Positions 1-64,000 of a DNA stretch of 64,000 bases are shown here, one piece after another. The position numbers were made by a program, and so were the translations under genes. Numbering within the stretch: position 1 is the first letter of the stretch; each line of letters opens with the position of its first letter. Under the pieces are notes generated by a model that did no database searches, was not told the DNA's origin, and saw only the letters and a program-made list of their open reading frames with translations. Source of the stretch: Eucalyptus grandis (taxonomy: Eukaryota; Streptophyta; Magnoliopsida; Myrtales; Myrtaceae); contig NC_052614.1 of assembly GCF_016545825.1 (NCBI RefSeq), forward strand, positions 28,049,669 to 28,113,668. The letters run 5' to 3'.

Positions 1-450
1 TTGAGTGCCTTGCTACATGAGTCGGCCTGGCTGGTAGTAGGGGACTTTAACACCATAAAGGACTCGTCTGATCGGTTAGGCGGCTCTAACAATTGGATCC
101 CGTATTTTGATGATTTCGGTCAGTGCTTAGCTCGGATTGATTTGGATGATCTGAGATATGTCAGCTTTCATATCACATGGACAACTTCCTTAGGAGCTAA
201 CCGGAAGTCAAGGAAGATTGATAGGATTCTTGTGAATACTAAATGGAGACAATCTTTCTCCTTCTCGAAAGCTTCATTCCTTGTGCCGGGTATTTCCGAT
301 CATACCCAAATGGTAGTCAGAATCCTAAACCCTGTTCATCAGAGAAAGCCATTCAAGTTCTTCAACTTCTGGACGATGCACTCGTCTTTTCATGGGGTTG
401 TTACTCAGGTATGGGAGACCCCGGGGACGGAATGCCTATGTACAAGCTAG
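1..450 (+). pseudogene. LINE ORF2 endonuclease domain, C-terminal part
   Basis: This is the C-terminal part of an apurinic/apyrimidinic-type endonuclease that nicks the target DNA in LINE retrotransposition. Visible motifs are VVGDFNTIKD (residues 12-21), an RKIDRILVN segment (71-79) and the catalytic SDH (99-101). The first codon here is TTG at the window edge, so the true start is upstream. Reading stops at 448-450, before the RT. A +1 overlapping frame (243-599) continues some of the sequence, which suggests a frameshift rather than a natural end. Confidence 0.8.
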
Positions 451-1043
451 TCTATAAATTAAAGATCCTCAAAGGCCATCTCAAGATGCTCAATAAGGAG
501 TTTTCTCTAACATCTTTGCCAGGACTACGGAGGCGAGAGATGCACTTCGGGACACCCGAAGTGGACTTTAGTGGGACCCAACCAGCATTATGCTCATAGA
601 TTTGGAGAAGGCCCAGCATCGGATCTTCTCGGATCTTCAAATATAGGAAGAGTCCTTCTATAGGCAAAGTCCAAGGTTAGGTGGCTCAAAGAAGGAGACC
701 ATAATACAAAATTATTCCACCATTCAATCAATAAAAGATAGCTGAGCAATAGGGTTCTATTGGTCATGGATTCTTCCAGTAACTTATTTACGAACCTAGA
801 GTTGGTGCAGTAGCTCTTTATTACCTATTTCCAAGATCTTCTTACGCTGCAGATCCAGCCAATGAGGCCAATGATGTAGGAAATCTAAGAGGTGATTCAG
901 AACTCCTTGAGTGAGGAATATGTTAGATTTCTTTCTCGCCCTATTTTTGATTTAGAGATTCGAGATACCCTTTTCTCCTTGGCTCGTGGTAAGGCACTTG
1001 GGTCGAAGGTTTTAACGTTGAATTATTCAAACACAACTGGGAG

Positions 1044-2062
1044 GTGGTAGGTCCTTCTGTTCTTGCAGCAATCAAGGATTTCTTTATCTCTGGAAGGTTG
1101 TTAAGAGAGTTAAACAACACCATTTTAGCCTTAGTCCCCAAGAAGGCCAATGCGACTACAATTTCTGATTTCAGACCCATCGTCTGCTGTAACACTATTT
1201 ACAAATGCATCACAAAAATTTTGGCCAACGATGTGGCTACCGCTCTTCCTACGATTATAAGTCCACCTCAGACTGCTTTTGTTAAGAGCAGGTGCATTAA
1301 GGACAACATTCTCCTTGCCCACAAACTATTTAGTGGCTTCCACCTTGACCTTTATTTGCCCAAATGTGCTGTCAAAGTGGACTTCCAGAATGCCCATGAC
1401 AATGTGGATTGGGACTTCTTGGAGCTGGTTCTTCGTGCATTTGGTTTTCCCGACCACTTGATCTACCTTATTATGCTTTGTGTGCGCACTCTTAAATTCT
1501 CCATTTCTTTAAATGGTGAGCTTAATGGTTTTTTCTCTAGCGGGCACAAACTCATACAAGGGGACCCTATCTCTCCTTATCTATTTACCCTGGTGATGGA
1601 GGTTTTCTCGGGGATTTTTTACCTTTGCTCTAAGTAGCCGAGTTTAAATTATTTTAGAGATGCAAAGCAACAGGTTTATCACACTTATTCTTTGTGATGA
1701 TGTTTCTCTTTTGTGAAGCAGATATAGAATCGGTTTCCCTCCTGAAAGAGGGCCTTTAGACCTTCTCTTTGTGGAGTGGGCTGAATCCAAATTTAAACAA
1801 AAGCGAGGTCTTCCTTGCTGGAGGGATAGAGTTTTCTTGGAACCAAATTGTTCTTGCGTTGGGATTCCAAGTAAGGATGTTGTCGGTTTGGTACTTAGGG
1901 GTGCCCATTATTACTTCGCGGCTCGATAAGGCTGATTGTTTATCCCTCGTCAATTGCATTACAGCAAAGGTGCAATCATGGGCTCATCACTTTCCTCTCA
2001 TTCACTGGCCGACTTCAGCTTATCAGGTCAGTCCTTCACGCAATACAAGCGTAATGAGCTAG
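1044..2062 (+). pseudogene. LINE ORF2 reverse transcriptase, broken
   Basis: Two open stretches (1044-1637 and 1769-2062) cover the RT palm and thumb. In the first, VPKKANATTISDFRPI (residues 31-46), VDFQNAHDNVDW (112-123, in place of the usual FxKAFDxVxW) and QGDPISPYLF (172-181) match LINE RT blocks. Between the two stretches a CDD-like catalytic box is visible near 1694-1702 where FADD is expected. The second stretch has the LNPNLNKSE and YLGVP blocks that follow the RT core. Stops at 1635 and frameshifts mean no functional enzyme is encoded. Confidence 0.85.
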
Positions 2063-2588
2063 TGTATTCATGCTACCTAGGGCTATGATGGACCATATAG
2101 AGCAAATCTTAAGATAGTTTTTGTGGAAAGGCCTCGGCTTGGGTGGTGGGGGTTCGAAAGTCTCCTGGGATGATGTATGACTTCCAAAAGATGAAGGAGG
2201 GCTTGGTATTCGAAGGTTGTGTGACTGTAACTTGGCAGCCATACTTAAGCACATTTGGATCTTGTTTACCGATAATGAGTCCTTGTGGTATAAGTGGATC
2301 CATTCAAACTTTTTAAAAAGAAAGAATTTTTGGATAGCCAAAAGGCCTACTTGTTGCTTGGGTCTGGAAGAAGATTCTACAACTAAGGATGGATTTTTGG
2401 CATTCTTTCCGTTGGAGGATTAGGTATGGCCTCTCTATGTCTCTCTGGTTTGACAATTGACACCCTAGAGGTCCTCTAAATCTTTTCTTCTCAGATATAC
2501 TCATTTATAGCTCAAGACTCTCCAAGCATGCGATGGTGGCCGATCTTTTCTCTGATTCTAGCTAGGCCCTTAAAGCCGCCTTGGAGTC

Positions 2589-3245
2589 TTGGGATCATCC
2601 CTTCCCGGTTCTGTCCCAGAACCTGGACCGCTTTTGCTCACTGGAGAGCTCATCGGGATTATTTTCAATTGCTTCTACATGGGAGTTAGTCAAGCCGAAG
2701 AGAGTGTGGTTCCATGGTTTGCTTTTGTCTGGAGCAACTTGATCATTCCGCGGTATCAATTCAACTTTTGGCTTATTGTTCAGAACCGACTCTTTACCCA
2801 GGTTCTTTTACTTTTTTATGGAAGGATTGAGAATGTGACTTGTGCTTTTTGCAATTCTAGACCAGATTCTATTGATCATTTATTCTTTAGGTGTCATATC
2901 ATTGTTGGTTTAGCTTCCTTTTGGGCCGCGAGATGCAATCTCCCTTGGCAGAACAAGACTTGGGCTGACAACCTCCTTTGGGCTTTGAAGTTTCTCTCAG
3001 GCAATGACTTTTACCACTGTATTGCTCGGTTCTCCTTTGGTGCCCTTTGCCATGTAATTTCGAAGAAGAGAAATAGCATCCTCTTCAGGGAGCAAGCGTT
3101 AGCAATTTCGGCCTTGAAGAACCATCTCATCAACGTCGTCAAGGACAAGGTTTTGACATTTAACAATGTTGTAGACACCTGGCGAAATAGGAGGATGCAG
3201 CACTGCTGGGGAATTGACCGTCTATTTTTGCTTATGTGGAATTGA
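2589..3245 (+). pseudogene. LINE ORF2 C-terminus with zf-RVT domain
   Basis: The 218-residue frame carries the Cys/His cluster CAFCNSRPDSIDHLFFRC (Cys85, Cys88, His97, Cys102). This is the zf-RVT zinc-binding signature found downstream of RT in plant LINEs, and the tryptophan-rich WFAFVWSNLIIPRYQF segment before it is typical. The first residues probably do not belong to the original frame, because sequence 2063-2588 is broken. The frame is open but isolated, so I read it as a relic. Confidence 0.8.
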
Positions 3246-3370
3246 CCCATCTATTTTTTTGCTTGTGGTGTGGGCTAGCTTTGTGGAGTCCATCTTTGCC
3301 CCGTAGCTACTTCTCATCAACGGTTGTGGGCTAGGAGGTGTCCTGGGAATTGACCCGTCTATTTTTGCTT
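3210..3370 (+). repeat. Three copies of a 24-27-bp word in the LINE 3' UTR
   Basis: GGAATTGACC-CTATTTTTGCTT occurs at 3210-3233, 3238-3264 and 3346-3370. Copies two and three are each followed by a GTGGTGTGGGC-AGCTTTGT block, so the longer unit is about 108 bp. Tandem repeats at the 3' end are seen in some LINE families, where the 3' UTR is what the RT recognises. Confidence 0.8.
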
Positions 3371-3834
3371 CCCATTGTGGTGTGGGCCAGCTTTGTCGCT
3401 TGGTCTGGCGAGGGGTGGATGTTGGTTGGTTGCTGCTTGTTGCTGTTGCGTCGCTTTTGCTCTCAATTAAAGCTGGGGCTGCTTCTTGTTCTTCACAAGT
3501 TGCTATCGCGTGCTATGAGGGTTGTTGCTATCTACTGTCCTTCCTCCTTGGTTGCTACTGGTTGGCTGCTTGCTGCTACTCAGTGTAGCGATTCACCTTG
3601 ATAGGAGCTTTCTTTTTCCTTTGTTGGTGGCCGATGTTTTGGTTGCTTGTAGCCACTTGTTTGGCTGTTTAGTTATTGCTCTTTGCTGGTTGGTTTCCTT
3701 TTCTCGACACCCTTCCACTCATTATGACTTGTTGCCATCATGAGTGTAAGCTTTTGGTGCTGAGTTATTACTGTATAGCTGTATAGCTTTTGGTTAAAGT
3801 CAATATATCTCTTACCTCTATAAAAAAAAAAAAA

Positions 3835-4439
3835 TTACATACAAAGAAAAAATTTAAATTTATTTAACGTACATAAAATCTATATGGCAAGAGATATTAA
3901 TCATTAGAGGTGCACATCCTTGACTCCTTGCATGCATGAAACTGGGTACTTTTCTCGCCAATATAATGGCTTGTCATCTTGTAATGCCAACTTCAGCACA
4001 TTCTGCAGCTGGACAAAATTTATTTAACTGAAAAGAAATGCATGTTTTTAAAATTTTGCGAATTAGTTTATTCATTTATACTGACCAGATACATAACGCT
4101 AGCAAATGTAAATAGTAGGTTTATTGTAGACTACGAATTGGATGATTGTTTATTCTTTTTTAACTTGTATTCTCTCGTAAGTTCAATACTAAATAATAAT
4201 AGTGTATATCTTTATTGTCAAATTTTTATATTGCATCTCTCGTACTTGTAGTTTACTAAACTTGTTATTTCTCTAAACTATTAAAGTTATATGATAACTA
4301 GGTGTTTCCAGTTTTATTTGTGTGTATCAAATCAGCTTCGAAGCCATCTTCTTTGAGGATTGTCGGGTATGACCTTGTGCAATAATAACCTGGAACTAAT
4401 TTATCAAGGGAAGATTTCTGTTTGTACTCTATCTATTGA
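3835..4439. other. AT-rich spacer without recognisable gene
   Basis: AT-rich sequence between the LINE tail and the paralogous segment starting near 4440. One open frame (4042-4251) has no recognisable domain. I see nothing else supportable. Confidence 0.5.
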
Positions 4440-5199
4440 AACTCGTGAGCATATTTCTCACAGACTCGAGAAAAAGAGATTATTAACTAATACTCAGTCC
4501 TAATTCCTAGATCTGCCATTTTAAGATCAAATTTTGCATAAAAGTTTCAGTTTTTCCTTTATTAATTGATTATTAAGCTTTATTCACTTTATGGTATTGC
4601 AACCTTAATTTCGTGTTTTGTTTTCATGTTCCTTTTCTACATATCTATTTCATTGGAATTGATTTGTCTAGAGTGTAAAATTTTATAGGATTACAATTAA
4701 TTGTTCTAAAAGCTTAAACTATTAGATGAATGTGTGATTTATTATTTAAGTATTATAATGTAGAGAAGTGATAAATTTTAGGAGAAAGTAAGACCCACTT
4801 AAAATGTATGGTGCCATTGTCAAATTTGAAGTATGGATCTTCAACAAATGTTTAAATGTAGATATAGATTAGCTGGTATGTGTAACTTTAGCTAATTAGA
4901 AAGGTTAGACCTTCGTTTGGTTATAATTTTGGTAAAGTAAATCCCTCATTTTTTGGGGTTATGTTAATTTTGGATCTCAAATATGCATTTGATAGAATGA
5001 AAAAGGGGAAAGAAAAGAAACATATGCACTTGATTGAGATTAAGATTTCGGATTAAAAAAAAGAAAAAGGAAAAGTTACGCTTGACAAGATGACCACCCC
5101 AAAGAAAAAAGAAAAAGAATTGCACCGCTATTGTGAATTGCGTCAAAAGCAAACCTACTTTCTCTAGGATGCTTTGACTGGCTTGGTCTTTAGAGTCAC
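4440..5199. repeat. Left half of a split paralogous segment (counterpart at 32355-32975)
   Basis: The sequence runs parallel to 32355-32975: both share the CTTCGTTTGGT...AAGTAAA block, the CATTTGATAGRATGAAAAA block and the AGGATGCTTTG...GTCTTT block in the same order. At 5199 the similarity stops. It resumes at 23395 with what follows in the 33-kb copy, so the 18.2 kb in between is an insertion. Confidence 0.75.
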
Positions 5200-6368
5200 T
5201 GTTGAGACTTACCCTTTCCTTACGGATGGAAAAATAAATAAGTTTAGAGGCATTGTCTATATTGGGCCAACAACCCTTAATTAAGTGTGGGCCTTCTTAA
5301 ACCCATACCTCGCGCAATGTTGAATTTTATTTTTTTAGTTCTTAACAACTAAAATATTTTTAGGATTGACCACTAATCTATTGAAGTCGGCTAGAAACCA
5401 ATCGAGACGTTGGAGTATTGTCTTGATTCCTATGCAACTAAAGATTCTAGAATCGGGGACTTGATTACTCTAATACATATTAGTGCACTTTTGCTCTAAC
5501 TCGAAAGGTTGTTACTAAAGTAGTCACATGGTCTTGATTGCTGATTATAATCCTAAATGCATCAAAGGTGCTAAATGATCATGCAAATGTTTTTGGAGGG
5601 TTCATTTTCATCAAATTCTAAATTAATCTGAACATATTCTAGGAAGGCCATAAACAACCAATTTACTGAAAGACAATGCAGTAAGTAAACACCCAAGTAT
5701 TAAAATGACTTTTGAAGCAAAAGCAAAAAAATAAAAATAAAAAACTGATATAAGTCGGGCAAAGAATATACATAGTCATGTTGTAAGCCTCAAGAGTTAG
5801 ATCCAAATCAAGTTTAATTTCTTTCAAAGGGATACTCCACTGGGACTAAGCTAAATGTATATAGATTAAACAAAACAAAACTAAATCTAATGCTAAAAAT
5901 TAAAATTTCATGGAAACCTAATTCCAAGCATTTTCTGGAATTTTTTAAATTTTTAATATTTTAATAATTCCGAAAATGGTGAATCGGATTAAGCTCACAA
6001 AATTTTGGCCAAAGGGCACAATTGAGTCCATCCTCAAGCCCACTCCAATTCTAACCTTCCTAAGCCTGATTTCAGAAAACTCTTAATTTAAGCCCGTGTT
6101 CGTTTAACTCAACCCAAGCCCAAATTAAGAAGACTCACGACCAGCTTGCTCTTCCATTAAAGCAACACCAAGCCCATGCTAAAGCCTCTTTCAAATAAGG
6201 ATCGAGTCAACCCGGGTCCATGTTAAATCCATTTATCGTTGTAGAGCTTATATCCTAATTTTCTTTTCTTCACCCTTACTCTTCACATTCAACTCATCCA
6301 TATAAATACTTCCAGAACGTGAAACTTCCCCTCTTTTGGCTTCTTCTCTCACCCCCTATACTATTTAT
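5200..6368. other. LTR-like left end of the composite insertion
   Basis: No coding sequence is recognisable. The first 150 bases align loosely with 30577-30730 (shared AGAC-TACC start, GGGCT/CTTGATTA and CATACC-G-GCAATGTT words), which points to one LTR family. A TATA-like ATATAAATA lies near 6300 and is followed by a pyrimidine-rich leader, compatible with an LTR promoter. Confidence 0.45.
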
Positions 6369-6371
6369 TAA

Positions 6372-6573
6372 GGATATGTTTGGTAACTATCCTATTTTTT
6401 TTTCTATTCTTTTGTTCCTTGAAATACAAAAGAAATAGAAATTAATTTGGTAACGTTAGCTAATTGTTCTATTCCAAATGGAAATGGCTAGGAAATAGAT
6501 TTGGAATAAAAACAAAAAATAAAACAAATGTACTTCTTTGTTCCTGGAAACATAAATGTTACCAAACACACAC
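6372..6573. mobile_element. Tourist/PIF-Harbinger-like MITE, 202 bp
   Basis: The ends are imperfect inverted repeats, GGATATGTTTGGTAAC at left and the complement of GTGTGTGTTTGGTAAC at right, flanked by TAA on both sides (6369-6371 and 6574-6576). A TAA target and a GGnnnTGTTTGGT terminus are characteristic of PIF/Harbinger MITEs. The element is AT-rich and codes for nothing. A remnant of a similar right end is seen just left of 13344 in the paralogous copy. Confidence 0.75.
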
Positions 6574-6576
6574 TAA

Positions 6577-6871
6577 AGTTTCTGTGTCCATTGTTTTTAG
6601 TTAGTGGACTAAGAGCTCATCAAATTTTACCAATGACTCATGAACCCGAAGACTCATAATTTACAAGACAATGCAACAAAATCTCAAGCCACAAACAAAT
6701 GGACTTCACTAATGACTACCAATCATTGTGTTGATTCATCATATACATTCCAGCTGTACACTCCATCCAGTAAGCATCACACAAGTAACACCAAAACATG
6801 TGCCAAACAAGGAGCAAAACACGAGGAGAAAAAAGAAAGGCAGTACATACGACCATATACTCAAACCACAG
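6577..6871. repeat. Paralogous segment, copy A (copy B at 13345-15520)
   Basis: The segment runs from TGTGTCCATTGTTTT to CATATACTC-AACCACAG. It matches 13351-13380, 14307-14410 and 15353-15504 taken together. Copy A is free of the two DNA transposons present in copy B. Its right end is cut by the LTR starting at 6872. Open frames on both strands inside it show no domain. Confidence 0.85.
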
Positions 6872-7116
6872 TGAAAGAATGTGTAGGGAAGCAAGAAGCA
6901 TAGAAGTTTTGGGGAGAAATCTTTTGTATTTCTTCTATTGTATTCAATGTACAGAACTTAATAATTATAATACAAGATGTACATGAAGAAAAGGCAATGG
7001 AATATTTTACAAATCAATTTAATATCTCAATCTAATCCCTAATTGATTTAGTGCATGATTATAATCAAATCCGATTCCCGGCATATCTTCCGAATCTTCA
7101 AGCATATCTTCCAACA
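6872..7116 (-). repeat. 3' LTR of copia-1
   Basis: A 245-bp LTR bounded by TG at 6872 and CA at 7115-7116. The internal side is the complement of the polypurine tract. The left boundary is fixed by the paralog: copy B continues past CCACAG without the LTR. Confidence 0.7.
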
Positions 7117-7131
7117 CTCCCACTCAAGCTG
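7117..7131 (-). promoter_or_regulatory. Polypurine tract of copia-1
   Basis: Sense reading AGCTTGAGTGGGAG stands directly before the LTR TGTTGG. It primes plus-strand DNA synthesis in LTR retroelements. Confidence 0.65.
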
Positions 7132-9285
7132 GTGGCTTGTAGATATCCAAGATGCCTAACTTGCCTAGTAGATATGCACATTGTCTTTGACATAGAAGTT
7201 TGGTGAAGATGTTTGCAGGTCGTTCTATGGTTCCAATTCCTCTTGTCTCGATTATCCCTTCTTGAATTTTCTCTCGAGTGAAGTGATAGTCCACTTCTAT
7301 ATGCTTAGTTCTTTCATGCATTATGGGATTTGTTGCAAGCTCGAGGGCAGCATTGTTGTTACAAAATAACTTTGTTGCCCCTTTTAGTTGTATTCCGAGG
7401 TCTCCAAGCAAACCTCATATCCATAAAATCTCACATGTAGTTTTTGCCATGGCTTGATATTTTGCTTCGGCTGAAGACAAGGAAACCATTGCCTACCTTT
7501 TGGTTTTCCATGAAAGAAGGGATTCTTTGATGGATCTTCAACTCATGGGGCAAGTTGCATAATCTGCATCACAATATGCCGTCATTTCGATGCTACATCT
7601 TCTAGATAGAAGTATTCCGAGTCCTTGACACTTCTTCAAATACTTCACAAGCTTCAAAGCAGCATTCATGTAAGATTCCTTCAAATTGTGCATAAATTAA
7701 CTGGGAGTTTGCATCGTGTATGATATATCAGGCCTAGTCATAGTCAAATATATAAGTTTTCCAACAAGCTTCTGATAACTCATTGGATCTTTGAGTACGG
7801 GATCATCATTATGAGATATTCCCCCAACATGATCCACTGCAGTTAATTTGGTATTATGCTCGATTGGAATAACTGGCTTACATCCTGATAAACCGACTCC
7901 TGATATGATCTCCAATACAAATTTCCACTAATTGAGGGAAATTCCTTGGTCGGATCGAGCAATCTCATTCTCAAGAAAATATTTTGGTGCTCCCAAGTCT
8001 TTTATATGAAATGTGGTATGCAAATATTTCTTAAGTAAATAGATGACACGCCTTTTGTTCATGTGAACAAGGCGTAATTGTATTTGGACTGTTTGAAGTC
8101 TGCAGTTGTGAGAGCATTAGCAAACTTGGCATACCATTGCCTAGAAGTTTGTTTCAATCCATAAAGGGATTTGCGGAGACAACATACTCTATTCTCCCCA
8201 TATCTCCATAAGCCCTGAGGAATATCCATGTAAATTTCTTCATCCAAATTGCCATGAAGAAAAACGATGTGGATGTCCATTTGGTGTAATGACCAATCAT
8301 GGATAGCTGCAACTGATAAGAATGAGCGAACTGTGACATCTTTAGTGACTAGAGAAAAAGTCTTGTGATAGTCAAAACCTTCTCGTTGAGTATATCTCTT
8401 AGCCACCAATTAAGCCTTGTAACACTCAATGGATCCATCATCTCTATATTTTACTTTATAGACCCATTTGCATCCTATGGATTTTCTATTTGGAGGAAGG
8501 TTGACTAATTCCCATGTATGATTATCAGTCAATGCCTGTAATTCTGCTGTCATAGCTTGTTGCCACCATGGATCTCTGGATGCCTCATCATAACAAGATG
8601 GTTCCCTTTCGTCGAATATGTGACTAATGCAACATCTATATTCCGGCGAAAGCTTATCAAAAGAGACGTAAGAAGATATTGGATAGTGAATACCTGGTGA
8701 ATTAAGTGAGGCATAGATATAATCTTTGGTCCTAGTTGGTGGTTGTGTGGCTCACCCCGAACGACATGGATGATCTGTTGGTGGTGGAGGAAGAGACATT
8801 TCTTCGATATTGGTTTGTGACAAGACATCAGGATCATTTTCCATGTTGGGTGCATTTGCAGGCACACTTTCCATAACATCCTCCGGGAGCAAACGGCCAG
8901 GTGAAGTTGAAGCTGGATCAAAAACTGGTTCCGGAGGTGCTGTGAGAATATATTCAGGAGATGCATTTTCTTCGTTTAAGAAACGATGAGAAGTAGTTGG
9001 GGCATCCAAATCCTCTATGGAAGGTGTGGTCTCATGAAATGGGAAGATATTTTCGTGAAAAATAACATCCCTGCTAACAAAAAATTCTCTTGTTGATTGA
9101 TTGAGAACACGGTATCCCTTCTATAGGTTGGGATAGCCCATGAATATGCATCGCCTGGCACAAGGACTCATTTTGTCCCGAGGCCCCATGGTTGTAGTAT
9201 AGCATAAACAACTGAAAATCCTTAGATGATCCAGTGCGAGCTTCTTTCCATAAAGCAATTTGAAAGGCGATTTGCCATCCAATAT
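7124..9285 (-). pseudogene. copia-1 pol remnant: integrase end, RT without catalytic box, RNase H
   Basis: From right to left one can read an integrase C-terminal piece (GKSPFKLLYGKK near 9245-9285, MGPRDKMSP near 9165-9190), an acidic/proline-rich linker (8752-9009), RT N-terminal blocks (8059-8409: LHQMDIHIVFLHGNLDEEIY, SLYGLKQTSRQWY), then the KLIYLTMTRPDISY segment (7697-7915). It ends with an RNase H tail (7124-7411) finishing in LDIYKPPA. The YVDD catalytic box expected between 8059 and 7997 is missing, apparently deleted. In-frame stops are frequent, for example in the integrase piece and before the RNase H core. Confidence 0.85.
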
Positions 9286-9429
9286 CCAAGTACTGATTTA
9301 TGAGAAATCAAATAGACATATCCACTATCAAAATATGAGACATACGTTTAAGATACTCGTATATACACCACAATGCATATATCAATGATGGAAAACATAT
9401 ACCGTTATTATATCCAAACCAGATTTGTT

Positions 9430-9850
9430 AAACTTAAATGACATATGATATCAATTCTAATTATGTATATTATAGAATTAACCTAATTTAGGTCATAATT
9501 AGGATATACGTGGTCCATTATAGAATTAGGACATATTAGGATAATTCTAATAATTATTGTGTAATAATATACAAATCTAATTATAAATTAGGGCATATTA
9601 GATATTAGAATAATATAATTTATAATTAGGACATATTACACAATAGTTTATAATAAATCTAATTATTTACAAGTCTAAATCTAATATATTTACAAATCTA
9701 ATTATTGTGTAATATGTCCTAGTTATAAATTAGATTTTGTGTAATAATTATAAATTAGGACATATTAGATATTAGAATAATCTAATTTATAATTAGAATT
9801 GGATTCATATTAGGATAATTAACCTAATTAGGATAATTAATCTAATTATA
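9430..9850. repeat. AT-rich block of iterated and inverted words
   Basis: The words ATTAGGACATATTA and TATAATTTAG recur in both orientations. The strongest pair is 9621-9645 and 9703-9727, two 25-mers that are inverse complements with one mismatch, separated by 57 bases, so the transcript could form a hairpin. I see no gene here. Confidence 0.7.
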
Positions 9851-10189
9851 GATTTAAGCTCATTTATAAAATTTCATAAATTTGATATCAATAGAATTAG
9901 GATCTAGCTCATTTATGATATGTGCGAATTGGATAGTCTTTTATATGATATGATCATGCGAATTGGAACTATAAATGATTATTTGAAATTTCATTAACCG
10001 AATCGGATGTATATATTTAACATTAAGGTCTAGAGACCGGAGAGTGTCACCCAACAAGCATTGATGAGAAATTTTCTTGTGACAGGAGAAAAAAAATGGC
10101 TTTGGAGTCCAAGAACACTAGATGGTGATTGAGAGTAGGACACTATCTATGAACGCCAGATGATGAGTTAAACTAATAAACAGACTTAA

Positions 10190-10600
10190 ATGAAATCCCA
10201 GTCCTCTGACCTTCGGAATGAGCCCCGCTGCCACGATCTACAGACCAACCAACAAGGTATTTCAGCAAAATCCACGAACAAAATGAGTAAACAAAATTTT
10301 TAAAAGAACAAGTTATTCAAAACCTGAAAGCTCAGTCCTCTGACCTTCGAAATGAGCCTCGCCACTGCGATCTACAGACCAACCAACAAGCTATTTCAGC
10401 AAAATCCATAAACAAGATGAGTAAACAAAAATCTTTAAAAGGGCAAGTTATTCAAAACCTGAAAGCCCAGTCCTCTGACCTTCAGAATGAGCCTCGCCGC
10501 CACAATCTACAGACCAACCGACGATCTATTTCAGCAAAATCCGTAAACGAGATAAGTAAACAAAAATCTCTAAAAGGGCAAGTTTTTTAAAACCGGAAGG
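10190..10600 (-). repeat. Three tandem copies of a 134-135-bp unit carrying a 48-nt exon
   Basis: GTCCTCTGACCTTC recurs at 10201, 10335 and 10470. On the minus strand each unit contains an AG acceptor, a 48-nt coding block and, in the two right-hand copies, a CAG/GTTTTG donor. The blocks lie at 10459-10506, 10324-10371 and about 10190-10237. They read D-CGGEAHSEGQRTG, D-RSGEAHFEGQRTE-like and D-RGSGAHSEGQRTG. Each block starts with two bases completing a codon and ends with one base, so every copy is phase-symmetric. Confidence 0.7.
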
Positions 10601-10735
10601 GCCACCCCTAGGAGGGAGCTTGTGTATGACTCGTCTGGTTCGGATGCGAGAGTAGAGGAATCCAGCAAAAATCAGAGCCAAAGCAACCCCAAATTTCAAC
10701 AGGATAGGCCATATCTCCCTTTTTTCTCTCACCAT
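10190..10735 (-). pseudogene. Captured fragment of a host gene: N-terminal membrane anchor exon plus triplicated exon
   Basis: The first exon starts with ATG at 10735 and reads MVREKREIWPILLKFG, then a hydrophobic stretch VALALIFAGFLYS, then basic residues RIRTRRV and a proline-rich tail. It can end at a phase-1 donor (TCCG/GTTTTA near 10588), which joins in frame to the 48-nt exon copies. A short N-terminal anchor followed by basic and proline-rich sequence recalls the CHUP1-like/AR791 actin-associated family of plants, but that is memory-based and uncertain. Nothing recognisable continues past 10020, so the gene is truncated. It lies inside the 18.2-kb insertion, so it was probably carried there with the transposon. 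Confidence 0.4.
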
Positions 10736-10862
10736 AATAAATCGATCTAGTCTAAGTTCCATCGAGTTGAAAAAAGCAAAAAGAAACAATTGCAGGTCGA
10801 GAAACAAAAAGATTGAGGAAGAGAGAAGTTCAAGAATCTGAGGACTCTGTCCTGCCAGGCTC

Positions 10863-10869
10863 TTATATA
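10863..10869 (-). promoter_or_regulatory. TATA box upstream of the captured gene fragment
   Basis: Sense TATATAA, about 130 bases before the ATG at 10735 and followed by a CT-rich leader. This fits a plant core promoter retained with the fragment. Confidence 0.45.
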
Positions 10870-10924
10870 GTCCCGAGTCATAAGAGGGAATGCTCTTTGT
10901 GAGATGGTAGTCCCGAAAAGTCAT

Positions 10925-13340
10925 TAAGGATGTGCCACATACCTAATGAGACTTAGGTTTTGTTGGAAAATGTTAGACAACGTAAAATAATAATAATCGG
11001 GGAAATATATTGAAAAAGACTAGAAAATAAAGTCAACTATTTGAGACGTACAAACAATGTCCATAAGGATAATTTTATTTCTCAAAGTACGAAACTTGGT
11101 ATGTAAGACTTTAGCAGCTAACCTCTCAAAATACAACATACCGCCTCTCAAAATACAAGATACATTTTTCTTTATTTTCATTGAATAGAAGAAAATAGAA
11201 TAATGCTATGTGTATAAGGAAACTGTCTGGGACTGCTGCTGTGGTGTCGGAACAAGTTGGCAAAGCTGCTGTGACGACCCCAGCTGGACGTACTGAGTGC
11301 GACGAGGTGAGCAAGCAAGGCAGGTAGAGGCGCAACAATGGCCAAGCCGGCAGCGAGCGTGGTGACTGGTGAGGGGGGGCGGTGGTGGCGGCGTTCTTAG
11401 AAGGACAGGAGCCAAAGACCAACACCGGCAAACGAGGTCTCGAGGATTTCGACGAGAAAGCAAACCACGGACCGCCAGACAAAAGCAGCAACGACGCCGA
11501 GAAATTAAACCACACCGGCGAACAAGGACAAGCAATCTCCCCTCAGTATAGTGTTTTTTTCTTTCTTTTTTACTTTTTTTGTGAACTATTAATCTCCCCT
11601 TTCTTGTTTTAAAATAATCATATATTCTCTCAATATTTCTTTCCCTCTCATTTTCTCCTTTTTAATTTATTGTTTTCCTTCGTCGTTTCCCTCAATGTGT
11701 AAGACCACGATAACTCTTCTTCTTTTCTTCGATCTTGACATGATATGGTTGCGAAGACATTTCTACAATCTCCTTTCAATTTTTTTCTTTTTTATGAAGT
11801 TATTATCTTTATTTCCCGAGTTTACTATGATGAATTAATTTTTTCCACCTTGGCACCTCTTACTTCTTCCATTTATAAATTTCGGCCACACAGTGTTTTA
11901 TGCGCTTGGCAAAAATTTTGTGCTCTTATGAGCTCAGTCTAGTTTATCAATTAAGTTCGAGACAATTCATCTAAATCCACCTGCTGTTGATACAATAGAA
12001 ATATATGGAATTAAGTAATGCATGAAAAAAGCACAACTAATATGCAAGATGCAATTATAGATTTTTGGTTAGGGATTGGGGTCAGTTCCTATACTTTTAT
12101 TATTATTTATAATTAACAACTAATTGGGTTGTCAAAATTAAGGTATCAACAGTAAATAAGCTATTAATACATTTTTACCCAAAGAGAGTTCATCACCAAC
12201 TGTAGAGGCACCATCCACTTAAAGTTGTCCTTTTTTAATGCATTCTGAAAACACTCATAAGAAGTGGCCCTATAAAGTCTAATTATGAGGAAAGAATATA
12301 AACCACCTCTTTTTCTTTTCATCTTAGCTGCACCTACTAAAATTCTGAATACAAATCACGCCACATTTTGCGGTGATTTTACAAGATTGGGATGATGGAA
12401 AACGCGCTATGACGCCCTTCTAGGAAATTGCAAGAACTACGTGTGGGATAGTGGTCAACAACCAATGGTCAGGTAGGAAAGATAGAAGTGGTAGAGATCT
12501 GATTAAAGAAAGGACTAGGAAATGGCCTAAGCCCCACAATTGACTGGGTGTACGGGGGAAGAATCAAATGAAATGTCTAATAAATGTAAACACGTGAACT
12601 TGCATTTCTAAACTCGCTTGAGAACAAACATGAAAGGTAACGCCTTTAAACTTTAGTTATCATTTCTTTTATCGCCTACAAACTTCTAGTTGCATTTTGA
12701 AAAATGCCTTAATATTACTGACTTTAATTAGATTGACTTACCAACTTTTCTCTATTTAAATTATCAATTAGTTTTGAGTTACCAACTCTTATTGGAATTA
12801 CTTACCGAGTTTTATTTTTTTAATTGCCAAATTTTCTCATTCTTTTTATCAATTTTTCATTCACCTTTCTCTATTGGGCCTTAAATTTACTAACTCTTAT
12901 TTGTTGACCTTTTCATTGATTAAGCTGGTTACCAACTCTTATTCAAGTTAACTATCAATGCTTATATTTTTTTTTCTAATTGATTAACTTTTCCGTTGAG
13001 TTACTAAATTTGGAAAAAAAAATCGGGAAGTCACCAAATAAATATTGATAATTTTCTATACAATTGGTAAATTTAATATGTTGATAATTAAATAAAATTT
13101 GCCCAATAATAAGAGAATTGGTTTATCAGTCAAGAAGAAATTGATAATTAAAAAAGAAAAAAAATGAAAAAAAGGCGTTGGCCAGTGGCTACCAGTTTCT
13201 TAGACCCAAGAAGTGCTTTCCAACAGGGACGCTCGAAAGGAAATCTCCACCTCGGGTCTACCGTATGAAATGGAAGACTTTTTAAATGGAAAAAATTATA
13301 TCTAAACAGAAATTGCTCCCAGGAGCAAAACCAAACACGT
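10925..13340. other. Non-coding sequence, one GC-rich patch
   Basis: The patch at 11215-11535 is GC-rich and open in several frames on both strands (11126-11515, 11206-11535, 11382-11612), without any domain. From 12700 to 13150 the words TACCAACTCTTAT and TTATCAATT recur loosely. I recognise no gene. Confidence 0.4.
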
Positions 13341-13380
13341 CCTAAACTTTATGTGTCCATTGTTTTAGTTAGTAGACTAA

Positions 13381-14303
13381 GGCCATGTTTGGTAACCATC
13401 CAAACGGGGCCAAATTCTGATTCTTTGTTCCCGGAATCAGTTTCGGCCTAGAATCGCGTTTGGTAAAATTTTTGTTCCCGGGAACAAAATTGTTCCCGGG
13501 AACAGATTGAGAATAGAATCAAGAACCAAAAAAGTTGATTCTTGTTCCGGGAACGAATTTGAGAATCAAAATCAATAAATTTTCTTCTTCTCTTCGGCCA
13601 TCTCGCGACCGCCGTCCACCACCGCCCGCCACCGTCCGCCGCCGCCGGTCGCCATCCGTTGCCGCCGTCCGCCGGTCCGGCAAGCTCGCCGGAGCTCTCC
13701 AAACCAGGGCGAGGTTCGGCGAGGCTCGGCCTCGCCAGATCCGGGCAAGGCTAGGTAGGGGTTGGGCAAGCCTCACGATGCCCGGCCCCCACCGGTGGCC
13801 GGCGAGGCTTACCTAGCCACCGGCAAGGCTCGCCCGCCTGCCGGTGGCTGGCGAGCCTCGCCGGATCCGGCGAGGCCGAGCCTCGGCGGGGCTAGGCGAG
13901 CCTCGCCCGAGCCGCCGGTGAGGCTTGGCCGACGAGGGTTGGCGACGCTCCGGTGAGGTCGTCGGCCGAAGAAGAAGAAGATGAGAAAAAGAAAAGAAAA
14001 AAAGGAAAAAAAAAAAAAAAAAGAAAAAGAAAAAAAGGAAATGAAAAGGAAAATGAAAAGAAAAAAATGAAAAATGAAAAAAAGAAAAGGAAAAAAGTAA
14101 AAAAAATTATTTAAAAATTAAAAGAAATTGATTTGGAACAGAATTAATGAACACGGTACCAAACGCAATTCTATTCCAGAATCAAAAATTTTGGACAGTT
14201 ACCAAACGGCTTAAAATGCTTAGAATCAGTTCTCGGGAACAGAATAAAAAGAATCGCCGATCGAATCTACTCCCTGAACAATGAATCGTTACCAAACGCG
14301 CCC
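13381..14303. mobile_element. PIF/Harbinger-like non-autonomous element, 923 bp, GC-rich cargo
   Basis: The termini GGCCATGTTTGGTAAC and the complement of GGGCGCGTTTGGTAAC form 16-bp inverted repeats, flanked by TAA (13378-13380, 14304-14306). Copy A of the paralog reads GGACTAAGAGC across the site, exactly one TAA, which proves the insertion. Subterminal regions repeat the palindrome TTGTTCCCGGGAACAA (13472-13487, 13490-13504). The core 13600-13965 is GC-rich with repeated GGCGAGGC/GCCTCGCC words, followed by an A/G-rich stretch (13970-14110). Overlapping open frames here are compositional, not genes. Confidence 0.85.
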
Positions 14304-14410
14304 TAAGAGCACATTAAATTTTACCAACTCACTCATGATCCTTGAGACTCATAATTTACGAACAACGCAACAAAATCTCAAGCCACAAACGAATGGACTT
14401 CACTACTTAC

Positions 14411-15352
14411 TAGAGCTGTTAAATGAGTGGATCGGGTCGGGTTTGGATTGGGTCATTAATGGTCGACCCAAATTAACTCATTAACCTATTTATGCCTAAT
14501 GTATATTTTCCGACCCATACCCAACCCGATCCAACCCATATTAATAAAATATTTTCACATTTAACCAAATTTAGAAAAAACTTATTACTATGTTTTTTTT
14601 AAAGATTATATTACTAAAATGCTTTTAAGCTTATTTCTTAAATATATATTATTTTTTAAAAAAATAGAATTGCTAAATTAGTTTTATACAACACAAATTT
14701 AATGGACAATTTTTATAATGTTTAGAATAATTATTTTAAAAAATCTAATTTTAATTATTTTTTATATTTTTTTAAAATTAAAATTTTAATTTATTTTTAT
14801 TTTTAAAATATATTTTTCTTTTCAGTTCTTTTTCTTCTTTGGTCGACCGCTGGCCATGGGCTAGCCTCGAGCTAGCCGATCGGCGAGGCTCAAGCCTCGC
14901 CGGATGTCAACGAGACCTCCACCTCGCCAATCTAGCAAGCTCGAGCTCGCCCCTCGCCGAATCTAGCAAGGCTCGAGCCTCGCCCGATGCCGGCGAGTTT
15001 GAGTCTCACCAGATTGGCAAGCTCAAGGCTCACCTAGCCGGTCGCTAGCTATCACCATGTCGACGACCGAAGGAAGAAGAAAGAAAATAAAAAAAATAAA
15101 AAAAAAAATAATTATAGTTTCGGTTTTTATAAAAAAAATAAATAGTTCTGTAAATTTAAAGAGAGAAGAGAGAGATTGGAGGTTTTGAGTGAAAATGGGT
15201 TCTAAATCCAACCCATTTAAGATCCACTTAAAACCCACTTAAGACCCATCTATCAAAATTTCTGATTATTAAACCCATTTAACTATTTTTTGTCAAAAAA
15301 ATAAGTGACCTATATATCATAAATGGGTCATATTCCCATTTTGCCACCTCTG
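14411..15352. mobile_element. hAT-like non-autonomous element, 942 bp
   Basis: The left end TAGAGCTGTTAAATGAGT and the complement of the right end CAGAGGTGGCAAAATGGG are inverted repeats of the hAT type. The flanking octamers CTACTTAC (14403-14410) and CTACTGAC (15353-15360) form the 8-bp target duplication typical of hAT, with two mismatches. Copy A reads CTAATGAC at the site, uninterrupted. A core at 14830-15060 is GC-rich with CGGCGAGGCTC/CTCGCC words, set in AT-rich flanks. It codes for no transposase. Confidence 0.8.
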
Positions 15353-15520
15353 CTACTGACCACTAATCATTGTGTCCATTCATCATATACATTCCAGCCG
15401 TACACTCCATCCAGCAAGCATCACACTAGTAAAACCAAAACATGGGCAAAACAAGGAGCCAAGCACGAGAGGGGGGAAAAAAGAGCGGGACATACGGCCA
15501 TATACTCGAACCACAGAAAA

Positions 15521-16101
15521 ATGAACTCGAAATGAATCGATTGAAGATGGATGTTGCGATTTAAAAATGAAATGGTCATCAAAATGTTTTAAATCAGAAG
15601 ACCTTCCACGGACAACAACAGAGCTTCATTTAGACATTTCTGCAAACAGACGGTGTGTAGTGCGTCGAAGAGAAGTTACCGACCGTTCTATGGCCTGAAC
15701 TCGAATCTAGACCCCTCGTGCCAAAGAAATCAACTCATTAGAACACTCAAGAACCAGAGAAACCAAGCCCGTCATCCTTCAAACGGAACAAGGCGGGGCT
15801 GAAGGGGCTCATGTGGGTGACCGTTTAACAAGGAAGTCCCTACCTGGCTCGAAGACGACGACTAAAGGGCAAGTTCAAGGTGAACCGCGGCTTTGGCAGG
15901 CTCCAAGCCAAGATCCCTGGGAAAGAGCGACTCAAACTAAACAACCAAAGAGCACTCACGAGATGCGGGCAGCGACCTAACGGAGATACGACACCCAAAA
16001 CGCCGAGAGCCCCCTATCTGAGATGGTGATAGTGGGATAGAAGAATAGGTTCATTCCATACACGAAAACGGGATGAACTGTGATCTCACATCTTTCATCC
16101 A
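15521..16101. other. Non-coding part of the composite insertion
   Basis: No domain-bearing frame. Moderately GC-rich sequence up to the copia-2 LTR, with no counterpart that I recognise in the window. Confidence 0.4.
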
Positions 16102-16493
16102 TGTTGGAATTCAAGTCGGCGGAAGACGACTTACCTGATTTCAATGCGCAAAAAGCAAATAGCCCCGGAACGAACGTTGAATTGCCGATGAAACACAAAC
16201 AACACTTCCTCATGTTAGTCTGGATGCAATCACAATGAAAACACCCGATTTCCACGACATAAATGTCGATTGTTCTTGCAAAGCTAAAATTGGAATGCCT
16301 TCTTCTTCTTTGATGGAAATGGAGAGAAATATGGTGCGTATGTTTTGCCAACCAGTCCAACGGTTGTGTTTGGGAGGCTTTTATACGTCTCCCTTCGTAC
16401 TCCTCCATTAGTGTCTTTCCATTGTAACGCATCAAGATGAAATGGTACGTTCCAATCGCACCCCATCATGGACGTAACGACTAAAGTACAACA
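16102..16493 (-). repeat. 3' LTR of copia-2
   Basis: 392 bp, TGTTGGAATTCAAG to AAAGTACAACA. Sense TATAAAAG is at 16378-16385. An open frame (15977-16435) across it has no domain. Confidence 0.9.
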
Positions 16494-16510
16494 TCTCCCA
16501 CTCAGACATG
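16494..16510 (-). promoter_or_regulatory. Polypurine tract of copia-2
   Basis: Sense CATGTCTGAGTGGGAGA ends directly at the LTR TGTTGTAC. Confidence 0.6.
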
Positions 16511-17101
16511 ATGGGCTTGATAGCGCTCTATCAAGAATATAAGACATTCAACATTCATCAACTTTACAAAACAATTCATACTGACAAATAAGCCGTGCGA
16601 TCAATGAGTACACTTGCACTTGGGAGCTCAAATTATGCACCTGTTAGGGATGACATAATGGCTACAACCCTAAAAAGAAATAAACAATCGATGTCTCATA
16701 GTACCCCAGACATATTTTGTGGGAATTAAGTACTCGCATCCAGCATCTTTCAGGCAAACATGATTGTGGGAATATCATGTTCAGTCTTATTATAAACAAA
16801 TCACAGACCTCATCTTGACTCCAATCAAGGTGACATATTTTATGTACCAAACTTGCTCTCCAGTATTTATTTGTACATAACGTCTCATCTCAACATGCTA
16901 TTTAAAGCACTTGTGGCAATTGCTCGTGTGAGTGAGCCAATCATTGCTTGCTGACATACTTTTCAATAATACATGTGTGTTTGTGCTAGTCTCATAGTGG
17001 ATTTGTACTTATTGATAAAACATCAAATCACTAATAAACAAACAAGTACAATACATCTGTCCACAAATACATAAACCAATGATCCGCTACAATAACAGAT
17101 A

Positions 17102-17440
17102 TCACATTCTACGCAATCCTAGTGACATCTTATGGGTCAAGAATATGTCTCTAGGAATAGCCTTCGTAAATGGATCAGCAACCATTCTATTGGTTGAAAT
17201 ATATTGTAAGATCACTTCTTTATGTGCTATAATATCTCTAATGAAGTTGTTCTTTATGTCAATGTGCTTCGTCCTTCCATGATACTTGGGATCTTTAACA
17301 TAGGTAATGGCTGCTTGACTAACGCAATAAACTGCCGCCGGTCTTGGAACTTCAGTGACAGTGGCTAAATTTTCCAAGAAACGTTTTAGCCATACTGCTT
17401 CTTGTTCTGCGGCAGAACATGCAATAAATTCTGCCTCCAT
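17102..17440 (-). pseudogene. copia-2 RNase H
   Basis: MEAEFIACSAAEQEAVWLKR and YHGRTKHIDIK match the C-terminal half of copia RNase H, which degrades the RNA strand of the RNA-DNA hybrid. The N-terminal part with the first catalytic Asp is in another frame (17386-17586). The catalytic Glu (AEF) is present, while the usual CDNQAAI block reads CVSQAAI. Confidence 0.85.
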
Positions 17441-17677
17441 CGTAGATAAGGCCGTTCATGTTTGTTTCTTACTATTCTAAGAAATCGCACCTCCATTGAG
17501 CAAGAACGCATATCCAAAAATCGATTTACGCTCATCCAGGTCTCCACCCCAATCGGCATCTGAATAACCCCATAGGCGTAAATCATTCCCTTGGTAACAA
17601 AGCCGATAGTCCATGGTGCCCTTCAAATATCTCAAGATCCTCTTCACTGCTTTCTAGTGTACTTGACCGGGATTTGA

Positions 17678-18091
17678 TTAATATCGGCTCACCAATCCCA
17701 CGGCATAATATATGTCGGGTCTAGTACACATCATAGCATACATTAAACTTCCGACCGCACTAGAGTAAGGAACAATTTCTATCACTTTAATTTCCTTTGG
17801 AGTCTTAGGACACATCTCAGTACTTAGGCCTTCACCTTGCATGACAGGGGTATCAATGAGATTACAATGCTGCATGTTGAAACGTTCAAGAATCTTCATA
17901 ATATAAGACTCTTGTGATAAAGTAAGGAGTTTTCTCGATCGATCTCTTTCGATCTTAACTCCTAATATATAAGCAGCTTCTCCCATATCATTCATCTCAA
18001 AATTGGAGGATAACCATTCTTTTATGGTGATAACCAAAATCTTGTCATTTCCAGCCAATAGAATATTGTCCACATAAAGTGATAAAATCAC
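17678..18091 (-). pseudogene. copia-2 RT C-terminal part with YVDN box
   Basis: The frame begins MILSLYVDNILLAGND. The catalytic YVDD of reverse transcriptase has its second Asp changed to Asn (codon at 18065-18067), which should abolish polymerisation. The FEMNDMGEAAYILGVKI block and SLMYAMMCTRPDI follow as in other copia RTs. It was one protein with 18167-18994 before a frameshift. Confidence 0.88.
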
Positions 18092-18166
18092 AAATTTATC
18101 TTTGGACCGCTTGACATATACACAGTGATCTTCTTCGATTATCGTGAAACCAAAAGTTATTATTGC

Positions 18167-18994
18167 TCAATGAAAATGAAGATACCACTGTCTAGATGAT
18201 TGCTTAAGGCCATATATTGAGCAATGAAGCTTGCAAACTTTATGCTCTTGACCTTTAGCTATGAAACCTATTGGTTGTTTTATATAGATTTCCTCATCTA
18301 ATTCTTCATTGAGAAATGCCATCTTTATATCCATTTGATATAATTCAAGGTCCAAATATGCAATGATGGCTAGAATAAGGCGTATTGAGGCAAACCTTAT
18401 AACTGGTGAAAAAGTTTCCTCATAGTCTATACCCTTTTGTTGAGTATAACCTTTTGCCACAAGGCGGGCCTTATAATTTTCAATGGATCCATCCGCCCTA
18501 CACTTAATCTTGAAGGCCCATTTGTTTCCAATGGCCTTACGATTGGGTGGTAGATCAACCAAGTCCCAAACATGGTTTGCCCTCATTGACTCCATCTTAT
18601 CTTTCAAAGCTTTTCTCCATTCTTCCTTATCAGAGGATGAGAGAGCCTCTTGAACAGTCTTAGGCTCGGCATCGTCTTTTTGAGCAATCATAAATGCTTC
18701 ATCTTCAATCTCAAAATGACGACGGGGAACACTTTTACGATTACTTTTATGCAATTGAATTTCTCTTGAATTCAATTTATCAGGCGATGCAACACTCCCA
18801 CTAGGTCTTGTGTGTTGAAGTAAATCTTCATTTCCCTCTACAACATCAATGGGTGTGTTATCAGGATCTTCCATCTCATATAATTGGAAGTCCTTATCAA
18901 TCTCACCTCTACTAGGAAAATCGTTCTCCAAGAACGTGACATCTCGTGACTCCATTTCGTTCACACTTCCATCAACTTGTTCACCTATGAACAC
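18167..18994 (-). pseudogene. copia-2 reverse transcriptase, N-terminal part
   Basis: This 275-codon frame holds the RVT_2 start: NHVWDLVDLPPNRKAIGNKW, then RLVAKGYTQQKGIDYEETFS, then LYQMDIKMAFLNEELDEEIY with the first catalytic Asp, then IYGLKQSSRQWY. It ends by frameshift just before the YVDN box. The acidic N-terminal 100 residues are the usual integrase-RT linker. Confidence 0.9.
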
Positions 18995-19179
18995 GTACCC
19001 TTTGGAGTGTTCAGAATATCTTATAAAGATACATTTATTCCCTCTAAGACCTAATTTGTCATATTTATTGGAAGAATCATGAACATAAGCTGCACATCCC
19101 CATGGACTAGACTATTCAAGTCTGATTTCCTACCAGTCCATAATTCATAAGTGGTGGAAGTGACCAATTTTGAGGGCAC

Positions 19180-19446
19180 TCAGTTAAGTATAAAGGCATC
19201 AATCAATAACGCATCTCCCCAATAGGAGATAGGTAAATTTGTTTGCGTTATCATAGACCTAACCATTTCCAATATGGTTCTATTCCTTCTCTCAGCTACC
19301 CCATTTTGTTGTGGAGTACCAGGAATAGTCAATTGTCGTACAATTCCATTTTCATCACAAAGAGCCTTGAATTTCTCCGATAGATACTCACGTTCACGAT
19401 CGGTTTTCAATACCTTTATTATTTTGTTCAACCGATTATCTACCAT
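19180..19446 (-). pseudogene. copia-2 integrase core fragment
   Basis: KVLKTDREREYLSEKF supplies the second catalytic Asp and TPQQNGVAERRNRTILEM the Glu of the DDE integrase. The first Asp and the zinc-binding head lie in neighbouring frames. Reading stops where an Asn replaces the usual continuation. Confidence 0.87.
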
Positions 19447-19571
19447 CGCTATATATCGTCTAAAGCAGTTTAATGCTTATGACTTATGGGAGATTAGAAA
19501 GACATAACCGAAACGTGTGAAGTCATCTATGAAAGTGATAAAATATGAGGCTCCATGCCTCGCCCTCACAT

Positions 19572-20807
19572 TCAAAGGACCACAAATGTCAGAATGTATG
19601 AGATGCAATGTAAATTCAGCTCTAGTCCCTTTACCGAATGGTTTTCTAGTGCTTTTCCCGCTATATAATGTTCACATACGGATAGACTAATAATAGTGAG
19701 TGACCCTAAAAGGCCTTCTCTAGCTAATCTTTGCATTCTTTGCAATCCAATGTGACCTAATCTAGTATGCCTAGTACTTGCATCAATCTCAACGTTATTA
19801 GAAGATGCAATTAAAGAAAAACAACCATCAACATTAACATTGTACTGATCACCATGGAGATTTAATATATAACCTAAGCTAAGAAGAACAACTATAGAGA
19901 CCAAGTTTCGTCGAATATCTGGAGCATAAAGGACATCATGCATGAATAGGTTTTGACCACCATGTAAAATCAATTTACATGTGCCGACACCCTTCACTTC
20001 AACTCTTGAGTTATTCCCAACATATATCCATCTTCTTCCAAGCGGTATCCGACGATACTCCAAAAATGCTTCTCGATCTCTAGTTACGTGGTCTGTTGCT
20101 CCTGAGTCTACAGTCCACATTGAATAAGATTCAGCAAGCATTACAGTACTAGAAACAAAAGCATTACTCAAAGTAATGGAGTAATATGGTACATTTTTCG
20201 GCTCAGTGCATTCATGAACAAAGTGACCCATCTTGCCACAATTGTGGCACTCCATCTTAGCCTTGTCCTTCTTCCCACCATGCTTCTTACATCGGAAGGC
20301 CTTAGCCTTCTTGGGGGCCTGATCAGTCTTCTTCCCTTTGTTATTGAACTGAAGATTCCTCTTGCGCTTGAAGACTGAAGGTTTGCACGAACTTGATTCA
20401 GCAACATAAGCATGGGTAGAGGATCTCGCAGCCTCTAGGCACTCATCCTCTAATTCCAAATGACGTGCAATATCATCAAAAGTGACGATGTTCTCATTAT
20501 GCGTCATATTGATCTTCATATGCTCCCAATTGTCAGGAAGAGACCTTATAACAGCCTGAACTTGCTGTTCATCAATAAGGGAGTGACCTGCCGATTTCAG
20601 CTCACAAATCATGTTTGACATCTTCCGAAAATGCTGCCTCATCGTTACATTTGGGCGTTTCCAGAATGTGTGAAACTTGATGGTGAGTCTCCTCAACTTA
20701 GTGGCAGATGTACTGCCAAACTTATCCTTCAAGACAACCCACACAGCTTGAGCTTTATCATAACTTTCAAACTCACACATGAGATCATCTTGCATACAGC
20801 TCAGCAA
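19572..20807 (-). pseudogene. copia-2 gag, protease and integrase head
   Basis: A 411-codon frame. Gag UBN2-type helices occupy the first 130 residues. The zinc knuckle CHNCGKMGHFVHEC (187-200) binds RNA. The aspartic protease motif WTVDSGATDH (231-240) is intact. The GAG-pre-integrase motif HTRLGHIG (347-354) begins the integrase. The N-terminus of gag is in a separate frame at 20855-21040, so at least one frameshift or stop lies between 20808 and 20855. Confidence 0.9.
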
Positions 20808-20854
20808 TGTGATGCGAGCAATGCTATTTTTCTTTTTCCAAGCTTGATAAACTT

Positions 20855-21040
20855 CTAGATCTCTCCTGTGTTGAGCTGAAATTCCATGCTCAGCTTCACC
20901 ATGGTATGGTTGAGGGTTTCCAAAACCTCTTGCTCCTCAAGTATATATTGAACCTTTCGATGCCAAATATCATAATTGTCACCGTTCAGCTTCTCACCCT
21001 TATTGAGGTCAGTCACAATAGTCTTGGATGCCGAAGCCAT
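20855..21040 (-). pseudogene. copia-2 gag N-terminus
   Basis: MASASKTIVTDLNKGEKLNG then DNYDIWHRKVQYILEE is the start of a Tork-like copia gag. I take the second in-frame ATG (21040), because it is followed by the conserved MAS start. A TAG codon ends it before the main gag frame. Confidence 0.8.
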
Positions 21041-21953
21041 AATCAATTACTATATTACATTGACATAATAAACGGTGAATCAATACTAGCACACTTTACA
21101 GAGTAACACACATATTTAATTTACAGCAAAGACAAACTAAATTAATGATAATTCAACAAAAGACACAAAAGCAAAAGTTCACTATGTTCCCAATCAACTT
21201 CTATGTACAATGTTCTATTATCATTAATTAGTTTAATTTGCACAAATTTTAAGTTCTTGGTGAGAACTCCCTCAAATTCTACCAACCTACGAACTCCCAC
21301 TAGGAAAAATAATTATATGACCTTATGTAATTTCTACATTTTTCCTTAACACAAAAACATAGTATGATAATAACCAACGTATAACTAACAATCATGCTTC
21401 AAATATAATTAAAAACGTAATTCAACATTTAATGGATTTCCTATCATTGTTCGAATTTTCTAGCAATTAGAAAATTGAAAGTATATTAAACTATATACAT
21501 GATATCAACGAACCAAGCTTTACACAGTATATATGACATCATTTGCACACAAGCTAGCTACTGTATTTCCTAAACCACAAGAAAATACAAGCTACAAATA
21601 AATAAACTATGCATTAAACCCCAAAAAATACGCGTACATAGGGTTTACTACGCATTTTCATACATTTATAAAATTCAAAAGTATAAAATAATTATACCAC
21701 TGTGTAGACAACATTCATATGAACCAAACGCCGCTGACCAAGCTTCAATCGAAGCCCGCACGTGCCCCCACGCGCCACCTAAGTGCGTGGCGCGTGTGGC
21801 GCACGCGCCAGTGAGCCAAACGGCTCCTGGCCGGTTCGACTGGTTTGACCACCGGACCGGTTGACCAGTCAACGGTCGAGTTGGGTCGGGTCAATCGGGT
21901 CGGATCTCGGGTCGGGTCACCAGCTGGTGACTGGCCGGCCAACTGCCGCTTGC

Positions 21954-22029
21954 TGACGTCATCGATGACGTCATCTCAGTGGTTACCGACCGTTGGATGA
22001 CGTTATCGATGACGTCATCCGTGACGTCA
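21954..22029. promoter_or_regulatory. Array of five TGACGTCA-type palindromes in the copia-2 leader
   Basis: Perfect TGACGTCA octamers lie at 21954, 21966, 22010 and 22022, and TGACGTTA at 21998. Spacings are 12, 32, 12 and 12 bases. TGACG palindromes are the classical binding core of plant bZIP factors of the TGA/as-1 class, so the array looks like an enhancer downstream of the LTR promoter. It could equally be an RNA structural element, since the words are self-complementary. Confidence 0.6.
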
Positions 22030-22465
22030 TCAAGATCACGTCGCTCCGCGCAACGCGCGCGTGATGTCCACGCGTCGGTTCGCCAACCGGCGCATGTTAC
22101 GCACGCGCTGGCGTCCCCAGCGCATTAGGCGCGTGAGGCCCACGCGTAGCAGCTTCTGTCCGTGCGTGTGGGCACGTCCGACGTCCTCCGGTCGCACTCG
22201 AACCAGCGTCAAACTCGTCTCGATGAGTACTTTCATCCTGTATATTCAAAAGTTGATTTTGGCCAAAAAAATAATTCGAAAAACGGCCAAAACCTCACGG
22301 ATACATGGGACCCTGAACCCGTTCTTCGCTTCGGTTCGAATTCGAGTTTTTCAGATGGCAATTTCAACTATCAGAGATCTAAATAGTGTAGATTTCATAC
22401 TCTTGATCTCAATATCAAATGGTGTATTGGAAAATTTGATGAAAAACAAGGCAGAAATCACGACC

Positions 22466-22480
22466 GGGCTCTGATACTAA
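22466..22480 (-). promoter_or_regulatory. Primer-binding site of copia-2
   Basis: Sense TTAGTATCAGAGCCC follows the end of the 5' LTR at once and matches the initiator-methionine tRNA 3' end (TGGTATCAGAGC) apart from one base. Confidence 0.75.
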
Positions 22481-22871
22481 TGTTGGAATTCAAGTCGACG
22501 GAAGACGACTTACCTGATTCCGATGCACAAACAGCAAATAGCCTCAGAACGAACGTTGAATTGCCGATGAAACACGAACAACACTTGCTCACGTTAGTCT
22601 GGATGCAATCACAAGGAAAACACCCGATTTCCACGGCGTAAATGTCGATTGTTCTTGCAAAATTGAAATTGGAATGCCTTCTTCTTCTTTGATGGAAATG
22701 GAGAGAAATCTGGTACGTATGTTTTGCCAACCAGTCCAACGGTTGTGTTCGGAGGCTTTTATACGTCTCCCTTCATATCCCTCCATTAGTGTCTTTCCAT
22801 CGTAACGCATTAAGACGAAACGGTGCGTTCCAATCGCACCCTATCATGGACGTAACAGCTAAAGTACAACA
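22481..22871 (-). repeat. 5' LTR of copia-2
   Basis: 391 bp, same TGTTGGAATTCAAG start and GTACAACA end as the left LTR. Sense TATAAAAG is at 22756-22763, the likely promoter. Confidence 0.9.
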
Positions 22872-23394
22872 GTCCCCGTCAAGCCCCGAGATCATCGGAA
22901 GACGGCGCTAACGACGACGACAACAACAACATCAAGAGGCCTACCTTGAGCAATGACCATCGGAAATCACCCTCTTCACCCTCTCGGTCTCTTCCTTTAA
23001 AGAGCAACCAACGAGCGATTCCTTCCCCTCAAGGACGACGCCCCCGTTCCTCTCCGTTGGTCGCTTCCCCGACCAAAATTCTCGCTGGACGATCGCCGCT
23101 ACTGCAATGTTTGTCTCTGCTGTACGAGTGTCCTTCCTCACTCGTCTCCGCGAGGGTGAAGAAAAATTGGGGAAAGAAAGAAAAGGGGGGATCCGGCTGA
23201 AGAGGGAAAAGAACTGGACCAAGACAAAATAAAAGAAATGGGTTGAGGAGAGAAAATAAGGGAGACAGCTAAAGCCCGACCCAAACAAGCCTGGTAGAAC
23301 TGGCTCAATTACTTTTTTTTTTCTTTACTATTATATTTTTTGTTGTATTCTCATAAGTGACAACCTACTAGACCGGCGAAATCATGTGTCAACA
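22872..23394. other. Right end of the composite insertion
   Basis: Open frames on both strands (22941-23288, 22946-23200) are basic and low in complexity and show no domain. The segment ends GTGTCAACA at the boundary defined by the 33-kb paralog. Confidence 0.45.
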
Positions 23395-24130
23395 GTCATG
23401 ATCAAACTGACTTTTTTTTTGGAGTTACTTTATTTTGTTCTATTATTAGTCAAAAGCAACGAGAAAAATAAATTAAAGAAAGCTTGCTTGGCGACCAATT
23501 TAGGTTACTTTTCAATTTAACTAGACATGCATCTTGTTGGAAGAGTCGGTAATACAGTTATTCGAAAATTTGTTAATTTATCGTCATTAGGTTTGATCAT
23601 TAGCTTATGTAATTAAAAAATTACATATACGGAAAATGAAATAGAATCTTTTACATACTATTTGTTTATGTTGGTTCTTTTGTCTTCCAAAAAATAAAGT
23701 GATAAGTGGCCAAAAGGAAAAGGATAAAGATAATGTTATAAAGAAATGAAAAGGAAAAGGAAAATAAAAAATTAAAGATGAAAGTGGGATATATGTCAGT
23801 TTAAGAGGGGCCATGTGTCAAACTTCACATAGGCCTTTTGATTTGCACCAAATAACTATATAGTACTAGATCAAATTAAATCAGATTAGATTATACTACA
23901 AAATAAAATAATAAACGAAACAACCCAAGCTTGAATCAAAAGAACTAATTCTAAATTATTATCACTTATTTCAAAAGAGAAAGCGTAGTTATATAATTAT
24001 TATCTTTTTTGGAATTAGTAGTCGGATGTATTCTCCCCTTTCTTCCTTAAGGATTTTCTGGCCAAATCTTCCTTAAGCGTTGAAAAAAATATAAATCTTA
24101 TAGAAAGATCACTTCTAAGTTCTAAGGTGG
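23395..24130. repeat. Right half of the split paralogous segment (counterpart 32966-33640)
   Basis: It follows 32966-33640 in order: GGAGTT-CTTTATT, AAGCTTG/AAGCTGG-TTG, AATTTAGGT, GTTTATGTTGG and GTGGGATAT-TGTCA. With 4440-5199 it rebuilds one segment once 5200-23394 is removed. Confidence 0.75.
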
Positions 24131-24404
24131 TCAAATGAAGGAAAATGGCTGCTTATACCGAGCTGGATAAGGATGTATTATGGTCTACACTACAAATGAA
24201 TATTTATGTCAATCCATATCAATTAAGTTGTCGATGTCAATAAGTATATGGAATAGATGCTCATACAAGTTACTATAATATTCTTTTTTCACAAACCATA
24301 CACATTTTCAAGAAAAAGGAAAATGAAAATTGGAAAGCGTTTTCAAGTTAAAAATATTTTCAAAAATGAAATGGCTAGTCTCCACATAATCTCATGAAAA
24401 AAGA
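24131..24404. other. Short spacer
   Basis: AT-rich, no recognisable gene. Confidence 0.4.
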
Positions 24405-24870
24405 TCAAGAAGACACTATAGGCATGCTAAAGTTAAAGGGGAGAAAATAAACAAATTTACCAATATATATTCCTTCGAGCCTCAAAATTCCGGATTTGCT
24501 GATCTTACAAGCTTGCTCAAGTGCTAGAGTGCGAGACATCTTCTCAAGCTTTTTCTTAAAGTTGGAAAGGATCATCTTTTCACTAAGGACCGGGAAAACC
24601 ATTATAAAAAAAAAAAAAAAAAAAATAGACTTCATCAAGTTCTTCAAGTTGGACAGATCACATGAACTTCCCCAGGAGCTACAGCCTTTGATCCAAAGAA
24701 TTTCTAGAGATTCTAGTCTATCAAGACCTTGAATGTCAACCAATTTTGGGTTGTGCCATAACTCACACTCTTTACGATTTTTCAAGTCAGGGAAGTTGAG
24801 TAATGTTTGAAGGGAGCGACACTTGGCAATATACAAGAGCTGTAGATTTTCCAAATTGGAAATGATCCAT
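24405..24870 (-). pseudogene. TNL leucine-rich-repeat relic 1
   Basis: The minus frame starts ENLQLLYIAKCRSLQTL and goes on with LVDIQGLDRLESLEILWI, the irregular LRR pattern (LxxLxxLxIxxC) of the C-terminal LRRs of plant TNLs. A poly-A/poly-T run at 24604-24625 interrupts it and may mark a small retroposition scar or an intron. Downstream KSGILRLEGI resembles 27085-27150. No NB-ARC is nearby, so this is an isolated relic. Confidence 0.7.
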
Positions 24871-25146
24871 GCGCGGGCCGGGCATCACATTTTCGTAGGC
24901 GTGACCGGCGTGAGGAGGAAGAAGACCCGTGCTCAAGTTGGGTCAAAATGAAGGGAGATGGGCCAGCCCACGTGAAAAGAAGAAAGGAAGGAAGAAGAGA
25001 GAGAAAAAGAGGTGGGTCTGGCTTGCGCGGGGAGAAAGGAAGAAAGGGGAAAAAGGAGGGCCAGGTAGGGGATTTTTTTTTTTTTTTTTTTACGATTATA
25101 ATTTTTAATAATAATGATATATTTTCTCTTTTTTTCTCTTCTTTTT

Positions 25147-25375
25147 TTTTGAAAAATTTAATAATTACCATTAGTAATACAAATATTCCTAATGCTAATA
25201 CCGATGCAATTTAGTTAAAATTATTTTTTTGTCTATGGTTTAAAAATTAATTACTAATTTTCTATGTGATTAAATTCTAAGTAAAAAGGCCAATTTTATG
25301 TGTCAACATGCAATTTACCACAATGAGAGATTGACACATAGACAAGGCATCTTTGAGCAGGTCATATCGGTTTTA
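25147..25375. repeat. LTR-like repeat, copy 1 (copy 2 at 36640-36860)
   Basis: AATAATTACCATTAGTAAT, ATTCCTAATGCTAAT, GTCAACATGCAATT and GAGAGATTGACACATAGACA occur in the same order in both copies. The GGGCC-rich, A/G-rich stretch before copy 1 (24870-25072) resembles the gypsy-type LTR-like stretch 37755-37900. Probably pieces of one gypsy LTR family. Confidence 0.7.
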
Positions 25376-27084
25376 TACAATTGGGGATGGATAATTAGTG
25401 TAGTCCGGTATTGTAATAGCCATCTTAGGCATAGAGAGGTTGTTTAAACATGCTCTATAAATAGGACTTTACAGCGCGTCTCCGTCTTCTAAACCACTGA
25501 AGAGACCCTACAATTGAAAATGAAGAAAGTAATGTTTGGACAAGAAAAGTCATCTCCCACGTCGCATGCCCATCAAAGCCCATTCCTACGATGTTGTACT
25601 AGATGCCATGGATCATAATACTTAAATAGAGAAATGGTTATTTGAATTGTTATGATCACGTGTTTTTCCTGAGGGGAATCTCGGGAGCAAGAAATTTATG
25701 GGCTTCGATAATCACCAGATATGCCTCGTAAGACTACCCCGTTTAGTAAGGACGTGCTAGAATTCCTGAGTTATTATCTATGTTAAAAAAGGAAAAATGC
25801 AGTCGAGAGATGCGAATGCAGTACGGATGTGCCGCGGCTTTCTGGATCCTGCTTCTGAACAACTTCCTTCTGTTTTCGTCGTAGCTGCGTCTGCTACCAA
25901 CAAAGATTTTGACAAAAGATGTGTATTTCATGGGAAATTCAGTTTCTGTTTCCGATTTCCATGGCTGGCGTGGAGCCCACCAGAGTCAAGTGGATCTAAT
26001 TTAGCAGAGTTCGAAGTCGAAGTCGAAGTCTAAGGAGCAATACAAAACAATCTACCGTGTCGACACCAATGAACTAAACTATACGAAACAAAAGGAAAAG
26101 GGTGATTAGTCCAAGTCAATGGTCAGGATCAGCGTGCTGCGTGTTGCGTTTCCTCCTGTTTAACCTTTTTTGTGCCATTGTCATCCAAAAAGAGTCGATG
26201 TCATCCATCGCTGATTAGCTCACTGCGAACCAGGAGATGCCGTCCGATTCACCCATGAGGCATTTGCTCTCAACGAAGAGTCACTTTTAGTATTCCCTAG
26301 TCCAGACATAACGGAAAAGCCGACTGAATGATTATCATCACGCGGACATTGAAAAATTGAAGCTGTAAGTCAAAGTTTCCCCTATATATATATTGGTCGA
26401 GCGAATTGCTTTTACAAATGAGCCGTTTACAATTAATGCCATACCTTATTCACAAGAAAGAAGCTTGTCTTTTTTTTTTTTTTTACATAATTAAGTGTAT
26501 CATCAATCTACTCATTATTGGCCTTTCCATAACCCAAACTGTGAACAAAATGAATGAACAATCGTTGTCACCTTCTCTGGCGAACTCCAAGACATTATTG
26601 TGACGATCCAAAAGTCTTCTAAGGGATCATCCCCAGAAAGGATCCTTTCTGAGGTCTCCCAGCTCTACAAACGTTGTCAGGTATGCGACTAAAATGATCG
26701 ATTTCTTAAAGGTCTATTTTAGAGTCATTGTCAACCTTTTATAATAAATCAGATAAGTTAGAGAAAATGATTCTTGATATTTTCTCGGCGCCGATCGCAA
26801 AAATTTCTGTATAAGTATGGGCTAACACTAATGACATAAACGGAAGAAAGAAACAGGCTGGCATATAATATGAGACAATGTATGATGGTCCAAGTACGGC
26901 AATGACTTGGGCTTTGCATTTGTAGGCCTTGTTCCACTGGTGTTGTTGATGTGTGGAGAATGTGTTCAGATGCATTGGCTACTTCTAGTGATCTGGCCAG
27001 GAGGGTCACTCGAAGGGGGCAACGCCGGGGGAATGGAGGAAATTATAGAGCATTTGTTTTTGTTATGCAATTGTTGACAACTTC
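25376..27084. other. Intergenic, with a repeat shared with 29 kb
   Basis: 26155-26395 matches 29390-29610 (shared CCATCGCTGAT, TCCAGACA and ATCATCAC words in order) and 26690-26790 matches 29620-29672 joined to 30389-30420. The frame at 25797-26033 has no domain. I see no gene. Confidence 0.55.
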
Positions 27085-28480
27085 CTCCAAGCCTCAAAAT
27101 TCAGGATTTGCTAATCTTACAAGCTTCTTCAATTGCTAGAGTGCGCTTAGAGATACTTGTCTTCCTCTCGCCGAATCTGTCGACAAAACAGCAATCCCAT
27201 TTCTTCAACTTCTTCCAGTTGGATAGATCAAGAAGGCATAGCAAGGAATTGCTACGTAAATGTTAATACCTTCCCGTGACTTTAATATGTCAAGATCTTG
27301 CATCTCGACCAATTTTGGACAATCCCATAGTACAAGGTCCTTGAGATTCTTAAAGACAGGAAGATTGCAATTGTTAACTGTAAGTATCCTCAAACTAGAG
27401 GGGAGTTGTCCAATCTGGCGCAGATTCTTGAAGTTGATGAGTTCAAGTTCTTTTAGACAGCAAAGGCAACCAAAAATATGAGCTCACACTCGTGATCCTT
27501 GAAAGGTTTTTCTTTTATCAGATTCCTCAGAAGTTCCAATATACAAAATGCATTGTCAATTCTTACTTTTGTAAAAGCAATGGGTCATGCGCTGATTGAT
27601 TAGCTCACAAGGTTGGAGAACACTGGAGCTTTTTTTGCGGCTCTTGGGGACAAACATTTACTTACCAACACACCTCGCGGTGGACGAGTCAGTTCACGCT
27701 TCAACCCCTCATCCGGGAGGGTAGAGGTTCGAAACTTCGTGCCCCCATTGCGTGACTTAAGTGGGGTGCCGTGGGAGGTGGGTCCCCACGCTAGTGCCCC
27801 CAGGGTTTACGTCGCCGGCTGCCGGCTGTAAGGTGGTTCCCGGGTCATAAAAAAAAAAGAAAAGAAAAACATAGACTTACCAAATTCTAGGGAAGTTTTA
27901 GTACATTCTCCATATGAGTTTGCATTAATTTCAAGATCTCCCAAAAAGGTAGTCTCACAATATCACAAGGAATTATCTCTAGCCACTTGCAGCCCTCTCC
28001 ATAGATCTCTTCAAGTTTCTCCAACATTCCAATTGTCTCGGGTAACTTTTGCATGTGACTTTTATTCATCTTCAACACTTTCAAGCTCTTTAGATTGACA
28101 ATGGTATTTTGCAACTCTACAATGCATTTTTTTGAGACATCCAACTCAACTAAACTTTTTAACATTCCAATTGAGTCGGGAAGTTTCGTCAGCTTGATGG
28201 CTTCACGAATGACCAAGCGCTCAAGATTTACAAGTGCTCTGATTGAGCTTGGGACTTGACTAATACTTCCTTTTTTGAGATGGTTACCTATCAGCAACTT
28301 AGTCAATGCTCCTAGACAACCTAATTCAACAAGCAGCTCTTCGAGTCATTAACATCCATTTAAATTCAAGTGCTTCAGATGTTTTAGATGACCAATGGAT
28401 CGACCAATGCATGACAAATTCGTACACCCTCCACAATTAATATGCAGAGATATCAGGAGTTGTTTTTAACGTGGGGGCAC
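27085..28480 (-). pseudogene. TNL leucine-rich-repeat relic 2, with a SINE inside
   Basis: Right to left, 28310-28480 encodes SCIGRSIGHLKHLKHLNLNG, then 27887-28306 encodes LRRs (SSIRALVNLERLVI, IGMLKSLVELDVS, NLKSLKVLKM, IGMLEKLEEIYG), ending at a good GTAAGTC donor at 27882. After the SINE-bearing intron, 27205-27393 encodes LRILTVNNCNL and FKNLKDLVLWDCPKLVEM. A stop/frameshift near 28340 and the missing NB-ARC mark it as a relic. It parallels relic 1 and the TNL at 50.8-64 kb, on the same strand. Confidence 0.75.
27669..27866 (+). mobile_element. tRNA-derived SINE, 198 bp
   Basis: The element is bounded by a 17-base direct repeat with two mismatches, AAACATTTACTTACCAA (27652-27668) and AAACATAGACTTACCAA (27867-27883). 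A B box GGTTCGAAAC is at 27726-27735 and an A-box-like TGGACGAGTCAG about 33 bases before it, the spacing of a tRNA promoter. The 3' end is an A-rich tail after GGGTCAT. Its body is GC-rich, in contrast to its surroundings. Inserted in an intron of relic 2, next to the donor. Confidence 0.8.
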
Positions 28481-29389
28481 TTTGACAAATTAAAGGACTT
28501 CCAATCTTGTAGCCACTTGTCATATGATTGTATATATTCAACAAGATTGATTTATGGAATTTTTGTGAGACAAGCAAATATATATACTAATGAAGCATTC
28601 CACCAAAGTATCTATATAAATATTTTGGGTATATGCATTCCTCTATAATCTGAGCTGAAATCGCTTTTTGTCTCATTTTTAGATTTCTTCCAATATTGTG
28701 CTCGATAACAATAAAAGAAAATAGATATATATAAATATATATTAAATTTATATTATAAGATAGAATTATGTTTGAATATATAAATAATAATATTAAATTT
28801 AAAACTAAATTATTTTTATTTTCGTTAGTTTGAATTTCTTATATTAAAATATATATTATATATATTGAAATATACTTTTAATTATAGAAATTTAAGAAGT
28901 TTGTTATTCGGGAAAAATAAATTTCCTATTATAATATTAGAAATTCTATCCATCTTTATATTACATTCTCCATGAGAAAATTTTATATGGGTTATGTTCT
29001 TCTTATATCTAACTTTTATCATGTCTTGAATAGACACCAAACACGGTCCTATACTAAATTTTATCTTGATTATCAAACACAGCCTCAAGATTATGCATAT
29101 ATCTCCTTTGATTTAGCATATCCTTGATTGATCATATTCAATATTATATTTATCTCGTTACCTTAATAGCTATCTCATATAGCCTATAAATAGACTAATG
29201 TAATATTCATTATAATATATGAAAGTACAAAGAAATTCCAATATTCCTATCTTCCACATATTATTTTATTTATTTAACTAGTGAAGCAAATTTGCAACGA
29301 TTAGAGTGGTTATGATCGGCTTGCTATGCATTACAAATTCTTCTATTTTACCTTTCTCTTTGGGACAATATTATAATTTATACTGCATT
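28481..29389. other. AT-rich spacer
   Basis: No gene recognised. 29090-29285 (TATAAATAGACTAATGTAAT and a pyrimidine-rich tail) has the look of a solo LTR, but I cannot define its ends. Confidence 0.35.
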
Positions 29390-29672
29390 TATTAACCTCT
29401 TTCACACCATTATCATCCGGTAAGACTCGATATCGTCCATCGCTGATCAGTCCATTGTGAACCATGAATTGCCGTCAAATTCACCGACAACATGGACGAC
29501 AATGTTACATGTATCGTACACCTTACGTCCAGACACAAATGGAAAGCCAACTAAAATCATCATCACCACGCGTAAATTGAAATATTGAAGCTATAAATTA
29601 AAGTGTCCGGTCTACAACTAAAATGTTCAATTTTTATAAGGTTTAAGTTAAAGTCACTATCGACCTTTCATA
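29390..29672. repeat. Counterpart of 26155-26395 and 26690-26760
   Basis: Same order of blocks as the 26-kb copy. The copy here is split by the element at 29682-30379, whose empty site is seen at 26745-26760. Confidence 0.65.
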
Positions 29673-29681
29673 ATAAAGTTA

Positions 29682-30379
29682 GGGATATGTTCACTGTAAA
29701 TTTTGAAATTTGTCATGAAAGTACAATTAATCTTAAAATTTTTAGAAAGTGTGATTAAGTCTTAAAATTTGTCAAATTTGTATAATCGAGTCTTTTCATT
29801 AACTCTATCTTATTTAGTTAATGACAAATCCTAATATGGCTTTTTTATTACATTCTCTCTCCTACGTGACAATGACGTGACCAAAACAAGAAAGATAAGC
29901 TCAAAACAACATTATTTTGATCCAAATTTGATTTTTAGTATAAATATTAATTACATTAAATTAAAAAATCAACTGAATTTTAGTGGCTAGGTCCTGGCGA
30001 CCTTGACCAACCTTCGCCTCACCATCACCAGCCCTTTTCGATGATGGTAGGGCAACAACAACATCGGTGGAGAGGGTGATGAGGGCCCCACAGTTTGCTG
30101 CATTTGCTGTTTTTATTTTTTTAATTTATTTTTTTTAATTAGATTTTATTACTATTTATACTGAAAATTAAATTTGGATCAAAACAACATCGTTTTGGGG
30201 TCACGTAGGAGAGAGAAAGTAATAAAAAATAATGGCATCATTTTCCGTTAGTAGGAGTTAACAGAAGGACTCGATCACACTAATTTAATAAGTTTTAGAA
30301 TTTAATTATACTTTTTAAAAGTTTTAGAACTTAATTGTACTTTCGTGACAAGTTTTTTGATTTCTAATGAGCATATCCT
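29682..30379. mobile_element. Mutator-like TIR element, 698 bp
   Basis: Long inverted termini start GGGATATGTT at left and AGGATATGCT (complement) at right and extend about 130 bases, including CATGAAAGTACAATTAA and its counterpart. The flanks are ATAAAGTTA (29673-29681) and ATAAATTTA (30380-30388), a 9-bp duplication with one mismatch, as for MULEs. The 26-kb paralog reads ATAAATCAG across the site. The core at 29990-30110 is GC-rich. No transposase. Confidence 0.8.
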
Positions 30380-30576
30380 ATAAATTTAATAAGTTAGAGA
30401 AATTTTTTTCTAGTTCACACTTTTTCTACTCCTCCTTTGGCTTAAATAGTTACTGTTTGGTGGGTTATAGAACAGGCCCTCATTAAATTTGATGAACTCT
30501 TGAAATTTGTGCCAACTATTAAATTTGATGAACTCTTGAAATTTTGACTCTTTTTTTTTTTTTAATTTTATGTTAT

Positions 30577-31250
30577 TGTCAAGACCTACCATTTTCGTCC
30601 AAAGGGGAAACGGCGATTGGTTTAGGGGTATTATATAAAAGAACGGGCTTACACACTTGATTAGGAATGGGCTCTCCCTAGCTCATACCCTGTGCAATGT
30701 TAGAGTGTTCAATATTAGCTCAAATTAATGCCATGAGAATTTTGGGGTCACCTAAAAACCTAGTGAAGCATGAAAGTGTGCAATCAAGAGAACAAAAGAA
30801 ACCCAATGGTAAAGCCTTAAGGGTTTGATCAATGACTTTCCCACAATTTGAGAGAATACTACTCAAAAAGACTATTCTTAAGCTTTTTACGAGGAATTCT
30901 TATTTTTTTTCTATTTTTATTTGAAATTTTCTGAATTTTTGGGAATTTTCGAATTTTATAAATTTTTTCTGTATCTTCTAAATTTTAAATTTTTTTATTC
31001 TAATATTTTTATTTTTTATTAATTTTTTTAAAAAGAAAATCGGATCGGGTCGGGGACCCGGTCCGAACATGGGTCTGACCCAGACCCTAAAGGTGCGGGT
31101 TGGGTCAAGATAACTAATAACAATAAATTATTTTTTGTTTGGGGGTTAAAAATTAATCCATAAATTTCTATGCGATTAAGTTCTAAATAAATACATCAAA
31201 TTTATGGGTTAATAGTTATTCTTCCTACACTCTTTTACTAGTTTGTTAAA
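30577..31250 (+). repeat. Gypsy-type LTR-like fragment
   Basis: Begins TGTCAAGACCTACC and resembles the start of the composite insertion at 5200. Contains a GGGTCGGGGACCCGGTCC stretch typical of plant gypsy LTRs. No polyprotein follows, so it is a solo or broken LTR. Right end uncertain. Confidence 0.45.
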
Positions 31251-31487
31251 TGACCATATGTATTAGATTGATTTATCTAAAGCTTGTCGTGGAAGAAATC
31301 AAATCGATGTTTAATGCCTTAGAGAGAGCGATTGTCGATTAGTAGCACTGTTTGGAACACAAGGTCTACCATGGTTATGTAAAGGAGCATTTATGATTAA
31401 GGTGATATATACAGGTCTTCTTCCTAGGGATTTAGTAGATCTAGGAAAAATTCTATATGTATTCTTTATGAGTTGAACTTAGTAATG

Positions 31488-32336
31488 GAGAAAAGTATCA
31501 AAAAAAGTCATAAATTTATCATATTAGTATCAATTCGGTTATAAATCTTTTAATTTAACCGATTTAGCTCTAAACATATTCGCATTGGTACCAATTCAGT
31601 CAATTTGATTAATTTAGGCAAGAAATTGCTAACGTGGACGTTGGCGATCATAGCATAGCTAATGCTGATATGCACAAATTTTATAATTTTTTATTATTTT
31701 TTGAGAACTTTTTCTTTTCTTTTTCTTTACACTATTGCCCTACAAGGTTACAGGTCAACCATTGCCAACCATAGGCAAGGACTGCAACCCTTCCTCGGTC
31801 CAAGCGAGGGCCAAAACTCTCGCTTGTTGGTTGGTGGGGCCCCATGCCCTTAATGGCCACACACAAAGGTGCAAAGCCCTCACTTGTGGTGAATGAGGCC
31901 TACGATGCCCTCACCCAGACTTGATGAAGGCGTCAAGGTGTTAGGCCCTTGCTAGATCTAGGTGAGGGCCTTCACGCCCTCAACTATGGCTATCGACGCA
32001 TTAAGGCCCTTGCCTAGACCAACTTGTGGCTAGTGATGGTCAACCAATGACCTCACTGGCCAAGAGTGTAAAGAAAAATGATGAATATAAAAGAGAAAAA
32101 AAATAAAAATTCTGAAAAAATATCAAAAAATTATAAAATTTGTTAACATTAGCGTTGGTCATGTCATATAGAACCACTAACATCTACATTAATAATTTTT
32201 AGCTTAAATGGGCTGGATGGATTGAATTAGTGCCAATACGAAAGGGTTTAGAACTAAATTGATCAAATTGAAATGTTTAAGACTAAATTAATATCAATAT
32301 AGTAGGTTTATGATTTTTTTTTTGGATACTTTTTCC
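31488..32336. mobile_element. Mutator-like TIR element, 849 bp, GC-rich cargo
   Basis: The ends GAGAAAAGTATC and (complement) GGAAAAAGTATCC begin long imperfect inverted repeats (AAATTTATCATATTAGTAT against AAACCTACTATATTGATAT). The flanks are TTAGTAATG and CTAGTGATG, 7 of 9 identical. A GC-richer core at 31750-32060 repeats GAGGGC, GGCCCT and CCTCACT words. Confidence 0.75.
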
Positions 32337-32354
32337 CTAGTGATGGTACTACTA

Positions 32355-33640
32355 TTGAACTTAGACAAAATAGATTGTTTACTAATCCTCAATCATATTT
32401 CCTAAATCTACCATTTTGAGATAAAATTTTCCATAAAAATTTTCAGTTCTTCATTAACTAATCAATTCATAAATTTTATTTGCTTTATAGTTATGATAAC
32501 CTTTATTATAAGCTTCGTCCTCATATACCTTTTCTACATTTCTGCTGCATAGGAAATGTTTTATCCTGAAAAGTGATTTCTTTGTTAGGAGAGAGAAAGT
32601 AAGACACCCCCCAAAAAAAACAACAACAAAAAAGAATAAATGTATGTTTTAATATGTCAAATTTGAAGTAGGCTTATGAAATGTGAAAAAAGAGAGTTAA
32701 TGATAGATATAAACAGGTTGATAATGATAATTTTAACTAATGAAAAGGTTATACCTTCGTTTGGTCTTAATTCAAGTAAAGTAAACCCCTCAATTTTGGG
32801 GATTCATTTTTAGATGTCAAATCTGCATTTGATAGGATGAAAAAAGAAGAAGCAAAATTTGCTCTGGATTGACATTAAGATTTTTTATCAAAAAATGGGG
32901 AAAGTTACCCTTGATGCACCTCATTTACTCTCCCCAGGATGCTTTGGTTGCCTGATCTTTGTAGTCATAAACAAAGTGATGCTGTTTTGGAGTTGCTTTA
33001 TTGTAGTATTATAAAAAGGCAACGGGATAGATAAAGTCTAAAAAGCTGGATTGCTGACTAATTTAGGTGCTTTTTATTTTGATTCGATATGCATTTCAAG
33101 AAAAGAGTGGGGAAACATAAGTTAATGAACCTTTGCTAAGTTATCTTCATTTAGGTTCGATGATATGTTTCTATAAATTTTTAGTGAACTGAAATTTACA
33201 CGAAAATGAAAAAAAGAAAAGAAAAAGAATCTTCTGCATACAATGTGTTTATGTTGGCTATGTTGTCTTTCAAAGGATACAATGAGATGTGGCAAAGATA
33301 AATGATAAGGAAAAGAACAATAAAAAGATCAAAGTGGGATATGTGTCAATTGAGAAGAAGGCCATCTATCGACCTCACCGACGCCTCTGGGTTTTGCACC
33401 AAAACACTAATCATATTTCTTTTGATGAGGTTCAACAAGAAAATTAAGATGGACAAAAAAAAAAATGAAACGGTTAAGTTTGAACCAAATGAGCTAATCA
33501 TGAATACTCTAAATAATTATTATTGTTTCCAGAAAAATCGATAATATTGCATCAATCAATTATTTAATCTTCATCCTTTTGAGGAAAGATAGAAATCTCA
33601 TAAAAATCACTTCTAGAAAATATCCAAAATCTTGGTTTTA
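32355..33640. repeat. Uninterrupted copy of the paralogous segment split by the 18.2-kb insertion
   Basis: The left part matches 4440-5199 and the right part matches 23395-24130. The join lies at GTAGTCATAAAC (32961-32972). Its frames code for nothing recognisable (33302-33544 is a random open frame). Confidence 0.75.
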
Positions 33641-33676
33641 TGATCATCGACACTCTTCTTATATAGATTTGATGAC

Positions 33677-34474
33677 AGAAAATTGTCTAAAAAGTTCTAA
33701 ACTCATTGCACTTTTACAAATTAAGTTATAAACCTTTCAATTTTGTCAATTAAATTCTAAACATTTTCACTTTTTGCCAATTAAGTTTATTTGGCCAATT
33801 TTGGCCAAAATTTGCTAACGTGGACGCCGCAGCCGATGTAGACAATTTTTTTAATTTTTAATATTTTTTGATTTTTTAAATTAATTTTTTTATGGTTTTA
33901 ATTTCTTTTTTTCTCTCTCTCTTTTTTCTTTATTATTATTTATTTCCCTTTTTTCTCCAACGACCGGCTAAAGGCCATGACTGGCGGGGATCGGTCTCGA
34001 CGCCCTCACACGAGGTCACCCTTGTTGAGATCTAGCGAGGGGCGACCTCGCCAGCCTCGAGCAAGGCTCACCCTTGCTGGCCTCTGGTGAGGGTGAGCCT
34101 TAATTGAGGACAACGAGGTCGCCCCTCGCCAATTCCTTACGAGGGCGACCTTGCTTGAGGTCGGCGAGGTCGATCCTCACTGACCGTGGCCTTTGGCCAA
34201 TTGCTGGAGGCTGGGCGATTGGTTAGAGGAAGAAAAGGGAAAAGAAAAAAGAAATTTAAAATATAAAACAATTAAAAAATTAGAAATTTTTTAAAAATAA
34301 TAAATTTTATTCATGTTAGTGTCGTTCGTGCCACGTAGGATGGTTGGCATCCATATTAGCGAATTTCGACCAATTTTGACCAAATATACTCATTTGGCGA
34401 AATATTGAAAGGTTTATGACTTAATTGACAACGTTGAAATTGCAATAGGTTTATGACTTTTCGAATAATTTTCC
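33677..34474. mobile_element. Mutator-like TIR element, 798 bp, perfect target duplication
   Basis: AGATTTGATGAC stands on both sides (33665-33676 and 34475-34486), 12 of 12 identical, which includes the 9-bp MULE duplication. The ends are AGAAAATTGTC and (complement) GGAAAATTATTC, continuing as inverted repeats. The core at 33960-34210 is GC-rich with GCGAGG and CCTCGCC words. Same family as 59746-60494. Confidence 0.85.
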
Positions 34475-35407
34475 AGATTTGATGACTGTTGGAATTCCTA
34501 AATTGAGACCCAGCTCATATCAATAAAGTATGATATTCCAAAAAAATTTATGCAAAAAAATAAAATGAATAACTTTCGCTTAATATTTTGGTGAGATGGC
34601 GTGATGAAAACCAGCCATCAATAGAACATGTGATTGCAGTCTATATTAAGGGAAGGTTCCATACATCTTTTTCAACAGATATTTTGCCAAAATTCCCTAC
34701 AAAGAATTAAATGGACTTCAAGGACAACGTCTGAATTTGGGGCTCTATAAATTGGAGAAAACTCGGCCAAAGGTCATATAGTCGAGAAGGACAAAAGAAG
34801 TTAGACTGAACATAATTGAGAGATTTTTTTGCATCCATGTCTTTTGTAAGCTTGTAACACCCATTTGAGAGGAAAAGTATCAAAAAAATCTTAAACCTAT
34901 CGTATTTATGTCAATTTAGTCTTCAATCTTTTCGATATAATGCCACTTCAGCTCTTTCGGCTAATTTTGCCCAGATATTATTAATGTATACATTAGTTAG
35001 CCTATATGACATAACCGATGCCGACGTTAACAACTTTTAATGATATTTTAATATTTTTGAATGTATTTATTTTTTAAATATTTTTTTGAATCATTTATTT
35101 ATATACTCTCTTTTTTTTTTGGGGGGAGGGGTTTCTTCTTCCACTAGTTGGTCGCTGAGGTTTAGAGACAGCTAGAGGTGAGGGTGGCGAGCCCTACCAA
35201 AGGCCGTGATGGCAACCTTGCACTAGGCTAGCAAGGGTCTCTTGCCAGATTCGATGACGGTTGAGCCTAGCCGACCATGGGCGAGGCCCAACCTTAACAA
35301 TATCATGCTATGTGTATGATGTATGCGAACAAGTTCCAATCACAAATATATTCTTGCATAGATAATTTATGTTGTATTAAAAAATCTCAACTCGAGCTCA
35401 ATTATCA
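34475..35407. other. Spacer with a truncated Mutator-like relic (34873-35300)
   Basis: From GGAAAAGTATCAAAAAAATC at 34874 the sequence parallels the left arm of 31488-32336, with a GC-richer core at 35140-35300, and then stops without a right arm. The rest is AT-rich and empty. Confidence 0.6.
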
Positions 35408-35951
35408 TTAAGTTATAATTGAATTAATCTCATCGCTTATCAATAAACATTTATAGTTGTTCAACTCACGTATATGCCTGATTGCGACGAGGAAACTCGA
35501 TTCGATGCAGGCTGAAATGGTAATTTCCTTGCTGTGAAATCGGTGATCTAACAACTCTCTCTCGCTCAAGAGCTCTTCCCTACCTTCTATGGTAGCTGCC
35601 CCAAACCCTAGTTTTGCCTTGCTTTTTTGTTCGAAAACCCAACACCCAAAACCTAGTGTGTAATCTTCGGTCTGCTCTGCTCTTCCATTTCCTTGGATTG
35701 ATGATGATGTTGACGCTTCCACGCTGCGTGAGATTCAATAGGTTTGGTTTTGTTGAATAGTTTCCTGTGAGTGATTTCTTCGGGACTGTCTTTGAGTATC
35801 CTTTGAATGGGGTTTTTTCCTTCTATACACGTCTGGATGGTTACGTTCGATGGGATTTCTACAACGGAGAGAAGGTGGAAAGTGGGCGAGTTCTGGTTCT
35901 GATCTCTGTCTCTCCTGGTGTTTCATCATGGTTGCTTATTTGGGAGTTTAA

Positions 35952-36485
35952 ATGGATGCATCCGGGGGAAAAGACTGTTGCCTAGCCTTATTGTGCAAGA
36001 GGCTTGGGAATCTGCGAACAGAGGTGGATGCCCCGCCTCGAGAAAGAGTCATTTCAGAGGAGATGCTAGATGAATGTAAACATACGGTGTTCGATAAGCT
36101 GTATTTGGGAGGAAATATCAATTATCAGGCATTTCTTACCACTATGAAGCAAGCTTGGAAGGTAGACTCTCTGAATTTTGCACAACGCGAATCAGATATC
36201 TTATCATTTACCTTTGAGTCTGAAATGGACAAAAGCAGAATATTAGTAAACAGCCCATGGTCCTTTGCGAGTAATTTACTGATACTTAAACCATGGGAGC
36301 CAAACAAACCTGCGCAATGTTATAAGTTTACAAGCTGTGAATTTTGGGTTCAAGTTCATGGTCTACCAATCGAATGGTGTAGTGAAGAGATTGTGTCTCA
36401 TGTTGCCCAAAAAATAGGATGTGTAAAGGAAGCAAAAGTGGAGAAAAAAGGAGTGGTTTTTCAGAAGTGGGGAGAGCTAGAGTAG
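35952..36485 (+). pseudogene. DUF4283 protein fragment (LINE ORF1-like)
   Basis: The 177-codon frame holds the DUF4283 fold seen in ORF1 proteins of plant LINEs and in their domesticated relatives. Key blocks are LTTMKQAWK (residues about 62-70), the PWSFASNLLILKPWEP core (about 101-116) and FWVQVHGLPIEWCSEEI (about 130-146), which normally leads to a CCHC zinc knuckle. The knuckle and everything after are missing: the frame ends at 36485 just before an AAT/ATT microsatellite. ORF2 is absent too, unlike a normal 5'-truncated LINE. Confidence 0.8.
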
Positions 36486-36517
36486 AATTGAACTTGGAAA
36501 AACCTTTAAAACCAGGT

Positions 36518-36518
<1 letters not shown>

Positions 36519-36595
<77 letters not shown>
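36519..36595. repeat. (AAT)n joined head-to-head to (ATT)n, a near-perfect palindrome
   Basis: About 14 AAT units run into about 11 ATT units, with the symmetry centre between 36561 and 36562. At least 33 bases on each side are self-complementary. Confidence 0.9.
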
Positions 36596-36597
<2 letters not shown>

Positions 36598-36639
36598 TTT
36601 ATTCTTATTTTATAGTTGATAGTTTTTCTCTTTTTTTTG

Positions 36640-37120
36640 AAAATTTTAATAATTACCATTAGTAATGCAACTATTCCTAATGCTAATATGCAATGCAATT
36701 TAGTTAAAATTATTTTTTATCTAGGGTTTAAAAATTAATTACTTATTTTTTACGCGATTAAATCCTAAGTAGAAAGGCAAATTTTAGATGTCAACATGCA
36801 ATTAACGCAATGAGAGATTGACACATAGACAAGGCATCTTTGACTAGATCATATCTAATTTTATTATTTTCCTCTTTTTTTCCCCTTTTCTTATTTCTTA
36901 ATTTGCTCCTCCTCCATTGTGGTTGTCAACCCCGCCTAGTCACTCGACACCCCCCACCCCCAAAAAAAGCCCTCTCCTCCTGAATTATAAGTATACAACA
37001 TTACCCATTTATTGCAACGAGAGGTTGACAAATAAATAAGGAATCTTTGAACCAAATATAACCATCTTATTCTTTTCATTTTTTTCCCTTTTCTTATTTC
37101 TTGACTTGCCCTCCACCGCG
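36640..37120. repeat. LTR-like repeat, copy 2, with internal duplication
   Basis: 36640-36860 matches 25147-25375. Inside, 36785-36940 is repeated loosely at 36985-37120 (GAGAG-TTGACA-ATA-A-AAGG-ATCTTTGA and CCCTTTTCTTATTTCTT). Confidence 0.65.
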
Positions 37121-38088
37121 GTCGCCCACCCAAGTGATCCAAGAACCGGGGCTGCAACCACCATACTAGACCTTGCTATCTTTTTCTAGTAGGGGATAGA
37201 GTGAGAGAATGCTTTTGGCAACGGCGACAATGGCCTTGTGTGATGGCAACAGATAACGAGCAGTGCCAAAGGTGTGGTGTGGGGTTGACAAGAGCATGAT
37301 GGTGGCGGAGGTAAACTGAAAAAAAGAGATATTACGTTTAGGCTTTTTGAGTAAATTCTTTAATATTGTGTTGCTTTTTTGTCATTTTGGGTAATTGAAT
37401 AAGAAAAGGATCTATATGCTTTCTCATTATTGACACCTAAATTTCGCATTTTCGCTTAGGATTTATTGTAGAAAATTAGGGATTAATTTTATCCCCCTAG
37501 TAAAATTAATTTTCGCTAAATTGCAATGGATATAAACATTAACAATACTTGCATTACTATTATTAAGTATTAAAGTCTTCAAACAAGATTCAAAATTTTT
37601 ATTATTAATAGGCATGTAATTTATAGATGCCACAGCAAAGATTTGAATGATTAGGTTGTTTAGAAGTACAAATTTTAGTGGATGGTGCTGCTACAATGGG
37701 TGGCGAACTCACTTTGGGTAAAAGTGTAGTTAATGTAAAAGAAAAAAAAAAAAATCGAAAAGGGCCGGTCCAGGGGTGAGCCTGCCCGGCCCTCTCTTCT
37801 CTTCTCTCCTTTTCTTCTTCACGCTAGACCGGCCCAATGCCTCTTCCTTCCTAGCCCCGCCCACTCCTCTTTTCTTCTTTTCCTAATTTTGCCCCGTGTG
37901 GCCCATCTTTCTTATTCCTCAGCCCGGCCCGCTCATTTCTCTTCCTTCTCCTCCGTCGCCTTGGACGCTGGCCGGACGACAAACGGAACGGAAAGGGAGG
38001 GGCACAGAAGGACTGAGGCGAGGACGAACGGAGGCGATGCTGCGCGCGACGCTCGACTGAGAATGTCGTGCGATTCAGGTCTCCGAAA
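37121..38088. other. Gypsy-type LTR-like sequence left of copia-3
   Basis: GACACCTAAATTTCGC and GGGATTAATTTTATCCCC (37430-37500) and the GGGCCGG-rich stretch with C/T-rich runs (37755-37920) are typical of gypsy LTRs. No coding domain; the frame 37889-38101 is compositional. Confidence 0.45.
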
Positions 38089-38321
38089 TGACAGAAACTG
38101 AGGTAGAAGATGAATGCAAAGAATAAGAAGGAGACGTGGGAAATTTTCTGTGTATTCTTTTCTGTATCAATTGATGTACAAAGTCGATCTCTATATAATA
38201 CAATTTGTCTAATAATAAAGAAAGAAAGATTATATTCCTTTAATCTATGTGTATCGATCTAATCCTAAATTGGCTAAAATAAATGATCTGCATCTCTTAA
38301 GAATCATATCTTCTTCCAACA
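38089..38321 (-). repeat. 3' LTR of copia-3
   Basis: 233 bp from TGACAGAAACTGAGG to CTTCCAACA. It lacks about 16 bases present in the other LTR. Confidence 0.9.
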
Positions 38322-38333
38322 CTCCCCTCAAGC
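38322..38333 (-). promoter_or_regulatory. Polypurine tract of copia-3
   Basis: Sense AGCTTGAGGGGAG directly before TGTTGGAAG. Confidence 0.7.
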
Positions 38334-39275
38334 TGGTGGCTTGTAAATATCTAAGACACCAAGCTTGCCTAGAAGATATGAATGTTGTCTTTGACATAAA
38401 GGCTTGGTAAATATATCAGCAGGCTGTTCAATGGTTCTGATTCCTCTTAGTTCGATTATCCCTTCTTGAATCTTCTCTCGAGTGAAGTGACAATCGACTT
38501 CTATGTGCTTTGTCCTTTCGTGTAAAACAGGATTTGCAGCAAGCTTAAGTGCAGAATCATTGTCACAAAATAACAAAGTTGGTCCCTCGACCCTCACTCC
38601 AAGGTCTAGAAGCAAGCCCTGTAGCCAAACTACTTCACAGACAGCCTTCGCCATGGATCGATACTCAGCTTTTGCTGATGACAGGGATACAGTAGATTGC
38701 TTCTTCGTCTTCCATGAGAGTAAGGATTCCCCAAGTTTGATGCAAAAACCAGTGATGGATCTTCGACTCATAGGACAAGTTGCATAATCCGCATCGCAAT
38801 AAGCTGTCATTTTCATGTTGCAATTGCGGGAAAGGAGGATTCCTAGTCCGGGACATTTCTTCAAATATTTCACCACTTTCAAGGCAGCATTCATGTGAGA
38901 CTGTTTTGGGCTATGCATGAATTGACTGAGTGTCTGAACAGCATAACAAATGTCAGGTCTCGTCATAGTGAGATAGATGAGTTTCCCAACTAGCCTTTGA
39001 TAGCTTGACGGGTCCTTGAGCAGTGGATCATTTTCTGTGGACTGGAGTCCTGCATCATATTCTGCAGTGGTTAACTTGACATTTTGCTCGATAGGGATGA
39101 CTGCTGGCTTGCATCCTGATAATCCCGCTTCTGATATAATCTCCAGTACATATTTTCGCTGACTAAGAGAGATACCTTCCTCTGAACGGGCTATCTCAAT
39201 TCCAAGAAAATATTTCGGTGACCCCAAATCTTTGATATGAAACTTGGAATTGAGATTTTCTTTAAGGTTCTTCAC
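38328..39275 (-). pseudogene. copia-3 RT C-terminus and RNase H
   Basis: A 315-codon frame. FHIKDLGSPKYFLGIEIARS and LIYLTMTRPDICYAV complete the RT. CDADYA, STVSLSSAKAEYRSM and LLFCDNDSALKL carry the RNase H catalytic Asp, Glu and Asp. It ends LGVLDIYKPPA at the polypurine tract. All catalytic residues look intact; it is separated from the RT frame by a one-base shift near 39275. Confidence 0.93.
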
Positions 39276-40141
39276 AAAGAAAGCTCATCATTGCCCGTGA
39301 TAAGTATGTCATCAACGTATATCATTAAGTAGACGGATGACGTACCTTTTGTCCATGAGAAAAGTGCATAATCATGCTTGGATTGTTGGAAGCCCACAGC
39401 TGTGAGTGCACTTGTGAACTTGGCATACCACTGTCGCGAAGCCTGCTTGAGACCATAAAGGGATTTATGGAGTCGACACACATTGGACTCCCCCTGTCTC
39501 CGTAAACCCGGTGGAAGATCCATATAAATTTCTTCATCTAAATCTCCATGAAGAAATGCATTATGAACATCCATTTGATGTAATGACCAATCACGAAATG
39601 CAGCAATGGATAAAAATGTACGAACTGTAACATCCTTTGCTATTGGAGAGAAAGTTTCGTGATAGTCAAAACCTGCTTTCTGAGTGAACCCTTTAGCCAC
39701 TAATCGAGCCTTGTATCTTTCGATGGACCCGTCGGCTCTATATTTGATCTTGTAGACCCACTTGCAACCAATTGGCTTGCGATTTGGTGGTAATGAGACG
39801 ATATCCCATGTATTATTTTCTAACAAGGCATGCAATTCTTTTTCCATGGCTTCTTGCCAACGAGGGTCTTTGACAGCCTCATTGTAATGAGATGGTTCTT
39901 GTTCCTCAGATACTCGACTAATGCAACACATATGATTCGTTGATAATCTTTGTAAAGATACATATGCGGAGATAGGATAATGTGTACCTGATAATTTGGA
40001 AGCCGTGCAAATATAATCCTTTGTCCATGTAGGTGGACGAGTATTGCGTCCTGATCGCCTGGGCATTTGGGGCTGTGGACTAGAAGATATCTCCTCATTG
40101 TGTGATACTTCTTCATTTTTGTCATGTCCTGGGGACGTCAT
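39272..40141 (-). pseudogene. copia-3 reverse transcriptase with intact YVDD
   Basis: A 289-codon frame with NNTWDIVSLPPNRKPIGCKW, RLVAKGFTQKAGFDYHETFS, LHQMDVHNAFLHGDLDEEIY and YVDDILITGND near the end. The linker before RT is acidic and serine-rich. The frame ends by a shift six residues after the catalytic box. One base would reconnect it to the RNase H frame, so decay has only begun. Confidence 0.93.
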
Positions 40142-40150
40142 ATCAACTTC

Positions 40151-40948
40151 TTATGTGTTTCCAATAGAGTTATCCATGGAATGTGCATCAGAATTTGGAG
40201 ATGGTGCTGTAATGCCCGATGTATGTTCTGGACTTGTGAGAATATATGTTTGGCCAGGAGATGATTCTTCATCTGATACAAACCGAGTATGATCGGTGTC
40301 CTTGTCGGAATTTGCAGACGGTTCTGATTTATCACGGAAGGGAAATATTTCCTCATGAAAGACGACGTCCATGCTTATAAAAAATTCTCTAGTGGATGGC
40401 TCAAAGACTCTATATCCCTTTTGTAAGGTGGCATACCCCATAACGATGCCTTTGGCGGGCTCTAGGACTCATCTTGTCTCGAGGTCCTACCGTTGTTACA
40501 TAGCATAGACAACCAAAAACTCTTAAATGATGTGTTTCCGGTTTTTTTCTATAAAGCATCTCATATGGAGTTTTACCAGCAAGCATCCGACTCGGCATAC
40601 GATTAATCAGATAAGCAGCTGTAATTATGCAGTCTCCCAAAAATTTTCAAGAATTGAGGCTTGAAATTTCAAAGCACGCGATACCTCTAATAAATGCCGG
40701 TGCTTGCGCTCAACAATGCCATTTTGTTGTGGAGTGTAGATACATGAGCTTTCATGCAGAATTCCATTTGAGGAGAAAAAAATCTCACATTCATTGCTGA
40801 AGAATTCCCTTCCATTATCAGTGCGAATGCGCTGAATAGACTTCCCAAATTGATTCTTGGACAGGGAGAAGAAAGTTTTCAGATAATGAAAAACTTGGCC
40901 CTTGGACTGCATCAGAAATACCCATGTGGCTCTTGAAAAATCATCCAC
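40151..40948 (-). pseudogene. copia-3 integrase core and C-terminus
   Basis: Three overlapping frames (40625-40948, 40410-40640, 40151-40441) form one integrase: MDDFSRATWVFLMQ with the first Asp, RIRTDNGREFFSNEC with the second, YTPQQNGIVERKHRHLLE with the Glu, then LINRMPSRMLAGKTPYEML and VFGCLCYVT. Frameshifts at about 40630 and 40435 split it. Confidence 0.9.
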
Positions 40949-41015
40949 AATTGTCAGAAAAATCGGGAACCATCACGATTTGGTGTGTGATAAGGTCCCC
41001 AAATATCGGCATGGA

Positions 41016-41525
41016 TTAGAGAAAAAGATCTTTTGCACGAGAGACACTATTTGGAAAGGGTGTACGAGTTTGCTTTGCCAATGGACAAATGGGACAATGA
41101 GAACAAGGAATAGAGGCGCTATGGCCCAATCTTTGATGACTAACAAGAATTTTATCATTGGTAGCAGAATTACACAATGACAAATTATTCAATTCAACAG
41201 ATGATAAATGTGAACTGCAGGGAAATTTCATCCAAAAATATAGCCCTTGAGAGATACTACCCAAGCCCATCAGTCTGCCAGTCGAAAGGGCTTGAAATAT
41301 ACATTGATCAGAATCAAATAGGACTTGGCACGAATTTTCTTCACAAACTCGAGACACTGATATTAGATTGAAATTGAAATCAGGAACATATAATACGTTC
41401 TTGAGAGTTATGAGTGGGCTAAGATTTATGGTGCCAATCATCATCACAAGTGTGGAATTACCATTGGGAAGCTGTACTGAAGCTGGAATAGGCAATTTAT
41501 GGATTTTTGAAAAAAATTTTATCAC
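41016..41525 (-). pseudogene. copia-3 protease tail and integrase zinc head
   Basis: ASVQLPNGNSTLVMMIGTIN and LKNVLYVPDFNFNLISVS follow the protease active site. HQRLGHSASIPCSHCPIC supplies the integrase HHCC head. Upstream the active-site DSG is destroyed: the Ser codon is a TAA (41546-41548) and one base is lost just after it, so protease is dead although RT and RNase H look intact. Confidence 0.85.
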
Positions 41526-41651
41526 AGCAATATGATCATCGGCCCTTAATCAATTATCCACTTATCATTGGAAATTGAATTCGCCAAACAATATGAAGTA
41601 CCCAGTGAAGCTTCCAGTCTTGTCGAGATGTGTCCAATTTTTTGAAAGCCT

Positions 41652-43325
41652 TCATAAGTTCTTGATATTGCTCTTGGTTAATTGGCTGATGTTGTCCTCA
41701 CTTTGAAAGACAGTTGAAAAATCCTTTTCTCCTTTTTCTCCAGGCTTGCAATGTAGTTTCCAGCAATTATCAATTGTGTGATGAGGGCGCTTGCAATAAT
41801 CGCAGTATAATTTACCTTTGCCCTTGAAATTTCCCTTTAATGTTGCAGCATATGGCGGTCCAATTGGACCTTTTAAATAGGGCGAGCTCGCTGCTTCTTG
41901 TGGACCGTCGGATGCGAAGAAAGAGCGCGGGCCGTCGGATCCTGTGGAGAGCGAGATCACATGCGAGCCGTCCGATGCTGCCGAGAAGAATCCTCGGTGA
42001 CCGTCGGATCCGATCGGTGGGTGTGAGCCACGTGAGCCGTCAGATCGCCTTGAAGAATCGTGGCCGTCCGCTCCTCCTTTCCTTAGGGTTCGAGAATCTT
42101 CAACAAACCCTAAGTTTTGCCCGATTCTCCCCCTTTTTGCTGCTCCTCTCTCCAGAGCACTGCCGTGTACAGCAAGTGCGATTCCTTCTTTGGGATTGTC
42201 GAGCACAGCAAGACGCTGGCTTTCCTCCTGCGTTGCAAGTTGGTAGATCCGAGCGAGGGTTGGCGTTGGATCCATGGTGAGTATCTGCGTCCGGAAAGAG
42301 AGGTACGATTCATTTAGGGCAAGGAGAAATCTGGTGACTTTTTCTCGTTCCCGGATGGTTCGATATTGTTGAAGTGTCGACTCAGGTCCTTCTAATTTTT
42401 CTTCCACCGCATCTAATTCATTCCATAACGCTGAGATCTTGTTGTAAATGGTGGCTACGCTCATGTTTCCCTGTTTCAATTCCGAAAGCTGTTGGGTTAA
42501 TGAAAAAACTCGAACCCGATCCAATTTCCCGTACATTTCTTTTATATTTTCCCACATCTGTTTTGGGTCTTCCGTCGGCGGTAATCCGGCCGCGACCGGA
42601 AGTAACACGGTTTCCGATCCATGTCTGGACCAACGGTTACACTTCCTCCATAGTCGTGCCTGCCGCTCGTCGGATGGGATTGGAATCGTTCCATCAATAA
42701 ACCCATCTTTTTCTTTGGTCACCAATGCACGCCGGAATTCACGCGACCAGCTTGAATAGTTGTCAGCCCCGGTGAGTTGCTGGGTGATGAGCCGTAGCTC
42801 TGGCCCGTCGGCCGTTGTGGTGTAAAGCGGATCGCCGGGTTCCAGCTTGCCACCGTTGGCGAATATCCGATATGGAAAGGGACTCGGTGCAGGAATCGGG
42901 TAGGGATTTGCGCCTTGACCCGAACCGCCCAAGCCAAAACGTGACTCGCATTTTGAAATCCGGGTAGGGATTTGTTCCCATACCCGGTCCAATTGAACCG
43001 CCCGTCGCTCCGGGCCGATGGCAGGATTTGCCCCATCACCGGTTGGTAGATCTCCGTCGCTCGCACACTTCTTTGGTAGCGGGCGATGATGCATTGGGAA
43101 TCGACCCATGATACCATGGATACGGCATCCATTGGTAGGGATAGCCCGCGAAGGGTTGTCCTGTATTAGCCTGAGTCCGATGCTGCCATTGCACGTGCGG
43201 TTGCTGAATTTGTTGTTCTGGTGCAGAGATGACAATAGATGAATCTTGATTTCCAATGGGTTGCATCGGTGCTTCATTTGCAGACTGGTCGGCTGAAAAC
43301 GAGGTAAGATCTTTGGTTTTGTCAT
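41652..43325 (-). pseudogene. copia-3 gag
   Basis: From about residue 165 the frame reads DPLYTTT, LTGADNYSSWSREFRRALVT and DGFIDGTIPIPSDE, the start of copia gag of the Retrofit type. It continues through the UBN2 helices to a zinc knuckle CDYCKRPHHTIDNC near the end. The N-terminal 160 residues lie in a poor frame; the better start is probably the overlapping 43036-43266 frame (MQPIGNQDSSIVIS), separated by a frameshift. The segment before the knuckle is a repeated, serine/glycine/aspartate-rich SDG spacer. Confidence 0.85.
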
Positions 43326-43487
43326 GTTGAAAAGAAAACTGATTCCTCTGTTAACTCCTTTTGCAGATGAGGTTCCTCACTTTAGGTAATCAACACTGTG
43401 ATTCCTTCGGCAACACTTTGTCTGGAATTTACACTTTGTCTGGAATTTGGAGTGGCTTACGAGGTAATCGGAGCGGAAGCGGAAAAA

Positions 43488-43502
43488 GGTAGCTCGATAC
43501 CA
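43488..43502 (-). promoter_or_regulatory. Primer-binding site of copia-3
   Basis: Sense TGGTATCGAGCTACC stands right after the LTR end TTTCTGTCA and resembles the initiator-Met tRNA complement TGGTATCAGAGC with a base missing. Confidence 0.7.
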
Positions 43503-43749
43503 TGACAGAAACTGAGGTAGAAGATGAATGCAAAGAATAAGAAGGAGACGTGGGAAATTTTCTGTGTATTCTTTTTGTATCAATTGATGTACAAAGTCGA
43601 TCTCTATATAATACAATTTGTCTAATAATAAAGCAAGAAAGATTATATTCCTTTAATCTATGTGTATCAGATCTAATCCTAAATTGGCTAAAATAAATGA
43701 TCTGCATCTTTAAGATATACACCAGATCAGAATCATATCTTCTCAAGCA
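43503..43749 (-). repeat. 5' LTR of copia-3
   Basis: Nearly identical to the left LTR, with an extra ATATACACCAGATCAG block near its outer end. The outer terminus differs from the left LTR (CTTCTCAAGCA against CTTCTTCCAACA), so the exact right boundary is between 43743 and 43760. Confidence 0.8.
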
Positions 43750-43766
43750 TAATTGCCACACCATAA

Positions 43767-46700
43767 TCACAGATTTATTATTGTTGATCTTATCCTTTCC
43801 TGTTTGTATAGTTGAAACAATCAGTCAACTATAAAATGCCAAATGAAGATATGTCAAAAGTCCTTGAGTGCCAACGTTTAAGAGATAAATCATTGGACTA
43901 CATGTGAATAAAACTAATAAAGCAGGTGCATTAAATGTGACCCCTATTCAAATTTGTGCTTATCGAGTAGAAACATGACAGATTAATGTGGAAATAAAAA
44001 TGCTGCATAAGAACGTCCTAATCTGGCAATCATTTACCCTCATAGCCGTAGAGTTATCAGGCAGCCTTATGGACCGGCATTGTGATGGTTCATTGATTTC
44101 TGTCGGTTTCCAATTTCTTAATTTGTCTCCTGAGTTATCAGCAATTCCAGGCTTCACATCGGCCATGCTCTCACTGTCCTGTAGAGCTCAAAAGAGAGGA
44201 TGTCATTGAAAGACGCCCAATAAACATGCACACACAAATGCAATTATTGCATCATTTAAGTAATAAAATAAGCAACGAATAAAGCTCGTTAAAAACATTT
44301 AACTACCTAATGCAGTGATGATACCACTTCCCATACCTACCATTTCCGCCTGATGGTTTTCTAGTTTATATGCCAGTGCGTGCAGATGTGCGAGGAGCAA
44401 AGGAGACAATATTTGGTAGTTTCAAAGCGCCGTGTTAACTGCTGATGTGGCGAGATTTTTTCCTTGATATCTACTTAAAAATTTACATGTCTTGAATTAA
44501 ATTAAAAAATATTGATGTGGAGTTTCTTTGTGCGGTGGAACTGTTTCCTCTAGCCTCATCTTCCTCGTTCGTCCAAAGCCAGCCACTTGACCTCGGACGA
44601 GCTGGCATGGCCGATGATGCGTCGGTGACGCTGCTGGCTCTTCAGATCTGGCCGACCATGGCCATGGGCGTCACCTAGACGAGTGAGGCCGCTGGCTCTC
44701 CAAATTTGGCCGTCCATGGCCGTCGGCATCACACACGAACCTTGCTCCGCCATGGCCGGCGACACTGTTGGCTCTCGAGATCTGGCCGTCCATGGTCGTC
44801 GGCGTGGCTCATCCCGTGATGCTGTTGAAAAGTTGGAAAAGAAGTTTCTTTTTCTTATTGTTCCCCACCATTCTTTGCTTCTTATATTTTCTATTTTTTT
44901 TTTTGTCTCCTTTCTTGTTACGCGCTCTGTCCATGGCCGTCTGCAACTTTTAACGCCGTCTCTTAAGGCGACCTCTAACGGCGGTCATTGCTGCAGCTCG
45001 AGGTGATGTCACGACCTTCGCCACGGCCAGATCTGGACGCTCGGCCTCCATTGCCATTGAGCCTCTACATCTGGAGGCGATGGCCTTCTATGGCTGCCAA
45101 GCTCGACGTTGTGACCGAAATCTCGGCGGCTTCTCGGCGGTCATGGAGGAGCCGCCGAGCTCGAACCGTTTTTAAGGCAGACGATATCTAGCGTAGAGTC
45201 GAGCTCGACTGGATTCGGAGGCGGCCATGGACGAGCTTGAAGCAAGTGAAGGTGGACTAGATCTGGTGCAGCGCCGAGGCCACGACTCGGCTAGATTTGG
45301 AGCTCGGCCTCCAGAGCGGTGGTGTTCAAGGGGGCAGCCGGCTAGTCCGAGGTCCATAGCCGGTGGATCATCAAAGGAATTTTATTTTTAATTCAAAATC
45401 TACAGAGATGTGTTAAAATATGACTGGATGGATGTGAGGAAAAAATGCTCCGCAAGTCACAGTTGCTGCTGATGTAATATAATAGGACAAGGATTTCTGA
45501 AAGTGGCAGCAAGGGAGCACAATGATATATATATATAAAGGCTTTTATTATCCAACGCATAGTACAAACGAAGGCAGGAGGTTTATTTTAGTTGGTGTAT
45601 TATGGCACGAACGACAACTATTTTGTTTCTGTAACTAAATTCTAGTCACAAATAAATTTTTCTATTTTTAATCCATGAAAGAGAAACTAAGCAAAAATAA
45701 TTTCTAAGTGTCGACTATCAATTGGTGGAGAGTGACGGGGAGGCAGGTGGTTAGCACATGATGGTTGCATATGACGAGGGCAAGTAAAGAGAAACGTTTT
45801 TATTTTTGTTTTTATTCTAGAAATGTAAAAAAAAAATTATTTATTGTTTATATTCTAAGTCTATTTATGAACTAAATTTTTTTGGGAAATAAAAAATAAA
45901 ATTATATTATCAAACCAATTTTATTTCAAATCTATTTTTAGAATAAAAAAATAGAGACCCAAATGTATTTGCTTTTGGACGACCCTAAGCCTTTTTTATA
46001 GGCTTGCATCAACAACTAAGACATGCAAAAATCTTTGCTTGAGTCAGAGATATTTTTAAGGCAAGTATCTCTGCCATGCTGTAGAGATAATTTTTAATAA
46101 TTTTTCTACACAAAACTTTAGATAATCCTACCAATTTTTTTTTTTAAAATATCTTTCTAGACTTCTCTTCCAAATGCACATCAAGAAATGGGATCAAACA
46201 TTTTAATTCTGCCACTGGAACCCCTCTATTACCTGGTTTGCCCCAATAGTAGCATTACCAGAACTAAATATCGCAATTGTTGGTTGCAATACAAAATTGA
46301 AGACATTTAGTGAGCTCATCTCTATGAAGTCAGTGTGCTCTTGAAAAATCTTACCTTCATAAGAGGGCTAGGAGTGATTCTAGAAGCATCAAAAGGCCAA
46401 TTGTCCATTGTCCTTAGCAAGCTAATCCCATCAGCATTTGCTAAAATTTTGATACTATTGTCACTTGTTGAGATTGCTAATAGAATTCCTTCCTTGTTAA
46501 ATCTAATACAAGGTGAAGCCTGCAAATTTAAAGAGCGAGTTTAATGGAAAGGTTCAGCTAATTCAATCATATTAAATTAACAATAATGAATTACCGGCAA
46601 TTCACTGTCGGCATCAATACTTGTCAAAATATCATTATTGTCCATATCCCAAAATTTGACCATGGACTCGTCTCCAACAGCCAAAAATCTATTTTTGGCA

Positions 46701-49700
46701 GTATCAAACTGCACGAACCCACTAGATCTCTTTCCAAGTCCATGATAGGTACGCTTGATAGCCCCCTCACTTTCATTCCATTCAACCAAGTATGACTCTC
46801 CTTCTTTGTTGGTTCCACATAAGAACAACCTATAGCCAAATAAAATTGCTAAAATAGGTTATCTAAGTTAGAAAGGGTGACATAGGATAAAATCAAGCTT
46901 GAAATGCAATGCTGATAGTCTAAACCTTGTTCCATCAGCGCTGTATGCCATCTTGGTAAAAGAGTGACCCGGTGCATCAAAGTCAACTCTTGACCCCATG
47001 TTGTCATAAAACCAAGCCTTAATTTTCCCATCTGTTGCTGTTGAGAAGATGAACTACACAATAAAACAATCCTACCATCAATTTCAATAACATGTCTAGA
47101 TAGAGCACATCCACCTAAAACTCTAATAGATTTCATAAAATATCTTTATAATAAAGTGTACACAACCATAAATATTTTGAAAAAAATTTAAAAGTCATCC
47201 CCAATTGCTGCTTCACCCAGGCACAATAAATAGCAATCTATTATTAATTTAAACAATCAAAACTAGAGGAGAAACTGAGGGAGAACAATAATGGAAGCAG
47301 AGCAAATTTCCTTCTGAACTTATATCAAGAAGGAAGTCATTATTGTGAAGACTTTTACCCAATTGTTGATGCTTAGTAGCATTGTCTAAAATAATCAAAT
47401 TTGTAGTTTAATCTTTGGACCATGCCACCATGTTTAACAAGCACATTCGAATCAAGACAGGTCAAAAGTTAGAAGACTTGCAAAATCCTTGAAATGAACA
47501 AGGTCCATTAAAACATAGATTCACACTTCTTATACAAATTCAACCAAATTTTTTGACCTAACCGAGTTTTAGCAAACAAAGTCCAATGAATGGTCAAGCG
47601 TAGAGCCGATTGGCCATGCTTGCAGCGTGTCCTTGTTAGTACACGAAATAGCCAAGTACCTGAATATTTTCTCTGTTGTGTGGAAAAATGGAATATACGG
47701 GTGCTTCATGACCCTCGAAAGTCAGTTGCTTAGCCCCACTCACTGCATCCCATACCTGCCTAACTACTAGTTTGGTTAAAAGGATCAAACAATGGAACAT
47801 TGTAACACTAAAGAAAATAATAAGAATATACCTTGATCAACTTGTCCTCTCCACAAGTCACAACACATAATTGTTTGTTTGGACATGAAAAGGCAAGATC
47901 ATTTACACTTCCAACATGAGCCTCGAGCTGTATCAGACATTAGATTAGAGTCAAAAATCAAGTTGAACTCACATTTAGGTGGCAATTGTCACAAGAACAG
48001 AGAAGCTTAATTTTTTTCTCCTTGTTTGGCAACAAACCTCAAGGTGATTCCTTATGTCATCACCACCATGATGTGAGTATATGTGCACCATGTGTTTGGA
48101 ATAAGCAACACCTAAAGTGAACACCACCAATCATCAGTAGTAGTAGCATATGAACTCTTCTTCTTGAAGATATTGCAATGAAGTCTAGTTCTTGGCGCTT
48201 TAGTTTTTTCACCAATTTGCAAGCATGTATTGCCTAATTACTTAAGTTGATATAGAAGTAAAACTAACATCTATACATACCGAAAAGGATTCCATCAGGA
48301 CTCCACATTACATGGTTAACGGATGTTGTGTAGTCATTGGCCAGAGAAGCCTACAAAGAATCAAAACCCATAATCACATGTCCAAAAACAAGACACCATT
48401 ATTTTATTTAGAATTGAACTTCTATACCTGCAGTGCCATTGAACATGTTCCCAGATCCCAAACCTTGAATTTTCTCACAGCAATCCTTGCACCACTGTCT
48501 ACTTCCCATACCATGACATCACCCACATTTGTTCCCACTAAAAATTATTGATGCAGAAAATTTGAAGAGTCATATCCCGTGGATTCAAATAGTTAAAGCA
48601 AGCGTCAAAAGGACAATGAAAAGCAATCTTCCAAATACCAAAGCACAAACTTATGGCCTACAAGGGGAATAAGTATATCCAACTAAAGAGGATAAGTACA
48701 CTAGAAGTGCCAAAAGTTATATACGATGCTCATTTTAGTGTCAAAATTTTTCGCTGACTTAAATAAGTGCTAAATCGGAGGAAAAACAATCATTTAAGTG
48801 CCAATGATGAGAAATTCCGTCTAAATTGATTTTGCGTCATTTATAATTAAATTTATAATATGACTTAGCAAATTTTCTAAAAACTCTAGTCCATGTGGCA
48901 TTTCCACGTGGCGTGCTTGGTAAAAGTTATTGCTTTTTCATAACAACTAGCATTAAAGTGATCATTTTAAACAAAATTTGGCACTCAAATTATCACTTTA
49001 AATAAAATTTAGCACTCAAATGATCATTATTTATAACTTTTGGATGACGTCATTTAAGGATTATATGCTGACGAGACACGCAAATGAGCCATGTAGAATT
49101 GAGAAATTAATAAAATATAATCATGTCGGATTTCCCATGATCCAAATCGGAGTTGACACTCAAATGATCGTGTTTTTTTTTTTTTAAAGTGGCACTTAAG
49201 TGATAAAAAAAAAAAATTGGTACTAAAGTGAACGTCGTACATAACTTTGACACTTCTAGTATACTTATCCCCAACTAAGATAAGCAAGAAACATGGTCTT
49301 CATAGAGTAAGAAAGAAGTGCTAACCAAGCAACAGAATTTGTTGCACTGGATGGAAATCCATACTCTTAACAAGTGAACCTTGACTTAGGGTAATGACTA
49401 CATTTCTGGGCAAGTCATCTGAAGAATAAGAACTTTGACCGAGGCTTTGGTAGTTGTATGTGTCAAGTAGAATGTTTATTGGCAAATTTTTCACCTAATA
49501 GAAGGTCATAAAGATTACAAAACCAGTGAGTCCTTTAGAGAATAGATCAAAACCATGACACTCAAAAGATGCAAAACTCATATGAGAACTACTCTTTTAT
49601 TAGCATACTAAGCACAATGAATGCATGATGGAGAAGATGTAATCATCACTTACCTAGTCCATGCTCCTCATTAATGCTACCAATATTGGCATAGGCTATT

Positions 49701-50615
49701 TACATGACGATACCAAATACGAAAACACAGACACAGCCCAATATGACACATCACCACATGTTTAGATATTTACATGTTTTTGTCTAATTCAATGATTTGA
49801 CATGTCTAATAGAAGTCATGATGAATTGACATGGTCACAAACACAATTAAGACAAGCAAACACAAATTGACAACCTTAGCCCCTTTGCTCCATTATCTCT
49901 CCATCAAACTTCCTATTAATCCTTCCAATCCTCAATTATTTCATTAGGTTAACATCATGAAAGTTAAGGGTATCTAGGAACCTGAAAAACTAAAATTTTC
50001 TTCTTGTTGGGTGGTCTAGGGCTCATCTCACCCCAAAAGCTAACTTAAAAGGTGAGGCTTTCCCTCATATTTATAAATTGACCACCATCCATTTCCACAA
50101 TCAATATTTATAAATTGACCACCATCCCTTTCCACACTTCTAAAGATTCTCAATGCATGATCATATGCCGCAATAGCACAAAAGTGAGAGCACTTTCAGA
50201 AAGTTTTCGATCAATGGCATGCAAAAAAAGATAATTAAAAAAGAGAAACGCAAAAGAACGGGAGATATTATCCAACTTCACTTTATAATTTAAGAAAACC
50301 AAAAATCCCCACTTCCATGAGTAGAAGACTTAAAATAGCAAGAAGTGCATGTGACAACTCTAAGAGATCTAGTTATGAATGTTGAGAAAAGCATTCCATA
50401 CATAACAAATAATAAATCACTCTGTAAAATACTTCTTTTGTAGATGGAACCATCCTCTAATTACTGAAGAATGATAAATAAAAAGCAAGATGAAATAAGT
50501 ACTTCATATGAGATTCCAAAAGGTCTTGATCTCTTCAAAACATGTTCAGAATTTGCCATTTGGTAGTCCATGGATGAGCTGTTGGCAGGAGGACTCTTGG
50601 GATGCTTTAAGAGAA
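43767..50615 (-). CDS. TPR: TOPLESS-related (TPR) corepressor fragment: linker plus first WD40 propeller
   Basis: Exons, 5' to 3' on the minus strand: 50615-50503, 49494-49326, 48537-48428, 48350-48281, 48111-48038, 47927-47832, 47755-47660, 47053-46926, 46829-46595, 46519-46355, 44178-44038, and 43799 to a TGA at 43767-43769. All introns are GT-AG, phases agree throughout and no stop occurs in the first eleven exons (1,397 nt). Landmarks: SEHVLKRSRPFGIS, SMDFHPVQQILLLVGTNVGD, KVWDLGTCSMALQ, YSHHGGDDIRNHLE, VTCGEDKLIKVWDA, LTFEGHEAPVYSI, GTNKEGESYLVEWNESEG, FNKEGILLA and TEINEPSQCRSIRLPDN. These match plant TPL/TPR proteins, nuclear corepressors for EAR-motif transcription factors. The LisH/CTLH N-terminal half that binds EAR motifs is absent, and the second propeller is cut off by copia-3. 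The first exon is preceded by an AG acceptor and can splice in phase to the TNL LRR exon ending at 50815. Confidence 0.9.
44457..45465. mobile_element. Mutator-like element in a TPR intron, 1.0 kb, GC-rich cargo
   Basis: CTGCTGATGT stands on both sides (44447-44456 and 45466-45475), 10 of 10. The arms are imperfect inverted repeats (AGATTTTTTCC... against GCATTTTTTCC... complement, then TTGAATTAAA-TAAAAA). The core 44540-45350 is GC-rich and partly repeated (GCTGGCTCT, TTGGCCGTCCATGG words). Frames inside it (44683-45006, 44988-45191) are compositional. Confidence 0.65.
45476..46354. other. TPR intron remainder
   Basis: AT-rich intron between exons 10 and 11. An (AT)n run lies at 45523-45536. 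No gene. Confidence 0.6.
48690..49270. mobile_element. Mutator-like MITE in a TPR intron, 581 bp
   Basis: Long inverted termini: GGATAAGTACACTAGAAGTG at left and the complement of GGATAAGTATACTAGAAGTG at right, continuing for more than 50 bases. The flanks are CCAACTAAAGA (48679-48689) and CCAACTAAGA (from 49271), a 9-10-bp duplication with one base difference. It lies between TPR exons 2 and 3 and does not disturb splice sites. No coding sequence. Confidence 0.85.
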
Positions 50616-50814
50616 CTGCATCGAAAGACAAAAAATAAATAGAATGCCTAACTAACAGCTTGGACTTTTGGAAAATACAAAATCAAGTTTCACAACTTTC
50701 AACAAAGTGTTATAGAAAGGTTTGGGAGGCATTCAAGTCAATCAGAAATAGTGAGTTTCTTGAGAAAGTTTAGTTGAGAAAGATTCAACGATTGTGGAAT
50801 CTAGTAAGTGATAC
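50616..50814 (-). other. Putative fusion intron between TNL LRR and TPR exons
   Basis: The donor CTAG/GTATCA at 50815/50814 follows the LRR codon for Leu in phase 1. The acceptor TTTCGATGCAG/TTCTC at 50616/50615 is preceded by a T-rich tract. The 199 bases between are AT-rich with stops in all frames of interest. Removing them gives Leu-Val-Leu-Leu-Lys-His-Pro without a frame break, while reading through ends at a TAG at 50801-50803. Confidence 0.6.
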
Positions 50815-53800
50815 CTAGAGCTAGTATGCGAGAGCGCAGCTCATATAGTTTTTGATACTTGTCTAAATCAAGATTGTTTGGCGAAACCAATTGGCCATTA
50901 TTACTAGCTGGCCCTTCTAGATTTTTCCATCCTAAAGCTCTTAACCCTTGGAGTTCTGCCAATATTCCCCGGTCATCAAGTAGTTCTATTATAGGAGTTT
51001 CACAAATGTCCAACATCCTCAAGTTCTGCATACTTCTAATGCTTTCAGGTAGTTCTTCAATGGCGGTGGATTTCAAATGCAGCTTAGTCAATGATGTCAA
51101 CTTTCCGATCGAGTTTGGGATTTGTCTCAATGAGTAGCATCCCGACAATGACAACCAAGATAGAGACACAAGGGAGCCTATGGAGTCTGGAAGTTGAGCA
51201 AGTTTTTTGCATTCTCTTAGGTCAAGTTGAGACAGAGATGCTAAATCGCCTATTGAGTTAGGCATGCGGGCTAACAATGCACAATAAGAAGCATCTAAAG
51301 TCTTGAGCTTCTTTAAAGATCCAATGGATTCAGGCAATTCTTCAATGGCCATAGATTTCAAATGCAACTTAGTTAATGATGTCAACTTTCCAATCAAGTC
51401 TGGGATTTGTCTCAAGGAGTGGCATCCCGACAATGACAGCTGCGATAGACACACGAGGGAGCCTATGGAGTCTGGAAGTTGAGCAAGTTTTTTGCATTCT
51501 CTTAGGTCAAGTCGAGACAGAGATGCTAAATCGCCTATTGAGTTGGGCATGCGGGCTAACGATGCACAATAAAAGACATCTAGAGTCCTGAGCTTCTTTA
51601 AAGATCCAATGGATTCAGGCAATTCTTCAATAGCCATAGATTCCAAACGCAACTCAATCAATGATGTCAACTTTCCAATCGAGTCTGGGATTTGTCTCAA
51701 GGAGTGGCATCCCGACAATGACAGCTGCAATAGACACACGAGGGAGCCTATGGAGTCTGGAAGTTGAGCAAGTTTTTTGCATTCTTTTAGGTTAAGTCGA
51801 AACAGAGATGCTAAATCGCCTATTGAGTTGGGCATGCGGGCTAACGATGCACAATAAGAGGCATCTAGAGTCTCGAGCTTCTTTAAAGATCCAATGGATT
51901 CAGGCAATTCTTCAATGGCCATAGATTCCAAACGCAACTCAATCAATGATGTCAACTTTCCAATCGAGTCTGGGATTTGTCTCAAGGAGTGGCATCCCGA
52001 CAATGACAGCTGCGATATACACACGAGGGAGCCTATGGAGTCTGGAAGTTGAGCAAGTTTTTTGCATTCTTTTAGGTTAAGTCGAAACAGAGATGCTAAA
52101 TCGCCTATTGAATTGGGTATGCGGGCTAACGATGCACAATAAAAGGCATCTAGAGTCCTGAGCTTCTTTAAAGATCCAATGGATTCAGGCAATTCTTCAA
52201 TGGCCATAGATTCCAAATGCAACTCAATCAATGATGTCAACTTTCCAATCGAGTATGGGATTTGTCTCAAGGAGTGGCATCCCGACAATGACAGCCGCGA
52301 TAGACACACGAGGGAGCCTATGGAGTCTGGAAGTTGAGCAAGTTTTTTGCATTCTTTTAGGTTAAGTTGAGACAGAGATATTAAATCGCCTATTGAGTTG
52401 GGCATGTGGGCTAACGATGCATAATAAAAGACATCTAGAGTCCTGAGCTTCTTTAAAGATCCAATGGATTCAGGCAATTCTTCAATAGCCATAGATTCCA
52501 AACGCAACTCAATCAATGATGTTAACTTTCCAATCGAGTCTGGGATTTGTCTTAATGAGTGGCATCCCGACAATGACAACCAAGATAGAGACACAAGGGA
52601 GCCTATGGAGTCTGGAAGTTGAGGAAGTTTCTTGCATTCTCTTAGATCAAGTCGAGACAGAGATGCTAAATGGCCTATTGAGTTGGGCATGCGGGCTAAC
52701 AATGCACAATAAGAGGCATCTAGAGTCTCGAGCTTCTTTAAAGATCCAATGGATTCAGGCAATTCTTCAATGGCCATAGATTTCAAGTACAACTCAGTCG
52801 ATGATGTCAACTTTCCAATCGAGTCTGGGATTTGTCTCAAGGAGTGGCATCCCGACAATAACGGCACACTAGAGTCTCGAAGTTGAGCAAGTTTTTGCAT
52901 TCTTTTAGGTTAAGTCGAAAGAGATGCTAAATCGCCTATTGAATTGGGTATGCGGGCTAACCACATCTAGAGTCCCGAGCTTCTTTAAAGATCCAATGGA
53001 TTCAGGCAATTCTTCAATGGCCATAGATTCCAAACGCAACTCAATCAATGATGTCAACTTTCCAATCGAGTATGGGATTTGTCTCAAGGAGTGGCATCCC
53101 GACATTGACAGCTGCGATAGACACACGAGGGAGCCTATGGAGTCTGGAAGTTGAGCAAGTTTTTTGCATTCTCTTAGATGAAGTTGAGACAAAGATGCTA
53201 AATGGCCTATTGAATTGGGTATGCGGGCTAACGATGCACAATAAAAGGCATCTAGAGTTCTGAGCTTCTTTAAAGATCCAATGGATTCAGGCAATTCTTC
53301 AATAGCCATAGATTCCAAACGCAACTCAATCAATGATGTCAACTTTCCAATCGAGTCTGGGATTTGTCTCAAGGAGTGGCATCCCGACAATGACAGCTGC
53401 GATATACACACGAGGGAGCCTATGGAGTCTGGAAGTTGAGCAAGTTTTTTGCATTCTCTTAGGTCAAGTCGAGATAAAGATGCTAAATCGCCTATTGAGT
53501 TGGGCATGTGGGCTAACGATGCACAATAAAAGACATCTAGAGTCCTGAGCTTCTTTAAAGATCCAATGGATTCAGGCAATTCTTCAATAGCCATAGATTC
53601 CAAACGCAACTCAATCAATGATGTCAACTTTCCAATTGAGTCTGGGATTTGTCTCAAGGAGTGGCATCCCGACAATGACAACCAAGAGAGAGACACAAGG
53701 GAGCCTATGGAGTCCGGAAGTTGAGCAAGTTTCCTGCATTCTCTTAGATCAAGTCGAGACAGAGATGCTAAATGGCCTATTGAGTTGGGCATGCGGGCTA

Positions 53801-54524
53801 ACGATGCACAACAAGAGGCATCTAGAGTCTCGAGCTTCTTTAAAGATCCAATGGATTCAGGCAATCTTTCAATGGCCATAGATTTCAAACAACTCAGCAA
53901 TGATGTCAACTTTCAATGATGTTTGTCAACTTGGCATCCACAATAACAACTCGATAGACACACAAGAGAGCTTGAACAAGTTGAGCAAGTTTTTTGCATT
54001 CTCTTAGGTCAAGTCGAGAAAGAGATGCTAAATCACCTATTGAGTTGGGATGCGGGCTAACGAGGGACAACCAAAGGCATTTAGAATCTTGAGCTTCTTT
54101 AAAGATCCAATGGATTCAGGCAATTCTTCAATTCCTGTGTTTGATAAGTCTAGCTGAGTTAACGATATAAGAGAGCCTAGGGATTTTGGAAGTCGAGCAA
54201 GTTGTTCACAATATGAGGCATTTAGATTCTCCAACTTCGTCAAACAACCTCTTGAAATTGGAATCTCTAGTATATTAGTTTCATTTATGAGAAGTTCCCT
54301 CAATTCTTCCATTCTACCAACTCCTAGCGGTAGTTCCTTCAATTTATGACAATAACCGACATTCAAGGAGACAAGGGTCTTGATGTCCTCAATAGAAGGA
54401 TGAATCTTTTCTAGACCCTCACATTCTTCAAGTACCAAAATCTCCAAGCTCTTGAAAGCGGACAAGTCGGGAGTTGTTCTAAAGCACAATTCGAAAGGTT
54501 GAGAACTTTGAGCTCCGTTGCCAT
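50815..54524 (-). pseudogene. TNL leucine-rich-repeat exon with tandem 4-LRR array
   Basis: The acceptor CTTTCAG/ATGGCAACGG at 54525/54524 starts the exon with MATELKVLNLSN. The reading frame breaks near 54478, then 54037-54489 (LRRs up to SLKKLKILNAF), 52905-53909 and 50815-52900 are open in turn. The repeating pattern is LPDSIGSLVCLSQLSLSGC, then IPDSIGKLTSLIELRLES, then LPESIGSLKKLRTLDVFYC, then MPNSIGDLASLSRLDLREC. The 3' open part alone has 695 codons and reads straight into the TPR exons. The last repeat ends in a non-LRR tail (ILAELQGLRALGWKNLEGPA). In TNLs this domain senses effectors or guards; here two units carry frame-breaking deletions, so the full-length receptor is probably not made. 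Confidence 0.88.
51321..54107 (-). repeat. Tandem array of 285-bp LRR units
   Basis: The anchor CCAATGGATTCAGGCAA occurs at 51321, 51606, 51891, 52176, 52461, 52746, 52993, 53278, 53563, 53848 and 54107. Eight of the ten intervals are exactly 285 bp, i.e. 95 codons or four LRRs. The two exceptions (247 and 259 bp) are the decayed units. Units are nearly identical, which implies recent amplification or gene conversion. Confidence 0.95.
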
Positions 54525-55583
54525 CTGAAAGAAAGAGAGATTACCATTTTGAGATTGGACAAAAAAGATATACTTGTTCTTCCTACTCCTTCACAACTAT
54601 CATATTTAATTTTAAATGTTTCTTTTCAATAGTGTATTTCCTTAAGCCAATAAATAAATGTTTTTAAGTAGATCATGGCAAAGAGAACGTTAGAGATGTA
54701 TAAGCATAACTACAATTATTTGCAAATAAAATTTCATAGAAAATATCATGTTTAGTTTTTTGAAGTTATGACTATGTTGTTATTCATTGATTAGATATAT
54801 GCAAATTTTATTGTCAAATTACAAATGACAAAGTCAAATGGAAGAAAAGAGATGCATTCATTTGGTGCCATGTTTTCCTTCAATATTATGAAATTAAAGA
54901 GAAATGGCTACTTTAATTATGAAAAGCAATTTTTAAATGCTATATGTATAAGATATAACAAGGTGTTGTATTAAAAATATTTAAATCCCATTTCAAGGAT
55001 AATTTTAGTACTCATATAACATTACTACTTTACAAATGTGTTGTATTGTAACTTCAACAATCAACAATAATAATGAAAAAATATTGTGTGCAACAAGTCA
55101 GAGTAGTTCACAAATTATTTCCATTACTCTAAAAGTAACAATGAATTTAGAATTTTAGTATGTTTGTAAAACACAAACCACTGTGAGGGTTTTTGTTTCT
55201 CCATGAAAGAAGATCCACATATAAATATAACAAGAATTGCTAAAAAGACATACTTTCAAGGGGGAGAAATTAACTAGAAACCATATACAATTTAGATTAA
55301 AGTTAAGATAGGCACAATATTGTAATTATATTTTTTGATGGATGTTAATTAATACAATTAAAAAAATTATTAGTAGGTCTGATGTTAAGCATGACTAGTT
55401 GTTAAAATATTAAGGGGCATAAGCTTCTAACATATTTAAGTGCCTATAATTTCCCCTTATGCTTAGAGGAAAATCCATTGTATGAGAAAGGATTTTCAGA
55501 AGAAATAAAGGAGAACTTGGTGCAATTGGGGCCGTTGATAACACATGATTATTTATAAGAGATATGCCTTCTCTACATCTTAC
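54525..55583 (-). other. TNL intron between first LRR exon and LRR array exon
   Basis: AT-rich, GT...AG bounded (donor AAG/GTAAGATG at 55584/55583, acceptor at 54525), phase 0 on both sides. No other feature. Confidence 0.7.
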
Positions 55584-55880
55584 CTTTAGTGGGCCCCATC
55601 CTCCCCAGTCCTCCGAAATCTGACTATTCCTCAAGTCGAGCACAATTAATTTCTTCAGGTGAAAGTTGGCCTCTTCAAAATCCAAGCAACAAGACCCCCA
55701 TTCAAGCCATCTTAATTTAGGAAGTAAGTTCTGAAAATCTCCAGTAAGATTCACACCGTTCACTTGAAGGAACCTTAAGTTGGTCAATTCTTTGAAGTTC
55801 TCAGCCGCGTAGCTTTCTCTATATAAAAATGTGAAGCTCAAGAGGTGGTCCTTGAATTTTCCTCTACCAATTATGCCCTT
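55584..55880 (-). CDS. TNL first LRR exon
   Basis: Open from about 55892. The recognisable TNL sequence starts GRGKFKDHLLSFTF, then ENFKELTNLRFLQVNGVNLT, FQNLLPKLRWLEWGS and FHLKKLIVLDLRNSQISEDW, ending at the strong donor AAG/GTAAGATG after WGGWGPLK. This is the usual junction segment between NB-ARC and the LRR proper in TNLs. The upstream acceptor is not clear: candidates lie within 55860-55940, and sequence beyond 55892 has stops in this frame. Confidence 0.75.
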
Positions 55881-58800
55881 CACAATTTGCATGTTTCAAA
55901 TTCCCAAAAGTTGCATCCTTTCAATATTACAATAGAAGGCCTCTCTTCATGCACAAACTACCTCAAATATATCTATAAAATCTCATGCCCTTTATTTGGG
56001 AAACAACAAAACCCTAACTCATATCCTTTATATGTGGAACAACATGGCTCTTATGGTTCAAATACATCTATCAAACTTGGCATCAAAACATGTATAAATA
56101 CTAAAGAATCCCAATTGTAGAATCCCTCTCTTTTTCTTATGTATCTTGTTTGCAATTCTCAATAGCAAAATAAAAACAAGGATTCCATCCCAAAAAGTAC
56201 ACATGTGTTTTTCATTCATTTCTTATCATGTGTTTTTTTAATGAGTGTTTTTCATTACATGTGGAAGAAAACATATATCAAATGTTATATAAATGATTTT
56301 TACTTCTCTTTTTATGACTACAGATGTTTACTACTATCTATTCATTTTGTGTTGATTTTGTTATAGAGGAATAGCAGTCATCTAATTTTTTGTCTAATTT
56401 GCCCATAGATTAATAAGACCTTGCTAACAGACAGATTGGACATGAAGATTAATCATATTATGTTAATATTACTTCTGTGCAAGAATATGGTTGTGAAGTT
56501 TTTTAATCATATTAGTTTTATTACTAATTATCTTCTTTTATAAATTTCTAAAAAAGTTGCAAGTGTAAAGCTATGTTATCATTCAAACGTAATATTTGAT
56601 GGTTCTCTGTATAAAAATAAGGTCATGTATGTATTGTTAAAATACTTAACTTCCAAGTTTAATAAGGAAAAATTTAATTTTATAATACTTCAAATTTGAA
56701 TTTTTATAATTATGGGATTGAAGATGTATGTTTGCTAATAGATGTTTTGTTGAAGATACATGGTTCTCAAATCAAATTATAAAGGTATTGTTAAAAACAT
56801 ATCATTGCAAATACATATTCTTATAGAAGTACAATGTAACGTTGTAAACAAATCTATAATTTAATCTCTGAAAATTTTGTTTACATTTTTCCGAAACCGT
56901 GACTTGGGAATTAATTTTCAGATATGTTTATGTATACATAAATATCAAGATCATGAATATTTGTTGGTAAGTGCTCATTACTCTTCTAAACGAAGTCATT
57001 TAGTTCTATGGTCTTTATTCTTGACCATACACTATTTGTTGAATGATAAAAATAGGATCTCCAAAATAATATATTGCTAATATTATTTACTTCATGAAAA
57101 TAGTATGTTTATTTTAAATAACGTATATAAGTAGAGTTCCCATCCATACTCTCATTAAGGAACATGCCTATTCAAAGTATTACATTTAAAGATGCGTCAC
57201 TTTTTGAATTTTTCAATGATTGGTTTAGGCTCCATTGATTATATATACGGTTCGTTTGTTATTCTACTAACGTTTCTGATTTCTCGAATTTAAAATAGAC
57301 AACCATCAATTAGTGTCATTGACTTTATTATTGCATGAAAAGACAGTTCTCTTCAAAAAATGACATTTAAGAAATAATACATTATTCATATTTTGATGAA
57401 TAGACACCTTCCTTAGAAGTTACATGCTTGGACCTCCTCTTCACATTTTCGGTGGCATATTTGTAGACAACTTTATCTAACGGTTCATGTATTATATTCA
57501 GTTCTTTTATTTCTTTGAACTTAGTGGTATCAATTAATATTATTTAACTTTTTATGTTTAAATTAACAGACACCATTTTTTTTTTAGAAAGGGTAAGTTT
57601 GAGTAGACAAGTTTCTTCGTATTTTCAATAGTAATTTAGAAGGTATTTGTTTTGAAATAGTATGTTTGTTATGTGATTTGCGATTCATCTTCTTTTTGCA
57701 TTTAAATACATTGCATAAATTTTAAACAAACTCAACTTCACTTATACAGTAAATTCTCTTACGCAGAAATTCTTTCTTTTTGAAAGATGAAATACATGTG
57801 ATATGTCCTTGGAGCTATGCCATTACTCATAACTCAACAATTTTCTGGCTAACTAGAAAAATGGAAAATGCCTCTTCTCACTTGCAACGCCCATTTATTC
57901 TTAAAATTGAATGACCTTCCACATTGTGTCCCTGTCGACACATTATGCAACTATATGTTAATATTCCTTAATTACTTACATTTGTATTTCCACTTCTTTG
58001 TTTTTATTATTAACAACACGTACTTCTTTTTGCAGCTTCTTTTGCTCTTTTTTTTTTTTTTTTTTTTGGGTGACAACTTCTTTATATTACGTCTTCTTCT
58101 TATATTGAATGGAAAGAATGCTTAGATTTTCTATTTTTCTAGTGTTGTAGATCCTAATAGTAGGAGAAGTCTTCTCTTAACTTCACCAAAAAAAAAAAAA
58201 AAATAGTAGGAGAAGTCTTGCGCTATGCACAAGATTAAGACTTGCATTTTTTACAGTAATCTAGTATCTCGTTATTTTTTAAGATTAATTAGAATATAAG
58301 TATGTGATTACCAAATAACCTGTGCCATTTAGTTTTGCACATTTATACGCTTCATTTATATATATACTTTATAGCAATGGATTACCAGTGTACGTTTAGA
58401 TTATTAAAACATGTATGGTTGCTGTAATGACTATTATAGTATACAATGTTTACTCGCAATGAAAGTTATTGCAACCCGATTATAATTACTATCACCCCGT
58501 TGTGTAGTAGCTATTACTACCGGGCCATAGTAGCTATTTCCAAAATACATGTCTTTTTTTTTTTTGCTTTCACTCTATAAGTGTTATATTATTGACTATA
58601 ATCAACGTACATATTAATTATAAGTAAAATCATTTATAGTATTATGTAATAATAATATCAATGATACTTATCTTGACTTTAATCACATATTATATCATTA
58701 ATAAATAGAATGTTAAATAATAGGCAAATAGTCGATGAAATAGTGATTATGTTATCTTGATAATTCATTATCACTTATAAGGTTAAAAATTATTTATTAT

Positions 58801-59281
58801 ATACTAATTAGCACAATGTTAGTGGCTTCTTATTAGGTATGGTTATCTAAATTTTCATAAGTTAATATTATATATTCATAATAAAATGATCATGTTAATT
58901 ACTAATTATATTAATTATTGCAATAATTAATATTATCAATCTTACTATTAATTATGTAACAAGAAATATTTATGTTCATATGATCACATTCCATATGATT
59001 AAGTTTAAATCATGATCACAAATTAATTATTAAATGATTAAAATTCATATATTAAATTGTAATTATCCATAATCACAATCTATATATGTCAAGCTTTAGA
59101 AATACTATAAATAAAATAAACCATCATAGAAGAAAACAAGTATATGTTTAGAGGCATCTATTAAATGACTGCCTACATTTCTATAATAAGTATAGCGAAA
59201 TGTATAGTAAGTTACGACTATTATGATTGAAAAGGTGTGTGGATAGCCATTGTGACTAGAAAATATTTATCATCAAAAAAA

Positions 59282-59413
<132 letters not shown>

Positions 59414-59745
59414 GTTAACATGCTTTACAATAGGTGAATATAATAAAATTGTCCATGAAAGAAGGAAAAAGAACATATTGTTAGAGTGTTCTATTATATG
59501 ACTCCATATATATAAGTGATGGCTGTTAAGATTAAAAAGTTCTATAGATACTTAACATGAGAAACATTCTGTTTATTTCATAAGTGAATCATATGAACAA
59601 ATCAAGAAAATAGGATAGCTCATATTAAATAAGTTAATATTATAAACATACCAAATATGTGCTAAATAAAAAGCTTACTAAGAGTTGAAGGACGTTGAAA
59701 TATGCATTATGATGTGGTATCAATTTATGACAAATAAAAAATGGT

Positions 59746-60494
59746 GGGAAAATTGTCCAAAAGGTCCTAAACCTATTATATTTTTGTCAATTCAATCATA
59801 AATTTTTCAATTTTGCTAATCCAGTCCTCAACTTTTTTACTTCTTGTCAATTGAGTTCATTTGGCCAATTTTGGCCGAAAATTGTTGGCGTGGCCAATTG
59901 GCATTGATGTGGTACTTTTTGAATAATATTTTCATAATTTTTTTAAAAATTTATTTTTTTTTTACTTTTGTCTTTTTTTTTTTTTGTTTTGTTTTTTTTA
60001 GGGGGAGGGCTAGTGAGGGTTATCGGGCGACCCTTGCCGGCCATAATCGAGGGCTAGACGATCCTCGCTAGCCCTTGGGGAGGGTGTCGCCGGCCCTCAC
60101 TAGCCCTAAGCAAGGGCCCCAACACCAAGGCTAGTGAAAGCCAGGGCTCACGAGTCCTCGCCCAGAATCAACGAGGGCCGCAATGCCCTCCCTGGTGAGG
60201 GCTCACGGGCCCTCCCTTGCTTTCACCAAAGGTCGAACTCGCTCGCTAGCCCTCAACCGCCAACCAACCCTTGCCCCCTAAAAAAAAGAGAGAAGTAAAA
60301 AATAAAAAATAAAATTCAAAAAAATTATTAAACAACGCCACACCAACACTAGCCATCGACATTAGTAATTTCTTTGTCGAATGAACTCAATTGGCAAGAA
60401 GTAAAAATGTTTAGGATTAAATTAACAAAATGAAAAGGTTTAGGATAAATTGGTAAAAATGCAATAGATTTAGGACTTTTTGGATAATTTTCCC
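59746..60494. mobile_element. Mutator-like TIR element, 749 bp, GC-rich cargo
   Basis: The ends GGGAAAATTGTCC and (complement) GGGAAAATTATCC extend as long inverted repeats. The flanks AAAAATGGT (59737-59745) and AAAAATGGA (60495-60503) are a 9-bp duplication with one mismatch. Intron copy 2 (near 62310-62330) lacks the element. The core 60000-60290 is GC-rich with GGGCTAG and CCCTCAC/GAGGGC words. Same family as 33677-34474. Confidence 0.85.
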
Positions 60495-60984
60495 AAAAAT
60501 GGATAAAAAAAAATATATGTACCATGATAGTACATGTTTAACAAATAATGATATGATCGTCAACTAAATCTTTGAGAAATAAGATGCTCACTAGGAAATA
60601 AATGACGTGGAAATAACTGTAAAACGTGACAGCATATATTTGCCAAAGAAATGGGATTAATAGAAAAATTATCCATCGTCACAAAAGAAGTACTCCACGA
60701 AAAGCCTACAAGACGAAAATAATATTTGCACATACATCATAAATAATTTGAAAGCCACATTGGCAAATTGAGGGTGTTAACTAACGCTTGACAACAAAGG
60801 GCTCAATTGCACAAATTATGAAAGATAAAGGACAGCATTGAGAGGCCTTAATCGTATTGAAAAGTTTAAAACTGAATTGATTGTTGTGCAATATATTTAG
60901 AACTTTTTGAACAAATATTCCCATTGCATGATCATATTGAAACTCAACTTCATGTGTACACTAAAATTCTGCAACTCAATTTCC

Positions 60985-62790
60985 TTCTTTTGCTAAAGAT
61001 GAAATTCATCCTTGGAGCTATGTCATTAGTCATAACTCAACAATCCTCTGGCGACCTAAAACAAAGTAGAAATGCCTCTATTCAGATGCAACATAATCTT
61101 CATTGTTAAAATATAGAATGTTTTCCATTTCGCATCCGCCGGGAATAACCTTCTCACATTTATTCCTAAAATTGAAAGAACTTCCAGAGTATATCCCCTT
61201 CGACAAATGATTTAACTATTTATTAACATTCCTTAGTTACTTCATTTGTCTTTCCACTTCTTTATTTTATTTCTTAATAACACATACTTCTTTATGCAAC
61301 ATCTTTTGCTTCTTTTTTCTTAGTGATAACTTCTTTGTATAGTATCCTCTTTATAATGCAAGAAAAGAATGTTTAGATTCTCTACTTATCAAGTGTTGTG
61401 GATTGTAATAGTAGTAGAAGTCTACTTTAATATAATATCTTGTATTTTGGAGGATTAAGTAGAATGTGAATACATAATTAACTCAATATGAACTACCTTT
61501 TGTGGACAAGCTTTAAAAAAAGGAGAAAAAAGAAAAAATAGGCATGGATCAAAAGAAGAATGTGAGATGGTGAGTTGCAAGAGTATGTTGTGGGGTACTT
61601 TTGCTTCGTTCCCAATTATTTCATCAATCGTTTGACATGTGTCCAATTTATTCCTTAAACCAATCAAGACACATGAAATGGGAAGAGCTAGAGAGAAATG
61701 GATATAGAGCATTCCATTCATATTTGATGGATGAGTATAAGTCATTGACCATCTCTCGTTTTCGCAAATTGGTCAAATTTAAGACTAATAGAGAAAAGTG
61801 AGATACTGAGACTAGAGTGTGCAGCAGAAAGTTATGGCTCTATTACTTCCATCTAAAACTATATGAGTGTTACTACTGACGACTCTTGTGATTGCAAAGG
61901 TGTCCCATTATGACTAAAAGTAACCATCATCACCAGAAAAAAATTATTTAAACATGCTTTACAAGTAGATGAATTTAAAAAATAGCCCATCATAAAAGAA
62001 AAAAGAATATATGTTAGAGGGCTCTATCACATGACGACATAAACTTCAATGATAAGTATAACGAAATGTATAATAAGTGGTGGCCATTATGATTAAAAGT
62101 TCTAGGAATACTCATTATGAGAAAATATTTTGTCATATCTTATAAGTAAATTATAATAACATCCGTTAAAAAAAATTATAACATGATAGCTCACATTTAA
62201 CAATTAAATGATAGAAATGTACTAAATATTTGCTAAATAAATTGCTTGCTAAAATTTGAACGATGTAGAAATATTTATTATACCATGGCAGTCAATATTT
62301 GGTAAATACAAAATCAATACAAGAATTAAGTCACATGATAGTCCATATTTAACAAATGTTGATATAAAATTACGTAAATATTTTTGTTAACTAAGATGCT
62401 CACTAAGAGTTGAGCTATGTAGAAGTGATTATTATGGGATGATAGTGAAAATTTGACAATAAATGTTATTAGGGGATTAATAGATAAATTATCCATTGTC
62501 ACAAAAATAAAAAAAAATAATAGTAGCAAATTCATAGAAAAAATGTATGCACTGTTATAGAAAGCCTATAGAACGAAAATAAAATTGGTTTAGAGGGTTA
62601 CATTGCAAGGTTGCATATATATCTTAAATAAATATGAAAGTCATATTATCAAATTGACAGTGTTGACTAATGATTGATGACAAAGAACATGATTACATAA
62701 ATTGTGAAAGACAAAGGACTATAATGTAAAAAAAAAAAAAAAGGAAAGATAGGGGACTAAATCACATAAATTGTAATACTTAGGAGACAA
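60985..62790. repeat. Intron duplication, copy 2
   Basis: Counterpart of 57780-60920 without the two later insertions. Coding frames in it are random. Confidence 0.75.
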
Positions 62791-63327
62791 AAACTATACT
62801 TAACCCAATCCTAAAAAATACGGGACCAAGATAGCCATTCCCATAAATGAATGGAGGTCTCATTTATCATGGCAAACAACTCATAAGAAAGTCAATACTC
62901 AGTAAAAGAAAATATTATGAAAAGACCTCACAAGAAGTCAAAGCAAAAATCTAAACATCACATATGTGTATCAAACATGTACTGGGAAAAGCATGGCCGC
63001 CAACAAGAAATCAGCTTTTCTTTGAAAGTGCTCTGTCAAATATTATGCTTTTTTAATTATTTTATTGCATTAAAGTTACCAAAGGAGAGTGTCCTCATCA
63101 CAATAATATGAGATAGAGGTATATATAATTCACCAACAACCAAGAAATTGGTCCTCAATTATGTTCCAAGAATCAGGCAAAAACAAAATTAAGCAATTAA
63201 TCAGAAGAGCTCTTTTGCTAGTAGAAGTGACAAGTTTTAGGGACTTCAGATTGACAATAATTTTTATCTCAAACATAAAAGAGAAGATGGACTCACATTC
63301 ACTAAGAGAAGTAGAAAAAACTCTTAC

Positions 63328-64000
63328 CTTATTATTGTAAATCACATCTTCATCTTCCTCAATAATCCATAATCTGCTACGATTTTGAGGTTCCCTTGAT
63401 TTTCTAGATAAACAATTTCCCTTCCAAGATCTCTCAATTGATCATGCATCATTAGATCACCCTCTTCATCAATTTTAATAAGGGACATAAGACTCAATAC
63501 TTCAATCCCCTTCCCCGGAAAAAAACCACATGCATCCCACATGTAAGTCGGATTTTGTTTAGATGATCCAATAAAAAAACATGCTATATCCAAAAAAATC
63601 TGTTTCTCCCGATAGTCTAATGCCTCATAACTCACCCTCAACGTGTCTTGCACTCTCTTTTCAGGCACCTTCTTTAATTTCTTTAATGTATCTTTCCATA
63701 CTTTTTTTGTCTTTCCATATAAGAATGAACCTATAATTTTGAGAGCTAAGGGAAGTCCCCCAGTAGTTAATACAACATCACGAGAAATATCCTCATCATC
63801 ACTTGGAGGAGAATCCTTTCGAAAAGCATGTCTACTAAATAAAATCAATGATTTATCTAAAGGCAACTCGTTGAGTGGGTACATGTGGTCTACTCTAGCC
63901 TCGTCAAGGATCCCCTTGTTTCTAGTTGTTATGATGACTATACTTCCTGCTTTAAACCAATTATGATCTCCGGCCAAAGCATTCAAGTGAGTAATATCAT
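63328..64000 (-). pseudogene. TNL NB-ARC domain, C-terminal half, runs off the window edge
   Basis: The first codons read DITHLNALAGDHNWF, the kinase-2 region, so P-loop and TIR lie beyond 64000. Then come SIVIITTRNKGIL (RNBS-B), GGLPLALKIIGSFL (GLPL), the REKQIFLDIACFF motif (RNBS-D of the TIR class) and MHDQLRDLGREIV (MHD). This is the nucleotide-binding switch of TIR-type immune receptors. After YLENQG the annotated frame is wrong: one base change in phase near 63388 gives EPQNRSRLWIIEEDEDVIYN, the conserved TNL continuation, and leads to the donor AAG/GTAAGAG at 63328/63327. That frameshift, if real, kills the protein; it sits in a short A/G run where sequencing error is also possible. 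Confidence 0.88.

Follow-up and report, generated by a model that had tools for sequence, protein, structure and literature searches.

The window analysed here, a stretch of 64,000 nucleotides of Eucalyptus grandis DNA taken at its full length (64 kb, GC 37%), carries pieces of a TNL gene, including part of its NB-ARC domain and a long LRR exon, followed across a short intron by exons of a TOPLESS-related (TPR) gene and then by a Copia element. All of these features lie on the minus strand and are arranged as follows.

63399..63998, minus strand: C-terminal part of the NB-ARC domain with GLPL, winged helix and MHD, continuing past the window end (Pfam NB-ARC 8e-13, WHD_ROQ1 4e-15; tblastn with residues 352-551 of the Corymbia TNL-TPR protein P0126, 76%)
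63328..63398, minus strand: last part of the NB-ARC exon, read in a different frame (...NNK|gtaaga), from tblastn and sequence (P0126 from residue 553 on, frame -2, a weak tblastn match, E 7e-4)
55584..55817, minus strand: first LRR exon with donor AAG|gtaaga (tblastn, P0126 589-666, 68%); start approximate, 5' end unlike that of relatives
50815..54524, minus strand: main LRR exon of 285-bp tandem units with at least three frame changes, from sequence and tblastn (open frames 54522-54040, 53912-52908 and 52909-50816; Pfam LRR_14 1.4e-97); its 3' end encodes about 56 residues of post-LRR tail
50616..50814, minus strand: fusion intron of 199 bp (gtatca...gatgcag), from sequence, the junction being present at protein level in 8/9 relatives
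50503..50615, minus strand: TPR4 exon 1, (V)LLKHPKSPP..., from about TPR4 residue 280
49326..49494, minus strand: TPR4 exon 2 (this and exons 3 to 11 from sequence and tblastn)
48428..48537, minus strand: TPR4 exon 3
48281..48350, minus strand: TPR4 exon 4
48038..48111, minus strand: TPR4 exon 5
47832..47927, minus strand: TPR4 exon 6
47660..47755, minus strand: TPR4 exon 7
46926..47053, minus strand: TPR4 exon 8
46595..46829, minus strand: TPR4 exon 9
46355..46519, minus strand: TPR4 exon 10, end of the first WD40 propeller (WD40-1)
44038..44178, minus strand: TPR4 exon 11, between the propellers, the last TPR exon found
43767..43799, minus strand: proposed exon 12 with a stop, adjoining the Copia LTR and unlike the next TPR exon of relatives
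38088..43755, minus strand: Copia LTR element, LTRs alike at 212/216 bp, outer edge approximate (gag 41655-43376, RT pieces 38331-40150)

The original prediction, made from the letters of the window, placed the end of an LRR exon at a phase-1 donor at 50815 and, after a gap of 199 bp, a TPR acceptor of matching phase, and both the splice sites and the phases agree with it. The donor GT lies directly 3' of 50815 on the minus strand (GCTCTAG|gtatca), the acceptor AG lies directly 5' of 50615 (cgatgcag|TTCTCT), and the splice from LRR to TPR is phase 1 to phase 1. In the list of open reading frames of the 64-kb window the last LRR frame runs from 52909 to 50801 on the minus strand; this frame and the 11 TPR exons, joined throughout by GT-AG introns in a single frame, give 1,164 residues free of stops, the donor after 50503 (GAA|gtactt) being weak when judged by eye.

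Exons 1-11 correspond to TPR4 (TOPLESS-RELATED PROTEIN 4) from about residue 280 and, when spliced, are 77.6% identical to Syzygium TPR4. The TPR part of the window shares 97.6% identity with the LRR-TPR protein EUGRSUZ_C01424 annotated in E. grandis, whose junction is the same, and this match is far beyond chance. The counterpart of this TPR start in ordinary TPR4 lies near residue 280 and reads ...A ILKRPRTPP, which makes it probable that the fusion is spliced at the acceptor native to TPR. WD40-1 is present in the window in exons 1-10. The TPR exons had further been expected to continue in one frame to a stop at 43767, and this expectation stands for the 11 exons that fit TPR4 and falls for the twelfth (43799-43767), rejected as a TPR exon, where the window reads ERIRSTIINL and the relatives VPKLSYTN or VSRLIYTN, with the Copia LTR next to it. 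What stands 3' of the last TPR exon is the Copia element and not a natural gene end; it occupies the place where the exons of the second propeller (WD40-2) would start, and a target-site duplication of the element at 38088..43755 was not recognised by eye. Comparison of the WD40-2 sequence of three relatives with the 64-kb window (E cut-off 10) gave short scattered matches only, the best at E 2.3, and TPR4 residues 1-276, which represent the LisH/CTLH/CRA head, had no tblastn match in the window better than E 0.4. Head exons or WD40-2 at other places in the window were also considered and set aside, the matches being scattered and at chance level.

The upstream TNL had been described as frameshifted, which is true and more extensive than was supposed. 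The main LRR exon (54524-50815) runs through frames -2, -1, -3 and -1, and the NB-ARC exon, whose start lies beyond the window end, changes frame near 63398; the TIR and P-loop part of the gene would fall past position 64000. The LRR units of 285 bp (95 residues), found between 51006 and 53850, are mostly 91-97% alike with some losses, and the array is best read as recent tandem growth. One unit spacing, between 52717 and 52964, measures 247 bp and the frame is lost there, and assembly error in the repeats may be the source of the frame changes. All 11 TPR exons are open despite the damage to the LRR and NB-ARC parts. With frame changes in both of these parts and WD40-2 not found, the window copy has probably ceased to work as a receptor and is a degraded member of a family that may itself be functional.

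Elsewhere in the window a further minus-strand LRR fragment (27890-28456, Pfam LRR_14) and, by eye, a stretch resembling LRR (24408-24884, without a Pfam match) were found, so the window may sit in a TNL cluster. A second minus-strand Copia element lies at 16101-22871, whose long repeats are 90-93% alike and enclose gag and RT pieces, and a LINE-type RT lies on the plus strand at 993-1634.

Relatives were sought among predicted proteins only, some of which were perhaps built by similarity. A TPR query gave 383 matches of 6,682 candidates and an LRR plus TPR query (region 600-1160) gave 2,283 matches of 7,988 scored, the best 120 being listed in each case, and a query composed of the Corymbia tail and TPR exons 1-2 gave 14 matches of 210 candidates. 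At least nine Myrtaceae gene models from four species and three genera join an LRR or an LRR tail to TPR: P0004 (C01431), P0121 and P0125 in E. grandis, P0144, P0238, P0239 and P0241 in E. globulus, P0126 in Corymbia citriodora and P0240 in Syzygium oleosum. Such models are already public, several of them as hypothetical or uncharacterised proteins. The junction reads SR[VI]L..V[LF][LF]K in P0121, P0125, P0126, P0238, P0239, P0240, P0241 and P0004 and differs in P0144 alone, and TPR4 is entered after the LisH/CTLH head, at about residue 280, in all fusions where this is visible. The relatives thus bear out the claim that a TNL was joined at the DNA level to TPR exons lacking LisH/CTLH. Proteins with NB-ARC, LRR and a TOPLESS-type WD40, which had been proposed as a further check, exist as four models (P0126, P0238, P0239 and P0240) in which TIR, NB-ARC, LRR and TPR stand together, with P-loop, GLPL, MHD and the TIR motif SxWCLxEL, the last of which contains the catalytic Glu. 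The P-loop also occurs in P0241. Both propellers, down to a TPR4-type C-terminus, are present in P0238 (3,076 residues) and P0240 (2,382 residues); the second propeller is found in P0125, P0144 and P0241 as well, the last of which lacks most of WD40-1, and is partial in P0121. P0239 has a short TPR part that gives no WD40 model match at 1e-10, and over 212 residues it is 83% identical to the TPR part of the window.

The post-LRR tail bears on the possibility that gene finders have chained two neighbours, a TNL that ends at a stop of its own (50803-50801) and a truncated copy of TPR4 that starts independently, which we consider distinctly improbable. An in-frame stop does begin 12 bases into the intron in the LRR frame, phases would match by chance in one case of three, and for three models from E. 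grandis that belong to the TPR group of the fusions (C01437, H02668 and C01404) the start is placed at an internal Met (MDYQ) within TPR exon 1, so annotators there took the TPR part as a separate gene. Against such chaining stand the identical junction in eight of nine models, drawn from several species and genera, and the tail of 56 residues, which occurs in 8 of the 246 proteins fetched and is followed by TPR in all eight, a count biased towards fusions by the TPR-containing queries used for fetching. The search with the tail and TPR exons 1-2, which covered proteins of at least about 1,018 residues, matched eight LRR-TPR models and six ordinary TPR/TPL proteins, with no unfused TNL carrying the tail among these 14 matches.

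In a tree of TPR segments, which held 29 of 32 rows (P0239 and P0241, with segments below 270 residues, and the rearranged P0033 being omitted), a single group, with support of 88/97, below the strict mark of the tool, unites eight fusions, the window included, and six TPR models that lack an LRR. This group stands beside ordinary Myrtaceae TPR4, the Syzygium fusion branches first within it, and the Rhodamnia fragment P0086 is placed outside. The possibility that the Syzygium fusion arose separately, out of the TPR4 of Syzygium, was rejected (p-AU 0.015, for a group named after the tree had been seen). Corymbia belongs to Eucalypteae, as does Eucalyptus, and Syzygium to Syzygieae; the fusion is, on the gene models of both tribes, which have the join in common, not a local accident. 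The E. grandis TPR4 model EUGRSUZ_C01368 has a locus number close to those of the fusions C01424 and C01431, and these neighbouring locus names suggest that local duplication lies behind the fusion.

Between the tribes (P0240 against P0126, P0238 and P0239) identity is 56-58% over TIR and NB and 74-81% over the start of the LRR, the tail and TPR; since the former falls below the latter, the receptor heads may have been exchanged, with the LRR-TPR part recombined onto different TIR-NB heads. An extra WD40-2 unit of about 65 residues occurs in 6 of the 11 models in the fusion group and in none of four ordinary TPR4 proteins, being common to the Syzygium fusion and part of the Eucalyptus fusions, with a shortened form in P0131. 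The near-identical P0002 and P0125 differ in this unit, so annotation may matter here. The unit was also considered as a folded blade, which the model of P0129 leaves unsupported (mean pLDDT 60.2, below 50 in 558-638).

WD40-1 is 78-79% identical between the Eucalypteae and Syzygium fusions, compared with 91% between Syzygium and E. grandis for the same region of ordinary TPR4, and the fused copies therefore change faster. Such a difference would also be seen if the fusions were a lineage of pseudogenes only, duplicated and functionless in every species, and this account could draw in addition on the window copy, broken in the NB-ARC, in the LRR and at the Copia element, and on models that appear, by eye, to end in intron sequence, namely P0004 (C01431) and P0020 (C01364) in intron 11 and P0126 in intron 9. 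We nevertheless hold it to be very doubtful, as the models P0238 and P0240, of 3,076 and 2,382 residues, retain TNL motifs and both propellers.

The interpretation that we consider probable is that the window holds a damaged TNL of a Myrtaceae family with the layout TIR-NB-ARC-LRR-[WD40-1 + WD40-2], in which the TPR part would act as an integrated decoy for effectors that target the WD40 domains of TPR proteins. The ground for this is a junction shared at the protein level, a single TPR group in the tree and full-length gene models, all of them read from sequence; the function is our inference. Through duplication at the DNA level, an ancestral TNL would have gained the exons that follow the TPR4 head, at a matching intron phase, before Eucalypteae and Syzygieae separated. 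Positioned behind the LRR, the TPR propellers would then serve as bait for effectors that bind the WD40 domains of TOPLESS-family proteins, and effector binding would release the NB-ARC and lead to TIR signalling. Fungal, oomycete and bacterial effectors are described as attacking TOPLESS-family corepressors in passages of PMC10754003, according to which SIX8 binds WD40-1 of TPR1 and, as cited there, a Melampsora effector contacts poplar TPR4. Passages of PMC8126959 report that Jsi1 binds WD40-2 of TPR and that the N-terminal head of the TOPLESS family is the binder of LxLxL EAR motifs. A headless fusion would be expected to lack binding of LxLxL EAR clients and could therefore serve as bait without acting as a repressor; a headless TPR behind the LRR would be suited to bait and poorly suited to repression.

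The main functional rival to a decoy is an output role in cis. SNC1 and TPR1 cooperate, and by analogy the TPR part of a real fusion could be an output module by which corepressor partners or targets are brought in cis after activation; we regard this as unlikely. The retention of both propellers in P0238 and P0240 would suit it, as would the part of TPL/TPR in defence, for which passages of PMC8126959 cite Zhu et al. 2010. What tells against it is that the fusions, by entering TPR4 near residue 280, leave out the EAR-binding head, and that in the PDB, for the best 60 of 485 sequences, TPR/TPL chains span residues 1-209 only. For the decoy reading we see about an even chance that a TNL which acquired headless TPR propellers before the Eucalypteae/Syzygieae split gave rise to a lasting, diversifying family guarding the TOPLESS hub, with WD40-2 having gained a repeat in part of it. 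If this is true, a headless TPR on a TNL would reveal the face of TOPLESS that is under pressure from pathogens, would point towards effectors in the pathogens of eucalypts and myrtles, and would allow the integrated-decoy idea to be tested readily on a hub protein; it would, moreover, exemplify an integrated domain that different tribes have retained, intron pattern included.

WD40 domains in plant NLRs have been tabulated before, and TOPLESS itself is AT1G15750. In Sarris et al. 2016 (PMC4759884) WD40 is integrated in NLRs of six species (B. rapa, M. domestica, M. truncatula, O. sativa, S. bicolor and T. cacao), E. grandis being absent from that row and present in others, and the effector-target table pairs HARXL21 with AT1G15750 and WD40; by word count, its main text nowhere contains 'topless'. 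The main text of the Melaleuca NLR paper (PMC10720953) has neither WD40 nor topless, its integrated-domain table standing in the supplement, and the passages of PMC9153377, PMC9806590, PMC7145615 and PMC10720953 seen report no TNL-TOPLESS fusion. The literature searched, a scope outside which supplements and most subscription papers lie, likewise holds no report of such a fusion, nor of a receptor that watches the TOPLESS family via a built-in copy.

Outside Myrtaceae, the pear protein P0104 ('TMV resistance protein N-like') resembles the fusion in joining an LRR to a TPR-type WD40; it differs in the position of the TPR join, falls outside the Myrtaceae group in the tree and is a single gene model, perhaps an artefact or an independent case. 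In cacao P0110 an RPS2-like LRR is joined to a TPR WD40, and it and the pear protein are perhaps independent fusions or gene-model errors. The models P0016, P0024, P0029 (oak) and P0068 (wheat), which bear the name or label of F-box proteins, have a TPR-type WD40 with no LisH_TPL in the listed Pfam columns, and are perhaps another use of headless TPR propellers.

A close known protein is TPR4 itself, which exons 1-11 match from about residue 280 and whose ordinary Myrtaceae forms neighbour the fusion group in the tree; the fusion differs from it in lacking the LisH/CTLH/CRA head, in the window also in lacking a detectable WD40-2, and in some fusions in the additional WD40-2 unit. Among integrated-decoy NLRs a close known system is RRS1, a TNL with a C-terminal WRKY domain. 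The likeness lies in a TNL that bears, after its LRR, a copy of a host transcription regulator attacked by effectors (passages of PMC10720953 and PMC9153377). The two differ in the domain carried: in RRS1 it is a WRKY, whereas the Myrtaceae fusion has a pair of TOPLESS-related WD40 propellers.
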